64,000 nucleotides of DNA from Bacteroidales bacterium. Its GTDB lineage: Bacteria > Bacteroidota > Bacteroidia > Bacteroidales > Marinilabiliaceae. The notes below the pieces were generated by a model. It was not told the DNA's origin and did not search any database. It saw only the letters and a program-made list of their open reading frames with translations. The DNA lies in contig JAFYCM010000070.1 of NCBI GenBank assembly GCA_017539645.1, positions 1 to 64,000 of the forward strand. The letters are read 5' to 3'. Both the position numbers and the translations under genes were made by a program. Positions 1 to 64,000 of the stretch are shown here, in pieces; position 1 is the first letter of the stretch, and each line of letters begins with the position of its first letter.

Positions 1-485
1 CATATCAGCTCATCTATCGTGGTAAGGCACTCGAGCGCGGACAATATCATAAAGGCTTACGCTCGGGCGTGTGGGAGTTTTTCTCTATTGGCGGACCGCG
101 TGAGTTCTGCTACGACTACGACGAAGGTTTGCCATTCCAGATTACGCCGCACTTCGGTACTAAATATGATGCACGCAACTTTCCGCCACTTTTTCTCGGT
201 AGTCCAGTAGTTATCAATCAGTTTTTGGCATTTCATACGCACTACAAATTGCGCGAAGGTGATAAGTATCGCGACTGTAAAGTGCAGCTATTGCTACGTA
301 TAAACGCCAACGGACGCATGGTGGGCTACGAACTTGGCGATACGTCGATAGTGGAGTTCAATAACGCTGTTCGCGAGGCTGCTACGCGCATTCCGTCAGA
401 TTGGCGGTGGGTTCCTTCGCGTAAAAATGGTAAGAATGCCGAGGGTATCTATAAGATAACCGTCATTTTCGATGCTGTGTATTAG
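1..485 (+). CDS. C-terminal part of a MORN-repeat / TonB-C-like protein (5' end cut)
   Basis: The reading frame is open from base 3 of the window, so the gene begins upstream; the first ATG at 69 is internal. The first visible residues (YRGKALERGQYHKGLRSGVW) have the G-x-x-x-G-x-W spacing of a MORN/YwqK-type repeat. The last ~70 residues look like a TonB C-terminal domain: a beta-strand V-Q-L-L-L-R-I-N, then a helix, then a W-x-P...NGK turn and a final strand ending in VIFDAVY. Bacteroidota often join such repeats to TonB-like ends in envelope proteins of unclear function. No neighbour helps, because the next gene starts 112 bp on behind its own putative promoter. The family assignment is by eye only. 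Confidence 0.6.
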   Translation, partial: YQLIYRGKALERGQYHKGLRSGVWEFFSIGGPREFCYDYDEGLPFQITPHFGTKYDARNFPPLFLGSPVVINQFLAFHTHYKLREGDKYRDCKVQLLLRINANGRMVGYELGDTSIVEFNNAVREAATRIPSDWRWVPSRKNGKNAEGIYKITVIFDAVY

Positions 486-565
486 AGTGTAATGCAAGCA
501 GTTGTAGAAATGATATAAATTATAAATATTCAACTTTTGGCTTAACGCTTATTAACAATCAGTGC

Positions 566-573
566 TAAATTTG
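566..573 (+). promoter_or_regulatory. Putative promoter -7 box upstream of the DJ-1 gene
   Basis: TAAATTTG matches the Bacteroidota -7 consensus TAnnTTTG and lies 24 bp before the ATG at 598. No -33 TTTG at the usual ~19-21 bp spacing was found; the nearest, TTTTG at 535-539, is 26 bp away. The leader would be short. Confidence 0.35.
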
Positions 574-597
574 CCTTTTGTTTCATTTTGAATAACT

Positions 598-1149
598 ATG
601 ACTAAAAGCGCGATAATATTTCTTGCAAACGGTTTCGAAGAGTCGGAGGCGTTGGTGCCATACGATATACTGAAACGTGCAAGTGTAGACGTAACTCTTG
701 CCGCTGTGGGTTCGCAGTTGGTGGTTGAGAGTTCGCATGGCTTGAAAGTCACTGCTGACATACTTTCAGAAAAAGCACAAAATAGATATGACCTTGTAGT
801 TTTGCCAGGCGGAATGCCAGGGACAAAAAATCTGCAAGCCTCAGACGCTGTTCGCCAGATTGTTTTAGATGCAAATGCCGAAGGTCGCCTTGTGGCAGCC
901 ATCTGTGCAGCGCCAATGATATTAGGCACGCTCGGTTTGCTTAGCGGCAAGAAAGCAACGTGTTATCCTGGATTCGAGAACTTTTTGGAAGGTGCCACGC
1001 ACGAGCGTACACATGTGGTGCGCGATGGCAATATAATTACAGCAGCCGGAGCTGGCGCAGCAATATTCTTCGGTTTGGAACTTGTTTCTGCACTATTCAA
1101 CAGAGATTTGGCCGATAAGATTAGCCGCGAAATTCAATATACATTGTAG
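598..1149 (+). CDS. DJ-1/PfpI family protein (ThiJ-like)
   Basis: A 183-residue single-domain protein of the DJ-1/ThiJ/PfpI superfamily. The start contains the N-G-F-E-E-S-E-A motif in which Glu17 corresponds to the conserved DJ-1 glutamate, and the nucleophile elbow A-A-I-C-A-A-P places the reactive cysteine at Cys103. The L-P-G-G-M-P-G loop is typical of the DJ-1 subgroup. Members act as deglycases, glyoxalases or redox-sensing chaperones in the cytoplasm, and the sequence does not say which. Its stop codon is immediately followed by the ATG of the next gene, so the two are probably co-transcribed. Confidence 0.88.
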   Translation: MTKSAIIFLANGFEESEALVPYDILKRASVDVTLAAVGSQLVVESSHGLKVTADILSEKAQNRYDLVVLPGGMPGTKNLQASDAVRQIVLDANAEGRLVAAICAAPMILGTLGLLSGKKATCYPGFENFLEGATHERTHVVRDGNIITAAGAGAAIFFGLELVSALFNRDLADKISREIQYTL

Positions 1150-1827
1150 ATGCGCATCGTCACATACATATTACTTGTAGCATTATTGTCGGGTTGCAAC
1201 TTGTTCTATCACAAGAGCGACAAGGATAATTCGGAGATTGCGGGCATAATACCATTGCAAGATTCCGACGAAGGTTGCTATGCCTTGGAAGCTCGATATT
1301 CCAATTGGCCGCACCCCGATTCGCTCATTATATATATTGATGGCGACCGTTACCGCGTGATGTCTACTGGCGAAGTCTATTCTCAAGATCGCAAACATGT
1401 GTATTCGTTTGGTAATGAGTTTCCTATAGAGCAACTCTACTTCATTCAGCGCGGACGCGATCTCTTCATTTTCTATACTGATGTGGTGGAAAATGGTGCG
1501 AGTTCGTTTGTGAAACGCATTTCGCTCGAAACAGGCAAAATACTCTGGACTACTGAGGTAGATGGCTTCTCGTTTACCAAGCCGCTCATTCGTGGACAGT
1601 TTGCATACATAGGTACAATCGGCTTCATAGGAAAACTGAAACTGAAATCAGGCTCGTTCGATTGGCGCTATTCAGGCCTTGGCAAGGACGGACGTTTCAA
1701 CCACTTCCGCGAGATTGATTTCATGACACCGCGCGAAGTACGTTTCGTGGCTCCACATCCGTTCACCAACGAGAGCGATACTGTGGTGGTCAACGATATT
1801 ACTGGCGAGATTGTTCGCGCAAACTAA
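1150..1827 (+). CDS. Lipoprotein with PQQ/quinoprotein-like beta-propeller segments
   Basis: This 225-residue protein starts directly after the DJ-1 stop codon. The N-terminus is a lipoprotein signal peptide with lipobox L-L-S-G-C (Cys16), so it is probably membrane-anchored. The central region has beta-propeller-like strands, including R-I-S-L-E-T-G-K-I-L-W and L-K-S-G-S-F-D-W-R-Y, which resemble PQQ-type repeats seen in scaffold proteins. It is too short for a full propeller. No catalytic motif is visible. Function is unknown; the tight coupling with the DJ-1 gene is the only context. Confidence 0.7.
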   Translation: MRIVTYILLVALLSGCNLFYHKSDKDNSEIAGIIPLQDSDEGCYALEARYSNWPHPDSLIIYIDGDRYRVMSTGEVYSQDRKHVYSFGNEFPIEQLYFIQRGRDLFIFYTDVVENGASSFVKRISLETGKILWTTEVDGFSFTKPLIRGQFAYIGTIGFIGKLKLKSGSFDWRYSGLGKDGRFNHFREIDFMTPREVRFVAPHPFTNESDTVVVNDITGEIVRAN

Positions 1828-2089
1828 TCGCATATTTATTTACTAAAGAATACGCACGGGAAATCGCAGATTGATAATCGTAATAATCTGTGAATGAAAT
1901 TCTTCAGACGCTGAATGCGCGAAGTTGTGAACTACGAATCGCCGAAAAAAACGATTCGGTCAATAGCTAAAAAATCTTAACATAGGAATGCAGTTATCTT
2001 TTTTAGTAATTTCGCGCCGTTTGTGTGTTGCTTTATCGCGAAAAAGTCGCGAGGCAGTGTGCAATCGGATGTAAAAAAACTATAAAACT
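1828..2089. other. 262-bp intergenic region with two hairpins before the transporter
   Basis: No ORF is supported here. Two inverted repeats are visible: CAGATT...AATCTG at 1867-1890, and CGAATCG...CGATTCG at 1935-1958 around an A-rich loop. Neither is followed by a T-run on the plus strand, so they are poor terminators. A weak -7-like TAATTTCG lies at 2007-2014. The space may hold the end of the upstream transcript and a leader for the transporter gene. Confidence 0.4.
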
Positions 2090-3754
2090 GTGGATTTCTT
2101 AGTAGAGCTGTTCTGTGGCGAAGGTCTTGCAACCGCGCTCATTTACATTTCATTGACAGCATTTTTAGGCATCTTGCTTGGAAAAGTATCCATCTTCAAG
2201 GTGCGTCTTGGTGTAGCTGGCGTTCTCTTTGTCGGCATTATTCTGGCACATTTCGGAGCACGAGTTAATGGCAGCATGCTGCATTTTGCTCAAGAATTTG
2301 GCCTTATTCTTTTCGTTTATGCTATCGGTATCAACGTTGGTCCGCGCTTCTTCGCGTCGCTCCGCAACGATGGTCTTCAGCTGAATGCCTTCGCCGTTAG
2401 CATTGTGTTGCTTGGCTTTGGCATCGCCTTCGCACTTCATAAAGTGCTTGGCATTCCGCCTGCTGTAATTACTGGCATTATGTGTGGTGCCGTAACCAAT
2501 ACTCCTGGATTGGGAGCTGCTCGTCAGGTGGTTACCGACTACAATGCCGCCAATCCAGCCGAAGCTGTAGATGCCAGTGTACTTGGTACGGGTTACGCTG
2601 TAGCTTATCCGCTCGGTGTGCTTGGCATAATTATGACGATGATACTTATTCGCGCGATATTCCGCATCAAGGTTTCGCACGAAGTTGATAATTACAACGA
2701 ATCTATTGCTACTGGTAACCATGTTGAGAGCGTAGTAGTGAAGATTACCAACGCTAACCTCTTCGGCAAAACCATCGAGTTTATTACCGACTATGTAGAT
2801 AAAGAACTCGTATTCTCGCGCATCGAACGCAAAGGCGAGTTCCTCATTCCTACCGCTACTTTCATTCTCGAGGAGGGTGATATTGTTCACGGCGTTTCTG
2901 ATGATAAGAATATCGATAATCTCCGCATAAAACTTGGCGAAGTAGAAGTTGGTCAAAAGCGCGACATCGATGGTGACCTTGTTATGCGCCGTTTTATGAT
3001 TACCAACAAGAAAGTTGCTGGTAAGACACTCGAGCAACTTGGTATCTATCGCCGCTATCCGGCAAACATTACTCGTATCTATCGTGCGGGTACACAAGTG
3101 TTGCCAAACAAACGCACTACACTCGAGATTGGTGATGCCGTTCGCGTTGTAGGTCGTAAAGATGTTATGGACGAAATCAAGGCCGAACTCGGTGACTCAA
3201 TCACCGAATGGTCGCACCCGAATATCGTGCCTATGTTTATGGGTATCGCTCTTGGTATTATCCTTGGCGCTATTCCTGTTGCTCTTGGTCTTCCTGCTCC
3301 AGCAAAACTTGGTCTCGCAGGTGGTCCGCTCCTCGTTGCGCTTCTCCTCGGTTGGAAAGGTCGCGTAGGTAGCATGACATTCTATATGAACTCAGGTGCT
3401 AACATGGTTCTTCGCGAGATGGGTATCACGCTCTTCCTTGCTTGCGTAGGTCTTGGCGCTGGCGGTAAATTCGTCGAAACTATCGTCAACGGTGGTTATA
3501 TGTGGGTTCTCTACGGTTTCATAATTACGGTAGTTCCGTTGATTATCGTAGGTACTATAGCACGCCTTATGAAGGTTAACTACTTGAAGATTTGTGGCTT
3601 CATGGCAGGCTCAATGACCGACCCCCCCGCACTTGAATATTCGAACAGCTTGAGCTCTACTCATGCTCAATCTATGGCATATGCAACGGTTTATCCATTG
3701 ACTATGTTCCTTCGAATACTATTAGGACAAACTTTGATACTTATTACTTTATAA
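2090..3754 (+). CDS. AspT/YidE/YbjL-family transporter with two TrkA-C (RCK-C) domains
   Basis: A 554-residue inner-membrane protein with the layout of the aspartate:alanine exchanger (AAEx) family: about five membrane helices in residues ~10-200, two TrkA-C regulatory domains at ~210-285 and ~295-370, then a second bundle at ~375-554. The glycine-rich T-N-T-P-G-L-G-A and M-T-D-P-P-A-L-E segments are the paired re-entrant motifs of the duplicated transport unit. The start is GTG at 2090, chosen because the first membrane segment follows at once. It lies 28 bp upstream of the acyl-CoA carboxylase genes on the same strand, so a dicarboxylate or amino-acid substrate linked to that pathway is possible. 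The substrate cannot be read from sequence. Confidence 0.85.
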   Translation: MDFLVELFCGEGLATALIYISLTAFLGILLGKVSIFKVRLGVAGVLFVGIILAHFGARVNGSMLHFAQEFGLILFVYAIGINVGPRFFASLRNDGLQLNAFAVSIVLLGFGIAFALHKVLGIPPAVITGIMCGAVTNTPGLGAARQVVTDYNAANPAEAVDASVLGTGYAVAYPLGVLGIIMTMILIRAIFRIKVSHEVDNYNESIATGNHVESVVVKITNANLFGKTIEFITDYVDKELVFSRIERKGEFLIPTATFILEEGDIVHGVSDDKNIDNLRIKLGEVEVGQKRDIDGDLVMRRFMITNKKVAGKTLEQLGIYRRYPANITRIYRAGTQVLPNKRTTLEIGDAVRVVGRKDVMDEIKAELGDSITEWSHPNIVPMFMGIALGIILGAIPVALGLPAPAKLGLAGGPLLVALLLGWKGRVGSMTFYMNSGANMVLREMGITLFLACVGLGAGGKFVETIVNGGYMWVLYGFIITVVPLIIVGTIARLMKVNYLKICGFMAGSMTDPPALEYSNSLSSTHAQSMAYATVYPLTMFLRILLGQTLILITL

Positions 3755-3782
3755 TAAGCAGCAAACGACAATACAGATAATT

Positions 3783-5327
3783 ATGGGAAAATCATTTGAT
3801 AAATTTCTTGAGCGTCAGCATAAGCTTCAAGAGCAGTACAACGACGAGTACTACACTCGTCAGCATAACAGAGGTAAACTTACCGCACGCGAGCGCATTT
3901 TGTTGCTCTTCGACGAAGGCTCTTTCGAAGAGGTAGATGCCTTTTTGCCTTCGGCTGGTGGTTCTACTTTCGGTAAGACTACTAAAGCCTTTGGCGACGG
4001 TGTTATTGCCGGCTTCGGTACTATCAACGGCCGTCAAGCCTATGCCTACTCTCAGGACTTCAATATCATGGGTGGTTCGCTCGGCGCAGTTCACGCTGCT
4101 AAAATCACCAAGGTGCAAGATATGGCACTCAAGACTGGTCTTCCTGTAATTGGCCTGATTGATTCGGGTGGTGCTCGTATTCAAGAAGGTGTAGCTTCGC
4201 TCAATGGCTATGCAAACATCTTCCGCCGCAATGTATTGGCATCGGGCGTAGTTCCGCAGATTTCGGCTATTATGGGTCCGGCTGCTGGTGGTGCAGTTTA
4301 TTCGCCAGCGCTTACCGACTTTATATTTATGACCGAAGGCACCAGCTACATGTTCGTTACTGGTCCTGACGTGGTTCGCCAGGTACTCAACGAAGATGTA
4401 ACTACCGATACACTCGGTGGTGCTAAGGTTCATACTACGAAATCGGGTGTAGCTCAGTTCGTTTATCCCGACGATCAAAACTTGATTCTTGGTATTAAGA
4501 AGTTGCTTACATACTTACCGCTTAATAATATTGAGAACCCACCATTCGTTCCAAGCGACGATCCTGTCGATCGCGTAGAAGAATCTTTGCGTGACATTGT
4601 TCCGGAAGATCCAGATAAACCATACGACGTTCGCGATGTTATCCGCCTCGTTGTAGATAAGCAGCGCTTCTTCGAAGTTTCGGAGAACTTTGCTGAGAAT
4701 ATCGTTGTTGGTTTCGCTCGTTTGGGTGGCTATTCAGTAGGTATTATTGCAAACCAGCCTAAAGTTATGGCGGGTTCGCTCGACATCGATTCGTCGGTTA
4801 AGGCAGCTCGTTTCATCAACTTCTGCGACTCGTTCAACATTCCTATCATCACCTTCGAAGATGTTCCTGGCTTCCTTCCTGGAACCGACCAAGAGCATCA
4901 GGGTATTATACGCAATGGTGCGAAACTTCTCTACGCCTACACACGTGCTACAGTTCCTAAGATTACTGTCATTATGCGTAAGTCGTATGGAGGTGCATAC
5001 ATAGTTATGAACTCGAAAGGTATTGGTGGCGACTATGTATTTGCATGGCCTACAGCCGAAGTTGCCGTTATGGGTCCCGATGGCGCTATTGCTATTCTCT
5101 ATCGCAAAGAACTTGCGGCAGCTGAAGATCCAGTAGCTATGAAGAAGGAACTTGTAGCTAAGTATCGCGACGAGGTTGCTAACCCATACATAGCCGACGA
5201 AAAGGGCTTCATCGACGAAGTTATCGACCCAGCAGTTACACGTGTGAAGATTTACCGTGTGCTCAAGAGCCTCGACAAAAAATCTGTTAGTTTGCCACGT
5301 CGTAAGCATGGCAACACTCCTCTATAG
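3783..5327 (+). CDS. Acyl-CoA carboxylase carboxyltransferase subunit (propionyl-CoA carboxylase beta / MmdA-like)
   Basis: A 514-residue carboxyltransferase with the two crotonase-like halves of the PccB/MmdA family. The N-terminus (Q-H-N-R-G-K-L-T-A-R-E-R) is the family signature, the first half has the oxyanion loop D-S-G-G-A-R-I-Q-E-G, and the second half has the F-E-D-V-P-G-F-L-P-G and R-K-S-Y-G-G-A-Y loops that hold the carboxybiotin. It moves the carboxyl group between biotin and an acyl-CoA, most likely propionyl- or acetyl-CoA. The same family includes methylmalonyl-CoA decarboxylase alpha. The biotin carboxylase next door argues for an ATP-driven carboxylase, and no membrane decarboxylase subunit is in this cluster. 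Confidence 0.92.
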   Translation: MGKSFDKFLERQHKLQEQYNDEYYTRQHNRGKLTARERILLLFDEGSFEEVDAFLPSAGGSTFGKTTKAFGDGVIAGFGTINGRQAYAYSQDFNIMGGSLGAVHAAKITKVQDMALKTGLPVIGLIDSGGARIQEGVASLNGYANIFRRNVLASGVVPQISAIMGPAAGGAVYSPALTDFIFMTEGTSYMFVTGPDVVRQVLNEDVTTDTLGGAKVHTTKSGVAQFVYPDDQNLILGIKKLLTYLPLNNIENPPFVPSDDPVDRVEESLRDIVPEDPDKPYDVRDVIRLVVDKQRFFEVSENFAENIVVGFARLGGYSVGIIANQPKVMAGSLDIDSSVKAARFINFCDSFNIPIITFEDVPGFLPGTDQEHQGIIRNGAKLLYAYTRATVPKITVIMRKSYGGAYIVMNSKGIGGDYVFAWPTAEVAVMGPDGAIAILYRKELAAAEDPVAMKKELVAKYRDEVANPYIADEKGFIDEVIDPAVTRVKIYRVLKSLDKKSVSLPRRKHGNTPL

Positions 5328-5365
5328 TATTTACCACGAATAAGGTAACCTTTTAGAAGCGAATT

Positions 5366-6865
5366 ATGATTAAATCTATACTTATTGCAAACCGTGGCGA
5401 AATAGCCATTCGTATCGCGCGCACAGCACGAAGAATGGGTATAAAAACCTTTGCCATTCGTACAAAGAAAGAACCCAATGCAGTGTATCTGCAGAAGGTC
5501 GATCAAATACTCGATTTCCCAGAGACCGACGGCACAGTGCCTGAGTTCTTGGATATTCCAAACTTGGTGAAGTTGGCTGTCGATAACCATATCGAGTCGA
5601 TGCACCCAGGCTATGGCTACCTCTCTGAGAATGCCGATTTTGCTAAGGCTTGCCGCGATGCCGGTGTGATTTTTATCGGTCCGTCGCCTGAAATTATCAA
5701 GGCAATGGGCGATAAGATTATCGCTAAAGAGATAGCTCATCGTAGCAACGTACCTATGCTTGGCGGCACCCACGGTGGTGTTCCCTCGGCTGAGGCTGCT
5801 ATCGAGCAAGCTAATTCTTTGGGTTACCCAGTAATTATAAAAGCTGCATCGGGTGGTGGCGGACGTGGTATGCGTATCTGCTGGAACGAGAGCGAAGTGC
5901 CTCAAAACTTCGAACTCTGCACCGCGGAGGCAAAAACTGCTTTCAACGACCCGACGGTATTTATAGAGAAATACTTACAGAATCCGAAGCATATCGAATT
6001 CCAGATTGTTGCCGACAAATTCGGTAACGTCATTCACCTCGGCGAGCGCGAGTGCTCTATCCAACGTAAGCACCAAAAACTTATGGAGGAGGCTCCAAGT
6101 CCAGCACTCACCGACGAACTCCGTGCTCGTATGGCCGATGCAGCAGTGCGTTTGGCTAAAGAGGCTCATTACGAGAGCCTTGGTACTGTTGAGTTCCTTC
6201 TCGACGATAACCACAACTTCTTCTTCATGGAGATGAATACTCGTATCCAGGTGGAACATCCTGTTACCGAGATGATTACTGGTTTGAACCTCGTTGAGCT
6301 GCAAATACTTATAGCTTCGGGCGAGCCATTGCCAATAGAGCAGAAAGATGTTCACTTGAATGGTTGGGCTATCGAATGCCGTATTAATGCCGAGGATGTT
6401 CAGTCGGGCTTCACTCCAAGCATAGGTATGATTAAGAACCTCCGCTTGCCATCCGATAATAATATCCGTATAGATAGTGGCGTGCGCATTGGTACCGAAA
6501 TCACTCCATTCTTCGACTCGATGATAGCTAAACTCATCGTTCACGGCAAAGACCGCAACGATGCTATCAACCTTGCACTTCATTCAGTTGAGCATTTCCA
6601 TGTTACTGGCGTACGCACAACAATTCCGTTCTGTAAAGCCGTTCTTCACAACGAAGTGTTCCGCTCGGGCAACTTCAATACCTCATTCATTGAGAAAGAT
6701 TTGCCTTCGCTCATATATAAAGAAGAACACGAGGAACTCATAGCTGCGCTACTTGCTGTGGCTGCATACAATCGCGATAATGACTTTGTGCCCGATAACG
6801 AAGGTGTTGAGCAAGAGGCTGCAATGGACCCATGGGTATTGCAAAAGCGTATACGTCACCTATAA
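5366..6865 (+). CDS. Biotin carboxylase subunit of acyl-CoA carboxylase
   Basis: A 499-residue ATP-grasp enzyme that carboxylates biotin with bicarbonate and ATP. The N-terminal I-L-I-A-N-R-G-E-I-A-I-R motif, H-P-G-Y-G-Y-L-S-E-N, the glycine-rich ATP loop A-S-G-G-G-G-R-G-M-R, E-R-E-C-S-I-Q-R-K-H-Q-K and the catalytic M-E-M-N-T-R-I-Q-V-E-H-P-V-T-E block are all present in order. Length is typical for a stand-alone subunit with its C-terminal cap. It lies 38 bp after the carboxyltransferase gene and 14 bp before the biotin carrier gene, giving a three-gene operon. Confidence 0.93.
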   Translation: MIKSILIANRGEIAIRIARTARRMGIKTFAIRTKKEPNAVYLQKVDQILDFPETDGTVPEFLDIPNLVKLAVDNHIESMHPGYGYLSENADFAKACRDAGVIFIGPSPEIIKAMGDKIIAKEIAHRSNVPMLGGTHGGVPSAEAAIEQANSLGYPVIIKAASGGGGRGMRICWNESEVPQNFELCTAEAKTAFNDPTVFIEKYLQNPKHIEFQIVADKFGNVIHLGERECSIQRKHQKLMEEAPSPALTDELRARMADAAVRLAKEAHYESLGTVEFLLDDNHNFFFMEMNTRIQVEHPVTEMITGLNLVELQILIASGEPLPIEQKDVHLNGWAIECRINAEDVQSGFTPSIGMIKNLRLPSDNNIRIDSGVRIGTEITPFFDSMIAKLIVHGKDRNDAINLALHSVEHFHVTGVRTTIPFCKAVLHNEVFRSGNFNTSFIEKDLPSLIYKEEHEELIAALLAVAAYNRDNDFVPDNEGVEQEAAMDPWVLQKRIRHL

Positions 6866-6879
6866 TCGAGAATACTATT

Positions 6880-7416
6880 ATGGATAATATTAATATACAA
6901 AACCGATCTCTCATTGCTGTTGGTAGCGATGGCGAGACATACGAATTTCAAGTTCGTAATAGTTACGAATTCAGTACTAAAGGTCAGAAACTGAAGATTG
7001 AACAAATCGAAGAGGCCGATGGTATACAAATAATTGGCTGTGAGGGCGTTCGCTATCCTTACGAGATAGTTTCGGTTAAGCAAAACTGCTACGAAGTAAT
7101 GGTTAACGGCGTTTGCTATCAGTTTACAATAGAGACGCCATTCTCGCTCAAGCGTCGTCAGATTTTGGCCGCTAATCGTCCGGTTAGCGATACCGAGGAG
7201 ATTCACGCTCCAATGCCAGGCAAGATCGTTTCGCTTCACGTAGAAGAGGGCAAAGAGGTCAACCAAGGTGATCCAATTCTTGTGCTCGAAGCTATGAAGA
7301 TGCAAAACACGCTCGCTTCGCCTATCAAGGGTACTGTGGTTGCCGTTAAGGTGAAAGAGGGCGCAAGCGTTGGCAAAGACGAATTATTGGTAGAAATCAA
7401 ACGTACAAACGGATAG
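6880..7416 (+). CDS. Biotin carboxyl carrier subunit of acyl-CoA carboxylase
   Basis: A 178-residue carrier protein ending in a biotinyl domain; the attachment motif E-A-M-K-M-Q-N supplies the biotinylated lysine, and I-H-A-P-M-P-G-K-I opens the domain. The first ~100 residues form a separate beta-rich part like those in MmdC/OadA-type carriers that dock on the carboxyltransferase. An upstream in-frame ATG at 6832 would overlap the previous gene by 34 bp; the ATG at 6880, 14 bp after that stop, is preferred. With its two neighbours it makes a complete biotin carboxylase, carrier and carboxyltransferase set. Confidence 0.9.
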   Translation: MDNINIQNRSLIAVGSDGETYEFQVRNSYEFSTKGQKLKIEQIEEADGIQIIGCEGVRYPYEIVSVKQNCYEVMVNGVCYQFTIETPFSLKRRQILAANRPVSDTEEIHAPMPGKIVSLHVEEGKEVNQGDPILVLEAMKMQNTLASPIKGTVVAVKVKEGASVGKDELLVEIKRTNG

Positions 7417-7424
7417 TTTTCAAC

Positions 7425-7441
7425 TTTTCAACCGTTGAAAA
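7425..7441. terminator. Inverted repeat after the carboxylase operon (weak terminator candidate)
   Basis: TTTTCAA, a CCG loop and TTGAAAA form a perfect 7-bp stem beginning 9 bp after the carrier-gene stop. There is no T-run after it on the plus strand and the stem is AT-rich, so termination is uncertain. Confidence 0.35.
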
Positions 7442-7525
7442 TCTGACAATAAGAAACGGCGTGTAAGCTATATACTTGCATGTCGTTTTTTTTACCGCAT
7501 AACACTATATATATCGCACATCAAT

Positions 7526-9082
7526 ATGGCAAAACAAGTAAGACGAGCTTCGCAAACTGCACTCGATTCGGTAGCTGCTACGGCTGCGCTTGGTGGTAAG
7601 ATGCCGCCGCAAGCTGTTGAGGTAGAAGATGCTGTGCTCGGTGCTATCATGCTCGACCAAGATGCTTTTCAGGACGTTGTAGAAATTCTCAAACCAGAAT
7701 ATTTCTACAAAGAGGTCAACCGCATCATTTTCAATGCAATGACCGAGTTGAATAAGCGTATGTCGCCTATTGATATGATGACGCTCACCAACGAGTTAAG
7801 CAACGAGGGCAATCTCGAAACGGTTGGTGGTCGTTCGTATCTCGTCAAATTGACGGCTAACATGATTTCGGCTGTCAACGTCGAGCATCACGCGCGCATC
7901 GTATTTCAGAAATATATACAACGCTCGCTCATCGGTCTTGGCACGCGTATGCAGGAGACTGGCTACGATGATTCTAAGGATATTCAGGATATGCTCGACG
8001 AAGCCGAAAGCGGTCTTTTCGACCTTTCGTCGGGTAGCCTCAAACGCGAGGTGAGCCCTATCAGTCCGGTCATCGAGGAGGCCATAGTGCAGATGAACGA
8101 GGCTTCGAAGCGTACCGACGGTTTGAGTGGTATACCGAGTGGTTTCCCAAGCATCGACAAGGTCACTTCGGGTTGGCAAGAGGCAACCATGATAGTTATT
8201 GCCGCGCGTCCTGCCATGGGTAAAACGGCGTTTGTGCTCTCTATGGCGCGCAAGATGGCGGTGGAGCATCATAAAAGCGTGGCAATTTTCTCGCTCGAGA
8301 TGTCGAACGTGGAGCTTGTGAAACGTATGATGGTGGCGCAGACGGAGATCCCATCTGACAAAATCAAAAATGGTCGCCTCTCAGATGCCGATTGGAAGCA
8401 GTTCCACGACCGCATTAAGCAACTCAGCGATGCTAAGATATATGTGGATGATACGCCGGGTCTCTCTATTTACGACCTCCGCGCCAAGTGCCGCATTTTG
8501 AAGAAGAAGTACGACATTGATATTATAATTATAGACTACCTGCAACTTATGACTGCTGGCGGCGCGTTGCGTGCTGGTGGCAACCGTCAGGAAGAGGTCT
8601 CTACCATTTCGCGCAACTTGAAGGGTTTGGCTAAGGAGCTAAAGATTCCTGTTGTGGCGCTTAGCCAGTTGAACCGTAGTGTGGAGTCGCGACCTACGTC
8701 GGGCAATGGTGGCGTAGGCGATTCGCACCGTCCGCAACTCTCCGACCTTCGCGAATCGGGTGCCATAGAGCAAGATGCCGATATGGTGTGCTTCCTACAT
8801 CGCCCTGAATATTATAAGATTACGGAGGACGAGAATGGTAATTCGCTCGTAGGTATCACCAACTTCATCATAGCTAAGCACCGTAGTGGTGCGCTCGAGG
8901 ATATAAACCTACGTTTTCAGCCAGAACTTATCCGTTTCGAGGAGGCAGGCGAGAATCTTGCGCAGCAGTACACTTCGCAACCCGTAACGCCTCAAACATT
9001 CTCTTCGCGTATGAATAATGACGAGGACTTTGGTGGCGCGATGCCAATTATTCAGCCTACCAATGGTGATACGCCGTTCTAA
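7526..9082 (+). CDS. dnaB: Replicative DNA helicase DnaB
   Basis: A 518-residue hexameric helicase that unwinds DNA at the replication fork. The N-terminal helical domain (residues ~25-130) begins with the E-D-A-V-L-G-A-I-M-L-D pattern. The RecA-like domain has Walker A A-R-P-A-M-G-K-T-A, the F-S-L-E-M-S motif, Walker B I-I-I-I-D-Y-L-Q-L-M and the S-Q-L-N-R-S...S-D-L-R-E-S-G arginine-finger region. There is no intein, and the length is normal. It stands alone between the carboxylase operon and the oppositely oriented manA. A weak -7-like TATACTTG lies at 7471-7478. Confidence 0.97.
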   Translation: MAKQVRRASQTALDSVAATAALGGKMPPQAVEVEDAVLGAIMLDQDAFQDVVEILKPEYFYKEVNRIIFNAMTELNKRMSPIDMMTLTNELSNEGNLETVGGRSYLVKLTANMISAVNVEHHARIVFQKYIQRSLIGLGTRMQETGYDDSKDIQDMLDEAESGLFDLSSGSLKREVSPISPVIEEAIVQMNEASKRTDGLSGIPSGFPSIDKVTSGWQEATMIVIAARPAMGKTAFVLSMARKMAVEHHKSVAIFSLEMSNVELVKRMMVAQTEIPSDKIKNGRLSDADWKQFHDRIKQLSDAKIYVDDTPGLSIYDLRAKCRILKKKYDIDIIIIDYLQLMTAGGALRAGGNRQEEVSTISRNLKGLAKELKIPVVALSQLNRSVESRPTSGNGGVGDSHRPQLSDLRESGAIEQDADMVCFLHRPEYYKITEDENGNSLVGITNFIIAKHRSGALEDINLRFQPELIRFEEAGENLAQQYTSQPVTPQTFSSRMNNDEDFGGAMPIIQPTNGDTPF

Positions 9083-9129
9083 AAATTTCGCGTTACGATA
9101 TAGAAAACTTTACAGATTTAATATTTGCC

Positions 9130-10098
9130 CTAAGGAATATACACCTCAAGCAGCTTCGATTCTGTTTTGGGCGTAATCTTCACGTTTTTCATACATGCCG
9201 GAACGAGTATCGTTTGCCCGAGTTCGAGCGTGTATTTGTCGTCGATAGTTACGCCACCTTCAACACACATAAGTATTATGAAACTATCTATGGCGGAGTA
9301 GTCGCGCTGAATCTCGTCGGTTATTTTTATTATGCCAGTATTGAAATACTTACAGTCGATGAGTTTCGCGCGCTTGTTGCGAATGAGTTCGTAATCAATT
9401 TTGCCTGTACTTAAGTCACCGAAATTCAGTGCTTTGCTAGCAGCGTCAACGTGTAGCTCGCGACCTTTGCCGTTGGCATCTACGCGGTTGTAGTCGAATA
9501 CTCGGTAGGTAATGTCCGACGTCTGCTGAATTTCAGCCACCATAACGCCTTTGCCTATGCCGTGTATATGTCCCGAAGGGATGAAAAATACATCGCCAGC
9601 CTGCACGGGCACAGAGTTTATGACATCTAAGAATTTGCTGTCGCGCACAAGTGTATTGTATTTAACCGAGTCAATCTTTTGCGAAAAACCGCTTATCAGC
9701 TTCCCGTCGCCGTCGGATGCCAATACGTACCACATCTCCGTTTTGCCTTTGCATCCGTGGATGGCTTGAGCCATCTCGTCGTCGGGGTGAACCTGTACTG
9801 AAAGATTGTCGTTGGCGTCGATAAATTTTATAAGTAGCGGGAAGTCGTAACCAAATTCGTCTATAACGGCGTGTCCCATCAAATTGGCGCCAAACGTGGC
9901 AATTACTTCATTGAGCGTCTTGCCAGCCAAAGCACCATTTGTAACTACCGAAATGTTGCCATCTACGCCAGATATTTCCCAACTCTCTCCACCATTAGGC
10001 AGATTGCCAAACTCTTTGCCGAGTATAGTATGAAGGCGATGACCGCCCCAAATCTTATCTTTTATGATAGGACGAAAGGTTAGAGGATACAATTCCAT
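9130..10098 (-). CDS. manA: Mannose-6-phosphate isomerase, class I
   Basis: A 322-residue zinc enzyme converting mannose-6-phosphate and fructose-6-phosphate. Metal-site motifs are visible: Q-V-H-P-D-D near residue 100 and I-P-S-G-H-I-H-G-I-G-K-G in the cupin core, with N-terminal K-D-K-I-W-G-G and G-E-S-W-E-I-S typical of the short bacterial form. The frame is open upstream to 10185, but the sequence starting M-E-L-Y-P-L-T-F at 10098 matches where the family begins; the extra 29 residues would overlap the hairpin region and do not look like protein. It would feed mannose into glycolysis, which suits the mannan operon later in the window, although the two are 45 kb apart. Confidence 0.93.
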   Translation of the reverse strand: MELYPLTFRPIIKDKIWGGHRLHTILGKEFGNLPNGGESWEISGVDGNISVVTNGALAGKTLNEVIATFGANLMGHAVIDEFGYDFPLLIKFIDANDNLSVQVHPDDEMAQAIHGCKGKTEMWYVLASDGDGKLISGFSQKIDSVKYNTLVRDSKFLDVINSVPVQAGDVFFIPSGHIHGIGKGVMVAEIQQTSDITYRVFDYNRVDANGKGRELHVDAASKALNFGDLSTGKIDYELIRNKRAKLIDCKYFNTGIIKITDEIQRDYSAIDSFIILMCVEGGVTIDDKYTLELGQTILVPACMKNVKITPKTESKLLEVYIP

Positions 10099-10160
10099 AC
10101 TTATGCGCTTTATAAGTTGTTGTAACCCCAAAAATATGGATAATAATTCTAAATAATAAG

Positions 10161-10200
10161 AAGACAACACGTCTGAAAACCTCAAACATGTTGTCTTTTT
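10161..10200 (-). terminator. Hairpin between asnA and manA
   Basis: AAGACAACA at 10161-10169 and TGTTGTCTT at 10189-10197 form a 9-bp perfect stem around a 19-nt loop. On the minus strand it lies after the asnA stop and is followed by TA-rich sequence, so it may end the asnA message. The clearest T-run is on the plus strand, so it could work in either direction. It is just inside the long upstream extension rejected for manA. Confidence 0.45.
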
Positions 10201-10225
10201 GTATGTAAATTATGTCAATGACGCC

Positions 10226-11263
10226 TTAGATGAGCGGAATGTTGTTCTTGGCGCAATATTGGCGTTGCTCTTCGGGCCAGATGCTCGACTGAATTTCGCC
10301 GATATGAGCTTTGCGAAGGAAGAACATACATAGACGCGACTGACCAATGCCGCCGCCAATAGAGAGTGGAAGTTCGTCGTTGAGCAAGCGCTTGTGGAAG
10401 TAGAGCTCCTTGCGCTCCTCGAGTCCGCGAAGTTTCAGCTGGCGAAGCAGTGCCTCTTTGTCCACGCGAATACCCATAGAACTGAGTTCCAACGAGCGAC
10501 CAAGCACATCGTCCCAAACGATAATATCGCCGTTCAGACCAAATTCTCCGTGGCTGTTTGGTGTTGTCCAATCGTCGTAGTCTGGAGCGCGGCCGTCGTG
10601 TGGCTCGCCATTTTTCAGCGGTCCGCCGATGCCTTCGATAAATACTGCACCAAATTTCTTGGCTATCGCGTTTTCGCGCTCGTGTGGCGTCGTGTTCGGA
10701 TAGAGCTCAAGAAGTTTTTCGGAGCTAATTATATGGATGGTCTCAGGAAGAATAGGTTTGATTTGCGGGAAACGCTCATACACAACGAACTCCGTGCGAC
10801 GTATAACAGCATAAATACGCTTAACTATGGCTTCGAGATATTCTATTGTGCGGTCCTCTGCTCCTATGGTTGCTTCCCAGTCCCATTGGTCTACGTAGAG
10901 CGAGTGAATATTGTCTAGTTCTTCATCGGCGCGGATTGCGTTCATATCGGTATAAATGCCATAGCCGCGTTCAATGCCATAGTCGGCAAGAATTGTGCGT
11001 TTCCACTTAGCAAGCGAGTGAACTACTTCGGCTTTCTGGTCGCCCAAGTCCTTTATGGGGAACGATACGGCGCGCTCCACACCATTCAAATCGTCGTTCA
11101 AGCCTGTGCCTTTCAATACAAATAGCGGAGCAGTTACTCGGCGCAAACGTAATTCCGCTGATAGATTTTTCTGGAAGAAGTCTTTTATGGTTTCAATTCC
11201 AAGTTCGGTCTCTCTGAGGTCGAGTAGAGATTTATAACCGTTTGGTATTATGAGTTCTGACAT
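10226..11263 (-). CDS. asnA: Aspartate-ammonia ligase (asparagine synthetase A)
   Basis: A 345-residue class II synthetase-like enzyme that makes asparagine from aspartate, ammonia and ATP. Family motifs are clear: N-L-S-A-E-L-R-L-R-R-V-T-A-P, G-L-N-D-D-L-N-G-V-E-R-A-V-S-F, L-A-K-W-K-R, the G-I-Y-T-D-M-N-A-I-R-A-D-E loop, H-S-L-Y-V-D-Q-W-D-W-E, and the C-terminal S-I-G-G-G-I-G-Q-S-R-L. It is transcribed away from fumarase, with a well-placed promoter-like element in the gap. It stands alone; a hairpin follows before manA. Confidence 0.96.
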   Translation of the reverse strand: MSELIIPNGYKSLLDLRETELGIETIKDFFQKNLSAELRLRRVTAPLFVLKGTGLNDDLNGVERAVSFPIKDLGDQKAEVVHSLAKWKRTILADYGIERGYGIYTDMNAIRADEELDNIHSLYVDQWDWEATIGAEDRTIEYLEAIVKRIYAVIRRTEFVVYERFPQIKPILPETIHIISSEKLLELYPNTTPHERENAIAKKFGAVFIEGIGGPLKNGEPHDGRAPDYDDWTTPNSHGEFGLNGDIIVWDDVLGRSLELSSMGIRVDKEALLRQLKLRGLEERKELYFHKRLLNDELPLSIGGGIGQSRLCMFFLRKAHIGEIQSSIWPEEQRQYCAKNNIPLI

Positions 11264-11314
11264 TTATAACCGAATTGCAAGTTTATTAATTACGATTTGT
11301 TTTTTATAACGCTG

Positions 11315-11345
11315 CAAAGGTAACAGATTATATTATAAAAGCGAA
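11315..11345 (-). promoter_or_regulatory. Putative asnA promoter
   Basis: On the minus strand TACCTTTG (11322-11315) is a perfect TAnnTTTG -7 box. TTCG at 11345-11342 sits 19 bp upstream, where the TTTG -33 element is expected. The leader to the asnA ATG would be about 45 nt. Confidence 0.55.
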
Positions 11346-11498
11346 TGTATTATCACTAATTATAAGTTTACTGCACAAATCTTTCATTTTATAACAGATA
11401 GCTCGGCAAAAAACGAATAATTATGGAATACAGAGTTTTATGTGCGACAATTATGAATTCGAAGATTGCAATCGCGGTGACATTCCATAAAACGGATT

Positions 11499-11506
11499 TA
11501 TATTTG
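11499..11506 (+). promoter_or_regulatory. Putative fumarase promoter -7 box
   Basis: TATATTTG matches TAnnTTTG and lies 36 bp before the fumarase ATG at 11543. No convincing -33 element was found at normal spacing. Confidence 0.45.
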
Positions 11507-11542
11507 TCACTATAAATAAAACCAGATACAACCTTACATAAC

Positions 11543-13159
11543 ATGGCAGAATTCAAGTACGCCCCAATGTTCCAATTGGGCAAAGACACCACCGAATACC
11601 GATGCATCTCTAAAGATGGCGTTTCGGTTAGCAATTTTGAAGGGCAGCCAGTGCTCAAGGTCTCTCCCGAAGCACTCGAATTGCTCACAACACAAGCCTT
11701 TCACGATGTAAACTTCATGCTCCGCCGCGAGCACAACGAGAAGGTGGCATCGATTCTCACAGACCCCGAAGCAAGCGACAATGATAAATACGTAGCACTC
11801 ACCATGCTCCGCAATGCCGAAGTAGCTTGCAAAGGTCAACTTCCGTTCTGTCAGGATACTGGCACCGCTATTATCCATGGCGAAAAAGGACAGCAAGTTT
11901 GGACCGGTTTCTGCGACGAAGAGGCTCTCGCTAAGGGCGTGTATAATACTTATACCGAAGACAATCTTCGCTATTCGCAAAATGCTCCGCTCGATATGTA
12001 TAACGAGGTGAACACTCGTTGCAACCTCCCAGCTCAAATCGACATTGAGGCTACCGAAGGTATGGAATACAAATTCCTATGCGTAGTGAAAGGTGGCGGT
12101 TCGGCTAATAAGACATATTTATATCAAGAGACCAAAGCGCGTATTCAGAATCCAGGCACGCTCATTCCTTTCCTCGTTGAGAAGATGAAGAGCCTCGGCA
12201 CTGCTGCTTGTCCTCCATACCACATTGCTTTCGTTATTGGTGGTACATCGGCAGAGAAGAACCTCCTCACCGTAAAACTTGCATCTACGAAATACTACGA
12301 CAGCCTTCCAACCACTGGCGACGAGACCGGTCGTGCTTTCCGAGATATTGAACTCGAAAAACAGTTGCACGAAGAGGCTAAGAAGATTGGTCTTGGTGCG
12401 CAGTTTGGCGGTACGGCTTTCGCTCACGATGTGCGCGTAGTTCGTTTGCCGCGTCACGGCGCTTCGTGTCCTATCGGTCTTGGCGTTAGCTGCTCGGCCG
12501 ACCGCAACATTAAGGCTAAAATCAATAAAGACGGCGTTTGGATTGAGAAGATGGACGATAAACCATACGAACTCATTCCAGAAGCTCTACGTCAGGCTGG
12601 CGAAGGCGACGCTATCAGCATCAACCTCGATCAACCTATTGCCGAAGTATGCAAAGAGTTGTCGAAATATCCAGTATCTACGCGCGTTTTGCTCAACGGC
12701 ACAATCATCGTAGCTCGCGATATTGCTCACGCCAAAATCAAAGCTCGCCTCGACGCTGGTCAGGGAATGCCTCAGTATTTCAAAGATCACCCAGTGCTCT
12801 ACGCTGGTCCTGCTAAAACTCCTAAAGGTATGCCTTGCGGTTCTATGGGCCCAACCACGGCCAATCGTATGGACCCTTACACCGATGAGTTCCAAGCAAA
12901 TGGCGGTTCACTCGTGATGATAGCAAAAGGCAACCGCACGCAAGTTGTTACCGATGCTTGCAAGAAACATGGCGGCTTCTACCTTGGTTCGATAGGTGGC
13001 CCTGCTGCTTACCTTTCGAGCGAGAATATCAAGTCTATCGAGTGCGTTGAATATCCAGAACTTGGAATGGAAGCTATTTGGAAGATTCGCGTGGAGAACT
13101 TCCCTGCCTTCATCTTGGTAGACGACAAAGGCAACGACTTCTTCAAGAAGATATTGTAA
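11543..13159 (+). CDS. Fumarate hydratase, class I (4Fe-4S)
   Basis: A 538-residue iron-sulfur fumarase of the FumA/FumB type that interconverts fumarate and malate in the reductive branch leading to succinate. The N-terminal alpha-like domain has the L-P-F-C-Q-D-T-G-T cysteine motif, [22 protein letters not shown] and other cluster-binding cysteines. The C-terminal beta-like domain has [22 protein letters not shown] and I-G-G-P-A-A-Y. Both domains are in one chain, as in the long class I form. Oxygen-labile fumarase suits an anaerobe. A strong terminator follows. Confidence 0.95.
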
Positions 13160-13181
13160 TTACTTACATATCAATATTTAC

Positions 13182-13217
13182 GCAAGGGTGCATACGAATT
13201 ATGCGCCCTTGTTTTTT
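13182..13217 (+). terminator. Rho-independent terminator of fumarase
   Basis: CAAGGGTGCATA and TATGCGCCCTTG form a 12-bp stem (one G-T pair) around a short CGAAT loop, followed by six T residues at 13212-13217. It begins 23 bp after the fumarase stop. Confidence 0.88.
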
Positions 13218-13226
13218 GTATACATA

Positions 13227-13257
13227 CAAAAAAGGCTGCCATGTGAGTGACAGCCTT
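13227..13257 (-). terminator. Rho-independent terminator of the PBP4-GH13 fusion gene
   Basis: On the minus strand AAGGCTG (13257-13251) pairs with CAGCCTT (13238-13232), followed by a T-run (A-run at 13228-13233 on the plus strand). It lies 32 bp beyond the stop of the minus-strand gene and back to back with the fumarase terminator. Confidence 0.8.
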
Positions 13258-13288
13258 CGTAGTTATTTATGTTATAAATAGATATAAA

Positions 13289-16200
13289 TCAGAACATCAG
13301 TAGCACGCCGTCGTTGGCAGGAATTTCGAGCTCTAAACCTACGTTTTGAGTATTGTTTACCGAAGTAGGCACAAGTCTGCCGGCATTGCCAAGCATATCA
13401 TACGGGCGGATGCTCTCGTTCCATGTGCTGCCCATTTCGTGCCAAGCCTCAGCAGGAATTCTTATGTTGATATGCTGCTTGTGGTCGGCAAAGTTTACAG
13501 CCACGAGGAAACGGTGTTTGCCATCGTAGCGAATGAAAGCATAGATTTTCGATGCATCTACCGAAATGTGTTGCGTAGACATCATAAGGCCAAATATTTC
13601 GCCATACTGAAGCGCCTCTTCTCTGTTGACTGTGTTTAGCAGTTTTGCATACCAGCGACGCAAATCTTGTATCTCTTGCGGAAGTTGCGATTCGTCATAA
13701 GTATGGTTGCCAACCCACTTTTGTAGGCTTTCTATGCCCCAATAATCGAAAATGGTCGAGCGTCCATCTTTGCCACTGAAACCTTCGTCGTCCATGCCTC
13801 TTTCGCCAAGTTCTTGGCCGAAATAGAGCATCGTAGCGCCGCGCGATAGCAACGTGGCAAGCATCACCGCAGGTTTAGCTTTTATTGCATCGCCAGCAAA
13901 ATATTCCGATGCTATGCGTTGTTCGTCGTGGTTCTCCATAAAATAGAGCATCTGGCGATTGATGTCGAGCGTCTGGCGCCATGTGTATGCTATATCTGAA
14001 GCTGGGCGGCTGCCAGCAACTACGCCGCGAACTACATCGTAGAAGTTTACTTTGTCGTACAGATAGTTGAAGCCCGCCGCAATGTAGTCGCGGTACTTAT
14101 TCATATCGTATGCTTCGCCAATAAATATGATATTCGGATGCACCATATTTATTTGCGATATTACCCAACGCCAAAATTCTACTGGCACCATCTCCACCAT
14201 ATCTACGCGGAATCCGTCGACGCCCATCGATACCCAATAGCGCAGAATATCGCGCATCTTGAGCCACGTGTCTGGCGTGGGCGAGAAGTGATGTGAACCA
14301 TCGCGATAATCCACGCCATAGTTAAGCTTCACCGTCTCGTACCAATCGTTGATATTGGGCGAAGTAGTGAATGCGTCGTTTCCGCTGGCTTTGGCAGGGT
14401 TTTCTACGTATGGCTCATCGAGGTTGCTGACGGGCGATTGGAATGGCTGTCCAACTTGATAGTAGAAGTTATTATTAGGTGCAAAAGCAACCGAAGTGTC
14501 ATCGTTTTCGCCAAACTGAACTGGCTTAATTTCAGAATGATAGCAGCGAGCAACGTGGTTAGGAACGAAATCTATAATCACCTTCATACCATGCTGATGT
14601 GTACGTTCAACGAGCTGCTTGAACTCATCGAGGCGCTTATCCACATCTACAGCCAAATCGGGGTCGACATCGTAGTAGTCGCAGATGGCGTACGGACTGC
14701 CAGCTTTACCTTTGACAACGTTCGCATTCATGTGCTGAGTCATAAACGGATAGTGCGTAGTGGAGGCATGGCGTATGACACCTGTGTACCAAACGTGCGT
14801 GATGCCAAGGTTTTTGAGAGATTCAAGTGCTGCATCGTTGATGTCGTTCAACTTGCCACAACCGTTCTCTTCTATTGTCCCGTTGTGTTTGCGAGTTGTG
14901 TTGGTGTTGCCAAATAATCGCGTAAACATCTGATATATAACCGGTTTCATGCTGCTGTATTTTATGTTGTTATTGTTAGAACTTTTCCCAAACTTATTTT
15001 GTTGCTCCATAAGTTGCAACAATCTCTCTTTCAACGCTTCACGTAGTTCGTTTCGCGAAGACTTGCTATGATTGACAATCTGACACGCTGCATACTTACG
15101 GCCTTCGTAGCTAAATATGCCAGCAACGCCAAAGACGCTCTCCATTGAGCCAGTTTTGCCGCGGAAGTTATTCTCGAGCCACGTGCCACGGCCAAAACTA
15201 CTGAGCGTGCCTTTCGCTCCACTGACGGCAAGTGTCGATTCGTACACGTCGGCAATTGGCATATGGTGCATAGTTACGAGCAACTTGGTGACCTCGCGCG
15301 CAGTGACCTCGTTCATTGGCGACAATCCGCTGCCATCGGTAAACTTAACATTTTCGATGCCGTATTTGCTACAAAAATCTCTCAGTGACGCCGCGCCCTT
15401 ATTCCACGATGTGCGTTCGTCTTTGGCCAGATGCAGTAGTAGCGCCTCAGCAAATAGGTTGACGCTATGGCGGTTGGTCTTAGTGGCAATCTCGGCAATA
15501 GTCGGCGATTTATACGTATAAATAAGTTCTTGGAACTCTTTTACTCTTTCTACGGAGCTTTTTGCGATGTTTATGCCGTTGGTTTTCAGTGCGGTAGTAA
15601 ATGTGCTTGCAAACTGTTCGGGCGTGGTATTGTTAGCAGCCTTCACAGTAAACTCGCCTTTGCCGCTCGGGATATGTCCGTCGATGATTAGCGAGCCATC
15701 GTTGGCAAAGTATACGTATGCACTATCGCTGCTCTTTTTGTAAGTAGTTACGTAGCTGCGAATCTTGCTATTTATGCTTGGCGAAGTGTGTAGAACTTTG
15801 CTCTCAGCGCCAATGTTTGCGGGCGATTCAAGCGACACTGCCAAAATATTGTCGGCGTATGTGAAATCTGTTGGTACAGCGCCATAATAGTTCGCCTCGT
15901 CGCAGCGCAGATGGTGCGAAGGCATTGGCCGCTCGGCAATGTAGCCTGGACAAAAGACGATTTCCGACACGTTAGTTATGCCGCGCTTTTTGAGCTCCTT
16001 GGCAAGGTGAGCGGCGAAATTGTTGAGACTATGCTCTGGAAAGTATTGCGAACCAAGCGTTGCATCGGCACGACCGATGATTATGAGCGAATTTGAGGTT
16101 TTGTTGTAGTAGACGGGTGTCTCAAACGTAGCATCGGTGCCGAGCGTAGATATTGCGGCCGCTGTGGTGAAGAGCTTCGTGAGTGAGGCTGGCGTCACTT

Positions 16201-16357
16201 TGCGGTCGGCATCGTAATTATATATTTCCTCGCCAGTCTCAAGGTCGACTATGGAACATACATACGTGGCACAGCTGTCGATGGCATCTGCCTGAACTTT
16301 AGCGCTTTGCGTAAATATTGCGGCAATGAGCAAGAATATATATAGTGCGCGTTTCAT
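13289..16357 (-). CDS. Fusion of PBP4-type D-Ala-D-Ala carboxypeptidase (family S13) and GH13 alpha-amylase
   Basis: A 1022-residue protein made of two enzymes that are normally separate. Residues 1-~24 are a signal peptide starting M-K-R-A-L-Y-I-F. Residues ~25-450 are a PBP4/DacB-type peptidase with S-L-T-K (Ser58, Lys61), S-V-N (298-300) and K-T-G (401-403). After an Asn/Ser-rich linker of about 16 residues, Met470 opens a GH13 alpha-amylase (M-K-P-V-I-Y-Q-M-F) with D-F-V-P-N-H, the nucleophile in F-R-V-D-M-V-E (Asp719), the acid in I-G-E-A (Glu748) and E-N-H-D (Asp811). Both catalytic sets look intact. The frame is open up to 16381, but the ATG at 16357 gives a proper signal peptide and a 13-bp gap after the preceding gene. 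The signal would send both domains to the periplasm. A sequencing frameshift joining two genes cannot be excluded. Confidence 0.8.
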   Translation of the reverse strand: MKRALYIFLLIAAIFTQSAKVQADAIDSCATYVCSIVDLETGEEIYNYDADRKVTPASLTKLFTTAAAISTLGTDATFETPVYYNKTSNSLIIIGRADATLGSQYFPEHSLNNFAAHLAKELKKRGITNVSEIVFCPGYIAERPMPSHHLRCDEANYYGAVPTDFTYADNILAVSLESPANIGAESKVLHTSPSINSKIRSYVTTYKKSSDSAYVYFANDGSLIIDGHIPSGKGEFTVKAANNTTPEQFASTFTTALKTNGINIAKSSVERVKEFQELIYTYKSPTIAEIATKTNRHSVNLFAEALLLHLAKDERTSWNKGAASLRDFCSKYGIENVKFTDGSGLSPMNEVTAREVTKLLVTMHHMPIADVYESTLAVSGAKGTLSSFGRGTWLENNFRGKTGSMESVFGVAGIFSYEGRKYAACQIVNHSKSSRNELREALKERLLQLMEQQNKFGKSSNNNNIKYSSMKPVIYQMFTRLFGNTNTTRKHNGTIEENGCGKLNDINDAALESLKNLGITHVWYTGVIRHASTTHYPFMTQHMNANVVKGKAGSPYAICDYYDVDPDLAVDVDKRLDEFKQLVERTHQHGMKVIIDFVPNHVARCYHSEIKPVQFGENDDTSVAFAPNNNFYYQVGQPFQSPVSNLDEPYVENPAKASGNDAFTTSPNINDWYETVKLNYGVDYRDGSHHFSPTPDTWLKMRDILRYWVSMGVDGFRVDMVEMVPVEFWRWVISQINMVHPNIIFIGEAYDMNKYRDYIAAGFNYLYDKVNFYDVVRGVVAGSRPASDIAYTWRQTLDINRQMLYFMENHDEQRIASEYFAGDAIKAKPAVMLATLLSRGATMLYFGQELGERGMDDEGFSGKDGRSTIFDYWGIESLQKWVGNHTYDESQLPQEIQDLRRWYAKLLNTVNREEALQYGEIFGLMMSTQHISVDASKIYAFIRYDGKHRFLVAVNFADHKQHINIRIPAEAWHEMGSTWNESIRPYDMLGNAGRLVPTSVNNTQNVGLELEIPANDGVLLMF

Positions 16358-16370
16358 AATAGCGGCATAA

Positions 16371-17357
16371 TTATTCTGCACTCATCTGTTTATCAAGGAA
16401 ATAGACGTCGTCGGCGCGTTGAACAAGAATCTTGAATAGGTTTTGCGTATTCGATTTTTCCACATCCATATTCTTATCCTTAAGCGTAGCGTCGTCGAAG
16501 TGGTCGAGCGACTTAGAGCACCAAATAAGCGCCATCTCAATGTTGCCTGCGCGTTCGAAATAGACTGCCAAATTGTAAGCCGCTATAGCCTTTTGTTCAG
16601 CGCTTCCTTGAGAGTAGGCTTGCAACCAAAGGTCGCGAGCGTTGTCCCATCCATCGTTTTGTATCCAACGTGCGGCATCGGCAAACTCTTTGGGGCGCTG
16701 CAAAATAAATATTGGACGCGAGACACGCTCCCACGCTGGCACAAGTTGACGTGCAAACGACTGCGCCAAATTTTCGGCAGCCTCGGGGCAGAGCGTTTTT
16801 AGTGTAGGAAGCTGCTGTTCAGCCTCTTCTATAGATTCTACTAAGCACGACGATGTAAGCGTGTCGTGTCGTTGCTCGAAGTCGCGCGCACTGCCATCGG
16901 GCATAATTATGGCGAAAGTAGCTTCCGTGGCTACGTCGCGGCGAACGCTAAGATACTCGCCATGGAGGCGCTCGGTGCTTGATGTTGAGTGCGAATAACT
17001 AAAGCGACGAAGGGCTACGATGGCTTTCTTTCCATAGCTATTGCAAAGCGAATCGGCCTTCAAACGTAGTTCGTCGAAGTCCATGCGCTGTCTGCAGAGG
17101 GCTGCATATATATAATTACTCTGATTGAGTTCCGATGATAAATACGAGCAAACCAACGCCGACAAGTGCTTCGACGCTTCGTTGTCGGGTACAAATTGCG
17201 AACAATCGACTACCAAAACACTATCGACGAAACTCGGCAAGGTGTAGTATGCCGGGCAAAGTTGCTCGTAGCGTGCTGTGGTATAGGTGGTTGTCTGGCA
17301 ACCATCGAGTACGAATAGCAACGAAAGAGCAAAAAATGCAGAATAGAGAGCTTTCAC
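16371..17357 (-). CDS. Bacteroidales lipoprotein with TPR-like C-terminal half
   Basis: A lipoprotein of about 328 residues, probably translated from the GTG at 17357. The longest open frame begins with TTG at 17396, but M-K-A-L-Y-S-A-F-F-A-L-S-L-L-F-V-L-D-G-C from the GTG is a clean lipoprotein signal with lipobox L-D-G-C. The C-terminal third contains helix pairs resembling tetratricopeptide repeats (Y-N-L-A-V-Y-F-E-R-A-G-N-I-E-M-A-L-I-W and neighbours). It resembles a Bacteroidales lipoprotein family with no known role. It lies 13 bp upstream of the PBP4-GH13 gene, so both are probably made together, which suggests an envelope function. Confidence 0.7.
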   Translation of the reverse strand: MKALYSAFFALSLLFVLDGCQTTTYTTARYEQLCPAYYTLPSFVDSVLVVDCSQFVPDNEASKHLSALVCSYLSSELNQSNYIYAALCRQRMDFDELRLKADSLCNSYGKKAIVALRRFSYSHSTSSTERLHGEYLSVRRDVATEATFAIIMPDGSARDFEQRHDTLTSSCLVESIEEAEQQLPTLKTLCPEAAENLAQSFARQLVPAWERVSRPIFILQRPKEFADAARWIQNDGWDNARDLWLQAYSQGSAEQKAIAAYNLAVYFERAGNIEMALIWCSKSLDHFDDATLKDKNMDVEKSNTQNLFKILVQRADDVYFLDKQMSAE

Positions 17358-17465
17358 GTTTTTTCTAATAAAAGAGTATTGGGTGTAAATGTACAACTTA
17401 TCGCAATTAACTATTCATAATTTTCTTATGTGTGGCGCAGAGTATACTCAATACATAATACGTAA

Positions 17466-17497
17466 CAAAAAAGGACCGCCACCGAAGTGACAGTCCT
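17466..17497 (-). terminator. Rho-independent terminator of the chemoreceptor gene
   Basis: On the minus strand an 11-bp stem (AGGACTGTCAC with GTGGCGGTCCT, two G-U pairs) closes a TTCG tetraloop and is followed by six T residues. It lies 32 bp after the chemoreceptor stop codon. Confidence 0.88.
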
Positions 17498-17529
17498 CAT
17501 TTACATATACTTATAACTTAATTGCTTTG

Positions 17530-19386
17530 TTATTTATCGCTGCTTTCCACCTTGAATTGATCAACAAGATCTTTCATCTTGAAGGCCATGGTGTAGAGGT
17601 CGTGAGCGTTCGTTGCAATCTCATCGGCGCGAGCGGCGGTGTTTTGTGTCTCTTTGTTGAGGTCGTTTATAGCTATGCTAATCTGGTCAGCACCAACACC
17701 TTGCTCCTGGCTGCTTGCAGTAATCTCCTTTATGAGCATTGCCACTTGGTGGAGTTGTGGAGCAACGGCGTCGAGGAGTTTGTTAATCTCTTCCGAACCA
17801 GAAATTGACTTTGTAGCTGTGTCGGAAACCTCGCGAGCCGTCTCTTGCGTGCGTTCTGCAAGTCGACCAACCTCTTTGGCTACCACAGCGAAACCACGGC
17901 CATACGTACCTGCGCGAGCAGCCTCTACTGATGCATTGAGACTCAGAATATTGGTCTGCTTCACAAGGTCGTTTATATCCTTTATACTTACGGCTATTTG
18001 GCGAGTGTCGTTCATGCTGTTGGTTGCTTGATGCGCAATAGAAGCCACAGCATTGTCGGCATCGTTCATGAGAGCTTCAGTATGTATAGAGTTGTCGGTA
18101 TTTTGGTGAATATTGCCCGTCATCTCTTCGAGCGACGACGAAACCTCTTCGAGCGACGCGGCTTGCTTGTTGGCACCGTCGCTGAGGTTGTGCGAAGCAT
18201 CGCGCAGAATGTTGCTTGAGTCTTGCAGTTTGTCGGCCGTCTTAACTATAGCGCCAATGATGTTGGCAAGGTGTTGCTGCATACGCATCATGCTGTTGCC
18301 TAAGCGGTGCACTTCGTCCTCGGTTTTCGAAACGTAGACGGCTTTCGAGAGATCTCCTTCGGCAATGAGCGAAGCCGACTCTTCGAGCGCTTTTATAGGC
18401 ATCGTCAGACTGCGCTTGAAGTATAAAATTATAACTACCAAACAGAGCGAACCGAAGCCCAACGCTATGATAAGCATAGCTAATACTATGCGCCACGACA
18501 TCAAGTTGCTCACCGAAACGTCGATAGCAGCATTATATATACCTATGGTAGAACCATCGTAAGTTTTTATTGGGAAGTATGTAGAATAGTACGTATTGCC
18601 TGCGAACTTCTCGGTGGTGTATGCATTGTGGTGCGCCACAAACACGGTGTCGTTCACCCAAGAGTTGTTGAGTTCTTTGCCCAATGGCGAGTCGATGGTG
18701 TCGGCAATGGTGGTGGCTTGATATACGCCATCGCGCACAATATTTATTTCGCACTGAGCAACTTTGCCTTGCGAGGTAACGAACTTCTCCTTCTCCATAC
18801 GCGATTGACACACCAATGCGTATGCGCCATAATCGCCATTGGCATCTTTGAAGGCGTGCACAGTAATTACGCACAAACCTTCGTTCAGTAGGTTGAAGTA
18901 TCCGTCGTATGGCTTGTAGTTGTTGTCGCGTACGTATTGAATGAGCTTGGCCACTTCGTTCATCTGCTCTTCGGTGTAGTTGCTGAAGTTTGTTCTACGA
19001 GGCACACCATCGCGGTCGGCAAGCACGTAACCCTCAAACTGATGAAGTCCGCGTGTGGCATTCATCAAGTTGCGCAAGTACGACATGTTTTTGTTGTCGT
19101 CGATGATAGTCGTCTTTATGTTAGGATAGACGATAGGGTAGGCCTCAATGTAGTGGCTGAGTCTGCTAATGTCTTTATTGCCCAAAGCTTTCAGCGTCTC
19201 CACTTTGTCGTTGAGCTGTACGGCAAAATAGTCTTTGAAGATGTTGTCGAGCGTGCTGTTGACGCTAATGATGTGAGCTGAATTAATTGCAAGAGAAAAT
19301 AGCGTAATAGCGACGCCAATTTTCCATAGCAAACTACCGCGTATAGTACGCCTTAGCTTGCGTAAAGCACCAGAAATAGGAATCAT
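17530..19386 (-). CDS. Methyl-accepting chemotaxis protein (double-Cache-like sensor)
   Basis: A 618-residue membrane chemoreceptor. A first membrane helix lies at ~21-41, followed by a ~250-residue extracytoplasmic sensor with Cache-like strands (G-Y-V-L-A-D-R-D-G, Y-Y-S-T-Y-F-P-I-K). A second helix lies at ~302-325, then HAMP, then a signalling coiled coil. The hairpin tip I-L-S-L-N-A-S-V-E-A-A-R-A-G followed by G-R-G-F-A-V-V-A-K-E-V-G-R-L-A is diagnostic for MCPs. No CheA, CheW, CheY or flagellar gene is in the window. It has its own promoter-like box and a strong terminator, so it is probably monocistronic. Its signalling partner is unknown. Confidence 0.92.
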   Translation of the reverse strand: MIPISGALRKLRRTIRGSLLWKIGVAITLFSLAINSAHIISVNSTLDNIFKDYFAVQLNDKVETLKALGNKDISRLSHYIEAYPIVYPNIKTTIIDDNKNMSYLRNLMNATRGLHQFEGYVLADRDGVPRRTNFSNYTEEQMNEVAKLIQYVRDNNYKPYDGYFNLLNEGLCVITVHAFKDANGDYGAYALVCQSRMEKEKFVTSQGKVAQCEINIVRDGVYQATTIADTIDSPLGKELNNSWVNDTVFVAHHNAYTTEKFAGNTYYSTYFPIKTYDGSTIGIYNAAIDVSVSNLMSWRIVLAMLIIALGFGSLCLVVIILYFKRSLTMPIKALEESASLIAEGDLSKAVYVSKTEDEVHRLGNSMMRMQQHLANIIGAIVKTADKLQDSSNILRDASHNLSDGANKQAASLEEVSSSLEEMTGNIHQNTDNSIHTEALMNDADNAVASIAHQATNSMNDTRQIAVSIKDINDLVKQTNILSLNASVEAARAGTYGRGFAVVAKEVGRLAERTQETAREVSDTATKSISGSEEINKLLDAVAPQLHQVAMLIKEITASSQEQGVGADQISIAINDLNKETQNTAARADEIATNAHDLYTMAFKMKDLVDQFKVESSDK

Positions 19387-19449
19387 CGTTTGTTGTCTTG
19401 TTTGTAAATAGTCTGTCTACGCAATAGAGTCGTCTCATATTGCGCGCGG

Positions 19450-19457
19450 CAAAAATA
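19450..19457 (-). promoter_or_regulatory. Putative chemoreceptor promoter -7 box
   Basis: Read on the minus strand this is TATTTTTG, matching TAnnTTTG, about 64 bp upstream of the ATG at 19386. No -33 element was found at standard spacing. Confidence 0.35.
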
Positions 19458-19574
19458 CGTATGTGACTCAAAACGTCTAATTTGTATAAGTCAATTAGAG
19501 TTAAATTTTCTAAAACGACCCAATCAACGCATATCTTTCTGAAAACTGAAATGCAATTTTTAGTTTTCTGGTTG

Positions 19575-19582
19575 TACCTTTG
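19575..19582 (+). promoter_or_regulatory. Putative promoter -7 box for the DUF5686 gene
   Basis: TACCTTTG is a perfect TAnnTTTG box 62 bp before the ATG at 19644. T-rich sequence precedes it, but no clear TTTG occurs at the expected spacing. Confidence 0.5.
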
Positions 19583-19643
19583 CCCGCGAATAGCGGCATA
19601 GCTAAGTACTTATATGCTTTTCCCCGCTATATACAATTAAGAA

Positions 19644-22166
19644 ATGGTCAGAAAAATACTGCCGATAGTACTTTCTCTACGTATAGTCATACTTATATTG
19701 CTGATACAAAGCACAGTCCTCAGTGCACAGATACGCCAACGAACCTACGAAGGCATTGTGGTTGATGGACGAACAGGAGAGTCGCTGCCACTTGCCAATG
19801 TCTACCTCAAGGGTACGCTTATTGGTGTGACGTCCGACTTCGATGGCGTGTGGAAAATAACTATACCAACAAAAGCCGATAGCCTGAGTTTCAATGTTAT
19901 GGGCTATAAAGATTTGTCGGTTTCGGTAGACCAACTCAAACTCACCGGCAATCTTATTGAAATGTACGAATCGTCGTTCTCGCTTAGCGAAGTCACCGTT
20001 TCTCCCGACGATGCGCCACGCCGATTGATGCGCCGTGTTATAGCTGCCAAAAAACGCAACGACCCTTCGCAATATTCACGTGCGAGTTTCGAGAAATATA
20101 CACGTTGGGAATATGCGCTCAACAATATCAGCGACCGTGTGAAAAACCGTGGCCCGCTGCTCAGCACAACGCAGAATTTCATGCGTATGAGCGAGGACAG
20201 CAGCCGTTATTTGCCCGTATATTTTTCAGAAACAATCTCGCGCAACGAAACTCAGAAAGCGCCTACCAAGCAGCGCTCTACCATCATTGCCGACAAAACC
20301 CACGGCGTAGATATTTTCAAGCAGTACGAAATAGGCGGATTCTCGAGTTCGCTCGATGTAGATGTCTCTTTCTACGACAACACCGTGAAGCTACTCGGCG
20401 CGAGCTTCGTCAGTCCGATTGCCGACAATGCGCTTAATTATTATAAATACTACATCACCGATAGTACGTACGTAGGCGCCGATAGCGTGAAAGTATACAC
20501 GGTGAAGTATCGCCCGAAGACCGAAGGCAACCTCACGTTCATAGGTACTATGGATATTGAGACGAAATACTACTCCATAAAGCGCATCGACGCTGAGATG
20601 CCTAAGAATACGAATATCAACTTCGTGAAGAAGTTCAACATCACATCGACCTACCAGCTTGTTGGCGACTCGTTGCCGTTCTACGATACCAATAATATGG
20701 AGATGCATATCGACTATATGCCAGTGGCTTCGAGCAAAAAACGCCTCGAGGTGATGTGCAAGATGTTCAATTCGCAGCGCGATGTGGAGCTCAACAACCT
20801 TTCGCCGCTTGCCCTCAGCCATCGTTCGCTCGCATACGAAACACAAAAGTCGAAGAACTATAAAAATCAAGACTCTACGTTCTGGAATATGAACCGTCAC
20901 CAAGAGCTCAGCAAGGAGGAGACGCAAGTGATGGAGTCGATTGATTCCATAAATAACGTGAAGACAGTCAAGGCTTTCAGTCGTATGGTGAAGCTCGCTA
21001 TGACTGGCTATTTCGACGCCGGGCGCTTCGAGATAGGCCCTTACACCGAGATGTTCAATACTAACAAAATTGAGGGCATTCACATTGGTTGCGGCGTACG
21101 TACGAGCGAAGAAATTAGCGAAAATTGGACTGTGATGACGGTGCTCGGCTATGGCATCCAAAATCATCGCCCCACGTATCAAGGTGGCCTCAGCTATAAG
21201 TTCGACTCTAACATGCGCCGAGTGATAGATGCCAACTACTACGACCGTCTCGTGAAGATTGGCGAGAACGAGAATATTCTCTATCTCTACGAAAATATGC
21301 TCACCACCAGCGAAACCAATATCGTGGCGCAGATTTTCAAGCGCGAAGAGATAGATGAACTTATGTACGAACAGAAGTTGAATCTCAAATATGATCACGA
21401 ATGGCGCACGGGCTTGTCGTCGAAGTTGTCGGTGAATCACACATGGCAATATTCGCCTAAGTATTATCCGTTTACGCAAAATGGTGCTGACGTCTTCTGC
21501 CTCAAGCGATTCGAGGTCTCTCTCGACACACGTTACAGTTTCAAAGAGAAGTTTATCGATGCTGGTGTGCAGCGTATATATATGTCTACCGACTATCCAG
21601 TGGTGCATTTTGTTATGGCTGCAGGTCGCACAAAGGCTGGCGATGTGGAGGGTGATTATGCGCGCATACATACGTCGTTTAAGCACGATGTATTCTTTGG
21701 TCAGACGGAACTCAGGTATGCCGTGGAGGGCGGTATGTTCTTCGGCGATCCTGTTCCCTATACCATGCTCGAAATACCGCGTGGCAACAAGACTTACGGA
21801 TTCTATACCTACGATTTCAACCTTATGAACTACCTCGAGTTCGTCAACGATAAATACTTATATATGTATGCAGACTATTCGCTTGGCGGACGCCTCATAA
21901 ACCTAATCCCGCGTGCGAGTCGAATAGGATTGCGCGAAGTGGTTGGCTTCAAAGCTATGCTTGGCCATTTCGACGAGCGTCATCTGCGAGTTCTCGACGT
22001 TCCCGAAAAGGTAAATGGTGTGAATGGTAGCTATCTCGAACTCAATGTAGGCATCGACAATATTCTGCGCTTCTTCCGCGTAGATGCTGTTTGGCGTGTG
22101 ACGAATCATAACATCTCCGGCGCACCTAAATTTGGCATCCGTGCGCAGTTCAATTTGAAGCTGTAA
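19644..22166 (+). CDS. DUF5686-family outer-membrane protein with carboxypeptidase-regulatory-like domain
   Basis: An 840-residue exported protein. A signal peptide ends near S-A-Q (residue ~29). Residues ~33-110 form a carboxypeptidase-regulatory-like (CarboxypepD_reg) beta-sandwich (Y-E-G-I-V-V-D-G-R-T-G-E-S-L-P-L-A-N-V-Y), the module common at the start of TonB-dependent receptors. The rest matches the DUF5686 pattern: helical stretch R-L-M-R-R-V-I-A-A-K-K-R-N-D-P, then many amphipathic strands rich in aromatics ending with a terminal leucine. It is probably an outer-membrane beta-barrel of unknown cargo. It stands alone behind its own promoter-like box. Confidence 0.85.
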   Translation: MVRKILPIVLSLRIVILILLIQSTVLSAQIRQRTYEGIVVDGRTGESLPLANVYLKGTLIGVTSDFDGVWKITIPTKADSLSFNVMGYKDLSVSVDQLKLTGNLIEMYESSFSLSEVTVSPDDAPRRLMRRVIAAKKRNDPSQYSRASFEKYTRWEYALNNISDRVKNRGPLLSTTQNFMRMSEDSSRYLPVYFSETISRNETQKAPTKQRSTIIADKTHGVDIFKQYEIGGFSSSLDVDVSFYDNTVKLLGASFVSPIADNALNYYKYYITDSTYVGADSVKVYTVKYRPKTEGNLTFIGTMDIETKYYSIKRIDAEMPKNTNINFVKKFNITSTYQLVGDSLPFYDTNNMEMHIDYMPVASSKKRLEVMCKMFNSQRDVELNNLSPLALSHRSLAYETQKSKNYKNQDSTFWNMNRHQELSKEETQVMESIDSINNVKTVKAFSRMVKLAMTGYFDAGRFEIGPYTEMFNTNKIEGIHIGCGVRTSEEISENWTVMTVLGYGIQNHRPTYQGGLSYKFDSNMRRVIDANYYDRLVKIGENENILYLYENMLTTSETNIVAQIFKREEIDELMYEQKLNLKYDHEWRTGLSSKLSVNHTWQYSPKYYPFTQNGADVFCLKRFEVSLDTRYSFKEKFIDAGVQRIYMSTDYPVVHFVMAAGRTKAGDVEGDYARIHTSFKHDVFFGQTELRYAVEGGMFFGDPVPYTMLEIPRGNKTYGFYTYDFNLMNYLEFVNDKYLYMYADYSLGGRLINLIPRASRIGLREVVGFKAMLGHFDERHLRVLDVPEKVNGVNGSYLELNVGIDNILRFFRVDAVWRVTNHNISGAPKFGIRAQFNLKL

Positions 22167-22230
22167 GGTTAGGGTAGAGTGGAGAGGGTAGAGCGTAGAG
22201 TTTAGAATACATACAGGCTACAAATAACCA

Positions 22231-22368
22231 ATGAATTCGTTCTATAAAATACTATCAATAAGCATATTCGGCTTTATCTGCGCGGACAATCTGTTTGCGC
22301 AAGGCAGGAGCCTTGCTTTTAGCTCGGACGTAGGCACAGCCAACGTCCAACTGGAGAGGAAAATATGA
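22231..22368 (+). CDS. Small possible secreted peptide overlapping the ankyrin gene
   Basis: A 45-codon ORF that starts M-N-S-F-Y-K-I-L-S-I-S-I-F-G-F-I-C-A, a plausible signal peptide with cleavage near F-A-Q. Its TGA overlaps the ATG of the ankyrin gene in an ATGA junction, a usual sign of translational coupling. The part after the signal is encoded by the left copy of the inverted two-hairpin repeat, giving Q-G-R-S-L-A-F-S-S. It may be a real short gene, or the stub of a longer gene cut by arrival of the repeat and ankyrin cassette. No family is recognised. Confidence 0.35.
   Translation: MNSFYKILSISIFGFICADNLFAQGRSLAFSSDVGTANVQLERKI
22299..22348 (+). repeat. Left copy of a two-hairpin repeat flanking the ankyrin gene
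   Basis: The first 26 bases (22299-22324) are identical to the reverse complement of 23348-23373. They contain a hairpin GCAAGGC-AGGA-GCCTTGC followed by TTTTAGCT. A second hairpin follows at 22326-22348, with arms GGACGTAGGC and GCCAACGTCC around ACA (one mismatch). The right copy has the same ACA loop but a different matched stem. Confidence 0.8.
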
Positions 22369-23252
22369 GAATCTTTGCAATATTGCTATTATCTGTACTT
22401 ATAGCCTCGTGTGACGCGAATAGAGATCGTCATTATATAGGCATGGATTACCGCAATTTTAATGGAACGATAGCAGAAAAATTAGCCAAAGCCGTAATAC
22501 GCGAAGATGTAGAAGATATCAGAGAAGAGGTAATAGCTAACAACATCCCTGTAGACTACAAAGAGCCTAATTATGGTCAAACATTGCTCCATATAGCAGT
22601 TATGAACATGAAAGGAACATCGGTAGAGACATTACTGGATTTAGGTGCAGACCCCAATGTACATTGTGATTCAATAAAACAAGACGGTAGTAATGCTGTG
22701 ACCTTGGCGTGTGAATATAACCATAGGTATAAAAAACAAATTCACATATTAGAACTGCTTTTGAAATACGGTGGTAATCCAAATAGCAGATGTACAGGAG
22801 TAACGAAGGATGGTTTCGGGAAATATGTACCATACAGAAACAGCGCCTTGGAGCTTGCAATAAGTTGTACCAACTTTGATCAAAACATAAAGAAAGTGAA
22901 ATTGCTGTTGAAGTATGGGGCAAATTTGAATGATAGCGCAGCTCTGAGCAATGCACTTATTTTTGATGATATGGAGACAACGTTATTTCTTTTGGAACAC
23001 GGATGCGACTTTAGGTATGATTGGTCTAGCGAATACGATAAAAAGGATAATATCAAGGATGATATACTATATCGCCTAAGGTGTGTTACCCCCGAATTAG
23101 ACTCCAAAGATCATAAATTCAAATATAAAGTGATTGATTATCTGAAGGAACATGGTCTGGACTATTCTTCGTCAAAAATACCAGAGCATATAAGTAGTTA
23201 TGCCAAAAGAGAATACCCATCAAATTGGCAGAATTATTTAGAGAAGTACTAG
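22365..23252 (+). CDS. Ankyrin-repeat lipoprotein
   Basis: A 295-residue lipoprotein with signal and lipobox L-I-A-S-C (Cys16). Ankyrin-type helices follow, for example G-Q-T-L-L-H-I-A-V-M, V-E-T-L-L-D-L-G-A-D-P-N, I-L-E-L-L-L-K-Y-G-G-N-P-N and V-K-L-L-L-K-Y-G-A-N-L-N, so about four or five repeats form a protein-binding surface facing the periplasm or cell outside. The gene is much richer in AT than its neighbours: 20 of 60 bases are G or C at 23161-23220, against 34 of 60 at 21721-21780 in the preceding gene. It lies between inverted repeats, which suggests acquisition. Similar ankyrin lipoproteins can be immunity or binding proteins, but no toxin partner is present, so no role is assigned. 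Confidence 0.85.
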   Translation: MRIFAILLLSVLIASCDANRDRHYIGMDYRNFNGTIAEKLAKAVIREDVEDIREEVIANNIPVDYKEPNYGQTLLHIAVMNMKGTSVETLLDLGADPNVHCDSIKQDGSNAVTLACEYNHRYKKQIHILELLLKYGGNPNSRCTGVTKDGFGKYVPYRNSALELAISCTNFDQNIKKVKLLLKYGANLNDSAALSNALIFDDMETTLFLLEHGCDFRYDWSSEYDKKDNIKDDILYRLRCVTPELDSKDHKFKYKVIDYLKEHGLDYSSSKIPEHISSYAKREYPSNWQNYLEKY

Positions 23253-23320
23253 ATAGACAAACTGTCAGTATGAACATCTTTATGTTTTTATATTGTTTGC
23301 TTCCAGTTCGGCGTACCCCC

Positions 23321-23373
23321 GTTCTCCGTAGGCTGTGCCTACGGTGTAGCTAAAAGCAAGGCTCCTGCCTTGC
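23321..23373 (-). repeat. Right copy of the two-hairpin repeat (inverted)
   Basis: The reverse complement of 23348-23373 is identical to 22299-22324. Next to it CCGTAGGC-TGT-GCCTACGG (23326-23344) is a perfect 8-bp hairpin, equivalent to the second hairpin of the left copy with a changed but still paired stem. On the minus strand it reads Q-G-R-S-L-A-F-S, the same codon frame as the left copy. Confidence 0.8.
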
Positions 23374-23444
23374 ACTATAACTAAACTCTTCATACAATAG
23401 CTACAAAAACTCGCAAACCTCTCTGTTTCAACGTCGGAAATTTT

Positions 23445-23640
23445 CGCCGAGGTCTCGGAACATAGTTTCGCAAGATGCGCAACCCTCGCCGAGGACTCGG
23501 AACATAGTTTCGCAAGTTGCGCAACCCCCGCCGAGGTCTCCGGACATAGTTTCGCAAGTTGCGCAACCCCCGCCGAGGTCTCGGAACATAGTTTCGCAAG
23601 ATGCGCAACCGCCACCGAGGTCTCGGAACATAATTTTGCA
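23445..23640. repeat. 42-bp tandem repeat array (four full units and one partial)
   Basis: Units start at 23445, 23487, 23529, 23571 and 23613 (the last 28 bp only). Most units carry two small palindromes: CCGAG-nn-CTCGG and CGCAA-G-TTGCG, the latter varying to CGCA-AGA-TGCG. Unit 3 breaks the first palindrome (TCTCCGG). All three minus-strand frames are open through it. There are no unique spacers, so it is not a CRISPR. Confidence 0.9.
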
Positions 23641-23669
23641 CGTATCAGTCAGTGTTTTTTGTGCGAGGA

Positions 23670-24968
23670 TTAGTTTTCGTGTGGCTTCTGTGCTAGGAAT
23701 TCCAATCCGAAGCGGCATTGGAGACATTTGTGCTTCTGGCAATAATCCTTGTAAAGATGTAGTAGGGCTTGAGCTTCGCCCTCGTTTTCTGGCTTCAATC
23801 CATAGTTTGCGAATATCTCGAGGCGGCTGTTTCTCTCGGTAGGTATGGCCTTGAGCATATTTATTGTGTTGTAGAGTTCGTCGGTGTTGCCGTAGCGATG
23901 GTTGTAGGCGAATAGGTATGGCACAACAGTGTTTATAATTATGAGTCTACGCGCCTGCATACCAAGGTGTTTCTCCGATTTTGAGTCTGAGGTTTTGCCA
24001 ACTATGTAATGATTGTCGAAATACTTCGATGCGCTGATGTTCAGCTTGTTAATGATAGATTTTACGTCCATGCTAAGTAGCGCCGACTCGAAGTTGCTGC
24101 CAATGGCGCCAACGATGGCTGCAAGTTGCGAAATACGTATGGCTGGCATGTTCGATGGTCGCAAGCGCAGTTGTTTCCACAGCGATACGTCGATGGGCGT
24201 GAGGTTGAATTTTAGTCGCAAGAATTCATATTCGCGCTGTAGCAACTTCAGATGTTCGTCCGCCTCATTCTTGGCAGCTTCTGTAGACAACATTCCTGCT
24301 TGTCCGAGCAAAAGCGCCTCGCGTTGAATGGGCTCTTCGTGCTTCATTAGAATACTTACGGGCGTTCTGCGAGCCATGGCGAGCATCGCTTCGGCGTTGA
24401 CCACGAAGCCCATCGAGCGCGCAAGTAGGCAGAAAAGCGTTTGTGCCCAATCGCCATTGAATTTGTTGAGAAGTGATTCTACGCGTTCATTCAAAATCTC
24501 CATGCGCTCGAAAAGTAGACGGTCGAGGAAACTGTCGCGCGTAAGTTTTTGCAACTGTGGCATATATCCGCCGCAACGTACGTATCCCGAAGCATTTGCC
24601 CAATGCGCATATCTATTGTCAATCTGTTCGGGATATTTCAGCTCCATCTCGGGCACTACGCGACCTTTGCTGTCGACAATTGTGCGCCCCGAACTCTTGC
24701 CTACAACGTGCAGAATGACATTGTTGTACGCCGCATCTTTATCATGTCGATGGGCATACCAATCGTCTGTTGTGTTGTGAATCTCTATATTGCCAGCCCA
24801 AGTGATGTCGCCAATTTTTACTTGCGCGTTGAAGAAATCCGGACCTGCATCAGTATTTAGAATACCTACGTTGATGATGGCAACTTTTTCTCCGCTCGTA
24901 GTCTGCAACTCGTTGTTGTAGAATAGTTTGTATTGCCAAACGAAGTGGAGAAGTTGCTCGGTATTCAT
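23670..24968 (-). CDS. DUF2851 family protein
   Basis: A 432-residue cytoplasmic-looking protein with the N-terminal pattern of the Bacteroidota DUF2851 family: E-Q-L-L-H-F-V-W-Q-Y-K-L-F, then I-L-N-T-D-A-G-P-D-F-F-N-A-Q-V-K-I and W-A-G-N-I-E-I-H. Charged and catalytic-looking residues (D-A-G-P-D, E-I-H, W-Y-A-H-R-H-D-K-D) resemble a nuclease-like core, but I do not claim activity. The C-terminus has H-K-C-L-Q-C-R-F-G, a possible metal-binding pair. The start is 2 bp after the response-regulator stop, so it is co-transcribed with the two-component system. Confidence 0.85.
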   Translation of the reverse strand: MNTEQLLHFVWQYKLFYNNELQTTSGEKVAIINVGILNTDAGPDFFNAQVKIGDITWAGNIEIHNTTDDWYAHRHDKDAAYNNVILHVVGKSSGRTIVDSKGRVVPEMELKYPEQIDNRYAHWANASGYVRCGGYMPQLQKLTRDSFLDRLLFERMEILNERVESLLNKFNGDWAQTLFCLLARSMGFVVNAEAMLAMARRTPVSILMKHEEPIQREALLLGQAGMLSTEAAKNEADEHLKLLQREYEFLRLKFNLTPIDVSLWKQLRLRPSNMPAIRISQLAAIVGAIGSNFESALLSMDVKSIINKLNISASKYFDNHYIVGKTSDSKSEKHLGMQARRLIIINTVVPYLFAYNHRYGNTDELYNTINMLKAIPTERNSRLEIFANYGLKPENEGEAQALLHLYKDYCQKHKCLQCRFGLEFLAQKPHEN

Positions 24969-24970
24969 AG

Positions 24971-25732
24971 TTATATAGTCTTGTGGTTAATCACATCAAG
25001 GAAGTTCTGTCGGTACGAGTCGCCCATGGGCACTTTGGTGTCGCCAGAGAGCAAGATGAGGTTGCGGTCGATGCCACGTACGTAGTAAATATTTATGATG
25101 AACGAACGGTGTACGCGCTGAAATTGCGGACTCGGCAGGCGTGCTTCAATATCCTTCATCGTGTATATAGTTAGCACAGGCTTTGGCTGCCCTTCGAGGT
25201 AGATTTTTATGTAATCCTTGAGCCCTTCGATGTAGAGAATATTTGGGATATTTATGCGTACGAGTTTGTATTCGCTCTTCACAAAGAAATAGCCCTCTTC
25301 TTGCGCGGGCTCTTGCACCGGTTGCTGAGGCGCGTTGACGTTGTTAGCTGCGGTGCGCTCAAGTTCGATTAGGTTGCGAGCTTTGGCAGCTGCGGCAAGG
25401 AATTCGTCAAGGTCGAAAGGCTTTAGAAGGTAGTCGACAGCCGAAAGTTTGAATCCGTCGATGGCATATTTGTCGAACGCTGTGGTGAAAATCACTTTTG
25501 GCGCATTCTGCCCTTGGAGGCTCTTTATTAGTGTAAGTCCTGAAAGGCCAGGCATTTGTATGTCTAAGAAAATTAGGTCTATGCCGCCTTGCTGAATGCG
25601 GTCGAAGGCAGCCTTAGCGTTGTCGTACGAATCGACGAGCGTAAGGTATGGCGTCTGTTCTACGTATGAGCGAACGAGGTCGAGTGCGAGTGGTTCGTCA
25701 TCGACAACGAGAGTGTTTATTGTTGTGGTCAT
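24971..25732 (-). CDS. LytTR-family response regulator
   Basis: A 253-residue DNA-binding response regulator. The receiver domain (residues 1-~125) has the acidic pair D-D-E, phospho-acceptor Asp57 in I-F-L-D-I-Q-M-P-G, the T-T-A switch and K-P-F. A Gln/Pro-rich linker joins it to a LytTR domain (~145-253) with L-Y-I-E-G-L-K-D-Y-I-K-I and F-Q-R-V-H-R-S-F-I-I-N. Its ATG overlaps the stop of the histidine kinase gene by 4 bp, so kinase and regulator are a pair. Targets cannot be seen here. Confidence 0.94.
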   Translation of the reverse strand: MTTTINTLVVDDEPLALDLVRSYVEQTPYLTLVDSYDNAKAAFDRIQQGGIDLIFLDIQMPGLSGLTLIKSLQGQNAPKVIFTTAFDKYAIDGFKLSAVDYLLKPFDLDEFLAAAAKARNLIELERTAANNVNAPQQPVQEPAQEEGYFFVKSEYKLVRINIPNILYIEGLKDYIKIYLEGQPKPVLTIYTMKDIEARLPSPQFQRVHRSFIINIYYVRGIDRNLILLSGDTKVPMGDSYRQNFLDVINHKTI

Positions 25733-26895
25733 GCTTTTGTGTTGTTTATAGGTATTGAGAGTGTTGCTGTGTACGTGCTTTCGTCTGTTTCGCCCGAAAC
25801 GAACGAGGCTTTGTTGCCGTAGAGGATAGATAGGCGTTTGCGCAAGTTGGTTAGCCCGATGCCAGAGTGGCTGCGGTCTTCTTGCGGTAGCGTGGTGAAG
25901 CTGTTAGTTACGCTGAATTGCAATTTGTCGTCGATAACCTTTAGCGAGATGTCTATAAACGATTGTTTTCCAGTAACTACGCCGTGTTTGTATGCATTTT
26001 CGAGCAGCGGGATGAGCAGAAGCGGCGGAATGTCTACGCCATCAATATTTTCTGAGATGTCGTACGTTACTTTTACGCTGTCGTTCAAGCGTAAGCCCAT
26101 AAGTATTACATAGTTACGCAAAAACTCCACTTCGGCTGTGAGCGCAATGTAGTTGGCTGTGTTGTCGTAGAGGATGTAGCGCATCATTTTGCTGAGGCTG
26201 TGCACGGCTTTCTGCGCATTTGTTGGGCTTTTACTTATAAGTACATATATATTATTTAGCGTGTTGAATATGAAGTGTGGCTGCATCTGATACTTGAGCA
26301 TTGTAAGTTCCGATGCAAGTTTCTCTGAATGAAGCCGTTTGCGTTCTTCTTCAATTTCGCTGATGTGCGAATTGTGTTTTATTCCAAGCGATGCAACTAC
26401 GCCTAATGCAAATATTATCAGTTCGTTGTAGAAGAAAATGCTTCGCATACCGCTTGAGGCTCTGTTGCGCTGTTTCTTCTCAGGTTGAGGCGTTTCGGCA
26501 GGACGAATTTCGGGTTGTGGAGGCGCATCATTAGCTGCAAGTTTGCTGCGTTCAGGCTTTTCAAGCGTGCGAGCGTCAACTACTTCTTGCTTGTTTCTAT
26601 TGCGCATTTGGTCGATAAAACTGCCCGCTCCTTGCTGAAACACGTGCAAGAATAGCAGCACAACCACGTTTATAGCTATGAAGTGGATATATTTTTTTCG
26701 GTAGAAAAATCGGTCGATAACCCATATATAGTTGATGTAGAAGGTTATGGCTATACTTATAATCATAACCCATAAGTGGCTCATAAATCGAGAGTTGAGC
26801 GATTCGTCTTCGATTTGAAGCAACAGAGGGAATAGTATTATGCCACACCAAACGCCTACGTGAGTGGCTAATGTAGACCAACGGAAAGTCTTCAT
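25729..26895 (-). CDS. LytS-like sensor histidine kinase
   Basis: A 388-residue membrane kinase of the His_kinase (PF06580) type. Three or four membrane helices lie in the first ~170 residues, interrupted by a Pro/Glu/Arg-rich loop of about 50 residues. The phosphorylation box is M-Q-P-H-F-I-F-N-T-L-N-N-I, and the ATPase part has P-L-L-E-N-A-Y-K-H-G and S-G-I-G-L-T-N-L-R-K-R-L. There is no large external sensor domain, so the signal may be sensed in or near the membrane. It is transcribed away from prmA, and its last codons overlap the response regulator. Confidence 0.93.
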   Translation of the reverse strand: MKTFRWSTLATHVGVWCGIILFPLLLQIEDESLNSRFMSHLWVMIISIAITFYINYIWVIDRFFYRKKYIHFIAINVVVLLFLHVFQQGAGSFIDQMRNRNKQEVVDARTLEKPERSKLAANDAPPQPEIRPAETPQPEKKQRNRASSGMRSIFFYNELIIFALGVVASLGIKHNSHISEIEEERKRLHSEKLASELTMLKYQMQPHFIFNTLNNIYVLISKSPTNAQKAVHSLSKMMRYILYDNTANYIALTAEVEFLRNYVILMGLRLNDSVKVTYDISENIDGVDIPPLLLIPLLENAYKHGVVTGKQSFIDISLKVIDDKLQFSVTNSFTTLPQEDRSHSGIGLTNLRKRLSILYGNKASFVSGETDESTYTATLSIPINNTKA

Positions 26896-26962
26896 AGTTG
26901 TAATGATTTAGACCACTAATTTACATTAATTTCGCACCTATCATCATTTTTTAGAATCTAAC

Positions 26963-27829
26963 GTGCGCTACACAAAATTAACTATATCGCTCAATCCGTA
27001 TGTTTCGGAGGTTTCGGAAGTTTTTCAGGCTGTTCTCGGACAAAATGGTTTCGACGTGTTCGAAGATACTGCCGATGGTTTCGATGGCTATGTGCAAACT
27101 TCCGTCTGGAACGACCTCAACACGCATAACTTTATTGCCGATACTTATGCCGATGTGCTATCGCTTATGGGCGAGGAGTTTAGCCATGTGGCTATGAACT
27201 ATGCGGCTGCCGAGATAGAAGATCAAGATTGGAACAGCACTTGGGAGGCTGAATCGTTTTCGCCTATCAACGTAGACGATAAGGTCTATATACATAGTCC
27301 TATGTATGAGCCTATTGCGGTGGAAACCGACGTTGTGATTGATCCGAAATTGGCATTTGGCTCGGGGCATCACGAGACTACTTGCATGATGGTTCGCAAT
27401 ATGCTCACGTGCGATTTGCGTGGTGCGCGCGTTGCCGACATCGGTTGCGGAACTGGCATTCTGGCTCTCGTGGCAGCTAAGCGTGGGGCAGCGTCGGTGG
27501 TAGCTGTGGATATTGACGAGGCATCGGTGGAGAATACAAAACATAATGCTGTGCTCAATAATATTAGTAATATTGTTGTCAACCAAGGCACGGCTTCCGA
27601 TGTTGTGGGTGAGTTCGACTTGGTGCTTGCCAACATTATGCGCAACGTACTTATTCACGATATGTCCGATTATGCTCGAATGCTAAAGCAGGGCGGAAAA
27701 CTTGTCGTTAGTGGTTTCTATTCTGCTGATGCACAGATAGTTGCCGATGATGCTGAAAGATTTGGCTTGGTGCGCGTGTCGCAGTTGGCCGATAACGATT
27801 GGATGTCGATAGTGTTTGTAAAAAAATAA
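26963..27829 (+). CDS. prmA: Ribosomal protein L11 methyltransferase
   Basis: A 288-residue SAM-dependent enzyme that methylates ribosomal protein L11. The N-terminal L11-binding part is followed by the methyltransferase core with V-A-D-I-G-C-G-T-G-I-L-A-L (SAM-binding loop), A-V-D-I-D-E-A-S-V, and the catalytic-loop sequence L-V-L-A-N-I-M-R-N-V. F-G-S-G-H-H-E-T-T precedes the core, as in PrmA. The start is a GTG at 26963; no ATG occurs at a sensible place. The next gene starts 8 bp after its stop, which suggests one message. Confidence 0.94.
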   Translation: MRYTKLTISLNPYVSEVSEVFQAVLGQNGFDVFEDTADGFDGYVQTSVWNDLNTHNFIADTYADVLSLMGEEFSHVAMNYAAAEIEDQDWNSTWEAESFSPINVDDKVYIHSPMYEPIAVETDVVIDPKLAFGSGHHETTCMMVRNMLTCDLRGARVADIGCGTGILALVAAKRGAASVVAVDIDEASVENTKHNAVLNNISNIVVNQGTASDVVGEFDLVLANIMRNVLIHDMSDYARMLKQGGKLVVSGFYSADAQIVADDAERFGLVRVSQLADNDWMSIVFVKK

Positions 27830-27837
27830 TTATAAAC

Positions 27838-30800
27838 ATGCATAAATATCATAGAATAGGCGCAGTGGCTCTCTTGCTTTTGCTGCTGCCGCTATGTTTC
27901 CACACCGAAAGCAACACACAAGCTGCGGGCGACTATTTCCCGTCTGACACTGAAGAGTATCTGAAGCAAGTTGAAGAGTTTTTCAAAACCGCAACTGACC
28001 GAGTTGGTGCAAAGAATTTCATTGCCAAACTCACTGATTATATGTACAATCCCAATGCCGATGAGCAGTGGCGCGGTGATGTCATAAATATAAGTAATGC
28101 GCTCAAACGCATGCGCACCCGCCCAGCGCCAGATTTTATCAATGTGCTGAGTGCGTACATAGATATGGATAACAACACTATGATAGCGGGCGAAAATAGA
28201 CAAGTGTGGAAGTCGGTGCTCAACGATAAGTTGCATCAGAAAAACAATGCGCAGCGTGCTGTGGTGCGTTTTATGTCTGCCACGCGCGAATATCTGACCG
28301 ACGGAAGTTTGTGCGTGTCGCCTTCGTCGAAATGGCATGTGACGGGCGGTGTGCCTAAGTTCGAAAATAGAGACGGCCACTTGCTGCTTCACTACAATAA
28401 TCAGATTCGTCTTGTATGCCTTTCGCAAAATGATAGTATAGATATTGTGCAAACCGTTGGCTATTGTGATGTCGATGAGAAGAAATGGTATGGCACGAGC
28501 GGCGTAGTTACGTGGGAAAAGTGCGATTTGCCTGTAAATGAGACTTATGCAAAGTTCGGTGCCTACAAGGTGGACCTCACCAAGCACGATTTCCGCATAG
28601 ATAGTGTGAGCTTCGTCAATCTCGACTATTTCAAAGATCCTATGTATGGCCGACTTGAACACAAAGTGGTGAATCGCTCCACTAAGATTGGGCGTATGTA
28701 TCCGAAATTCTTCACCACCCACAACCAAGTTGACGTACTTGGAATATTTCCAAATCTCGATTATCACGGCGGATTCAGTCAAGAGGGCGCTACGTTCCAA
28801 GGTTGTGGCGTGAATGATGAGCCTGCCGAAGTGGATATTTATAGAGAAGACACCATATTCATAGTAGCCAAAGCCTACGCATTCAACGTAGATAAAAAAG
28901 GTATCGATGCATCGTCGGCTGAGATAAGTATGAAGCTTGCCGACCGCGTGATAGAGCATCCTGGTGTGCGATTCCGTTTCTCAGATGCCAATCACCTTGT
29001 GGAGTTAATACGTATGGGCGAAAATCTGGAAGATGCATATTACTACGATAGCTATCATAATGTAAATATTGATGCTCAGTATATTAGCTGGGATATGACC
29101 AAAGACGAGATGGAACTCAAAATGGTGGGCGATGCTGCCTTTGGTATAGCCAATTTCGAGTCGCTCAACTACTATTCCGACGACTACTACAATCAACTTC
29201 AGGGTATGGAATTCCAGCATCCGTTTCAGCACATTGCAGATTTCTATCGCTTCAACGGCGGCAATCCGTTCTCTGTGGCCGATTTTGCTGCCTATAGACA
29301 ATTGCCCGAAAGCAGCTTGCGCTCACAGTTTATGGAGTTCTCCTATGCCAACTTCGTCGACTACGATTATAATACAGACGTCGTAACGCCTCGTCCGCGA
29401 CTATTCAACTACTTGAAGTTCAAGCTCGCTCAGAAGGATTACGATGTTATTCGTTTTCAGTCTGTTACAGATATTCCCGACTTGCGTTCGTACGATCAGC
29501 GCAAGATTTCTAATTACATGAAAACCCACGATGCCAAAGACCCGTTTGATCACATCAAACCGAATGGCATCCTCGACCTGAAGAACTACGACATCTTGCT
29601 CAATGGCGTGGCTGGCGTACAGGTGTCGAAAAACGAGATGCTCGATGTGGCTATCTACCCCGACAATGGACAACTGAAACTCAAAAAAGACCTCGACTTT
29701 GAGTTCGACGGTCGTGTGCGTGCTGGCGATTTGCTCTTCACTGGCGCAGCGTTCTACTTCAACTACAACACATTCAGTATCGATTTGAATAATATCGATA
29801 ATATGAAAATAAAGGCCGAGACGAACGAAAAGCTTGCAGGTGGCGGATTGCTTACGGTGGAAGTGCCAAACACGCTTTCGAACTTCTCTGGTCATATAGA
29901 AATAGATAATCCGAATAACAAATCGGGTAAGAAATACTATCCTGAGTTCCCGCGACTTACGACCGATAAAGAGGCATACGTATACTACGACGATCCTTCG
30001 ATTCAAGGTGGTATGTATAAGCGCGAAAACTTCTATTTCCGTGTAGATACGTTCACATTCTCGGGCTTCAACCATATCCATTCAGGCGATACGCTACCAA
30101 TGAAGGGAACGTTCGTCTCGGGCATTATCCCCGATTTGGATCAGCAACTCGTTGTGCGCGACCGCGAACATCTCTATTCGCTTGGCTTCGTCGAGAGTAA
30201 TACCGAAGAAGGCTTTCCGCTCTACAACGATAAGGCTCGCCTCTATGCCAATGTAGATATGAGTAACCTCGGTTTGCGTGCAGGTGGCGATTTTACCTAT
30301 ATCAACAGCCGCAGCCGCAGCGAAGATTTCCTTCTCTTGCCAGACCGCGCTCTTGCCTATACGTATGACTTCAAGGTCACTAAGTCCGAAAAAGAACCAT
30401 ATTTTCCAGATGTCGACCTCGGCCCACAGTTTGCCTATACCGATAAAAGTGAGAAGATGCACGTGGCAGAAACCGATTTTACCTTCTTGCCCGCCAACGA
30501 CCAGTTACGCGTGTCGAATACCGATGAGCGCTTCCGTCTGTATAAAAATCCAGAATCTGATAGCGGCTACGACTGTCTGCTCGATGGCGAACTTGTGGTC
30601 ACGCCTTCAGGTCTTGGCGGTTCGGGTTGTGCAAGCATCCTCGATGCCAATATCGAAGCTCGTTCCATGACGCTTTCGCACAGCACTATCGAGTCCGATT
30701 CTACATATTTTGCTACCTATAAATATGACGAAACTAACACGCGCCAGATAGACTTCGGTGGCTTGCGTCACGATATTATCAAGAATAAAGACGACCGCTA

Positions 30801-32745
30801 CTATCATCGCTCGAATGTCGATTCGTATGATGCCGCTGCTAAGAGCCGACCAACAACGATGTTCAATAATATGGCTCTACGCGAGAATGCCATCTTCGAT
30901 GCAGCTTGCCAAGAGTCCATTGAGATGAACAATACCATCTCTTCAACTCGTATGCACACGCTCGTCGATTTCAATAAGCGCGAGTCATATTCTTATTATA
31001 CCAATGGCGTTGGTAACAACCAGACTTTTGCCCTTGTGCGCTACATAACTACGCTGAACCGCTTCACGTGGGATATGAAGAATAACCGTATTGTGATTGG
31101 TGAACATGGTTCGTCGGGTAACCGTTTCGTATGTACCAAAGAACGCCGCGACTCGCTCAACTTCCTTGTGCCAGTGGCATATTACGACAATACCAATGGT
31201 ATTCTTTCGTGCGAAGAGGTTAAGCATATCAATACTGCCGATGTTGATGTGTTGCTCGATACTGCTGGACACGTCACCATACGTAAGAATGCCGAGATGG
31301 ATATGCTACTCAACACGAAACTTGTGCTCGAGTCGAAAAACTCACGCCACGTGATATTCAATGCCAAAACGCAAATCGAAGGAGCTAAGAAATACCACGC
31401 TTCGGGCGACTATAACTATTTCAATGCCGTGGGCGATGTCTATAGAGTATTTATGAGCGACATACATACTGATGACAACGACTCTACGGTGGCCAATGGT
31501 CGCGTATCAGAAGATGCCAACTTCACCTTCAACCACTATTTCGGTTTCAAGGGCGGAATGCAGATTAAATCTGGTCGTCAGTTCCTATTCTTCAATGGCG
31601 GAGCTAAGCTTCTAAAACAGTCGGAGCATGGCCCTAAAGGTTATGTATATTTCGAGTCGCTCGTCAACCCAGCTGAGGTGGTTATTCCTATCGGCGATCG
31701 CATAACTAATGCGCCCGTCGATATGAACACGGCTTCGGAGATACATAGAGATTTCCTCGTGCACTATGACTCTATGCATGTATATAGCTCGTTCCTCGAA
31801 GGTCATCAGCATCCAAACGACCACTCGCTTTTGCGCTCGCATGGCGAACTCTATTATCACGCAAGTGGCTTCGGACGCCTTGGTGCTGGCTACACCATTA
31901 CAACGGCTGAGAAACGTGACGACTTTGCGCGTTGGGGCTCGTCCATAAGCTATCTGCCCGACGAGGATAGAATATTTGGTTTTGGTAAAATCGATTTGCA
32001 GCTCACTGGCGACGACTATTTCAACGTAGAATCGGCTGGCGACATCAACGACGATCGTGCTAATGGCATTATTACTACCAATATGCTTAGCTACATCGAC
32101 TTCCCGTTTGCCAACGAACTTGTTACCGATATTTATAACGATATTATCGAGAATGCCACCGTTTCGTGCGCATCCGACACCAACTCTATGCTCTACGAAC
32201 GCCGTTTGGGTGAAGTGATACAAGATACTGCTGTGCTCAAGATGCTCATGCAGACGCGCCACACGGGACTTATAGAGAATGAAAAAACTAAAGAACAACT
32301 ACTACCTGCCGAAGGCTCTATCTTCACCTTCAACAACTTGATATTCCGCTGGTATACACCTAAGAAGGCATACATCTGCGACACCACGGTTAACCTCATG
32401 ATGATGCGCAATCGAAACGTGCTGCGCAAAGTGAAGATGCAGGCCGAATTTGTAAATCGAGCCAACCCTACGCAAAGTAAATTCACCATTTTGCTCTCCT
32501 TTGGCAACGACCATTGGTACTATTTCCGCTATATGGGCAACACAATGATGGTGCTTTCGTCGAGTGCCGATTTCAATCAGAAACTGCAGGCCATTCCTGG
32601 TCGCGATCGCCGTTCGCGTAAGTATACCTATACGCTTGCTCCTGGTTCGCAACGCAAGAAGTTCCTCGAACAGTTTGGTATAAACGAAGTGAATGATGTG
32701 GTAGACGATGCCGAAATAGAGACGGAAGAAATTTCTGAAGAGTAG
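27838..32745 (+). CDS. Very large exported protein of unknown function, coupled to prmA
   Basis: A 1635-residue protein starting M-H-K-Y-H-R-I-G with a signal peptide (hydrophobic core A-V-A-L-L-L-L-L-L-P-L). An open frame begins earlier at 27799, but that would overlap prmA and lose the signal. After a helical first ~150 residues, the rest is rich in Tyr, Asp, Asn and alternating strand patterns, suggesting long beta-structure such as a solenoid or stacked sandwiches. No lipobox, transmembrane stretch or catalytic motif was recognised. The end is acidic (E-T-E-E-I-S-E-E) with no type IX sorting domain visible. It may be a periplasmic structural or lipid-handling protein, but this is a guess. 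Confidence 0.75.
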   Translation: MHKYHRIGAVALLLLLLPLCFHTESNTQAAGDYFPSDTEEYLKQVEEFFKTATDRVGAKNFIAKLTDYMYNPNADEQWRGDVINISNALKRMRTRPAPDFINVLSAYIDMDNNTMIAGENRQVWKSVLNDKLHQKNNAQRAVVRFMSATREYLTDGSLCVSPSSKWHVTGGVPKFENRDGHLLLHYNNQIRLVCLSQNDSIDIVQTVGYCDVDEKKWYGTSGVVTWEKCDLPVNETYAKFGAYKVDLTKHDFRIDSVSFVNLDYFKDPMYGRLEHKVVNRSTKIGRMYPKFFTTHNQVDVLGIFPNLDYHGGFSQEGATFQGCGVNDEPAEVDIYREDTIFIVAKAYAFNVDKKGIDASSAEISMKLADRVIEHPGVRFRFSDANHLVELIRMGENLEDAYYYDSYHNVNIDAQYISWDMTKDEMELKMVGDAAFGIANFESLNYYSDDYYNQLQGMEFQHPFQHIADFYRFNGGNPFSVADFAAYRQLPESSLRSQFMEFSYANFVDYDYNTDVVTPRPRLFNYLKFKLAQKDYDVIRFQSVTDIPDLRSYDQRKISNYMKTHDAKDPFDHIKPNGILDLKNYDILLNGVAGVQVSKNEMLDVAIYPDNGQLKLKKDLDFEFDGRVRAGDLLFTGAAFYFNYNTFSIDLNNIDNMKIKAETNEKLAGGGLLTVEVPNTLSNFSGHIEIDNPNNKSGKKYYPEFPRLTTDKEAYVYYDDPSIQGGMYKRENFYFRVDTFTFSGFNHIHSGDTLPMKGTFVSGIIPDLDQQLVVRDREHLYSLGFVESNTEEGFPLYNDKARLYANVDMSNLGLRAGGDFTYINSRSRSEDFLLLPDRALAYTYDFKVTKSEKEPYFPDVDLGPQFAYTDKSEKMHVAETDFTFLPANDQLRVSNTDERFRLYKNPESDSGYDCLLDGELVVTPSGLGGSGCASILDANIEARSMTLSHSTIESDSTYFATYKYDETNTRQIDFGGLRHDIIKNKDDRYYHRSNVDSYDAAAKSRPTTMFNNMALRENAIFDAACQESIEMNNTISSTRMHTLVDFNKRESYSYYTNGVGNNQTFALVRYITTLNRFTWDMKNNRIVIGEHGSSGNRFVCTKERRDSLNFLVPVAYYDNTNGILSCEEVKHINTADVDVLLDTAGHVTIRKNAEMDMLLNTKLVLESKNSRHVIFNAKTQIEGAKKYHASGDYNYFNAVGDVYRVFMSDIHTDDNDSTVANGRVSEDANFTFNHYFGFKGGMQIKSGRQFLFFNGGAKLLKQSEHGPKGYVYFESLVNPAEVVIPIGDRITNAPVDMNTASEIHRDFLVHYDSMHVYSSFLEGHQHPNDHSLLRSHGELYYHASGFGRLGAGYTITTAEKRDDFARWGSSISYLPDEDRIFGFGKIDLQLTGDDYFNVESAGDINDDRANGIITTNMLSYIDFPFANELVTDIYNDIIENATVSCASDTNSMLYERRLGEVIQDTAVLKMLMQTRHTGLIENEKTKEQLLPAEGSIFTFNNLIFRWYTPKKAYICDTTVNLMMMRNRNVLRKVKMQAEFVNRANPTQSKFTILLSFGNDHWYYFRYMGNTMMVLSSSADFNQKLQAIPGRDRRSRKYTYTLAPGSQRKKFLEQFGINEVNDVVDDAEIETEEISEE

Positions 32746-33178
32746 GGTAGAGCACGCCATTCGTAACTCAAAATTTGCCAATTACTAGTATGGATAATGA
32801 CTTGATGATGTCGCTAAAAGTGGCGCATTCGTCTTGTTGCATACATACAATTCGTAACTCGTAACTCATACGTATACAGATTGGTATGAGTATTGCATAC
32901 GAGCCAATTTGCGTTTGCCAAACGAATAATTTGGCGAAAGCAAACCTCTAAATTGCAGATGCGTTTTTGCGCATTCGCGGTCAAAACAATGCATTATGTT
33001 TGATGGGAACGATTCTATAATTATTCAAAAAAATAGTAATGGATATTATCACAAGCCCTATAAATAGGGACATTTTTGTAAAAAATCCTTTCAAATAATA
33101 GTTTTTGAGTAAATTTGCATGTTTATTTCTGTCAAATTACGAAAAATATAAAGTTAACTCTATATATATCAATTGATT
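32746..33178. other. Gap of about 430 bp upstream of the giant adhesin gene
   Basis: No gene is supported. The region starts with a purine-rich GGGTAGAG stretch, then ATTCGTAACTC copies at ~32759 and ~32850. Two hairpins follow: GCCAAA-7 nt-TTTGGC near 32917, and ATGCG-T5-GCGCAT near 32959. A -7 box lies at 33110. It probably contains the promoter and leader of the type IX secretion operon. Confidence 0.5.
33110..33117 (+). promoter_or_regulatory. Putative promoter -7 box for the giant adhesin operon
   Basis: TAAATTTG fits TAnnTTTG and is 61 bp upstream of the ATG at 33179. TTTC at 33089-33092 is a poor -33 candidate, 17 bp upstream. Confidence 0.5.
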
Positions 33179-36100
33179 ATGAGTTGCAAAACGAAAATAT
33201 CGGCTATCGTGAGACTGTTCTCGTTAGTTCTTTTCTTGTTTTTTGCTATTGATTCATTTGCGCAGTTCAATCTTGGAACTAAATGCTATGATGTGTCTCT
33301 TACTGCGGAGAATAATGCGGTTTACATATTTTCAAATGGTGAATCACAAGGTAGTCATGTCGACTATAGTAACTACTATACTGGTAAGAAGCCTCAGAGT
33401 ATAACAGCGAGGATAATTTATGCAGGAGGTGAAAGCGTTGATTTATCTGATAATATATCAAAAACTCTCGGTAGTTACTTCTTTTATGAGACAACAGGTA
33501 CTGGCTCGAAGGAACGTTTGAAGACGTTAGCAATCTTCCCTACGTATGGCTTGCCTACAGAATATTTGGGTCAAACGCTTGAGTTTACTGTCGTATTGGG
33601 TACTGGCGCTGGTCAAGTGACTGAAACTTTCACTCTTGAAGTTGTTGGTGCTCCTACTGTGCAAAATTTGAATGATGAATTTGTTCTAAATGATGGAACA
33701 GGAGCATATGAGTTGGCGGTATGTCAAGGTGATGAGTTTACAATCTCGATAGGAAACTCAGACCATCCATTTGCTACGGCAGAATCGAATGTTTCTTATC
33801 AAGGAAATGAATATAAAGCTACTTATAGTTGGCGCTTGCAAGATGCAATGACGGGCGTTACTTCGGTGTATAAGGATAATGCAACATCGTTTGATGTTAC
33901 AGATATGACCTCAGGCGATGACACGAATATCTTCTTGTTTACACCATACGTGTACTTGAGCTCGGGATGTTCGGTACGTATGTCTGATTTTGCGGTTCTG
34001 TATAGTGCTCCTATACATACTACGGTGAAGTTCAATGGAGTTGAGGGTAATGCATTTGAAGTCTGCGATGAAGATGAAGGCACTGTAGCATTCTCTTTTG
34101 TAAGAGATGGATACGCCTATACTGAAGTCAAAATAATGCTTACAGCGACAAATGATCAAGATGCTACTACTTTGGATTTTGGCGAAGATTCGGGAGGTAG
34201 CGAGTTGTCATTCTCGCTTGGGGAGTTGAAATCTATAAATGGTCAAAACACTGTTTATACATTCCATTATACGACAATAGATACCGATTCTAATGGTGCA
34301 GATTGTACGAAAACCGGCACTTTTACTGTTACGGTAAAAGAGAAAAAGGCAAAGATTACAATGCCTACCCTATCAGACATATGCGAGGGTGGCACTATAT
34401 ATCCAACAGCTACTGTTGAGGGTAAAACCTATTCTGACTACACATTCAGTTGGAAATATGGTAGTACTGAATTCGCAACGGGTGTTTCTGGTTCGTATAC
34501 ATTTGCTGATGGCATCTCTGGTGATCAAACACTTTCGTTCACAGTGTCGAACGATGGTTGTGATATTACCGAAGCAACTACAGTTTATGTAAATGCGCGC
34601 CCAGTTATTACACCGAGTGCCGATGTTGAGATTTGCTATGGTGAGTCTACCCCATTAGAGGCAATCTCGAATACTCCTGCCGAATCGAAACATGAAGCTT
34701 CTGCTGGTACGACATTTACATGGTCGCCTGCTGGAGGCACGGAATCGACAACGGGAGATAAATCGACATATACCGTAGCGCCAACAACAACTACTACCTA
34801 TACTATAATAGGTAAGAATAACGATACGGGTTGTACGTCGAAAGAGGCATCAATTACGGTTACTGTCAATCCTCTGCCATACGTAACTAAGATAGATCCT
34901 TCATCATGGACGCTTTGCCAGAAAGATCAGTCGGTTACGTTGCAAGCGAGCACTGCTGGTGGCACTGGCTCATTTACCTACAAATGGTCTTGGTCTGATG
35001 ATGATGGCTCGCATTCGGAAACAACAACAATACCTACACTTACTATAAATAGCATAAACGCCTCAACGCCAGTTAAGATTTATCTAAAACTTATCGACGG
35101 AAAAGGTTGTAATAGTAGCGTAGACCCCGACTTCAATATTACGCTGACCATGAGTCCTAAGCCAACAGTGAATGTTGATGATTTCACAATGTGCGATGGA
35201 ACAACTGGTTCAGGTGTAATTACCGATTATGATGCATCGAATACATACTCGGTTTCTGCTGTAACTCCTGGTGCTCCTGCTGCATCGATTACAAGCGGTG
35301 TATGTTATGTTAACTCTAACCTCGGCATAACTGCTGAGTCTAAGTATACATATAGAGTTAAGGTTACAACTGGAAATGGTTGCTCGACAGAAAAGGATTT
35401 CGATGTGACCATCAGTCCTATGCCAAACATTACTGCTGCGTCAGACAAGTCGCTCTATTGTGTTGGTGAGTCGGTTAAACTTACAGCGTCGTCGACTACG
35501 CCAAACGTCTCATACTCATGGCGCGATAATGCTGATAATGAGATAGCTACAACGGCCAATAAAACACTGTCGTCGTTGACAGTTGGTAATTACTCATATA
35601 CATTGGTAATTACTAACAAGACAACGGGTTGCCAAAGTAAAAAGACGGTGACCTTCTCAGTTGTAGATGTTCCTGTTAAGCCAATAATTACTGCTACTCT
35701 TGATGTTATTTGCAGTGGCGATGCTTCAAAATCAACCACTCTTACTGTGACGAACGCCGAAAGTGGTGTTACATATAGTTGGTACAATCAAGCTAATACG
35801 CTTGTAGGCTCGGGTAATTCGCTCACGCTAACTCCTACTGCAACAACTACTTACTATGCAGTTGGTAAGAATGCGAATGAATGTCTATCAGTAAAATCTG
35901 AGGCGGTTACGGTTAACTACTATGAGAGCCCTGTAATTTCTGCAAGCAAAACAACGTTTGATGTTTGTAAGAATAACTCGCAAACTCTAACTGTAACAAC
36001 TTCGTCTACAGGTACTTTGGTATATCACTGGTCTGATGGCGCTGAAACTACCATGGGAACTCACGACGTAACTCCTACATCTTCGGTTTCTACATATACC

Positions 36101-39100
36101 GTATATGCTGAAGATCAGACTACACATTGTACCTCAAATACCATCACTTTCACTGTAAATGTTTATAGCATTGGTGATATAACGATTGCGCCTACTGAAC
36201 AAAATGTCTGCATTGGCAACGAGGCGACAATCACGGTAACTGTAACGCCTTGGACAGAAGATGATAAGCATACTTTGGCTATAAATGAATACGACCAATA
36301 TGGTAGCGTTTCTGAAGGATCTCACAATATTCACAGTGGTGTTACCGACAAATTCGTAGTCAAGGCAAATCATACATATAGCGTTTATGCATTGGTTGTA
36401 AATGGAGATGCATTGTGTTGGGAAAAACTCGATGCAGGCATAACCATGTTTGAAGAACCAGACTTCACAATCTCTGGCGAAACTGAAACTTGTGTTGGTG
36501 GTTCGTTGACTTTGTCTCCAAATGTTAAGAATCCACTTGCTACATATACATATCAATGGTATCATGGTTCTACGCTTGTAGGCACAACGGAGACCTTGAC
36601 GATCAGCAATGTAACAGCAGCGGACGCTGGTGAATATTCATTGACAATAAGTGCTCCTGCTGCAAATTGCTCAACTACCAAGAGCGTTAATGTTGTTGTG
36701 AATGCATTGCCTGTACCTACGATAGATTCTAAAGACCAAATCTGTAGCTCAGGTAGCACTACTATAAAAACCACTACCAATTACGCTTCATACGTATGGA
36801 ATGTAAATGGTGGTAGTGACGTAACTGCTTCAACTCTAACGCTTAATGGCGATGATTATGCTCCTGGAAGCACAGTAAATATCAAAGTTGTTGTAACTGA
36901 TGCTAAAGGTTGTGTGAGTGCGCCTGTAACTAAGAATGTTTATGTTAAGCAAGAGGTTGTTATCACTGACGCCAACAGCACCAAAGATTTGGCTTGCATC
37001 GGTTCGTCGGTAACATTGAGTCCTACTGTGACTCCAGTTGCTACTTATACCTATGATTGGTCAGAGTCGACTGGAAAAATCGATTTGTCGGGTAAACATA
37101 CTGCTTCGATAACCATCGATGATTTGGCTTATCCAACTTCTGGTTCTACTTATACGGTAACTGTTACTGCTACTGATGCTGATAACTGTTCCGCATCGTT
37201 CGACTATACTATTAATATGTATAAAGTCGAAGTTGCTGTAGACGGATCAACCAACGCATGTAACAATACTACAGAATCAATCTCTTGGACGGCAACAGCA
37301 TCGGTTAATCCTACGATTGCTGCTACCAATAAATATGACTTCGTACTCTACAATTCGGCTAATACAGTTGTATACTCTATTGTCGATCAAACGAGCAATG
37401 TATATACCCTGACCGCATCGCAAGTTCAGGCACTTGCTGAAGGTAAATACACCATAGTTGCTACTGCTCACGCCAACATTGGTGGCAGTTCGGTTTGCGA
37501 AGGCACTTCTGAAGCATTCGACCTTACAATCTACGCTAAGCCTGATGCTACTTTGTCTTCAAATATGCCAACTTGTATTGGAGATGAAATAGCGTTCACC
37601 GCTGTAGCTGGTTATGATTCTTATGAATTCCGAGTTAATGGAACAGCAGTTCAATCTGGTTCTAAAAACGTATTCAAGAGTTCATCTCTCAATGCAGGTG
37701 ATGTTGTTACAGTGACGGTTGCAAGTTCAACTTGTCAGGAAACTTCTGAGCCTTCAACAGTAAGCTATTTAGCAGAGTTTGCTCCTACTTATACCGTAGA
37801 TAATACTGTCGTATGTAAAGGTTCTTCTGCTACAATTAATGTTACGAGCACCACGCAGAAGATTTCTCACGTGAAAGTTCTTCGCGATGGCGTTGCTATT
37901 GTTGATGAAGACATAACGCCTGCGCTCACATATAAATATGTATGCGACAATGTGGTTGCAGATACAGATATTCGCCTCGAATACACAAGCGAAAATAATT
38001 GTGCTGCTTCGTCGGAATACACAGTCAAGGTTTACAAGGTTGATGTTGATGTAACTGGCTCGACTACAACATGTAACAATACTACATCTCCTGTATCTTG
38101 GTCGGCTGCTGTAACTCCTGTTCCTGTTGCTGCTGATTCATATACATACGATTTCGCTCTCTACGATGCTACAAATACAGCGCTATTCAGTGTGACTGGT
38201 CAGACGAGTGAAGATTTTATTCTCTCTGCATCTGATGTTCAGACGCTTGCTGAAGGCAACTACAAAATAGTAGCTACCGCTCACGCTAATTTTGGCGGTA
38301 CCACTTGCGATGGAACATCTACAGCATTCAACTTGAAAGTTCTCTCTAAGCCTGATAATAGCTTGGATTCAAATATGCCAACCTGTATCGGTGATGCGAT
38401 TACGTTCACCGCTGTAGCTGGTTACGATTTGTATGTATTCTATGTAAATGATGTAATAGCTCAGTCGAATGCAAGTAATACTTTCACAAGTACAGACCTT
38501 GCTGAAGGCGATAAAGTATATGTGAAGATTACGAGCGCAAGTTGCGAAGAGGTTTCTGAAACGAAGACAGTTAGCTATTTGCCAGAGTTTAATCCGACAG
38601 TTTCGGTAGACAAAACGCTTATTTGCAAAGGCACAAGCGCAACATTCACTTGCATAACAAGTACTCAACTTATAGCGAATGTTGATGTATATGTTAACGA
38701 TGTGAAGGCAGACTCTCAGACATTATCGCCAAACGCTACTTCATTTGCTTGGGCTACCTCAACTCTTGACAGCGATGCACGTGTTCGCTTCGAGTTTACG
38801 AGCGAAAATGGTTGTAAAGCCTCTTCTGCGGAGACTACCATTGAGGTCTCTCAGATGAATATTGGTACTATCGATGGTGCGTCAACCTCATGTCGCGATG
38901 GTTCTGCTACCTACACTATTAGTGGAACTTCAGTTATGCATGGCGCAATAGATAATTTCGTTGCTAATCCATCTGATTATACATATTCATACGAATTGAC
39001 TATCGATGGTGTTGCTCAGCCAAATCCAACTTCGACTACGTCAACTGTAGATTTGACTTTTGCCACAGCTGGAGAATATAAACTCACCGCAACTCTCACT

Positions 39101-42100
39101 GAGGTTTCTACTGGTTGCACAAGTTCTACTACTAAGACAATCAATGTTGTAGAGTTGCCATCGTTCACCGTGACGAGCAGCTATACTAAGGCTGGAGACG
39201 GTAAGTATTACGTATGTTCAGATCAAAACTTTGACCTCACAGTTATCGGCGGTATGACTGGCGACAGACTTAACTTGGAGAGCGCTACTCATGGTAAACT
39301 TACCTTTGATGTTAATGTGGCTGCTTCGCTCACAACTACCGACGATAAGGTGGTAATTGCCGCTGATGGTTCTGGTAAATATCTGTTTACATACGCCGAT
39401 GACGCTAAGAATGTAGATGACACTTGGTCTATCACGCTCGAAGGTGGAACGACGGATTGCGTTTCGGAGGTTACTACTATTACCGTACATAATTACGCTC
39501 CTATTAAGATCTCTGTTCCTGCTCCGTATGTAATTTCAGGTAATACGTTGCAGCTCTGTCTTGGTAATACGGCGACAATCTCAGCTACTTCGTTGAGCGA
39601 TGATGCTACACCTACATATAACTTCTCACTCGACGGAGGCGCCGCTGTGGCTGGAACTTCGTTCTATGTTACCGGTACTACGATAGGTACTCACACTCTC
39701 ACTGTAACTCATGAGAATGGTTGCTCAGTTGAACTCACTATAGTTACATTGAATGCGCCTAATCCTGATGCTACTGTTGAAATATATAATGCAGAAACCG
39801 ATTCGTATAATGCAGCACCATTTAGCACTTCATACTACGAAGTTTGTTCTTCAGATGTGTTGAAGCTAACGGCTACCGGAGCAAGTGCATACACGCTCTC
39901 TGTTGACCGTGATGGCGTAGATGTAACATCGATGTTTACCTCTTCGTCAAGTGATGCTACGTTTGCTCAATCGCTCTCGTTGCCATACGATGAAGCATCG
40001 GCTGGTGGAAAAGATTATAGTACTTACACTCTTACCTATTCAATGTCAGTAGGTACTTGCTACGATTCGAAAGTTGTTGTAGTTCGTTCGTATGTAATGC
40101 CTGACATTACGCTCACCGCTTCGGCTACTACAGCTATCGAAGGTGACGATATTATATTTACTGTTACTCCAAATACTTACGCTAAGTATGAGTTCTATTT
40201 GAATAATACTAAAGTAAGTACCGATGATACACAAGCGACTTACACTTTGAGCAACATTCATACTGACACTACTATGGTTGTAGTTGTTACGAATGCTTAT
40301 GGTTGCTCAGTGACGAAAGAAATTTCAGTGGTAGTTCTCGACGAGATTCTTCCTCGCGATGTGCTCACAAGTGCAGATTACTACTGTGAAGGCAGTGGTC
40401 CTATCACTATCAGCGTATCTAACCCACAACCTGGTGTTACATATGTATTGAATAATTGCGCATCATGTGCTCCAATAGAATGCACTGCTGCCAATCCTAA
40501 TGTAGAATGGAATGTGTTTATTGACGCTGGTACTCCAATACCTGGCGTGAATGGCGTTTCTCAAACCTACAACGTAACTGCTTACTACACGCAACTTCCT
40601 GGTTTGGTTATAGATATGAATAACTCTGTAACCATTTCGGAATATGTGATGCCGCAAGCTATTGCCATTACTCCTTACAATCAGACATATAGCGACTGCT
40701 ACGTTTCAGACGCTCGCATTATTCGCGTGCCAAACTCAGAAGTAAACGTTCGCTACTATCTTATGTATGATGCCGATTTCGATGGCGATTACGACATGGA
40801 AATGGGTCCGATAAAAGGTAATGGCTCGATACTCGACTTCAAGGTTGCCGACAAGGTTGGTCAGTATAAAGTTGTCGCATATCAATTCGATATCAACAAT
40901 GGCGGCCTCCTTTGCCCAGTAGACCTTGATGGTTATGTGAAAGTTGAGTTGCCAAACTTGACAACCTTCACCGCATATTCAGACCCAGCTAACGGTAACT
41001 TCTGCTCAACTGGCGACGGCGTAAATATTGTCCTCAATGGCTCTGAGATTGGAGTTACCTACTATTTGATGAAGGATAATGATTACATCATTTCTGGTGC
41101 AGATACTACGAAACTTGCTGGTACTGGTAGTTCAATAACATTCGAGAATATCAAGGTTGCTGGTACATATTCGGTGATGAGCCTCAACAAAGGCTGTCTT
41201 GTTCCTATGGATGGTTCAGTTGATCTTACTGAATATGCAGCACCTATCGACTACGATTTCTCAGCAACTCACGATGGCTTCTTCTGCTCTAATGCTCCAG
41301 GCGTTGAACTCTCTGTTGCTGGTCAGCAAGATGGTTATCTGTACACCTTGTATCGCAACGGCATAGAAATACTGTCAGTTCTTGGCGATAATTCTGGTAC
41401 TTCACTCCTGCTCTCCGATACACTTACAGTTGCTGCTAATTACAACGTTCGCGTATCTATCCCGAGTGTGGTTGGCGGCTGCGATTTGTGGCTATCCGAC
41501 ACTGTTACGGTAACTTCAAAAGAACCTAGCGATATCGTTTCAATTGGTCTTGGCGATGATGCGGTATCTGAACTCGTAGTTTGCGAAGGCGAGACGGTTA
41601 ATCTCCGACTCTTTGGTACAACGCCAGGCGCCCGTTATCAGCTCACTTATGTCACCCCAACTGGATTGCAACTTACTTATGGTGTGATGCAAACCGCAGC
41701 AGACAATTATCTCGATTTCTCTATCGATCAAGCTGTTGGTGCTGTTGAATTCGGTGTTATTTCTGAGACTGATTACTTCAATAAAGATGGTATTCGCGTA
41801 TTGACTTGCGAACTTACCTCTACACGTAGAGCTAAACTTGTTGTGGTTAATGGCGTAAATGCTGGTGGCGAGATTGTCTCTCACGAAACTCCTGCTGACG
41901 TTACCGACGAATGCTACGGCGAAGACATCATTATTACTGGTGCTCAATCGCAATACCAAGTTGATGATGTAGTAGTAGATTATAAATATACACTCTATCG
42001 CTACGAGAACTTGACTGGCGATAACAACACTGGCAATACTGCTAACTATAGCCAGGTATCTATGAACAATTCCCCATTTGTTGCAACTGGAGATCCTGCT

Positions 42101-45100
42101 CACGATAGATTCTTGAATATCAAGAATAACAATGGTACTTATATGATTCAAGTATCCAATGGCTATTGCTCCGCTTGGTTACCTAATATCATTAATATTA
42201 CAAGTGATAAGTTTGTAACACAGCAAAATGTTATTGTTGATAAAGAAGTTTGTCATGGTGATCCTGGTAGCATTGTAACTCTTGCAGCTACAGAAGTTGG
42301 TGTTACTTATACTCTTATGAAGGCTGTAGGTACAGTCGGCGATGATGACGATATTCAACTGGGTGTAGCTTACACCGCTGTAAATACTGATCCATACGTA
42401 TTTGCAGATGCTAATAACAATCCTATCCGCGTCTCTCAGACAGGTACTTACTATGTGATTGGCGTTAATTCAAACTCTGCTACGCCATGTCCTACACCAA
42501 TGGGTGACTTCAATTTCGTCTCTCATGCACTTCCTAAGTCATATCAACTTGTTGGCAAGGAAAATTACTGTGGCTCTGAAACTGGCGTTCAACTCTTGTT
42601 GTCGTCGAGCGATGTAAATACTACTTATACTCTCTACAAGGTTGTAGAAACTTCTGCAGATCCAGAACTTCTGCCAATAAGCTCAGTAATTGGTACTGGT
42701 GGTGAAATAACATTCCCTGAAGTTTCTGCTGGTATATACACCGCTACTTCAATCAATAAGTATGGTTGTACCTCAAGTATGGACGGTGTAATTGAGGTTA
42801 CCAATAGCCCTGTCATTGCTCCTGTTTATGCGATGAGTGATGCTGTGGTTTGCGATGGTCAGTACACATTCATATACGAGGCTGCTAATATGGTTCCAGG
42901 TCTTACATATTACCTCGTGAAGGGTAGTGCAAGTCCAGAAGTTGTCGACACGGCTGTAGTTGCTTATATGCAATTCAAGGCTACGTCGCCGGACTTCGTT
43001 CAAAACCTTACGGAAAGCGGTCTCTACACCATTTGGGCATCGTACGACTACTTTGCTTGTGTTCAGCAAATCGACCAGTTCAATTTGTCTGTTAATAATA
43101 TAAAGGTTCACAACTTGCTTGCTGCCGATGATAAGTGCGATGGTAAGTTTACCGTATACCTTGAAAATGTTGATGCTGGCGTAGATTACGATGTAGAGTT
43201 CGTACTCAAGAATGGTGTTGTTTCTCCTCGCCAATCTCTTGAACTCGATGATAATAATAAGTATTCTGCAACCTATCTAAATGGCGTAGATGTGGATTAC
43301 GCTGTGGCTTATGCAACTACTCCAAGTGGGTGCAATGTGCCAATGGCTGATACAGTTTATGCTCATGTTTATGCAGAAATAGCTGATCCAGTAGACGCTA
43401 CGCTTGCTGATCTCACCATCTGCGATGGCGGCTCTGCTACGTTCACTTATGCAAGCGCTAACATGATGAAGGGTGTAACATATTACCTTGTACGTGGAAA
43501 TAATGCACCAAATGCCAATTCTGCGGCTATTGTAGATACAATCGTAGCTGATGGCGTAAGAGATTTCGAAGTTGAGATAGTTGCCGATGACACTTACACA
43601 ATTTGGGCTTCTTACGACGCATATAACTGCTTGCAATACCAGAATATCTTCAATGTTGTTGCAGAAACTGCTACGAAGCATTACATAAAACCAATTGCCG
43701 GTTCTTGCGATGGCACTGTTGTGGTTGCTCTCGACGGTACTGAGGCTGGTATTAAGTATCTCATTGACATTACACTCAAAGATGGTGTTGTTGAACGCAA
43801 TACTCTCGATGCTACAGGTTCGTATACATATCTAAACGGTGCTAATGTTGACTTCGTATCTGTATATGCTCTTACGGCTAATGGTTGCGAAATACCAATG
43901 GATGTGAATGTTCCTGTTACAGACATCTACGATGGTTCTGTAATAGCAAGAGTCGGTAAGACTTCCGATATTACCATTTGCAGTGGCGCAGCTGCTCAGT
44001 TTACATACGACGCGGCTAACATGTTGCCTAACTTGACCTACTACTTGATGAAGGGCAATGTTAGTCCTATTGCCGATGCTACTGCGATAGTTGCTCAGCA
44101 TACTGCTGATGGCGCTAATATGGAGAAAGTCTTGACCTCTGGCGGTGTCTACACCATCTGGGCATCGTTCGATTCATACTCATGTATGCAACCTATCGAC
44201 ACATTCAATGTCGTTATGATGGATGTGGTTAAGAATCGCAACGTGAATACGGTTGCTTCTTGCGATGGTTCGATGAAGATTGAACTCGACGGTCACGATG
44301 ATGATATTACTTACAAAGCATACTTCTATTTGAACGATGGCTCAGTAGAGGTTCACGAACTTGTCGATGGCATATATGTATACCAAGATGCTGCTAATGT
44401 TGACCACGCGGCTGTGTATGCGTTGTCTGCTTCTTGCGATAGCGTTCAAATGGGCGCTGACGTTACTCCTAAGTTTGTGGAAACTGTAACTGGTGAACTT
44501 GCCTTCTTCTTGAATGGCACGGAGGTTACCGAAAAAGCTGCTGAAGTATGTATCGGCTCGAGTGTTTCGTTAATCGGAACTGCTTCTGTAACAGCTGATA
44601 ATTACATATTCAAGTTTGTTACACAAACCGTCGACACGGCTACGGCATCTCTTGTTGATAAGGTCATTATGACTAAGACTTCTAAGAGCAACATATTTAT
44701 GCCTAAGAGTTATGAACTTGAATCTTTGGGCGAAAACAGTAATTATGGTAATGTCACTGTAATACTTGGTGTAGAAGCTGGCGAATGCGGCGCTGATAGT
44801 GTTGCTTCATTCACGTTCTCAATCATCAATCCAGTGATGAGCGAGCAACGCCTCTTCGCTAAGGCCGACACGACCGAGATGCGTAAAGTACGTTTCGAAA
44901 GTGATACCGTTCACGTTCACTATTGCGAAGGCGACTTCGGTGTGAAACTCTTCTACTCTCGTGCAGTTAAGAACGAAATCTATCGTTTGTACAAACAAGC
45001 CGACTCTACGATGGTGGCTGACGAAATCCAAGATATTCAGGAAGTGCCAATGTACTCTGATTATGATGTGATTAGTGAGTTGTACTTCGATGGTTGGGGA

Positions 45101-46792
45101 TTCAACGCTGGCGATTCGCTTAACTATGCTGATGCTGGTACGTACTATGTAGAATTCTATAACGAAACGACCGGTTGTACGCAGAGAACTAATACGATTA
45201 CAATCGTGATGGATCCTTCGCCTATCGATACTACCAACAATGTATACTACATGTTTATCTCTGACGATGGTAAGGGAGAATGGCATCTCGATACTAAGAA
45301 TGAAAATTATGGTTTGATTGGTGGTTCGGTTGTTCTTGAGAATCCTAAAGCAGGTGTTACTTACGAACTTGTTTGCGCTGAACTTGGTGATCAAGCTCTG
45401 CAGCGTAAGACAATTGCCGATGCCGATTTGTATCACAACCTCGTCAAAGGCTCTGCAGTTCCGTCAATACACTTCGATACTATTAGCGTCGAAGGAACAT
45501 ATATGATTCGCGCTATCGATGATATTACCGGTTGCGACGATTATCCAGGAACTGTTGAATTCGTTGAAGATGAACTTATTACATATGATGTCTTCCTCTT
45601 CTTGGGTAAGGATGATAACGTTATCTATAAGAACCTTGTACCTAATTTAGGTTCTAAAGGCAATCATAAGTACCTCGATTGGAGTTCGAAGATTGACGTT
45701 GTTTGGCAGCCAGTAATTAACGATACGCTTAAGACTCAAGGTGCTCCAGAAATGAGAGAGGTAGAAGACGACGAATACGAAAAGTATGTAGCAGATTCAA
45801 GGGGCAACAAGACTGGTTATACAGCGTTTGCAAATAAGGCTAATATCGAGTTCTATTTCGCTCCCGTTACAAAGGTTCTGAAGACTGTTAAGTCAGTAGA
45901 TCAGGTATCAGATTCAACGCTTGTAACGAGCTATACTTATTTCACAACGTTAGTCGATACGGTAAGTGTTGATTTGAATGCTGAGTATGCTGAAGGTTGC
46001 GACTCTGTTCAGTTAGACAATGGCACATATCAGTATTATACTCCATTGACTGGTGTAGAGAAGTCAACTATTCTGAGTGTAGCTTATGATACTGTAAGCA
46101 ATAAATACTCTGCTTCTATTGAAGAAATTATCAAGAATAAGTTAGCTGAGTATGCACTTGGTTGCGATTCTGATAAGGTGGTTCGTTATACATACTTCAC
46201 AAAGAATGACACTACCTGGAATACTTCGGTGGTTCGAGATTCTATTTATGGTGAATATGGTTTCTACAACTTGGAAACGCTCGATTTGGAAAAAACTTCT
46301 TCTAAATCTGGTTGGTTCAAGTATACACGTCGACCTCGATTCTATGGCACCGAAACTATTCCATATTATGCTGTGAATAAGTTGATGCCGTCAATTCGAC
46401 GTTCGAATACCTCGCACATTTATGTTCATTGTGGTAATGAGGATACTGGTATCGAGGGCGTTACGTTCACTTTACCGAATGCTTTCTCACCAAATGGTGA
46501 TGGATTAAATGATACTTACAAGATTGTTATGCCTGGCAATATGACATTCGACAATACAAGATTGAAAGTATATAATAGGTGGGGAACATTAGTTTATGAA
46601 TCGTCTGGCACGCAATATGGTGTAGATTGTCCGTTCTGGGATGGTACGTCAACAACATCGAATATGGTTACTGTCGGCTCGCATCTGCCTTCAGGTACAT
46701 ACTTCTACGTATTCCAGATAGACTTTATAGATGAATCGTCAGGTTTAACAGCCCATAAAGAACTACATGGATATATTGAACTCAGAAGATAA
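33179..46792 (+). CDS. Giant (4537-residue) secreted adhesin-like protein with gliding-motility / type IX C-terminal domain
   Basis: A protein of about 4500 residues with a signal peptide (M-S-C-K-T-K-I-S, cleavage after S-F-A-Q at ~29). The TTG six bases upstream is rejected in favour of the ATG at 33179. The body is a long chain of Ig-like/PKD-like modules, each with a C-x-G-x-x-x-x-(I/L/V) start such as V-C-K-G-S-S-A-T-I and D-T-Y-T-I-W-A-S-Y. Two internal duplications are evident: a ~273-residue pair (37221-38035 and 38036-~38850) and a ~180-residue triple (~42835-44470). The last ~105 residues (F-T-L-P-N-A-F-S-P-N-G-D-G-L-N-D...Y-N-R-W-G...G-T-Y-F-Y) are the gliding-motility-associated, type B type IX sorting domain. 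By analogy with SprB it is predicted to be exported and held on the cell surface, acting in adhesion or gliding. Confidence 0.9.
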   Translation: MSCKTKISAIVRLFSLVLFLFFAIDSFAQFNLGTKCYDVSLTAENNAVYIFSNGESQGSHVDYSNYYTGKKPQSITARIIYAGGESVDLSDNISKTLGSYFFYETTGTGSKERLKTLAIFPTYGLPTEYLGQTLEFTVVLGTGAGQVTETFTLEVVGAPTVQNLNDEFVLNDGTGAYELAVCQGDEFTISIGNSDHPFATAESNVSYQGNEYKATYSWRLQDAMTGVTSVYKDNATSFDVTDMTSGDDTNIFLFTPYVYLSSGCSVRMSDFAVLYSAPIHTTVKFNGVEGNAFEVCDEDEGTVAFSFVRDGYAYTEVKIMLTATNDQDATTLDFGEDSGGSELSFSLGELKSINGQNTVYTFHYTTIDTDSNGADCTKTGTFTVTVKEKKAKITMPTLSDICEGGTIYPTATVEGKTYSDYTFSWKYGSTEFATGVSGSYTFADGISGDQTLSFTVSNDGCDITEATTVYVNARPVITPSADVEICYGESTPLEAISNTPAESKHEASAGTTFTWSPAGGTESTTGDKSTYTVAPTTTTTYTIIGKNNDTGCTSKEASITVTVNPLPYVTKIDPSSWTLCQKDQSVTLQASTAGGTGSFTYKWSWSDDDGSHSETTTIPTLTINSINASTPVKIYLKLIDGKGCNSSVDPDFNITLTMSPKPTVNVDDFTMCDGTTGSGVITDYDASNTYSVSAVTPGAPAASITSGVCYVNSNLGITAESKYTYRVKVTTGNGCSTEKDFDVTISPMPNITAASDKSLYCVGESVKLTASSTTPNVSYSWRDNADNEIATTANKTLSSLTVGNYSYTLVITNKTTGCQSKKTVTFSVVDVPVKPIITATLDVICSGDASKSTTLTVTNAESGVTYSWYNQANTLVGSGNSLTLTPTATTTYYAVGKNANECLSVKSEAVTVNYYESPVISASKTTFDVCKNNSQTLTVTTSSTGTLVYHWSDGAETTMGTHDVTPTSSVSTYTVYAEDQTTHCTSNTITFTVNVYSIGDITIAPTEQNVCIGNEATITVTVTPWTEDDKHTLAINEYDQYGSVSEGSHNIHSGVTDKFVVKANHTYSVYALVVNGDALCWEKLDAGITMFEEPDFTISGETETCVGGSLTLSPNVKNPLATYTYQWYHGSTLVGTTETLTISNVTAADAGEYSLTISAPAANCSTTKSVNVVVNALPVPTIDSKDQICSSGSTTIKTTTNYASYVWNVNGGSDVTASTLTLNGDDYAPGSTVNIKVVVTDAKGCVSAPVTKNVYVKQEVVITDANSTKDLACIGSSVTLSPTVTPVATYTYDWSESTGKIDLSGKHTASITIDDLAYPTSGSTYTVTVTATDADNCSASFDYTINMYKVEVAVDGSTNACNNTTESISWTATASVNPTIAATNKYDFVLYNSANTVVYSIVDQTSNVYTLTASQVQALAEGKYTIVATAHANIGGSSVCEGTSEAFDLTIYAKPDATLSSNMPTCIGDEIAFTAVAGYDSYEFRVNGTAVQSGSKNVFKSSSLNAGDVVTVTVASSTCQETSEPSTVSYLAEFAPTYTVDNTVVCKGSSATINVTSTTQKISHVKVLRDGVAIVDEDITPALTYKYVCDNVVADTDIRLEYTSENNCAASSEYTVKVYKVDVDVTGSTTTCNNTTSPVSWSAAVTPVPVAADSYTYDFALYDATNTALFSVTGQTSEDFILSASDVQTLAEGNYKIVATAHANFGGTTCDGTSTAFNLKVLSKPDNSLDSNMPTCIGDAITFTAVAGYDLYVFYVNDVIAQSNASNTFTSTDLAEGDKVYVKITSASCEEVSETKTVSYLPEFNPTVSVDKTLICKGTSATFTCITSTQLIANVDVYVNDVKADSQTLSPNATSFAWATSTLDSDARVRFEFTSENGCKASSAETTIEVSQMNIGTIDGASTSCRDGSATYTISGTSVMHGAIDNFVANPSDYTYSYELTIDGVAQPNPTSTTSTVDLTFATAGEYKLTATLTEVSTGCTSSTTKTINVVELPSFTVTSSYTKAGDGKYYVCSDQNFDLTVIGGMTGDRLNLESATHGKLTFDVNVAASLTTTDDKVVIAADGSGKYLFTYADDAKNVDDTWSITLEGGTTDCVSEVTTITVHNYAPIKISVPAPYVISGNTLQLCLGNTATISATSLSDDATPTYNFSLDGGAAVAGTSFYVTGTTIGTHTLTVTHENGCSVELTIVTLNAPNPDATVEIYNAETDSYNAAPFSTSYYEVCSSDVLKLTATGASAYTLSVDRDGVDVTSMFTSSSSDATFAQSLSLPYDEASAGGKDYSTYTLTYSMSVGTCYDSKVVVVRSYVMPDITLTASATTAIEGDDIIFTVTPNTYAKYEFYLNNTKVSTDDTQATYTLSNIHTDTTMVVVVTNAYGCSVTKEISVVVLDEILPRDVLTSADYYCEGSGPITISVSNPQPGVTYVLNNCASCAPIECTAANPNVEWNVFIDAGTPIPGVNGVSQTYNVTAYYTQLPGLVIDMNNSVTISEYVMPQAIAITPYNQTYSDCYVSDARIIRVPNSEVNVRYYLMYDADFDGDYDMEMGPIKGNGSILDFKVADKVGQYKVVAYQFDINNGGLLCPVDLDGYVKVELPNLTTFTAYSDPANGNFCSTGDGVNIVLNGSEIGVTYYLMKDNDYIISGADTTKLAGTGSSITFENIKVAGTYSVMSLNKGCLVPMDGSVDLTEYAAPIDYDFSATHDGFFCSNAPGVELSVAGQQDGYLYTLYRNGIEILSVLGDNSGTSLLLSDTLTVAANYNVRVSIPSVVGGCDLWLSDTVTVTSKEPSDIVSIGLGDDAVSELVVCEGETVNLRLFGTTPGARYQLTYVTPTGLQLTYGVMQTAADNYLDFSIDQAVGAVEFGVISETDYFNKDGIRVLTCELTSTRRAKLVVVNGVNAGGEIVSHETPADVTDECYGEDIIITGAQSQYQVDDVVVDYKYTLYRYENLTGDNNTGNTANYSQVSMNNSPFVATGDPAHDRFLNIKNNNGTYMIQVSNGYCSAWLPNIINITSDKFVTQQNVIVDKEVCHGDPGSIVTLAATEVGVTYTLMKAVGTVGDDDDIQLGVAYTAVNTDPYVFADANNNPIRVSQTGTYYVIGVNSNSATPCPTPMGDFNFVSHALPKSYQLVGKENYCGSETGVQLLLSSSDVNTTYTLYKVVETSADPELLPISSVIGTGGEITFPEVSAGIYTATSINKYGCTSSMDGVIEVTNSPVIAPVYAMSDAVVCDGQYTFIYEAANMVPGLTYYLVKGSASPEVVDTAVVAYMQFKATSPDFVQNLTESGLYTIWASYDYFACVQQIDQFNLSVNNIKVHNLLAADDKCDGKFTVYLENVDAGVDYDVEFVLKNGVVSPRQSLELDDNNKYSATYLNGVDVDYAVAYATTPSGCNVPMADTVYAHVYAEIADPVDATLADLTICDGGSATFTYASANMMKGVTYYLVRGNNAPNANSAAIVDTIVADGVRDFEVEIVADDTYTIWASYDAYNCLQYQNIFNVVAETATKHYIKPIAGSCDGTVVVALDGTEAGIKYLIDITLKDGVVERNTLDATGSYTYLNGANVDFVSVYALTANGCEIPMDVNVPVTDIYDGSVIARVGKTSDITICSGAAAQFTYDAANMLPNLTYYLMKGNVSPIADATAIVAQHTADGANMEKVLTSGGVYTIWASFDSYSCMQPIDTFNVVMMDVVKNRNVNTVASCDGSMKIELDGHDDDITYKAYFYLNDGSVEVHELVDGIYVYQDAANVDHAAVYALSASCDSVQMGADVTPKFVETVTGELAFFLNGTEVTEKAAEVCIGSSVSLIGTASVTADNYIFKFVTQTVDTATASLVDKVIMTKTSKSNIFMPKSYELESLGENSNYGNVTVILGVEAGECGADSVASFTFSIINPVMSEQRLFAKADTTEMRKVRFESDTVHVHYCEGDFGVKLFYSRAVKNEIYRLYKQADSTMVADEIQDIQEVPMYSDYDVISELYFDGWGFNAGDSLNYADAGTYYVEFYNETTGCTQRTNTITIVMDPSPIDTTNNVYYMFISDDGKGEWHLDTKNENYGLIGGSVVLENPKAGVTYELVCAELGDQALQRKTIADADLYHNLVKGSAVPSIHFDTISVEGTYMIRAIDDITGCDDYPGTVEFVEDELITYDVFLFLGKDDNVIYKNLVPNLGSKGNHKYLDWSSKIDVVWQPVINDTLKTQGAPEMREVEDDEYEKYVADSRGNKTGYTAFANKANIEFYFAPVTKVLKTVKSVDQVSDSTLVTSYTYFTTLVDTVSVDLNAEYAEGCDSVQLDNGTYQYYTPLTGVEKSTILSVAYDTVSNKYSASIEEIIKNKLAEYALGCDSDKVVRYTYFTKNDTTWNTSVVRDSIYGEYGFYNLETLDLEKTSSKSGWFKYTRRPRFYGTETIPYYAVNKLMPSIRRSNTSHIYVHCGNEDTGIEGVTFTLPNAFSPNGDGLNDTYKIVMPGNMTFDNTRLKVYNRWGTLVYESSGTQYGVDCPFWDGTSTTSNMVTVGSHLPSGTYFYVFQIDFIDESSGLTAHKELHGYIELRR

Positions 46793-47766
46793 TGCTAAGG
46801 ATTATGTGCAAAATGGATATTAATATGAAGTCAATATCTCGATATATATTAATCATAATTGCTCTTGGCGTTACCTCAATTTGTAATGCTCAAGATCAGG
46901 TGGTATACAATAACTACATATCCAACCAAGGTATACTCAACCCGGCTTATAATGGCACGCGCGATAACATTAGCGGTCTTGTAATATTCCGCAAACAGTG
47001 GATAGGTTTCAAAGGTGCTCCATTCACTGGTGCGCTCAACGTACACAGCCCGATTGATGCGGTGCAAAACTTAGGTCTTGGTCTTGTAGTAGAGAACGAC
47101 CACATCGGTTTTACCAACAACCTTGCTGTGAATGTGGCTGGTTCGTATCGACTGAAATTGGCTCATGGTATGACACTCGCTCTTGGTCTACAACTCGGTT
47201 TCAAAAACGTGTTGTACGATGGTATGAAAGCTATGGTAGTCGACTATGGCGACCCAGTTTTTGAAGGTCGTATAAGTAAGTTCGGTTTCAACTTTGGTAC
47301 TGGTGGCTATCTCTATACCGACAAATTTTTTGCCGGTCTAAGTATACCAAAGTTCTTCTCGAACAAATATGACACCGACAAACAAGAGATTAGAAACGTA
47401 GTTCGCTTCAAAGATGTGCATACATATATCTATGGCGGTTATATCTTTGATGTTGACGATATTCTTATAAAGCCTACAGGTTTGGTTCGTGTTGTTCCTG
47501 GAGCTCCGCTGACGCTTGATGTGTCGTGCTCTTTCAAGCCGATGAAAGATAACGACTTTTGGGTAGGTCTCTCATACAGAACGGTTTCCGAAGTCGTATT
47601 TATGGCTGAATACAGAATAGACCGAAAGTGGACAATTAAGTATTCATTCGATTATTCAATTAGTGATATTCAAACTTATGCTAAGGCTGGTTCACACGAA
47701 GTGGGTTTGCAATTCGACTTCTCACCGAAGCGCCGCCCAGGTATTCGTTCAATGCGTTATTTCTAA
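46792..47766 (+). CDS. PorP/SprF family type IX secretion membrane protein
   Basis: A 324-residue outer-membrane beta-barrel of the PorP/SprF family. The mature start D-Q-V-V-Y-N-N-Y-I-S-N-Q-G-I-L-N-P-A-Y-N-G-T-R and F-R-K-Q-W-I-G-F-K-G-A-P are strong signatures. The barrel ends with an aromatic residue after R-P-G-I-R-S-M-R-Y-F. The ATG at 46792 overlaps the stop of the adhesin gene (TAATG), indicating coupling; an alternative ATG at 46825 (M-K-S-I-S-R-Y-I-L) gives a neater signal peptide. In Flavobacterium, SprF is needed to export SprB with a type B sorting domain, so this is probably the dedicated partner of the preceding adhesin. Confidence 0.93.
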   Translation: MLRIMCKMDINMKSISRYILIIIALGVTSICNAQDQVVYNNYISNQGILNPAYNGTRDNISGLVIFRKQWIGFKGAPFTGALNVHSPIDAVQNLGLGLVVENDHIGFTNNLAVNVAGSYRLKLAHGMTLALGLQLGFKNVLYDGMKAMVVDYGDPVFEGRISKFGFNFGTGGYLYTDKFFAGLSIPKFFSNKYDTDKQEIRNVVRFKDVHTYIYGGYIFDVDDILIKPTGLVRVVPGAPLTLDVSCSFKPMKDNDFWVGLSYRTVSEVVFMAEYRIDRKWTIKYSFDYSISDIQTYAKAGSHEVGLQFDFSPKRRPGIRSMRYF

Positions 47767-47794
47767 AATTCTAAAATCTTTGACCAATCCTCAT

Positions 47795-49894
47795 ATGACA
47801 ATGAAATCAATTTACGCTATTTTATCATTGTTCGTTTTATGTGCTCTATCTATAGATGCTTCAGCTCAGAAAAAGGAGCTAAGGCGAGCAAAAGCTTTCT
47901 ACGATGACGGCGAGTATTATCAAGCGCTCTATTATTATAGCTACGCTTTGGAACTCGGCGGTGAGTTGTCTCTCGATGACAAGAAGAATATTGCAAGGTC
48001 GCAGTATTACTTGAATGATATTGACGGAGCTTATGACTCATTCCAGAAACTCGAAGAATCGCTGTCTGGAGATGACATTTTCCTCTATGCATCGACTATC
48101 CACCAATTCGGTTTGTACGAAGAGGCCATTACTTGGTACGAGAAGTCGAAAGGTCAAGGCGAAACAAACACTATTCGCGTGAACGATTTGATTGAGTCGT
48201 GTCGTTGGGCATTGTCTCACGGTTCGCAGCTCGATTATCGTGTTAACCCATGCTTCGAGTTGAGTAAAAATGGTCAGTCGTTCGGTGTTCAGTATTATAT
48301 GGGCAACCAGCAAGTTGTCTACTCTTCGGCATCTGAGAATTCACGCAACGTAGACCGCTATGGTAACCCATTCTTGAATCTGTATACCTCAGATTTGGAG
48401 GGCGGCGAGGTCGTAGAAAATACAAAACGCCTATTCTCGAAGAAACTTCAGTCGAAATATCACGTAGGTGCAATTTGCTTCACCAGCGACTATAAATACA
48501 TATACTACACAAAATCGGTTATGGTCGACGATTACGACATCATGAAGATTTTTGTGGCAGAGTTCGATGGTAAAGATTGGGTTGACGAGCGAGCTCTTAC
48601 TATAAATAGTGATGATTACGACTGCGCGCATCCTGCTCTTACGCCTGATGATAAATATCTCTACTTTGTGTCGAACCGCGATGATATTGGTTACGGCGGC
48701 AAGGATATTTACTACGTAGAGCGCAAAGGTCCGAATGAGTTCGGCGAGGTAATAAATGCTGGTGGTAATATCAATACTTACGGCGACGAAGTTTATCCTG
48801 TTGTAAGTAAGGATAATAAACTCTATTTCAGCTCTAACGGACATTATGGTTTCGGTGGTTTGGATATTTTCGTTGCGGATAATGTTGATGGTAAATGGCA
48901 GAACGTACAGAACATGATGAAGCCATTCAACTCGAACCACGATGACTTCTGCTACATAATCGACCCTGAAGACTCTAATCGCGGTTTCCTTTCTTCTAAC
49001 AACTATGGCGACAATGCTGAAGACGTTATCTTCTTCGTGCGTAAGGCTACCGAGGAAGACTTCAACATCCAAGCTGAGGAGATGCCGCCTATCATGGGTA
49101 TGGAGACTCTCATGTTCAATCAGGAAGAACTCGAAGCTCAGCCTGATGAAGAGTTGACAGAACCTGTTACAGAGACAGTCGAGATGCCTATTGAAGAGCC
49201 TGTTATTGAGTCTGTTGTAGAGCAACCAGTTGTTGCAAGCGTTCAGCATCCATTTACAACAGAAGTTACAAGTACTTTCAATGCTACTAAGATTTCAGGT
49301 GCTCAGGTTACAATTACCGACGCTGCTACTGGAGAATATATAGCTTCGGCTCACACCGATACGCAGGGTCGAGTAACTATGAATCTCGACGGAAACAAAG
49401 TCAATGACAAAGGCGATTACAACGTTTCGGTGAAGAAAGATGGCTTCAAACCTAAATCTTTCCTCGCATCGCTCGAAGAGATTGACGAGTTGAAGAATAC
49501 CGGCATACAATTAACTCCGATGTTCAACAACACCGTGCTCGAAGATATAGGCGGTTTGGTTATCCCATACACCAACGAACTCACCGATGAGTCGAAAGTT
49601 TTGCTCGATAAACTTGCTGCATACTTGATACAGAATCCTACGATTGTTATCAAACTCAATGCTCATACCGAAGCTAAGGGCGTTCGCTATAAGAACTTGA
49701 GCATCTCGCAGAAGATGGCCGAGAAAGCACAAGAATATTTGATTAGCCAGGGTGTAAATGGTGACCAAGTTATCCCACGCGGCTATGGCGAGAGATATCT
49801 GTTGAATCGTTGCCATCGTGGTAAATACTGCGATAAGGCTCAGCACCTTGAAAATAGACGTATAGAAGTTGTTGTTTGGGACGTTCGCAAATAA
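47795..49894 (+). CDS. PorE-like OmpA-family protein (TPR, beta-propeller, CRD, OmpA)
   Basis: A 699-residue exported protein. The open frame begins at 47663 inside the PorP gene, but the ATG at 47795 starts the signal peptide M-T-M-K-S-I-Y-A-I-L-S-L-F with cleavage near A-S-A-Q. Order of domains: TPR-like helices (~20-150), PD40/WD40-like propeller blades (~170-440, e.g. C-A-H-P-A-L-T-P-D-D-K-Y-L-Y-F-V-S-N), an acidic P/E/V linker (~450-510), a carboxypeptidase-regulatory-like domain (~510-600) and an OmpA peptidoglycan-binding domain (~605-699, with N-A-H-T-E-A-K-G and R-R-I-E-V-V-V-W). This is the architecture of PorE, which ties the type IX machine to the cell wall. Confidence 0.9.
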   Translation: MTMKSIYAILSLFVLCALSIDASAQKKELRRAKAFYDDGEYYQALYYYSYALELGGELSLDDKKNIARSQYYLNDIDGAYDSFQKLEESLSGDDIFLYASTIHQFGLYEEAITWYEKSKGQGETNTIRVNDLIESCRWALSHGSQLDYRVNPCFELSKNGQSFGVQYYMGNQQVVYSSASENSRNVDRYGNPFLNLYTSDLEGGEVVENTKRLFSKKLQSKYHVGAICFTSDYKYIYYTKSVMVDDYDIMKIFVAEFDGKDWVDERALTINSDDYDCAHPALTPDDKYLYFVSNRDDIGYGGKDIYYVERKGPNEFGEVINAGGNINTYGDEVYPVVSKDNKLYFSSNGHYGFGGLDIFVADNVDGKWQNVQNMMKPFNSNHDDFCYIIDPEDSNRGFLSSNNYGDNAEDVIFFVRKATEEDFNIQAEEMPPIMGMETLMFNQEELEAQPDEELTEPVTETVEMPIEEPVIESVVEQPVVASVQHPFTTEVTSTFNATKISGAQVTITDAATGEYIASAHTDTQGRVTMNLDGNKVNDKGDYNVSVKKDGFKPKSFLASLEEIDELKNTGIQLTPMFNNTVLEDIGGLVIPYTNELTDESKVLLDKLAAYLIQNPTIVIKLNAHTEAKGVRYKNLSISQKMAEKAQEYLISQGVNGDQVIPRGYGERYLLNRCHRGKYCDKAQHLENRRIEVVVWDVRK

Positions 49895-49925
49895 GGAGAT
49901 TATGTAAAACACAGTAATTAGCTCA

Positions 49926-50588
49926 ATGAAAAAATCGATTGTTGCAATATTGTTTGTGGCTGCCTCGCTTAGTTGCGCAGCCCAAACTACCATGAATAGT
50001 CTACGTACTAATAAGCAAATTATAACCATCGAAAACGGAGTTGGCGCTCCTAAGTACTCAATACAGTTGCTTGCCGTAGCCAACCCGCCCGAAGATGCCA
50101 ATTTCTTTGCATCGCTCGATAAGGTTTATGAATTTGTATGTTCTGATGGCTTTTATCGCTATTGTGTAGGCGACTACGACACATTTGCCGATGCTAATGC
50201 CAATGTAGACCAAATTCGATCGAATGGTTATAAAGATGCGTTCGTAGTAAATACAAAGAAACTTGGCGCATCGTCGTCTTATGCAAAAACAACGTCGGCA
50301 GCTGGTGGTAAGACACTCATTGGCGCTGGTGGTCGTAGAGTATCTATTGTAGACGACCGCGACTATGTGGTGCAATTGGCAGCGTTCCGCTATCCGGTTT
50401 ATTTGTCGTTCTTCGAAGGCATTGAGCCAGTTTACGAGTATCGTTTGAATGATAAGATATTCCGCTATACCACGGCACCTTGCAAAGGCACTGAGATTGA
50501 GCAAACACTCAACGACATGATTGCCAAAGGTTATAAGGGCGCATTCGTGGTGGAATTCGACAGATATTCACCATTCAAGATAGAATAA
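49926..50588 (+). CDS. Exported protein with two SPOR-like modules
   Basis: A 220-residue protein with a signal peptide ending near C-A-A-Q. Two similar modules follow, each opening with an aromatic-Gln strand (Y-S-I-Q-L-L-A-V and Y-V-V-Q-L-A-A-F), having F-F in the helix, a K-V-Y-E-F/P-V-Y-E-Y strand, F-Y-R-Y or I-F-R-Y, and closing with G-Y-K-D-A-F-V-V or G-Y-K-G-A-F-V-V. These are SPOR-like (sporulation-related repeat) patterns, a fold that binds bare glycan strands. Following a PorE-like gene by 31 bp on the same strand, it is probably the last protein gene of the secretion operon and may help anchor it to peptidoglycan. The SPOR assignment is by pattern only. Confidence 0.75.
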   Translation: MKKSIVAILFVAASLSCAAQTTMNSLRTNKQIITIENGVGAPKYSIQLLAVANPPEDANFFASLDKVYEFVCSDGFYRYCVGDYDTFADANANVDQIRSNGYKDAFVVNTKKLGASSSYAKTTSAAGGKTLIGAGGRRVSIVDDRDYVVQLAAFRYPVYLSFFEGIEPVYEYRLNDKIFRYTTAPCKGTEIEQTLNDMIAKGYKGAFVVEFDRYSPFKIE

Positions 50589-50594
50589 GAAATC

Positions 50595-50954
50595 AGTAAG
50601 TCGGTCTATCGCTTCATGTAAGAGGAAAGTCCGGGCAATATAGAGCACCATGCTTCCTAACGGGAAGATCGCTGCGAGGTGATAGTAGCGTAACAGAAAA
50701 TTACCGCCACGTATGTGGTAAGGGTGAAAAGGCGAGGTAAGAGCTCACCGAACGCTTGGCGACAAGAGTTGCAATACGCCTGATGGATTGTAAGACCATG
50801 TATATTCCGAAGCTTTGCTACACAGCTGCTCGTTGTGGTTGCCTTCGGGCAAGTCGGAAGGGGTAGGTCGCTGGAGGTCGTGGGTGACTGCGATCCGAGA
50901 TAAATGATAGACGCTCCTTTGGAGTACAGAACTCGGCTTATAGACGGACTGATA
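50595..50954 (+). ncRNA. rnpB: RNase P RNA (bacterial type A)
   Basis: The conserved blocks of RNase P RNA occur in order: GAGGAAAGTCCGGGC near the 5' end, ACAGAAAATTACCGCC, AAGGGTGAAAAGG, the GGTAAGAGCTCACCG hairpin, and the 3' AGATAAATGATAG and ACAGAACTCGGCTTATAG. The ends pair as P1: AGTCGGTCTAT at 50599-50609 with ATAGACGGACT at 50940-50950 (one mismatch). The RNA is the catalytic part of the ribozyme that matures tRNA 5' ends. It starts within about 10 bases of the upstream stop codon and is followed by a strong terminator. Confidence 0.97.
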
Positions 50955-50960
50955 TTTATA

Positions 50961-50991
50961 GCCTCGCTACTTCGGTAGTGGGGCTTTTTTG
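50961..50991 (+). terminator. Rho-independent terminator after rnpB
   Basis: GCCTCGCTAC, a TTCG tetraloop and GTAGTGGGGC form a 10-bp stem with G-U pairs, followed by six T residues, 7 bp past the RNA's 3' end. Confidence 0.92.
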
Positions 50992-51108
50992 TTGAATTTA
51001 GAATGAGAAATGTCAGTAAAAGTGCGCAGTGCGTATAGAGTAGCGTATATGCCCTATTTCGCTGCCGTGAATTTGTAATCTCCGATTACTCTCTACTCTT
51101 AACTCCTC

Positions 51109-53484
51109 TTACTTCTTTATCGTCAATCTTCCGCTATCGTCAATGATGAGACGGCCGTTGTGTTTTGTGCCTTCCTCGTCGACGAAACCTCTGATGACGC
51201 CTGTCATTCGCTTCTCGGTGAGAACCTTCAGGTGCGTTGGTGTGATGACTTTATTCATAAATACAAATGGTACGCGGAATGTGCAGCCGGTCTTGTATCC
51301 CATGCAACCCCAAGCGCTCTTGCCTTGCACCACTTGCGAACCGCATAGTGGACATTTCAGCGCGGAAATATCTATCGCCTCAGCCTCCATAACTTCCAAC
51401 GTTAGATTTTTGTTCACATCGAGTTTCAAGCGACCGTCAACTTTGTGACCATCCACAGAAAAGCCTTTTATAATGGCCGTTTCACCCTTCGTAGCGAGTA
51501 CTTTGGCTTGCGTTTCGGTAATCGTTTTGCCTTGATATTCAAAAGGTATGCGGAAGTTGCAGCCCTCTTTGTAGCCCGAGCAGCCCCACGCAGTGCGACC
51601 TTTCAAAATAGGACGGTTACATATAGGGCAAGTCATTGGCGAGTCGGTCTTTTCGCTTCGTTGTGGCTTGGTTTTTTCAATGGCAATGTTCTGCAAGCGC
51701 GACGATGTTTTGTCCTCTTCAACTTGCCTAACCACTGCGCTCGAAAGCTGGCGCAATTCGTTGATAAATATGTCTTTATCGTACGTGCCTTGCTCTATCT
51801 GTCGCAGCTTTTTCTCCCATTGACCAGTGAGTTCCACCGAGCGAAGCATATCATTCTTGAGTATACTTATAAGCTGAATGCCAGTGCTTGTAGGTTGAAG
51901 CGACTTGCCCGTTTTTATTATGTATTTACGTTTGAAAAGCGTCTCAATGATAGCTGCGCGCGTTGATGGTCGGCCGATGCCGTTATCCTTCATCAGTTGG
52001 CGAAGTTCTTCGTCGTCGACTTGCTTGCCAGCTGTCTCCATGGCGCGGAGTAGGGTAGCTTCGGTGTAGGGCTTGGGCGGCGTAGTCTTTTTCGATGCAA
52101 GTGTAGGCTTGTGCGGTCCGCTCTCGCCAATCTCAAAATTGGGCAATACGGCGTTGGCTTCGTCATCTTTTTTATCGTCGTCGTCCTTTGCCTTTTGTGG
52201 GAAGCAAACGCGCCAACCTTGCGTAAGAATCTGCTTGCCATTGCACTTGAATTCAACTCCGTTCGATGAACCTATAACTTGCGTTGTAGATATGTTGCTA
52301 TCTGGATAGAATACCGCAATGAAGCGTCGTGCAATTAGGTCATAAACCAACTTCTCTTGCCTTGATAGCGACGACGATGGCGTAATATCCGTAGGTATTA
52401 TGGCGTGGTGGTCGGTCACTTTTGAGTTATCGAACACGCGGTTCGATTTGCGTATTTCGGCATTGAGTAGCGGCGCTGTGAGACTTGCGTATGGCGTCAT
52501 CGCAGCCATAATTTTCGGAATCTGCGGATAAATATCGTCGCTCAAATACGTTGTGTCGACGCGCGGATATGTAGTGAATTTTTGTTCGTAGAGCGACTGA
52601 ATGAGGCGCAGTGTCTCGTCGGCGGAGAAACCGTAGCGTTTGTTGCACTCCACCTGTAGCGACGTGAGGTCGAAGAGCGATGGCGCAGTCTCGATGCCCT
52701 CCTTTTTTATTACGTTGTTTATTACGAACGGCTGGTCTTGCACTTTGCTAAGCGCCTCGGTAGCCTTCTGCTTATCCTCGAATCGCCCAGCCGATGCGGT
52801 GAATGTGGCATCTCTATACACAGTTTTCAATTCCCAAAAATCTTTCGATTGGAATTGCATAATCTCCTGATAGCGGCTGACAATGAGCGCAAGCGTAGGC
52901 GTCTGTACGCGACCGATGGAGAGCACTTGGCGGTTTGTGCCGAAGCGAATTGTGTAGGCGCGTGTGGCGTTCATACCCAAAAGCCAGTCACCTATGGCAC
53001 GCGCACGACCAGCCTCGTAGAGATTATCGAAATCGTGGCTCGAACGAAGGTTGTTGAAGCCGTCGCGGATAGATTTCTCTGTAAGCGATGAAATCCAAAG
53101 TCGCTTCACCTCGCAGCGAGTGCCAGCCAACTCCATCACCCAGCGCTGAATGAGCTCACCCTCTTGCCCAGCATCACCGCAGTTGATGACCTCCTCGGCA
53201 GTTGAGATAAGTTTCTTTATAACGTTGAATTGGTGTTCGCAGCCTTTGTCACCTTTGAGACGAATCTCAAATTTTTCGGGGTTTATAGGCAGACTATGTA
53301 TGTCCCAGCGACGCCATTCGGGGCGATATTCGTGCGGCTCTTTCAGCTCGCAAAGGTGACCGAAGACCCACGTCACGGCATAACCATTGCCCTCCATATA
53401 ACCATCGTTAGCCTTGGTGGCGCCCAAAATGTTGGCAATCTCTCGTCCTACCGATGGTTTCTCGGCTATACAAACCTTCGTCAT
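51109..53484 (-). CDS. topB: DNA topoisomerase III with two C-terminal zinc-ribbon modules
   Basis: A 791-residue type IA topoisomerase. The Toprim domain starts K-V-C-I-A-E-K-P-S-V-G-R-E-I-A and has N-C-G-D-A-G-Q-E-G-E; the catalytic tyrosine is Tyr306 in F-T-T-Y-P-R-V-D-T. The core matches TopB, which decatenates DNA. Two C-terminal repeats carry C-P-I-C...W-G-C...G-C-N-F and C-P-L-C...W-G-C...G-C-T-F, each a four-cysteine zinc ribbon followed by a similar ~50-residue strand-rich part. These make it longer than the E. coli enzyme. It begins 3 bp after the YihY-family stop, so the two genes share a message, convergent with rnpB. Confidence 0.94.
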   Translation of the reverse strand: MTKVCIAEKPSVGREIANILGATKANDGYMEGNGYAVTWVFGHLCELKEPHEYRPEWRRWDIHSLPINPEKFEIRLKGDKGCEHQFNVIKKLISTAEEVINCGDAGQEGELIQRWVMELAGTRCEVKRLWISSLTEKSIRDGFNNLRSSHDFDNLYEAGRARAIGDWLLGMNATRAYTIRFGTNRQVLSIGRVQTPTLALIVSRYQEIMQFQSKDFWELKTVYRDATFTASAGRFEDKQKATEALSKVQDQPFVINNVIKKEGIETAPSLFDLTSLQVECNKRYGFSADETLRLIQSLYEQKFTTYPRVDTTYLSDDIYPQIPKIMAAMTPYASLTAPLLNAEIRKSNRVFDNSKVTDHHAIIPTDITPSSSLSRQEKLVYDLIARRFIAVFYPDSNISTTQVIGSSNGVEFKCNGKQILTQGWRVCFPQKAKDDDDKKDDEANAVLPNFEIGESGPHKPTLASKKTTPPKPYTEATLLRAMETAGKQVDDEELRQLMKDNGIGRPSTRAAIIETLFKRKYIIKTGKSLQPTSTGIQLISILKNDMLRSVELTGQWEKKLRQIEQGTYDKDIFINELRQLSSAVVRQVEEDKTSSRLQNIAIEKTKPQRSEKTDSPMTCPICNRPILKGRTAWGCSGYKEGCNFRIPFEYQGKTITETQAKVLATKGETAIIKGFSVDGHKVDGRLKLDVNKNLTLEVMEAEAIDISALKCPLCGSQVVQGKSAWGCMGYKTGCTFRVPFVFMNKVITPTHLKVLTEKRMTGVIRGFVDEEGTKHNGRLIIDDSGRLTIKK

Positions 53485-53487
53485 TCG

Positions 53488-54810
53488 CTACAAATCCTTT
53501 ATTAGTTTGCTGCCAATCTCTGAATCTTTAGCTATGGTAAGTTTGTCGGCGAAGTCGGAAATGCGTTGGAAGTCAGCGGTCTTCATCTTTTTGCCCATAT
53601 CTATCTCGCCTTTGTCCTCTATCATACATATGAACGTGTGAACGTCCATAATATTAATATCGAATGCCGGTTGATACGCCGATTCGTTCTTCTTGTTGTC
53701 GTGCGTCTGAATCTCCGATATTAGTCCTATTTCCGTAAGGCGAGCGAGGTTGTTTACTACCAAAAGTAGCGGCAATTGCAATCGTACGGAAATCTGTGCA
53801 GGCGTTGGTGCTGGGCGTTTCTGCTCGAAGTCCTTCACTATGCACGTAAGTATGTATAAGGCAATTTTGCGGCGCAGCGAGATGCTGTATTTGCTGGTGT
53901 CGGAGTCGAGCGAGCGGGTGTGGTAGTTTTGCGCTGCGAATGCTATCTCGCAACCGAGCATAATTATGTACCACATCGTCTGCACCCACATCAGGAATAG
54001 CGGAATGGCGGCGAAACTACCGTAGATGGCATTGTTTTTCGACATACCTATTTGAAAATATAAGTATACGAACTGCGTTGCGAGCAAACCGATGCCGCCA
54101 ATTGTGCCGCCCAACAGTGCCGGACCAAATTTCACTTTGGTGACAGGCAATATGTAGTATACGAGCGACAGACCAGTGCATATAAGTATGCATGGCGCTA
54201 TGGTCATGGTGATTTGCCAAACTTTCTTCAGTACGAAGCTATCGGAAATCTGGCTCGACATCTCCACCATAAAGCCACTATATGCTGCCACGGCGATGAT
54301 GGCGATGATAACTATCGATACGTAATCGCTGAATTTGCGGGCAAGCGAGCGCGATTTCTTGGTCTCCCAAATCTGGTTGAATGCCGATTCGGCGCGTCCG
54401 ATGAGCTTCATCACTGCCCATATCAACATGGCAAAACTTACGCCTGCCAAAAGCCCATTTTTCATGCTGCTTAGATACTTATCTGCAAACTCGATAAGGT
54501 AGTCGGCTATCAATTCCTGACCTTCGAGCGAAGTGCGTATCGACTCGATAAGTATGTCGCCAAAACCGAATGCATTGGCGATGCCAAATGCCATTGCAGC
54601 CAACGGTACAAGTGCCAAAACGAGGTAATAGGTGAGTGCCGAGGCTTTGTCGGCACAGCGGTCGTTTTGAAATTTATGCATTGCCAACGCCACTACGCGT
54701 GCTACGGTTAGAAGCTGCGAATTGCGTTTGCTTAGGTCCTCATTATGTATGCGCCACATGTCCCTCTTTACAAAGTCGGTTGCGGTGCGCAGCATTTCGA
54801 TTGGTTTCAC
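53488..54810 (-). CDS. YihY/BrkB-family inner-membrane protein
   Basis: A 440-residue protein with about six membrane helices between residues ~60 and ~310. The family pattern is clear: A-S-A-L-T-Y-Y-L-V-L-A-L-V-P near the first helix, A-F-N-Q-I-W-E in the loop, and Y-F-Q-I-G-M...Y-G-S-F-A-A-I-P-L-F-L-M-W near the end. A C-terminal cytoplasmic part of about 110 residues looks like a winged-helix module (L-P-L-L-L-V-V-N-N-L-A-R-L-T-E-I-G-L-I). The start at 54810 is GTG; an ATG at 54795 is also possible. Early claims that the family is RNase BN are not supported; the role is unknown. It is 3 bp from topB. Confidence 0.85.
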   Translation of the reverse strand: MKPIEMLRTATDFVKRDMWRIHNEDLSKRNSQLLTVARVVALAMHKFQNDRCADKASALTYYLVLALVPLAAMAFGIANAFGFGDILIESIRTSLEGQELIADYLIEFADKYLSSMKNGLLAGVSFAMLIWAVMKLIGRAESAFNQIWETKKSRSLARKFSDYVSIVIIAIIAVAAYSGFMVEMSSQISDSFVLKKVWQITMTIAPCILICTGLSLVYYILPVTKVKFGPALLGGTIGGIGLLATQFVYLYFQIGMSKNNAIYGSFAAIPLFLMWVQTMWYIIMLGCEIAFAAQNYHTRSLDSDTSKYSISLRRKIALYILTCIVKDFEQKRPAPTPAQISVRLQLPLLLVVNNLARLTEIGLISEIQTHDNKKNESAYQPAFDINIMDVHTFICMIEDKGEIDMGKKMKTADFQRISDFADKLTIAKDSEIGSKLIKDL

Positions 54811-54838
54811 TGTCTGGTATGTTTATGTATCTGAAACG

Positions 54839-54846
54839 CAAATTTA
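54839..54846 (-). promoter_or_regulatory. Putative promoter -7 box for the YihY-topB pair
   Basis: On the minus strand this is TAAATTTG, a perfect TAnnTTTG box, about 29 bp before the GTG at 54810. No clear -33 TTTG at standard distance. Confidence 0.4.
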
Positions 54847-54977
54847 GCGTTGTAAGTACAAAATTATAGAATGCCAATGCAGATTGCGTCAAACTCTACC
54901 ATTGATAAAAATTAACATTTGACAATAAAAGCCAATAGCATGACAGAATTGTATCGATATGATATGATTTCATGGTG

Positions 54978-54985
54978 TAAGTTTG
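54978..54985 (+). promoter_or_regulatory. Putative promoter -7 box for the exonuclease gene
   Basis: TAAGTTTG matches TAnnTTTG and lies 118 bp upstream of the ATG at 55104. The nearest TTG is 26 bp upstream, beyond usual spacing. The rest of the 293-bp gap shows no gene. Confidence 0.35.
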
Positions 54986-55103
54986 ACACTAATGTGATTT
55001 GTGAAAATTCTCGCGGTTTGATGCGTGTTTAGTCATAAATTGAACCTCGAATTATTCATTCTTATGAATATCGATTGTGCGTCTGTCATAAATACATAAC
55101 ACA

Positions 55104-55859
55104 ATGATGAAAGTAGACTTAGACAAAATAATATTCCTCGACATCGAGACTGTGCCGCAGTTCGCTACGTATGCCGATGTAGATGAACGCGGACAGCACC
55201 TCTGGGACGTGAAAGCCGATAAGATTGCGCCCATTGTCGACGGCGAAAAACCAACGTCTGATGCGATATACGACCGCGCTGGCATCTACGCAGAGTTTGG
55301 CAAGATTGTCTGCATCTCGATTGGTTGGGTGCGACAAAAAGATGGGCGCAATACGTTTGTAAGTACCTCGTTTTTCGATGATGATGAACGACATCTACTT
55401 ACCGATTTTGCTACGTTAGTGTCGACCTACTATTCGAATAATGTCATCTGCGGACACAACGTGAAGGAGTTCGACGTGCCGTATATATGCCGAAGAATGA
55501 TTATCAACAACGTGCCAATACCGAGCAACTTGAATATGTCGGGCAAAAAGCCGTGGGAGAGCAACCTCATAGATACGCTTGAACTCTGGCGCTTTGGCGA
55601 TTACAAAAATTACACGTCGCTCAATTTGCTTACATACGTACTTGGTATACCTACGCCAAAGGACGACATCGACGGTTCGCAGGTGTATGGCGTCTATTAT
55701 ACTGAACAACCTCACGAAGAGGCACTTAAACGCATAGCTGTATATTGCGAAAAAGATATTTTGGCTACGGCTCAGGTATATTTACGCCTGAACGACTTGC
55801 CGCTCATCGACCAATCGAAATCGACTGATGTCGTGCACAAAGATGCACCTCGTTCATAA
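55104..55859 (+). CDS. PolB-like 3'-5' exonuclease (DnaQ superfamily)
   Basis: A 251-residue protein of the predicted PolB-like exonuclease family. The Exo I motif is F-L-D-I-E-T-V-P (Asp13, Glu15), Exo II is G-H-N-V-K-E-F-D-V-P-Y-I, and Exo III has C-E-K-D-I-L-A-T-A. L-D-T-L-E-L-W-R-F-G-D (as I-D-T-L-E) and Y-V-L-G-I-P-T-P-K-D-D-I-D-G-S precede Exo III as usual for this group. It should trim DNA or RNA 3' ends in the cytoplasm; the exact substrate is unknown. The mannan operon starts 45 bp later on the same strand, so read-through is possible. A second ATG at 55107 is equally good. Confidence 0.9.
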   Translation: MMKVDLDKIIFLDIETVPQFATYADVDERGQHLWDVKADKIAPIVDGEKPTSDAIYDRAGIYAEFGKIVCISIGWVRQKDGRNTFVSTSFFDDDERHLLTDFATLVSTYYSNNVICGHNVKEFDVPYICRRMIINNVPIPSNLNMSGKKPWESNLIDTLELWRFGDYKNYTSLNLLTYVLGIPTPKDDIDGSQVYGVYYTEQPHEEALKRIAVYCEKDILATAQVYLRLNDLPLIDQSKSTDVVHKDAPRS

Positions 55860-55904
55860 TCAAATAAATAGTGAAATTGTAAAATAGAAATAGAAGATAA
55901 AGCA

Positions 55905-57089
55905 ATGTCAGAAAATCATTTTAGAGATAGAAAAAACGCTGTTACCGATAGGTACGAAAAACTCGTCACACTGAAAAACGAACTCACTTTTTCGGAAAAC
56001 GGATACTACAAACGCTACCGTAACCCAATACTTACGCGTCAGCACATCCCGCTGACGTGGCGCTACGACTTCAACGAGAAGACCAATCCGCTCTTCATGG
56101 AACGCATCAGCTACAACGCCGTTTTCAATGCTGGCGCAATAAAGTTAGATGGTCGCTATCTGCTCGTTGCTCGCGTTGAAGGTGTCGACCGCAAGTCGTT
56201 CTTTGCTGTGGCCGAGAGCCCAAACGGCGTGGACAATTTCCGCTTCTGGTCGCGCCCCATCACTATGCCACAAATTGATGGTAATCCCGACACCAACGTC
56301 TACGATATGCGTGTGACGCAGCACGACGATGGCTATATATACGGCGTGTTCTGCACCGAACGTAAAGACCTCACCGCTCCCGCTGGCGACACAAGTAGCG
56401 CCGTGGCTGCCGCTGGTATTGCGCGTACTAAAGATTTGAAGACGTGGGAGCGTCTGCCCGACCTCATTTCGCACGCAGGTCAGCAGCGCAATGTGGTGCT
56501 ATTCCCGCATTTTGTGAATGGTAGCTACGCCTTCTTCACGCGTCCGCAAGATGGTTTTATCGACACGGGTAGCGGCGGCGGCATTGGCTGGGGACTTTGC
56601 AACGACATCACCCACGCTGAAGTGAAGGACGAACTCATCATCGATGCCAAGACTTATCATACTATCTACGAGGTTAAGAATGGCATGGGTCCTGCGCCAA
56701 TACGTACCGAAAAAGGTTGGCTCAATCTTGCGCACGGTGTACGCAATACCGCGGCCGGACTTCGTTACGTGCTCTATATGTTCCTCACCGACCTTGAACG
56801 CCCGTGGGTTGTAACGCACAAACCTGCCGGCTATTTCCTTGCGCCCGAAGCCAGCGAACGCGTTGGCGACGTCAGCAATGTGGTATTCTCGAATGGTTGG
56901 ATAAAAGACGACGATGGCCGTATACTTATATACTATGCATCGAGCGATACGCGTATGCATGTGGCAGAAACTTCGGTTGATAAACTGCTCGACTACTGCA
57001 TAAATACGCCCGAAGACGAACTTACTTCCGCTGCTTCGGTTAAGCGAATTAATGAGCTGATTGATAATAATATACAATATATGCACTAA
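55905..57089 (+). CDS. 4-O-beta-D-mannosyl-D-glucose phosphorylase (GH130)
   Basis: A 394-residue GH130 enzyme closely resembling the Bacteroides mannosylglucose phosphorylase, which splits mannosyl-beta-1,4-glucose with phosphate into mannose-1-phosphate and glucose. Family features include [31 protein letters not shown] (Asp134 probably corresponds to the general acid) and [18 protein letters not shown]. There is no signal peptide, so it works in the cytoplasm. The next gene begins immediately after its stop. Mannanase and 2-epimerase genes downstream support this substrate rather than other GH130 activities. Confidence 0.92.
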
Positions 57090-58478
57090 ATGAAAAGAAT
57101 AGTAATATCGACGTTACTTACGTTGCTCGTGTCGGCGTATAGTTGGGCAGTTACGCTGCCGAGCATCTTCTCCGACAATATGGTGCTTGAGCAAAATTCG
57201 GCAATCACCATTTGGGGCTGGGGCAAGACGCGCGAGCCAATAGCTGTGGTGGCTTCGTGGAATTCTGCCGACACCATTCGCACAACCGCCGACACCAATG
57301 CTAAGTGGAGCGTGCAGCTGCATACGCCTGCTGGTTCGCACGATAGTTATACTATTGATATTATTGGTTACAACGCGTTGGCAATCCACAATGTTGGCAT
57401 TGGTGAGGTGATTCTCTGCTCGGGTCAGAGCAATATGGAATGGACTGTGAATGCAGGTTTTCGTGGTCGCCAAGAGGTGATAAAAAATCTCTATCGTCCC
57501 GACATACGTATGTTTACTGTCGACTATCGCACGGCGGAGGTGGTTTCGCACGATGTTACTGGCCAGTGGCAAGTGGCTAATACGCAGACTGTTGGCAACT
57601 TCTCGGCTATAGGCTACTTGATGGCTTGCAAACTCAGTGAGGTGCTCAACGTTGCCGTTGGTGTGGTGAACTCCAGCTGGGGCGGTACACCCATTGAGGT
57701 TTGGACAAATCCAACGGCCTACGAGTTTTGCGACTATCTACGTACGGCCAACGAAACTTTGCCTAAAAATATTTGGGGCCCGCAAAAGCCTGGTGCTGCC
57801 TACAATGCGATGGTTGCACCGCTCGAAGGCTTCAAATTCTCTTGCCTCGCGTGGTATCAGGGCGAAGCCAATGTCGATAATCAATATGCATACACCGACA
57901 TGATGTTCTCGTGGGCAAACTCGATGCGCGAACTCTTTGGAGCTCAGTTGCCTATCGTCTATGCGCAGATTGGTGCATATCACTACAATTCGGGCAATGG
58001 AGTTGCCATTCGTGAGCGTCAGCGCCGTGCTCTCGACATACCTAACACCGCCATGGTTGTCATTGGCGAACTCTCCGACACCGTAAATATTCATCCGCCA
58101 TACAAAATGGAGGCTGCCGAACGCTTTGCCAACGCTGTGCTGAACACCGTTTATGGCAAGACGGAGTATAAATATGCGGCACCGCTCTTCAAGAAGATGG
58201 AGGTGCAGAAGAACAAGGCGTACATAACATTCGACAATGCCGAAGGTCTGCGCACTTCCGATGGCAAAGCTCCCGACTGGTTCGAGGTGGCTGGCAGTGA
58301 TGGTAAATATGTACGCGCAACTGCCAAAATTCTCAAAGACGGTAGGGTAGAGGTCTCTGCCAAAGGTGTGGCCGAGCCAGTGAATGTACGCTATGCGTGG
58401 AGCGATACGGCTATGCCAAATCTCCGCAATGCTGCTGGTGTGCAGGCTTCGAGCTTCACTACTGCCGACGAGTTTTGA
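57090..58478 (+). CDS. SASA-type carbohydrate acetylesterase (sialate O-acetylesterase-like)
   Basis: A 462-residue exported esterase with signal peptide M-K-R-I-V-I-S-T-L-L-T-L-L. The start of the mature protein (L-P-S-I-F-S-D-N-M-V-L-E-Q) and the nucleophile motif L-C-S-G-Q-S-N-M-E-W (Ser114) are typical of the SASA/SGNH family, with N-S-S-W-G-G-T-P-I-E-V-W and W-Y-Q-G-E-A-N-V as later conserved blocks. The name sialate esterase reflects the family; within a mannan operon the likely job is removing acetyl groups from mannan or another hemicellulose. It directly abuts the phosphorylase gene. Confidence 0.88.
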   Translation: MKRIVISTLLTLLVSAYSWAVTLPSIFSDNMVLEQNSAITIWGWGKTREPIAVVASWNSADTIRTTADTNAKWSVQLHTPAGSHDSYTIDIIGYNALAIHNVGIGEVILCSGQSNMEWTVNAGFRGRQEVIKNLYRPDIRMFTVDYRTAEVVSHDVTGQWQVANTQTVGNFSAIGYLMACKLSEVLNVAVGVVNSSWGGTPIEVWTNPTAYEFCDYLRTANETLPKNIWGPQKPGAAYNAMVAPLEGFKFSCLAWYQGEANVDNQYAYTDMMFSWANSMRELFGAQLPIVYAQIGAYHYNSGNGVAIRERQRRALDIPNTAMVVIGELSDTVNIHPPYKMEAAERFANAVLNTVYGKTEYKYAAPLFKKMEVQKNKAYITFDNAEGLRTSDGKAPDWFEVAGSDGKYVRATAKILKDGRVEVSAKGVAEPVNVRYAWSDTAMPNLRNAAGVQASSFTTADEF

Positions 58479-58488
58479 TTTGTACAAC

Positions 58489-58580
58489 CACGGAACTCAC
58501 AGAAAATGCAAGATTCTGTGAGTTTCATTGGAAATACGGAATGTCCGAGAATATTATTTCGTGTGTTTCGTGGTTCAAAT
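58489..58580. repeat. Nested inverted repeat between the esterase and mannanase genes
   Basis: An inner perfect 11-bp stem, AACTCACAGAA (58494-58504) with TTCTGTGAGTT (58514-58524), sits beside CCACGGAAC. A distal arm at ~58553-58580 (TTTCGTGTGTTTCGTGGTTC) is an imperfect reverse complement of the first arm and its flank. No T-run follows, so it resembles a small dispersed repeat more than a terminator. Confidence 0.7.
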
Positions 58581-58622
58581 TGTCACTTCCGTTTTTGATA
58601 AATCGTTATAACACAATTAAAT

Positions 58623-59657
58623 ATGAAAAATAGAATTCTCTCCTTCCTTGCCGTGCTGTTGTTTTATTCTATGTATGCAGCGGCGCAAATGGTACCAGTC
58701 AATCCCAACGCAACGCCTGAGGCAAAAGCTCTGCTAAACTTCCTATATAAGCAGCGCGGGAATGGCGTCTTGACTGGTCAGCATAGCTATCCGCTCTTTT
58801 CGGATATATATATGGAACGTGTTGAAAATCTGACTGATGGCTCGCATCCGGTTGTTTTCGGTCAGGATTTTGGCTACTCGAAACCTAATTCGCTCGACGG
58901 CATCAACTTCCGTCAGCGCACCATAGATAATGCTATAAAATGGCACGCAAAAGGTGCTATAATTACGCTTATGTGGCACGCTGTTCCTCCTACAACGGAT
59001 GAAAATTTTACCACGTGGCAGGGCAAATATGGCGTGCAGAGCAAACTCACCGATGAACAGTGGAAGCAACTCCTCACCGAAGGCACAGAACTCAACAACC
59101 GCTGGAAAGCACAAGTTGATGTTATTGCCTTCTTCCTCAAACAGTTGCAAGATGAGAAGATTCCAGTAATCTGGCGCCCATATCACGAGATGAATGGCGA
59201 TTGGTTTTGGTGGGGCGCACGTCCTGGCAAAGATGGCTACCAAGCGCTCTATCGTATGCTCTATAACAGACTCACTAACTATCATCATATCAACAACTTA
59301 TTGTGGGTGTTCAATGCCAACGAACTTGGCTCGCCTAACGTAGGCTTCTATTCCGACTTCTTCCCTGGTCACGATGTGGTAGATATTCTTGCAACGGATT
59401 TTTATCGTAATGGTTATCAAATGGATGACTACGAGAGACTTACGAAGCTCGCTAATGGCAAAATAATAGCTATCGGCGAATGCGGCAAACTGCCAACGCC
59501 AGCTATATTGAAGAAACAGCCAGGTTGGAGTTGGTTCATGTGCTGGAGCGAATTTCTCGAAGTAGATAACGACGCTAAAGCGCGTAACAATATCTATAAC
59601 AGCGACTTAACTGTTACGCTCGAAGAACTCAACTTAATTACGAATTCCAAATTATGA
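58623..59657 (+). CDS. GH26 endo-beta-1,4-mannanase
   Basis: A 344-residue exported mannanase that cuts beta-1,4-mannan to mannobiose and short oligosaccharides. The signal peptide (M-K-N-R-I-L-S-F-L) ends near A-A-A-Q. Clan-A residues are visible: acid/base Glu189 in W-R-P-Y-H-E-M-N-G-D-W-F-W-W-G and nucleophile Glu286 in I-A-I-G-E-C-G-K-L-P; G-Q-H-S-Y and M-W-H-A-V-P-P also fit GH26. There is no lipobox, so it is probably periplasmic. The final residues, T-N-S-K-L, are encoded by the start of an inverted repeat that also supplies the stop codon, hinting that the repeat replaced the original end. Confidence 0.93.
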   Translation: MKNRILSFLAVLLFYSMYAAAQMVPVNPNATPEAKALLNFLYKQRGNGVLTGQHSYPLFSDIYMERVENLTDGSHPVVFGQDFGYSKPNSLDGINFRQRTIDNAIKWHAKGAIITLMWHAVPPTTDENFTTWQGKYGVQSKLTDEQWKQLLTEGTELNNRWKAQVDVIAFFLKQLQDEKIPVIWRPYHEMNGDWFWWGARPGKDGYQALYRMLYNRLTNYHHINNLLWVFNANELGSPNVGFYSDFFPGHDVVDILATDFYRNGYQMDDYERLTKLANGKIIAIGECGKLPTPAILKKQPGWSWFMCWSEFLEVDNDAKARNNIYNSDLTVTLEELNLITNSKL

Positions 59658-59716
59658 ATTACGAGGTTATCTCCGTTTTAGTGAATCGGAACTCGTAATT
59701 CGTAATTCATAATTAT
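59641..59716. repeat. AATTACGAATT-type inverted repeat overlapping the mannanase stop
   Basis: ATTATGAATTACGAG (59651-59665) is complementary to CTCGTAATTC...ATTCATAAT (59692-59714), where the second arm has an extra copy of a 7-bp GTAATTC unit. The loop is about 26 bp. The mannanase TGA (59655-59657) lies in the first arm and the epimerase ATG starts 7 bp after the second. Confidence 0.75.
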
Positions 59717-59722
59717 ATAATA

Positions 59723-60910
59723 ATGAGTGAATTGCAACAAATCAAAAGCGAGATGACGGCCGAATATGACCGCATCATGCAATATTGGATTTCGCAGATG
59801 CAGGACGAAGAACGTGGCGGATTTTATGGCGAGCGCGACAAGTTCAACAACCTTGTGCCCGACGCGCCCAAAGGCGGAATCCTCAACGGGCGTATGCTCT
59901 GGACATTTTCCACGGCTACGCGTCTCTTCGGCAAACCCGAATATCGCAAGGCTGCCGACCGCGTATTCGAATATCTATGTAAATATTTCTACGATGCTAA
60001 AAATGGCGGCTTCTACTGGTCGCTCAATGCCGATGGCACGCCGCTCGACACCAAAAAACAGGCCTACGCGCTTGGATTTTGTATCTATGGTTTGTCGGAA
60101 TATGCGCGTGCGACGGGCAACAAGAAGGCCGTCGATATTGCTGTAGAAACGTATCATCTTATCGAAAAGCATTTCCGCGACCGCCAGCGTGGTGGATATA
60201 TCGAGGCGCTTGCTGCCGACTGGACGCCGCTTGCCGACGTGCGTCTCAGTGAGAAGGACGAAAATACGCCCAAGTCGATGAATACGCATCTGCATATTAT
60301 CGAACCTTACGCCAATCTATACCGTGTTGCGCCGTCGGCCGAGCTAAAAGAGTCGATAGAGCATCTGTTGCAGATTTTTACTGAGAAAATTATCGACGCT
60401 CACACGGGCCATTTCAATCTCTTTTTCGATATGGATTGGGCTGTGAAGAGCAAAATAGATTCCTACGGCCACGACATCGAGGGCGCTTGGTTGCTCATCG
60501 AAGCGGCTGAGGTGATTGGCAGCGAGGCTTGGGTAGAGGCGCTTCGCCCGATTTGCAAACGCCTAACCGACATCACTCTTGCCGAGGGCTGGGACGGCGA
60601 CTCCATCTTCTACGAAAAGGTAAACGGCGTTGTGGATACCGACAAACATTGGTGGCCGCAAGCTGAGACCCTCGTTGGACTCACCGACACTTGGCGTCTC
60701 ACTGGCGACGAGGAATATTTACGAAAAATGACACTCGTATGGCGCTTCATCAGCGAGAAACTCATCGACCGCGAATATGGCGAGTGGCTTTGGCGCGTCG
60801 ATAAGCAAGGTCGCGACGTCTACAACGACTGCAAAGCTGGCTTCTGGAAATGTCCGTACCACAATTCGCGCGCTATCGCAGAAGTTCTCGAACGCATAAA
60901 ATCATTGTAG
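59723..60910 (+). CDS. Cellobiose/mannobiose 2-epimerase (AGE family)
   Basis: A 395-residue (alpha/alpha)6-barrel enzyme of the N-acylglucosamine 2-epimerase family. The residues of the cellobiose 2-epimerase group are present: W-I-S-Q-M-Q-D-E-E-R-G-G-F-Y-G, N-T-H-L-H-I-I-E, Y-G-H-D-I-E-G-A-W-L-L, D-K-H-W-W-P-Q-A-E and F-W-K-C-P-Y-H-N-S-R-A, supplying the catalytic histidines. It turns beta-1,4-mannobiose into mannosyl-glucose, the substrate of the GH130 phosphorylase upstream. There is no signal peptide. This epimerase plus GH130 plus GH26 set is the established mannan route of Bacteroides fragilis. Confidence 0.92.
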   Translation: MSELQQIKSEMTAEYDRIMQYWISQMQDEERGGFYGERDKFNNLVPDAPKGGILNGRMLWTFSTATRLFGKPEYRKAADRVFEYLCKYFYDAKNGGFYWSLNADGTPLDTKKQAYALGFCIYGLSEYARATGNKKAVDIAVETYHLIEKHFRDRQRGGYIEALAADWTPLADVRLSEKDENTPKSMNTHLHIIEPYANLYRVAPSAELKESIEHLLQIFTEKIIDAHTGHFNLFFDMDWAVKSKIDSYGHDIEGAWLLIEAAEVIGSEAWVEALRPICKRLTDITLAEGWDGDSIFYEKVNGVVDTDKHWWPQAETLVGLTDTWRLTGDEEYLRKMTLVWRFISEKLIDREYGEWLWRVDKQGRDVYNDCKAGFWKCPYHNSRAIAEVLERIKSL

Positions 60911-60912
60911 TT

Positions 60913-62016
60913 ATGTATATACGCAAAATATTAATACTTACGCTGTTAGCTATGACGTTGGCATCGTGCAAGCACACTGTTGTGGTAGGAGGTTACGACG
61001 ATGCAATTTCTATTGTAGGTCGTGTGGATAGTGCCGAGGCGCAAGGTCCGCGCATCTGGGCTCCGGGCGCATATTTCACCTTTGCGTTCAGCGGCGACGG
61101 TTGCCTCGTAAATATTGAGGACGAGCAAGTCTATGGCAATGGTTACAACTATCTGGAAGTTTTTGTCGACACTCTGCAGCCAGTGCGTTTCCGTACCGTT
61201 GGTCGCTATAATACTATCGTGATTGGCAATGCAGATTTTGCGCCTTCCGATAGTGTTAATTATATACGCGCTAATGAAACTCTTCGTGCTGGTAATCATA
61301 CTGTTATGGTCGTTCGCGACTCTGAGACGGCTATGGGCTATACGCGCATTTTGAGCGTTGAGGCAGAGGAGGTTCATAAGTGGCAAACTGAGGATAAATA
61401 TCGCTTCGAGTTTATTGGCAACTCCATTACCTGCGGTGCCGAGGCCGACACAACGGCCACGCCTACAGCTGAATATAAATGGGGCGATTGGCACAGAGCA
61501 TCAAGTAGTTACGGTGTGCAGACGGCTCGCGCATTTGGTGCGCAATATATGCTCACATCGGTGTCGGGCATCGGGCTTATACACTCGTGCTGCGATATGG
61601 ATATTACCATGCCAATGGTCTACGACAAGATTCTCTTACGCGAGAATCGCATTCCGTACGCATTCACATTCAATCCTGACATAGTATTTATTTGCCTTGG
61701 TCAAAACGATGGCATTCAGCCCGTTGAAGACTTTGTTGGTGCGTATGTAGAATTTGTATCTACCGTGCAGCAGCATTCGCCCGATGCGCAAATTGTGCTT
61801 TTGTCGAGCCCGATGGCAAACGACGAACTTGTTGAATATCAGCACAAAGTTCTTCCTCAAGTTGCCGATTTGTGCAAGTCGCGTAATATCAATGTGCATA
61901 CCTTCTTCTTCTCGCGAAGCTACAATAGTGGCGGCGCCGATCATCCTGACGTTGAGGAACATGCGCTCATTGCCGATGAGCTTGTCGCATTCGTATCTAC
62001 ACTTATCAATAACTAA
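60913..62016 (+). CDS. CE2-like acetylesterase lipoprotein (SGNH hydrolase)
   Basis: A 367-residue lipoprotein starting M-Y-I-R-K-I-L-I-L-T with lipobox L-A-S-C (Cys19). An open frame from 60850 would overlap the epimerase gene; the ATG at 60913, 2 bp after its stop, is preferred. Residues ~30-150 form a jelly-roll N-domain, then the SGNH esterase has F-I-G-N-S-I-T-C-G (Ser171), G-Q-N-D-G (~264-268) and G-G-A-D-H-P-D (Asp343, His344). This two-domain order is that of family CE2, whose members deacetylate mannan and related glycans. It and the SASA esterase probably remove acetyl groups at different positions. Confidence 0.85.
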   Translation: MYIRKILILTLLAMTLASCKHTVVVGGYDDAISIVGRVDSAEAQGPRIWAPGAYFTFAFSGDGCLVNIEDEQVYGNGYNYLEVFVDTLQPVRFRTVGRYNTIVIGNADFAPSDSVNYIRANETLRAGNHTVMVVRDSETAMGYTRILSVEAEEVHKWQTEDKYRFEFIGNSITCGAEADTTATPTAEYKWGDWHRASSSYGVQTARAFGAQYMLTSVSGIGLIHSCCDMDITMPMVYDKILLRENRIPYAFTFNPDIVFICLGQNDGIQPVEDFVGAYVEFVSTVQQHSPDAQIVLLSSPMANDELVEYQHKVLPQVADLCKSRNINVHTFFFSRSYNSGGADHPDVEEHALIADELVAFVSTLINN

Positions 62017-62033
62017 ATAATTATTTATACCGT

Positions 62034-63269
62034 ATGAAAAAATCACTATTAGCCTTGGCGGCGCTCGTCTCGCTGACTGCCAATGCTCAGAAATTCGAGG
62101 GACTTGCTATGACGCCGCCTATGGGCTGGAACTCGTGGAACACCTTCGCTTGCGACATCAGTGAAGATGTGGTGCGCGAAACGGCTGACTTGTTCATAAA
62201 ACTTGGGCTCAAAGATGCTGGTTATCAGTACGTAGTTATTGATGATGGCTGGATGGAGATGCAGCGCGACCCCGAAACGCTTCTCCTCCTGCCCGACAAA
62301 AAGAAATTTCCGAATGGCATAAAACCGCTTGCCGACTACGTGCATAGCAAAGGTTTGAAGTTTGGTATATACAACTGCGCTGGCGTGCTTACGTGCGGTG
62401 GCTATCCGGGCACGCGCGGCTACGAGTTCCTCGATGCTAAGCAATATGCAGCGTGGGGCGTCGATTTTCTGAAGTACGACTGGTGCTCGACGGGCGCTGG
62501 CAATGGCGGTTTTAGCTATCAGCAAGATGCGCGGGCGTCATACTCTATCATGCGCGATGCACTGCGTAAGGCTGGGCGTCCGATACTTTTCAGCATCTGC
62601 GAGTGGGGCGACAATCAGCCTTGGCTATGGGGCAAGGAGGTCGGCAACATGTGGCGCGTGTCGGGCGATATTGCTCATTGCTGGGATTGCGAACAGAGCT
62701 TTGGCGGCTGGGCATCGCTTGGCATTTGGCAGATAATCCGCCTGCATCCTAACATCCGTCAATATTCTGGTCCCGACCATTGGAACGACTTCGATATGCT
62801 TGAGGTTGGCAATGGCATGACGCCTAACGAAGATCGCGTGCATTTTGCCATGTGGTGTATGCTCGCATCGCCGCTGATGCTTGGAAACGACATACGTAAA
62901 ATGTCGAAAGAGACGCTCGAACTCGTTACGAATAAGGAGCTTATCGCTGTCGACCAAGACCCGCTTGGCATTCAAGGCTTCCGCTTCATCAACGAGAATG
63001 GCTTTGAAATTTGGGTTAAGGCGCTTGCAAACGACGAGTGGGCTGTGGCATTCGTAAATATGACCGAGAACACGCGCTCGCTCAACTACGATTGGTCGCA
63101 TGTATATATAAAAGATGGGCAGTTCAATCGCGAAATCAACTTCTCGCGCGATACGTACAAAATCCGCGATTTGTTTGCGCATAAAGACCTTGGCACAACC
63201 GCCACTGCGCTCCGTCGCGACGTTCCCGGACACGATATTGTTGTATTACGCTTATCATTAACCAAATAA
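62034..63269 (+). CDS. GH27 alpha-galactosidase
   Basis: A 411-residue exported alpha-galactosidase. The signal peptide ends near A-N-A-Q. GH27 signatures are strong: T-P-P-M-G-W-N-S-W-N, I-D-D-G-W, G-I-Y-N-C-A-G, nucleophile Asp149 in F-L-K-Y-D-W-C and acid/base Asp212 in R-V-S-G-D-I-A. A C-terminal beta-sandwich domain follows. It should remove alpha-1,6-galactose side chains from galactomannan so that the mannanase can reach the backbone. It lies 17 bp after the CE2-like gene and 2 bp before the symporter. Confidence 0.94.
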   Translation: MKKSLLALAALVSLTANAQKFEGLAMTPPMGWNSWNTFACDISEDVVRETADLFIKLGLKDAGYQYVVIDDGWMEMQRDPETLLLLPDKKKFPNGIKPLADYVHSKGLKFGIYNCAGVLTCGGYPGTRGYEFLDAKQYAAWGVDFLKYDWCSTGAGNGGFSYQQDARASYSIMRDALRKAGRPILFSICEWGDNQPWLWGKEVGNMWRVSGDIAHCWDCEQSFGGWASLGIWQIIRLHPNIRQYSGPDHWNDFDMLEVGNGMTPNEDRVHFAMWCMLASPLMLGNDIRKMSKETLELVTNKELIAVDQDPLGIQGFRFINENGFEIWVKALANDEWAVAFVNMTENTRSLNYDWSHVYIKDGQFNREINFSRDTYKIRDLFAHKDLGTTATALRRDVPGHDIVVLRLSLTK

Positions 63270-63271
63270 TT

Positions 63272-64000
63272 ATGAAAGAAAAAATTGGTCTAAGCGAGAA
63301 AATAGGCTACGCGCTTGGTGACGCGGCTGCCGGTGGCATCACGTGGAAAGTGATGTCGATAGCTTTCCCGCTCTTCTTCACCAATGTCTTCGGTCTCACC
63401 GTGGCCGACACTGCTACGCTGATGCTCATTGCTCGCATGTTCGACGTTGTCACCGACCCGCTCATGGGTAGCCTTGCCGACCGCACTCGCTCGCGTTGGG
63501 GCACTTATCGCCCGTGGCTCATCTTTGGCGCCATTCCGCTCGGATTGATTTTCGCATTCCTGCTCTACACGCCCGACTTTGGCGCTGTGGGTAAGCGTAT
63601 TTATGCATATACATTGTACCTACTTATGATGGCTGCCTACACCGCTGTCAACGTGCCCTATGGCTCGCTACTTGGCGTGATGACTGCCGACGACAACGAG
63701 AAGAATAAATTTTCGTCGTTTCGCATGGTGGGTGCGTATGCAATGGGCTTTATCACATTGCTGTCGTTCCCATATTTACAGAAGATGATAGGCGGCTCTG
63801 AGGCGCATCAGTATGCGGTGCTTGGCGCGTGCCTTGGTGGTTTGGCAGCTGCTATGACGCTCGCTTGCGGCCTGATGACGAAGGAACGCCTCAAACCCGT
63901 CCGTGCCGAGAAATTCTCGTTCAAACCCTTTGCCGATCTTGTGAAGAACAAACCATGGATTTACCTCACGCTCATCGGCATTTGCACCAACTTCTTCAAC
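63272..64000 (+). CDS. GPH-family sugar:cation symporter (3' end cut)
   Basis: The frame opened by the ATG at 63272 runs without a stop to the end of the window (243 codons). The sequence M-K-E-K-I-G-L-S-E-K-I-G-Y-A-L-G-D and D-V-V-T-D-P-L-M-G-S-L-A-D-R-T-R-S-R-W-G is the N-terminal signature of the glycoside-pentoside-hexuronide (GPH/MFS) family. Hydrophobic stretches for at least six helices are visible before the cut. In this operon it most likely carries mannobiose or mannosyl-glucose across the inner membrane. The last half is missing, so length cannot be checked. Confidence 0.9.
   Translation, partial: MKEKIGLSEKIGYALGDAAAGGITWKVMSIAFPLFFTNVFGLTVADTATLMLIARMFDVVTDPLMGSLADRTRSRWGTYRPWLIFGAIPLGLIFAFLLYTPDFGAVGKRIYAYTLYLLMMAAYTAVNVPYGSLLGVMTADDNEKNKFSSFRMVGAYAMGFITLLSFPYLQKMIGGSEAHQYAVLGACLGGLAAAMTLACGLMTKERLKPVRAEKFSFKPFADLVKNKPWIYLTLIGICTNFFN

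Follow-up and report, generated by a model that had tools for sequence, protein, structure and literature searches.

The way in which type B adhesins of the type IX secretion system (T9SS) become attached to the cell surface is a matter of ongoing work. In P. gingivalis, a complex of PorE, PorP and a type B cargo has been shown (PMC9143113), and the OmpA domain of PorE is reported to grip diaminopimelate (DAP) through a bidentate salt bridge of Arg591, with Asp576 and Asn584 as further contacts (PMC7192894). Operons of the order adhesin-PorP-PorE have been published as putative wall-anchored static adhesins, and type B cargo linked to PorE has been reported or proposed to be static (PMC12618676, PMC9143113), Fjoh_3952 of F. 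johnsoniae being one such static cargo (PMC12618676). Mobile type B cargos, in contrast, are reported not to be encoded alongside a PorE-like gene (PMC12618676), and the SprF of gliding requires a Cys-X-Cys tail, which is bonded to GldK (PMC12635249). SPOR domains, as far as they have been studied, serve division or morphogenesis, with Q270 and R309 of RlpA and Q251 and R285 of FtsN as ligand residues (PMC6895207).

The window, i.e., the whole stretch of 64,000 nucleotides analyzed here, carries a locus of this kind with one additional member. Within 33179-50588, open reading frames (ORFs) and profile matches place on the + strand, in this order, a giant adhesin with a type B domain, a PorP/SprF barrel, a PorE-like protein and a two-SPOR-domain protein, just as the initial annotation had described, including the stop-start overlap of adhesin and PorP (1 base) and the short gaps that follow (28 or 34 nt between PorP and PorE, 31 nt between PorE and SPOR). 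Its view of the whole as a T9SS type B cargo module with adjoining SprF, PorE-like and SPOR genes is likewise supported by the profile matches. What is known in this arrangement is the type B-PorP-PorE static adhesin operon; what is new, on sequence comparison, is the conserved SPOR partner, which appears as a fixed fourth partner of the adhesin-PorP-PorE operon, and plausibly also a switch of wall ligand. It seems reasonably probable that the locus represents the Marinilabiliaceae form of the T9SS type B static-adhesin operon, in which PorE and SPOR proteins would form the anchor together and the SPOR protein would make most of the contact with the wall. The features of the module are as follows.

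33110..33117, + strand: Bacteroidota-type -7 promoter-like box TAAATTTG ahead of the adhesin (script pattern TANNTTTG)
33179..46792, + strand: giant secreted adhesin with signal peptide and Ig-like domains, 4537 aa (ORF; Pfam)
46469..46732, + strand: type B T9SS C-terminal sorting domain, CHU_C / TIGR04131 (PF13585, TIGR04131)
46792..47766, + strand: PorP/SprF-family outer membrane shuttle barrel (PF11751, TIGR03519)
47801..49894 (start perhaps 47795), + strand: PorE-like periplasmic protein with PorE-like N-terminal region, PD40 propeller, CRD-like and OmpA parts
49574..49810, + strand: OmpA domain of the PorE-like protein, with Met at the Arg591-equivalent (OmpA match of 42.7 bits; comparison with PorE 6TOP)
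49926..50588, + strand: periplasmic two-SPOR-domain protein (Pfam SPOR; family alignment)
50052..50249, + strand: SPOR domain 1, with Q47 and R78 (PF05036)
50364..50558, + strand, approximate limits: SPOR domain 2, with Q150 and R180 (family alignment; missed by the Pfam model)

The adhesin ORF (33173-46792) opens at TTG, and the length of 4537 aa is that given by the ATG at 33179. Its C-terminus scores 69.5 bits against CHU_C (PF13585, cut-off 27) and 40 bits against the TIGR04131 type B sorting domain (cut-off 35). By the sorting-domain criterion the adhesin is a T9SS type B cargo, and its secretion is predicted to depend on the T9SS and on the PorP/SprF shuttle. The remaining Pfam matches are Ig_7 in two stretches, CHU_C and weaker Ig-family matches; the label SprB-like, which the protein had been given, is therefore apt for the sorting domain and not for the repeats, as no SprB-repeat model was reported by Pfam. 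The next ORF matches PF11751 with 207 bits and TIGR03519 with 210 bits (cut-off 90.55), and its signal peptide, judged by eye, suggests a true start at ~46825. The PorE-like ORF extends from 47663 to 49894, with a likely start at 47795 or 47801, and its product has a signal peptide and no lipobox. Co-transcription of the four genes is something we infer from the short gaps only. The TAAATTTG box 5' of the adhesin, taken alone, is weak promoter evidence; the Bacteroidota -33/-7 pattern TTTG-N19-21-TANNTTTG has no match within the window, and scans for sigma-70-type promoters and for terminators gave no excess over shuffled sequence. Upstream of the adhesin lies a 1648-aa ORF, which has no Pfam match at E 0.001 and no homologue in the stretches of 64 family loci, many of which end within the adhesin; it has been set aside as a module member on these two grounds.

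The genome from which the window derives (3.44 Mb in 101 contigs, 97.5% complete, 1.9% contaminated) encodes the core T9SS, all components scoring over their cut-offs: SprA (2552 bits), GldK (574), GldL (175), GldM (375) and GldN (197), the last four being clustered with a PorP on one contig (C72). In total, the genome carries four PorP/SprF matches, five type B domains and 13 type A matches, seven of them over cut-off. GldD is also present (220 bits, cut-off 120), and GldJ lies near its cut-off of 458 (445 bits in the search of the genome and 456 in the scan of the protein), on a contig that may be chimeric. The core genes that the initial annotation had called for are thus found; however, they sit on other contigs, elsewhere in the genome, so its description of the module as self-contained has to be rejected, both translocon and motor being encoded outside the locus.

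The fourth gene is the distinguishing member. The first of its two domains reaches 30.3 bits against PF05036 (cut-off 21), and in all 65 homologues both domains keep the Gln of beta1 and a basic residue in beta3 (62 Arg and 3 Lys at R78; 64 Arg and 1 Lys at R180). Q47 aligns with position 8 of the Pfam SPOR profile, which is the position of RlpA Q270 (PMC6895207), and R78, as we read the CwlC alignment, would correspond to RlpA R309 and FtsN R285. Binding of the protein to denuded glycan is predicted on this basis. Since none of the 60 module PorEs compared shows a simple lipobox pattern within its first 60 residues, and only one of the 65 SPOR homologues (L069) has such a pattern, both the PorE-like and the SPOR proteins look soluble and periplasmic.

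Matches to the SPOR protein occur in 67 of 71 family genomes, and a full-length homologue in 64 of them, the window's genome included. The loci compared were the window and 64 further full-length loci from 63 genomes, six being cut by contig ends; the order adhesin-PorP-PorE-SPOR on one strand is constant in all 59 loci with sufficient contig, window included, which answers the question of gene order in relatives raised by the initial annotation. In six of the seven genomes that have no full-length SPOR, rnpB goes unmatched as well, pointing to a gap in the assembly at this locus, and in the seventh (G052) rnpB lies close to a contig end. One locus (L067) has an additional PorE-like ORF. Among the 36 adhesin ORFs that are not open at the stretch end, 33 encode 2147-4539 aa; the other three fall below this range (322, 1038 and 1398 aa), and two of them follow another long ORF at distances of 28 and 132 nt, as broken genes or assemblies would. 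PorP, PorE and SPOR are under purifying selection, with dN/dS of 0.007-0.20 (22 gene comparisons in eight pairs of close loci), and these values, together with the constant gene order, argue that the module is not a product of chance. The SPOR alignment includes 58 loci in genome contigs, mostly of Marinilabiliaceae or unspecified Bacteroidales MAGs, with Marinilabilia, Carboxylicivirga, Geofilum, Alkalitalea, Saccharicrinis and Labilibacter among the named genera and one MAG each labelled Bacteroidia and Chlorobiota; the family of the window's genome is, from these named relatives, taken to be Marinilabiliaceae.

Beyond the family, the SPOR protein matched 77 of 392 genomes of the order (completeness of 90% or more, E<=1e-12, with scoring of seven first-look candidates in each), seven of the 77 being family members, and most of the non-family matches fall in a long ORF. 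In 13 of 20 stretches from other families, a PorE-like protein carries C-terminal SPOR domains as a fusion; in the remaining seven the SPOR genes are separate, split or PorE-less. One genome of another family, G155 (locus L194), has PorP, PorE and SPOR as separate genes, with the DAP-binding Arg of the OmpA domain kept, no type B domain found by a family-built model in the 11 kb before them and no rnpB detected in the 3.4 kb downstream. In a phylum sample of 392 genomes (at least 95% complete, E<=1e-15), only the window's own genome was matched. That genome also encodes an 869-aa, partly PorE-like paralogue with a SPOR domain. SPOR domains are common, with seven matches in the own genome (six over cut-off) and occurrence in 8 of 14 control genomes, and those characterized so far act in division or morphogenesis, so the SPOR protein may have another role.

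In the static-adhesin operon proposed here, the adhesin would be exported by the SprA translocon of the genome with power from GldKLMN, the genes for which are present. Its type B domain would be captured by the adjacently encoded PorP/SprF barrel, as published for homologues, and PorP would be held in the periplasm by the PorE-like protein, as published for PorE-PorP of P. gingivalis. The two-SPOR protein would then bind the PorP-PorE complex and tether it to the glycan strands of peptidoglycan, a step suggested by the conserved ligand residues, the gene order and the PorE-SPOR fusions. The outcome would be a long, wall-fixed, non-gliding fibre.

The division of labor between the two periplasmic proteins depends on the OmpA domain. 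The PorE-like protein had been described as TPR-propeller-CRD-OmpA; PD40 and OmpA are confirmed by Pfam, whereas no TPR model was reported and CarboxypepD_reg scores 26.6 bits, below its cut-off of 32.3. Among the NCBIfam models, the protein scores highest with CHU_0125_OmpA (248 bits against a cut-off of 620) and PorE (233 bits against one of 600), falling short in both cases, and identity as PorE itself is ruled out by model score, the absence of a lipobox and the loss of Arg591. The residue counts cover those 60 of the 65 loci whose PorE ORF spans 600-900 aa, contig ends truncating the others; in these, the Arg591-equivalent is Met (28), Ile (16), Val (13) or Ala (3) and never Arg. The DAP-binding Arg is present in 46 of 47 OmpA domains outside the module, the exception (L201) being alignment-ambiguous, and in all 12 that lie directly behind PorP, L194 included. 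Among the proteins compared, it is only in the Marinilabiliaceae module that the Arg has clearly been lost. Because the residue that grips diaminopimelate is missing from PorE, it is probably SPOR, rather than the OmpA domain, that provides most of the wall contact, and plausibly anchoring has moved from the stem peptide to denuded glycan. The initial annotation had counted two wall-binding proteins in the operon; this stands for the SPOR protein, which keeps the known ligand residues, and is doubtful for the PorE-like one, given the Arg loss in every module PorE.

An account in which anchoring is still of the canonical PorE type, with OmpA able to bind stem peptides even without the Arg and SPOR contributing only strength, is possible but rather doubtful. 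It is favored by the retained OmpA match and by the other two contacts, as the Asn584-equivalent is kept in 60/60 module PorEs and position 576 is Asp (23) or Glu (37), so the domain may keep some wall binding. However, the residue replaced throughout the module is the very one that forms the salt bridge to DAP (PMC7192894), and it has been kept almost everywhere else. Arg loss and operon-borne SPOR each trace to one family, for which reason their correlation is unreplicated, and L194, which has both, shows that an intact OmpA DAP site does not preclude a SPOR partner; the search for SPOR behind PorEs from outside the module used short flanks, of 1.5 kb around a match that often spans no more than part of PorE.

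Immediately behind the module lies an RNA gene.

50593..50956, + strand: RNase P RNA (rnpB), starting 4 nt past the SPOR stop codon (RF00010, 221 bits)
50960..50985, + strand: intrinsic terminator-like hairpin of 11 pairs with T tract after rnpB (first-listed terminator-scan match; the 11 matches in the region are not above the shuffle mean of 12.6)

This junction of adhesin operon and rnpB is family-wide and is an unusual arrangement. In 63 of the 64 loci from relatives, rnpB lies behind SPOR on the same strand, the exception being G053, where it is on another contig than SPOR; the median gap is ~20 nt (65 rows, window counted twice), with rnpB starts taken from the Rfam model and the nhmmer alignment rather than from mapped RNA ends. 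Of the 50 loci that do not belong to the window's genus, 37 have a TANNTTTG box ending 4-14 nt before rnpB, as against none of the 14 within the genus and 3 of 512 control stretches, and some of the 13 box-less loci outside the genus show near-boxes overlapping the SPOR stop codon when the sequences are read. In light of these counts, a separate promoter for rnpB at the SPOR 3' end seems to be usual, and the canonical one seems to have been lost in the window's genus. In the open-access literature, two papers combine RNase P RNA with type IX secretion, and by title and opening of the abstract neither deals with such a junction.

Denuded glycan is enriched at division sites; therefore, wall chemistry would place a SPOR-tethered adhesin at septa and young poles. 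A more far-reaching proposal, tentative at best, would have SPOR taking over wall attachment from OmpA altogether, the adhesin being septal or at young poles, and rnpB of the window's genus being made from the operon end. Somewhat less probable, and in our judgment unlikely, is that SPOR has nothing to do with the adhesin and acts in division or wall remodelling, its position being due to the rnpB border and to the promoter part in its 3' end. The close and nearly constant succession of SPOR and rnpB and the -7 box at the SPOR end in those 37 loci are what this reading would explain; however, the SPOR gene of G053 (L116, L256) is still behind PorE with no rnpB on the contig, PorP-PorE-SPOR is kept in G155 with no rnpB detected downstream, PorE and SPOR are fused in other families, and selection acts on the SPOR protein itself.

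Least likely is a gliding adhesin that moves like SprB on the GldJKN track via its own SprF, with PorE and SPOR as accessories: a giant type B protein and a genome with GldD, GldKLMN and a near-cut-off GldJ would be in line with it, but the GldJ contig is suspect, PorE-linked type B cargo is static in F. johnsoniae whereas mobile cargos are reported to have no PorE-like gene beside them (PMC12618676), and the Cys-X-Cys needed by gliding SprF (PMC12635249) occurs in the last 60 residues of none of the 59 family PorPs (59 of 65 loci; window's included). Gliding by this adhesin is unlikely for the reason that these tails do not carry the motif linking SprF to the gliding track, a single Cys in L121 being the sole one among them, and, together with the PorE linkage, this has led us to set the gliding adhesin aside. 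The suggestion of the initial annotation that such a cell could glide is hence not upheld for the adhesin (PMC12618676, PMC9143113), although gliding of the host by other means is possible, because the genome carries GldD and the borderline GldJ. The window's PorP ends in ...RSMRYF, and PorE-linked PorPs from other families also show ends of the x-R-[YF]-F type. A docking motif is not claimed, as a C-terminal Phe may simply be a barrel-assembly signal.

For the static-adhesin operon, the locus adds a conserved fourth partner and points to a wall-ligand switch, which, if true, predicts where on the cell the adhesin sits. The SPOR component had been noted as foreign to the known secretion set, and indeed no SPOR partner of SprF or PorE was found in the open-access type IX secretion papers listed (subscription papers being outside this scope); among these matches, the only paper to name both SPOR domain and type IX secretion is devoted to type 2 secretion and names each once.

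Several known systems share parts of this design. For the type B domain region of the adhesin, the sole matching sequence of solved structure is the grappling hook protein GhpA of Aureispira (PDB 9flp, 5898-aa chain, E 5e-6), a comparison that covers the sorting domain alone. RlpA, FtsN and CwlC share with the module protein the SPOR family, the ligand-binding Gln and the basic residue, while the latter differs in having two SPOR domains, a signal peptide, no Pfam enzyme domain and a location in a secretion operon. The SprB-SprF pair of F. johnsoniae, like the present module, has a type B adhesin with SprF directly downstream (PMC12618676); however, that SprF is attached to GldK by a Cys-X-Cys tail (PMC12635249) and, in the account of PMC9143113, has no PorE-like neighbor, and the module PorP is the reverse on both points. 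Closer is Fjoh_3952-3951-3950 of the same species, which shares the cargo-PorP-PorE order, with a type B cargo, an SprF-like shuttle and a PorE-like protein, and is a static putative adhesin (PMC12618676); a SPOR partner does not figure in that account, whereas the present module has one. In PG1035-PorP-PorE of P. gingivalis, too, PorP as the barrel and PorE as the anchor in the wall hold a type B cargo (PMC9143113), but PorE is a lipoprotein there (PMC9143113) and binds DAP by Arg591 (PMC7192894), while the module PorEs have neither lipobox nor Arg (60/60), and to the three components of that complex the Marinilabiliaceae module adds the SPOR protein.

The adhesin module in the window is flanked by the following features.

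27799-32745: upstream of the adhesin, an open reading frame of 1648 residues whose N-terminus resembles a signal peptide
50593-50956: rnpB, the RNase P RNA gene, immediately 3' of the gene for the two-SPOR protein

In relatives, rnpB directly follows the SPOR gene at 63 of the 64 loci (L063-L126). A Bacteroidota-type, promoter-like -7 box precedes rnpB at 0 of 14 loci within the window's genus and at 37 of 50 beyond it. In one relative (G043; L080 and L088), the SPOR gene and rnpB each occur twice within a single genome with 5% contamination, and this doubling may reflect two strains. Besides the rnpB in the window, another RNase P RNA (contig C53, 5080-5492; L254; 172 bits) is present in the same genome. 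The initial 16 kb of this contig (GC 0.508) are unlike its bases 30000-45000 in composition (tetranucleotide correlation 0.63), and C53 is possibly contamination or a chimera, which would also bear on the near-cut-off GldJ located on the same contig.

On the other flank of the module, the 1648-residue frame gave no match in a Pfam search and had no homologue among the fetched family stretches. The closest open reading frame upstream of the adhesin in relatives is a gene of ~219 residues starting MHYTK or similar, lying 140-720 nt away, at 22 of the 28 loci with a listed upstream frame (L078-L124; counted by eye).

The window's own genome holds another giant type B reading frame (L009; contig C92, 1-16383), of at least 5095 residues and interrupted by the contig end. 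Behind it lies a divergent PorP, and the 20 kb stretch showed no PorE-like gene. In one relative (L067), an additional PorE-like frame of 467 residues sits between PorP and PorE. Other families of the order have PorE-like proteins fused at the C-terminus to at least one SPOR domain, seen in 13 of 20 stretches (L193, L195-L201, L204-L206, L208 and L212), several of these fusion genes being adjoined by a small acetyltransferase-like gene, identified by eye.
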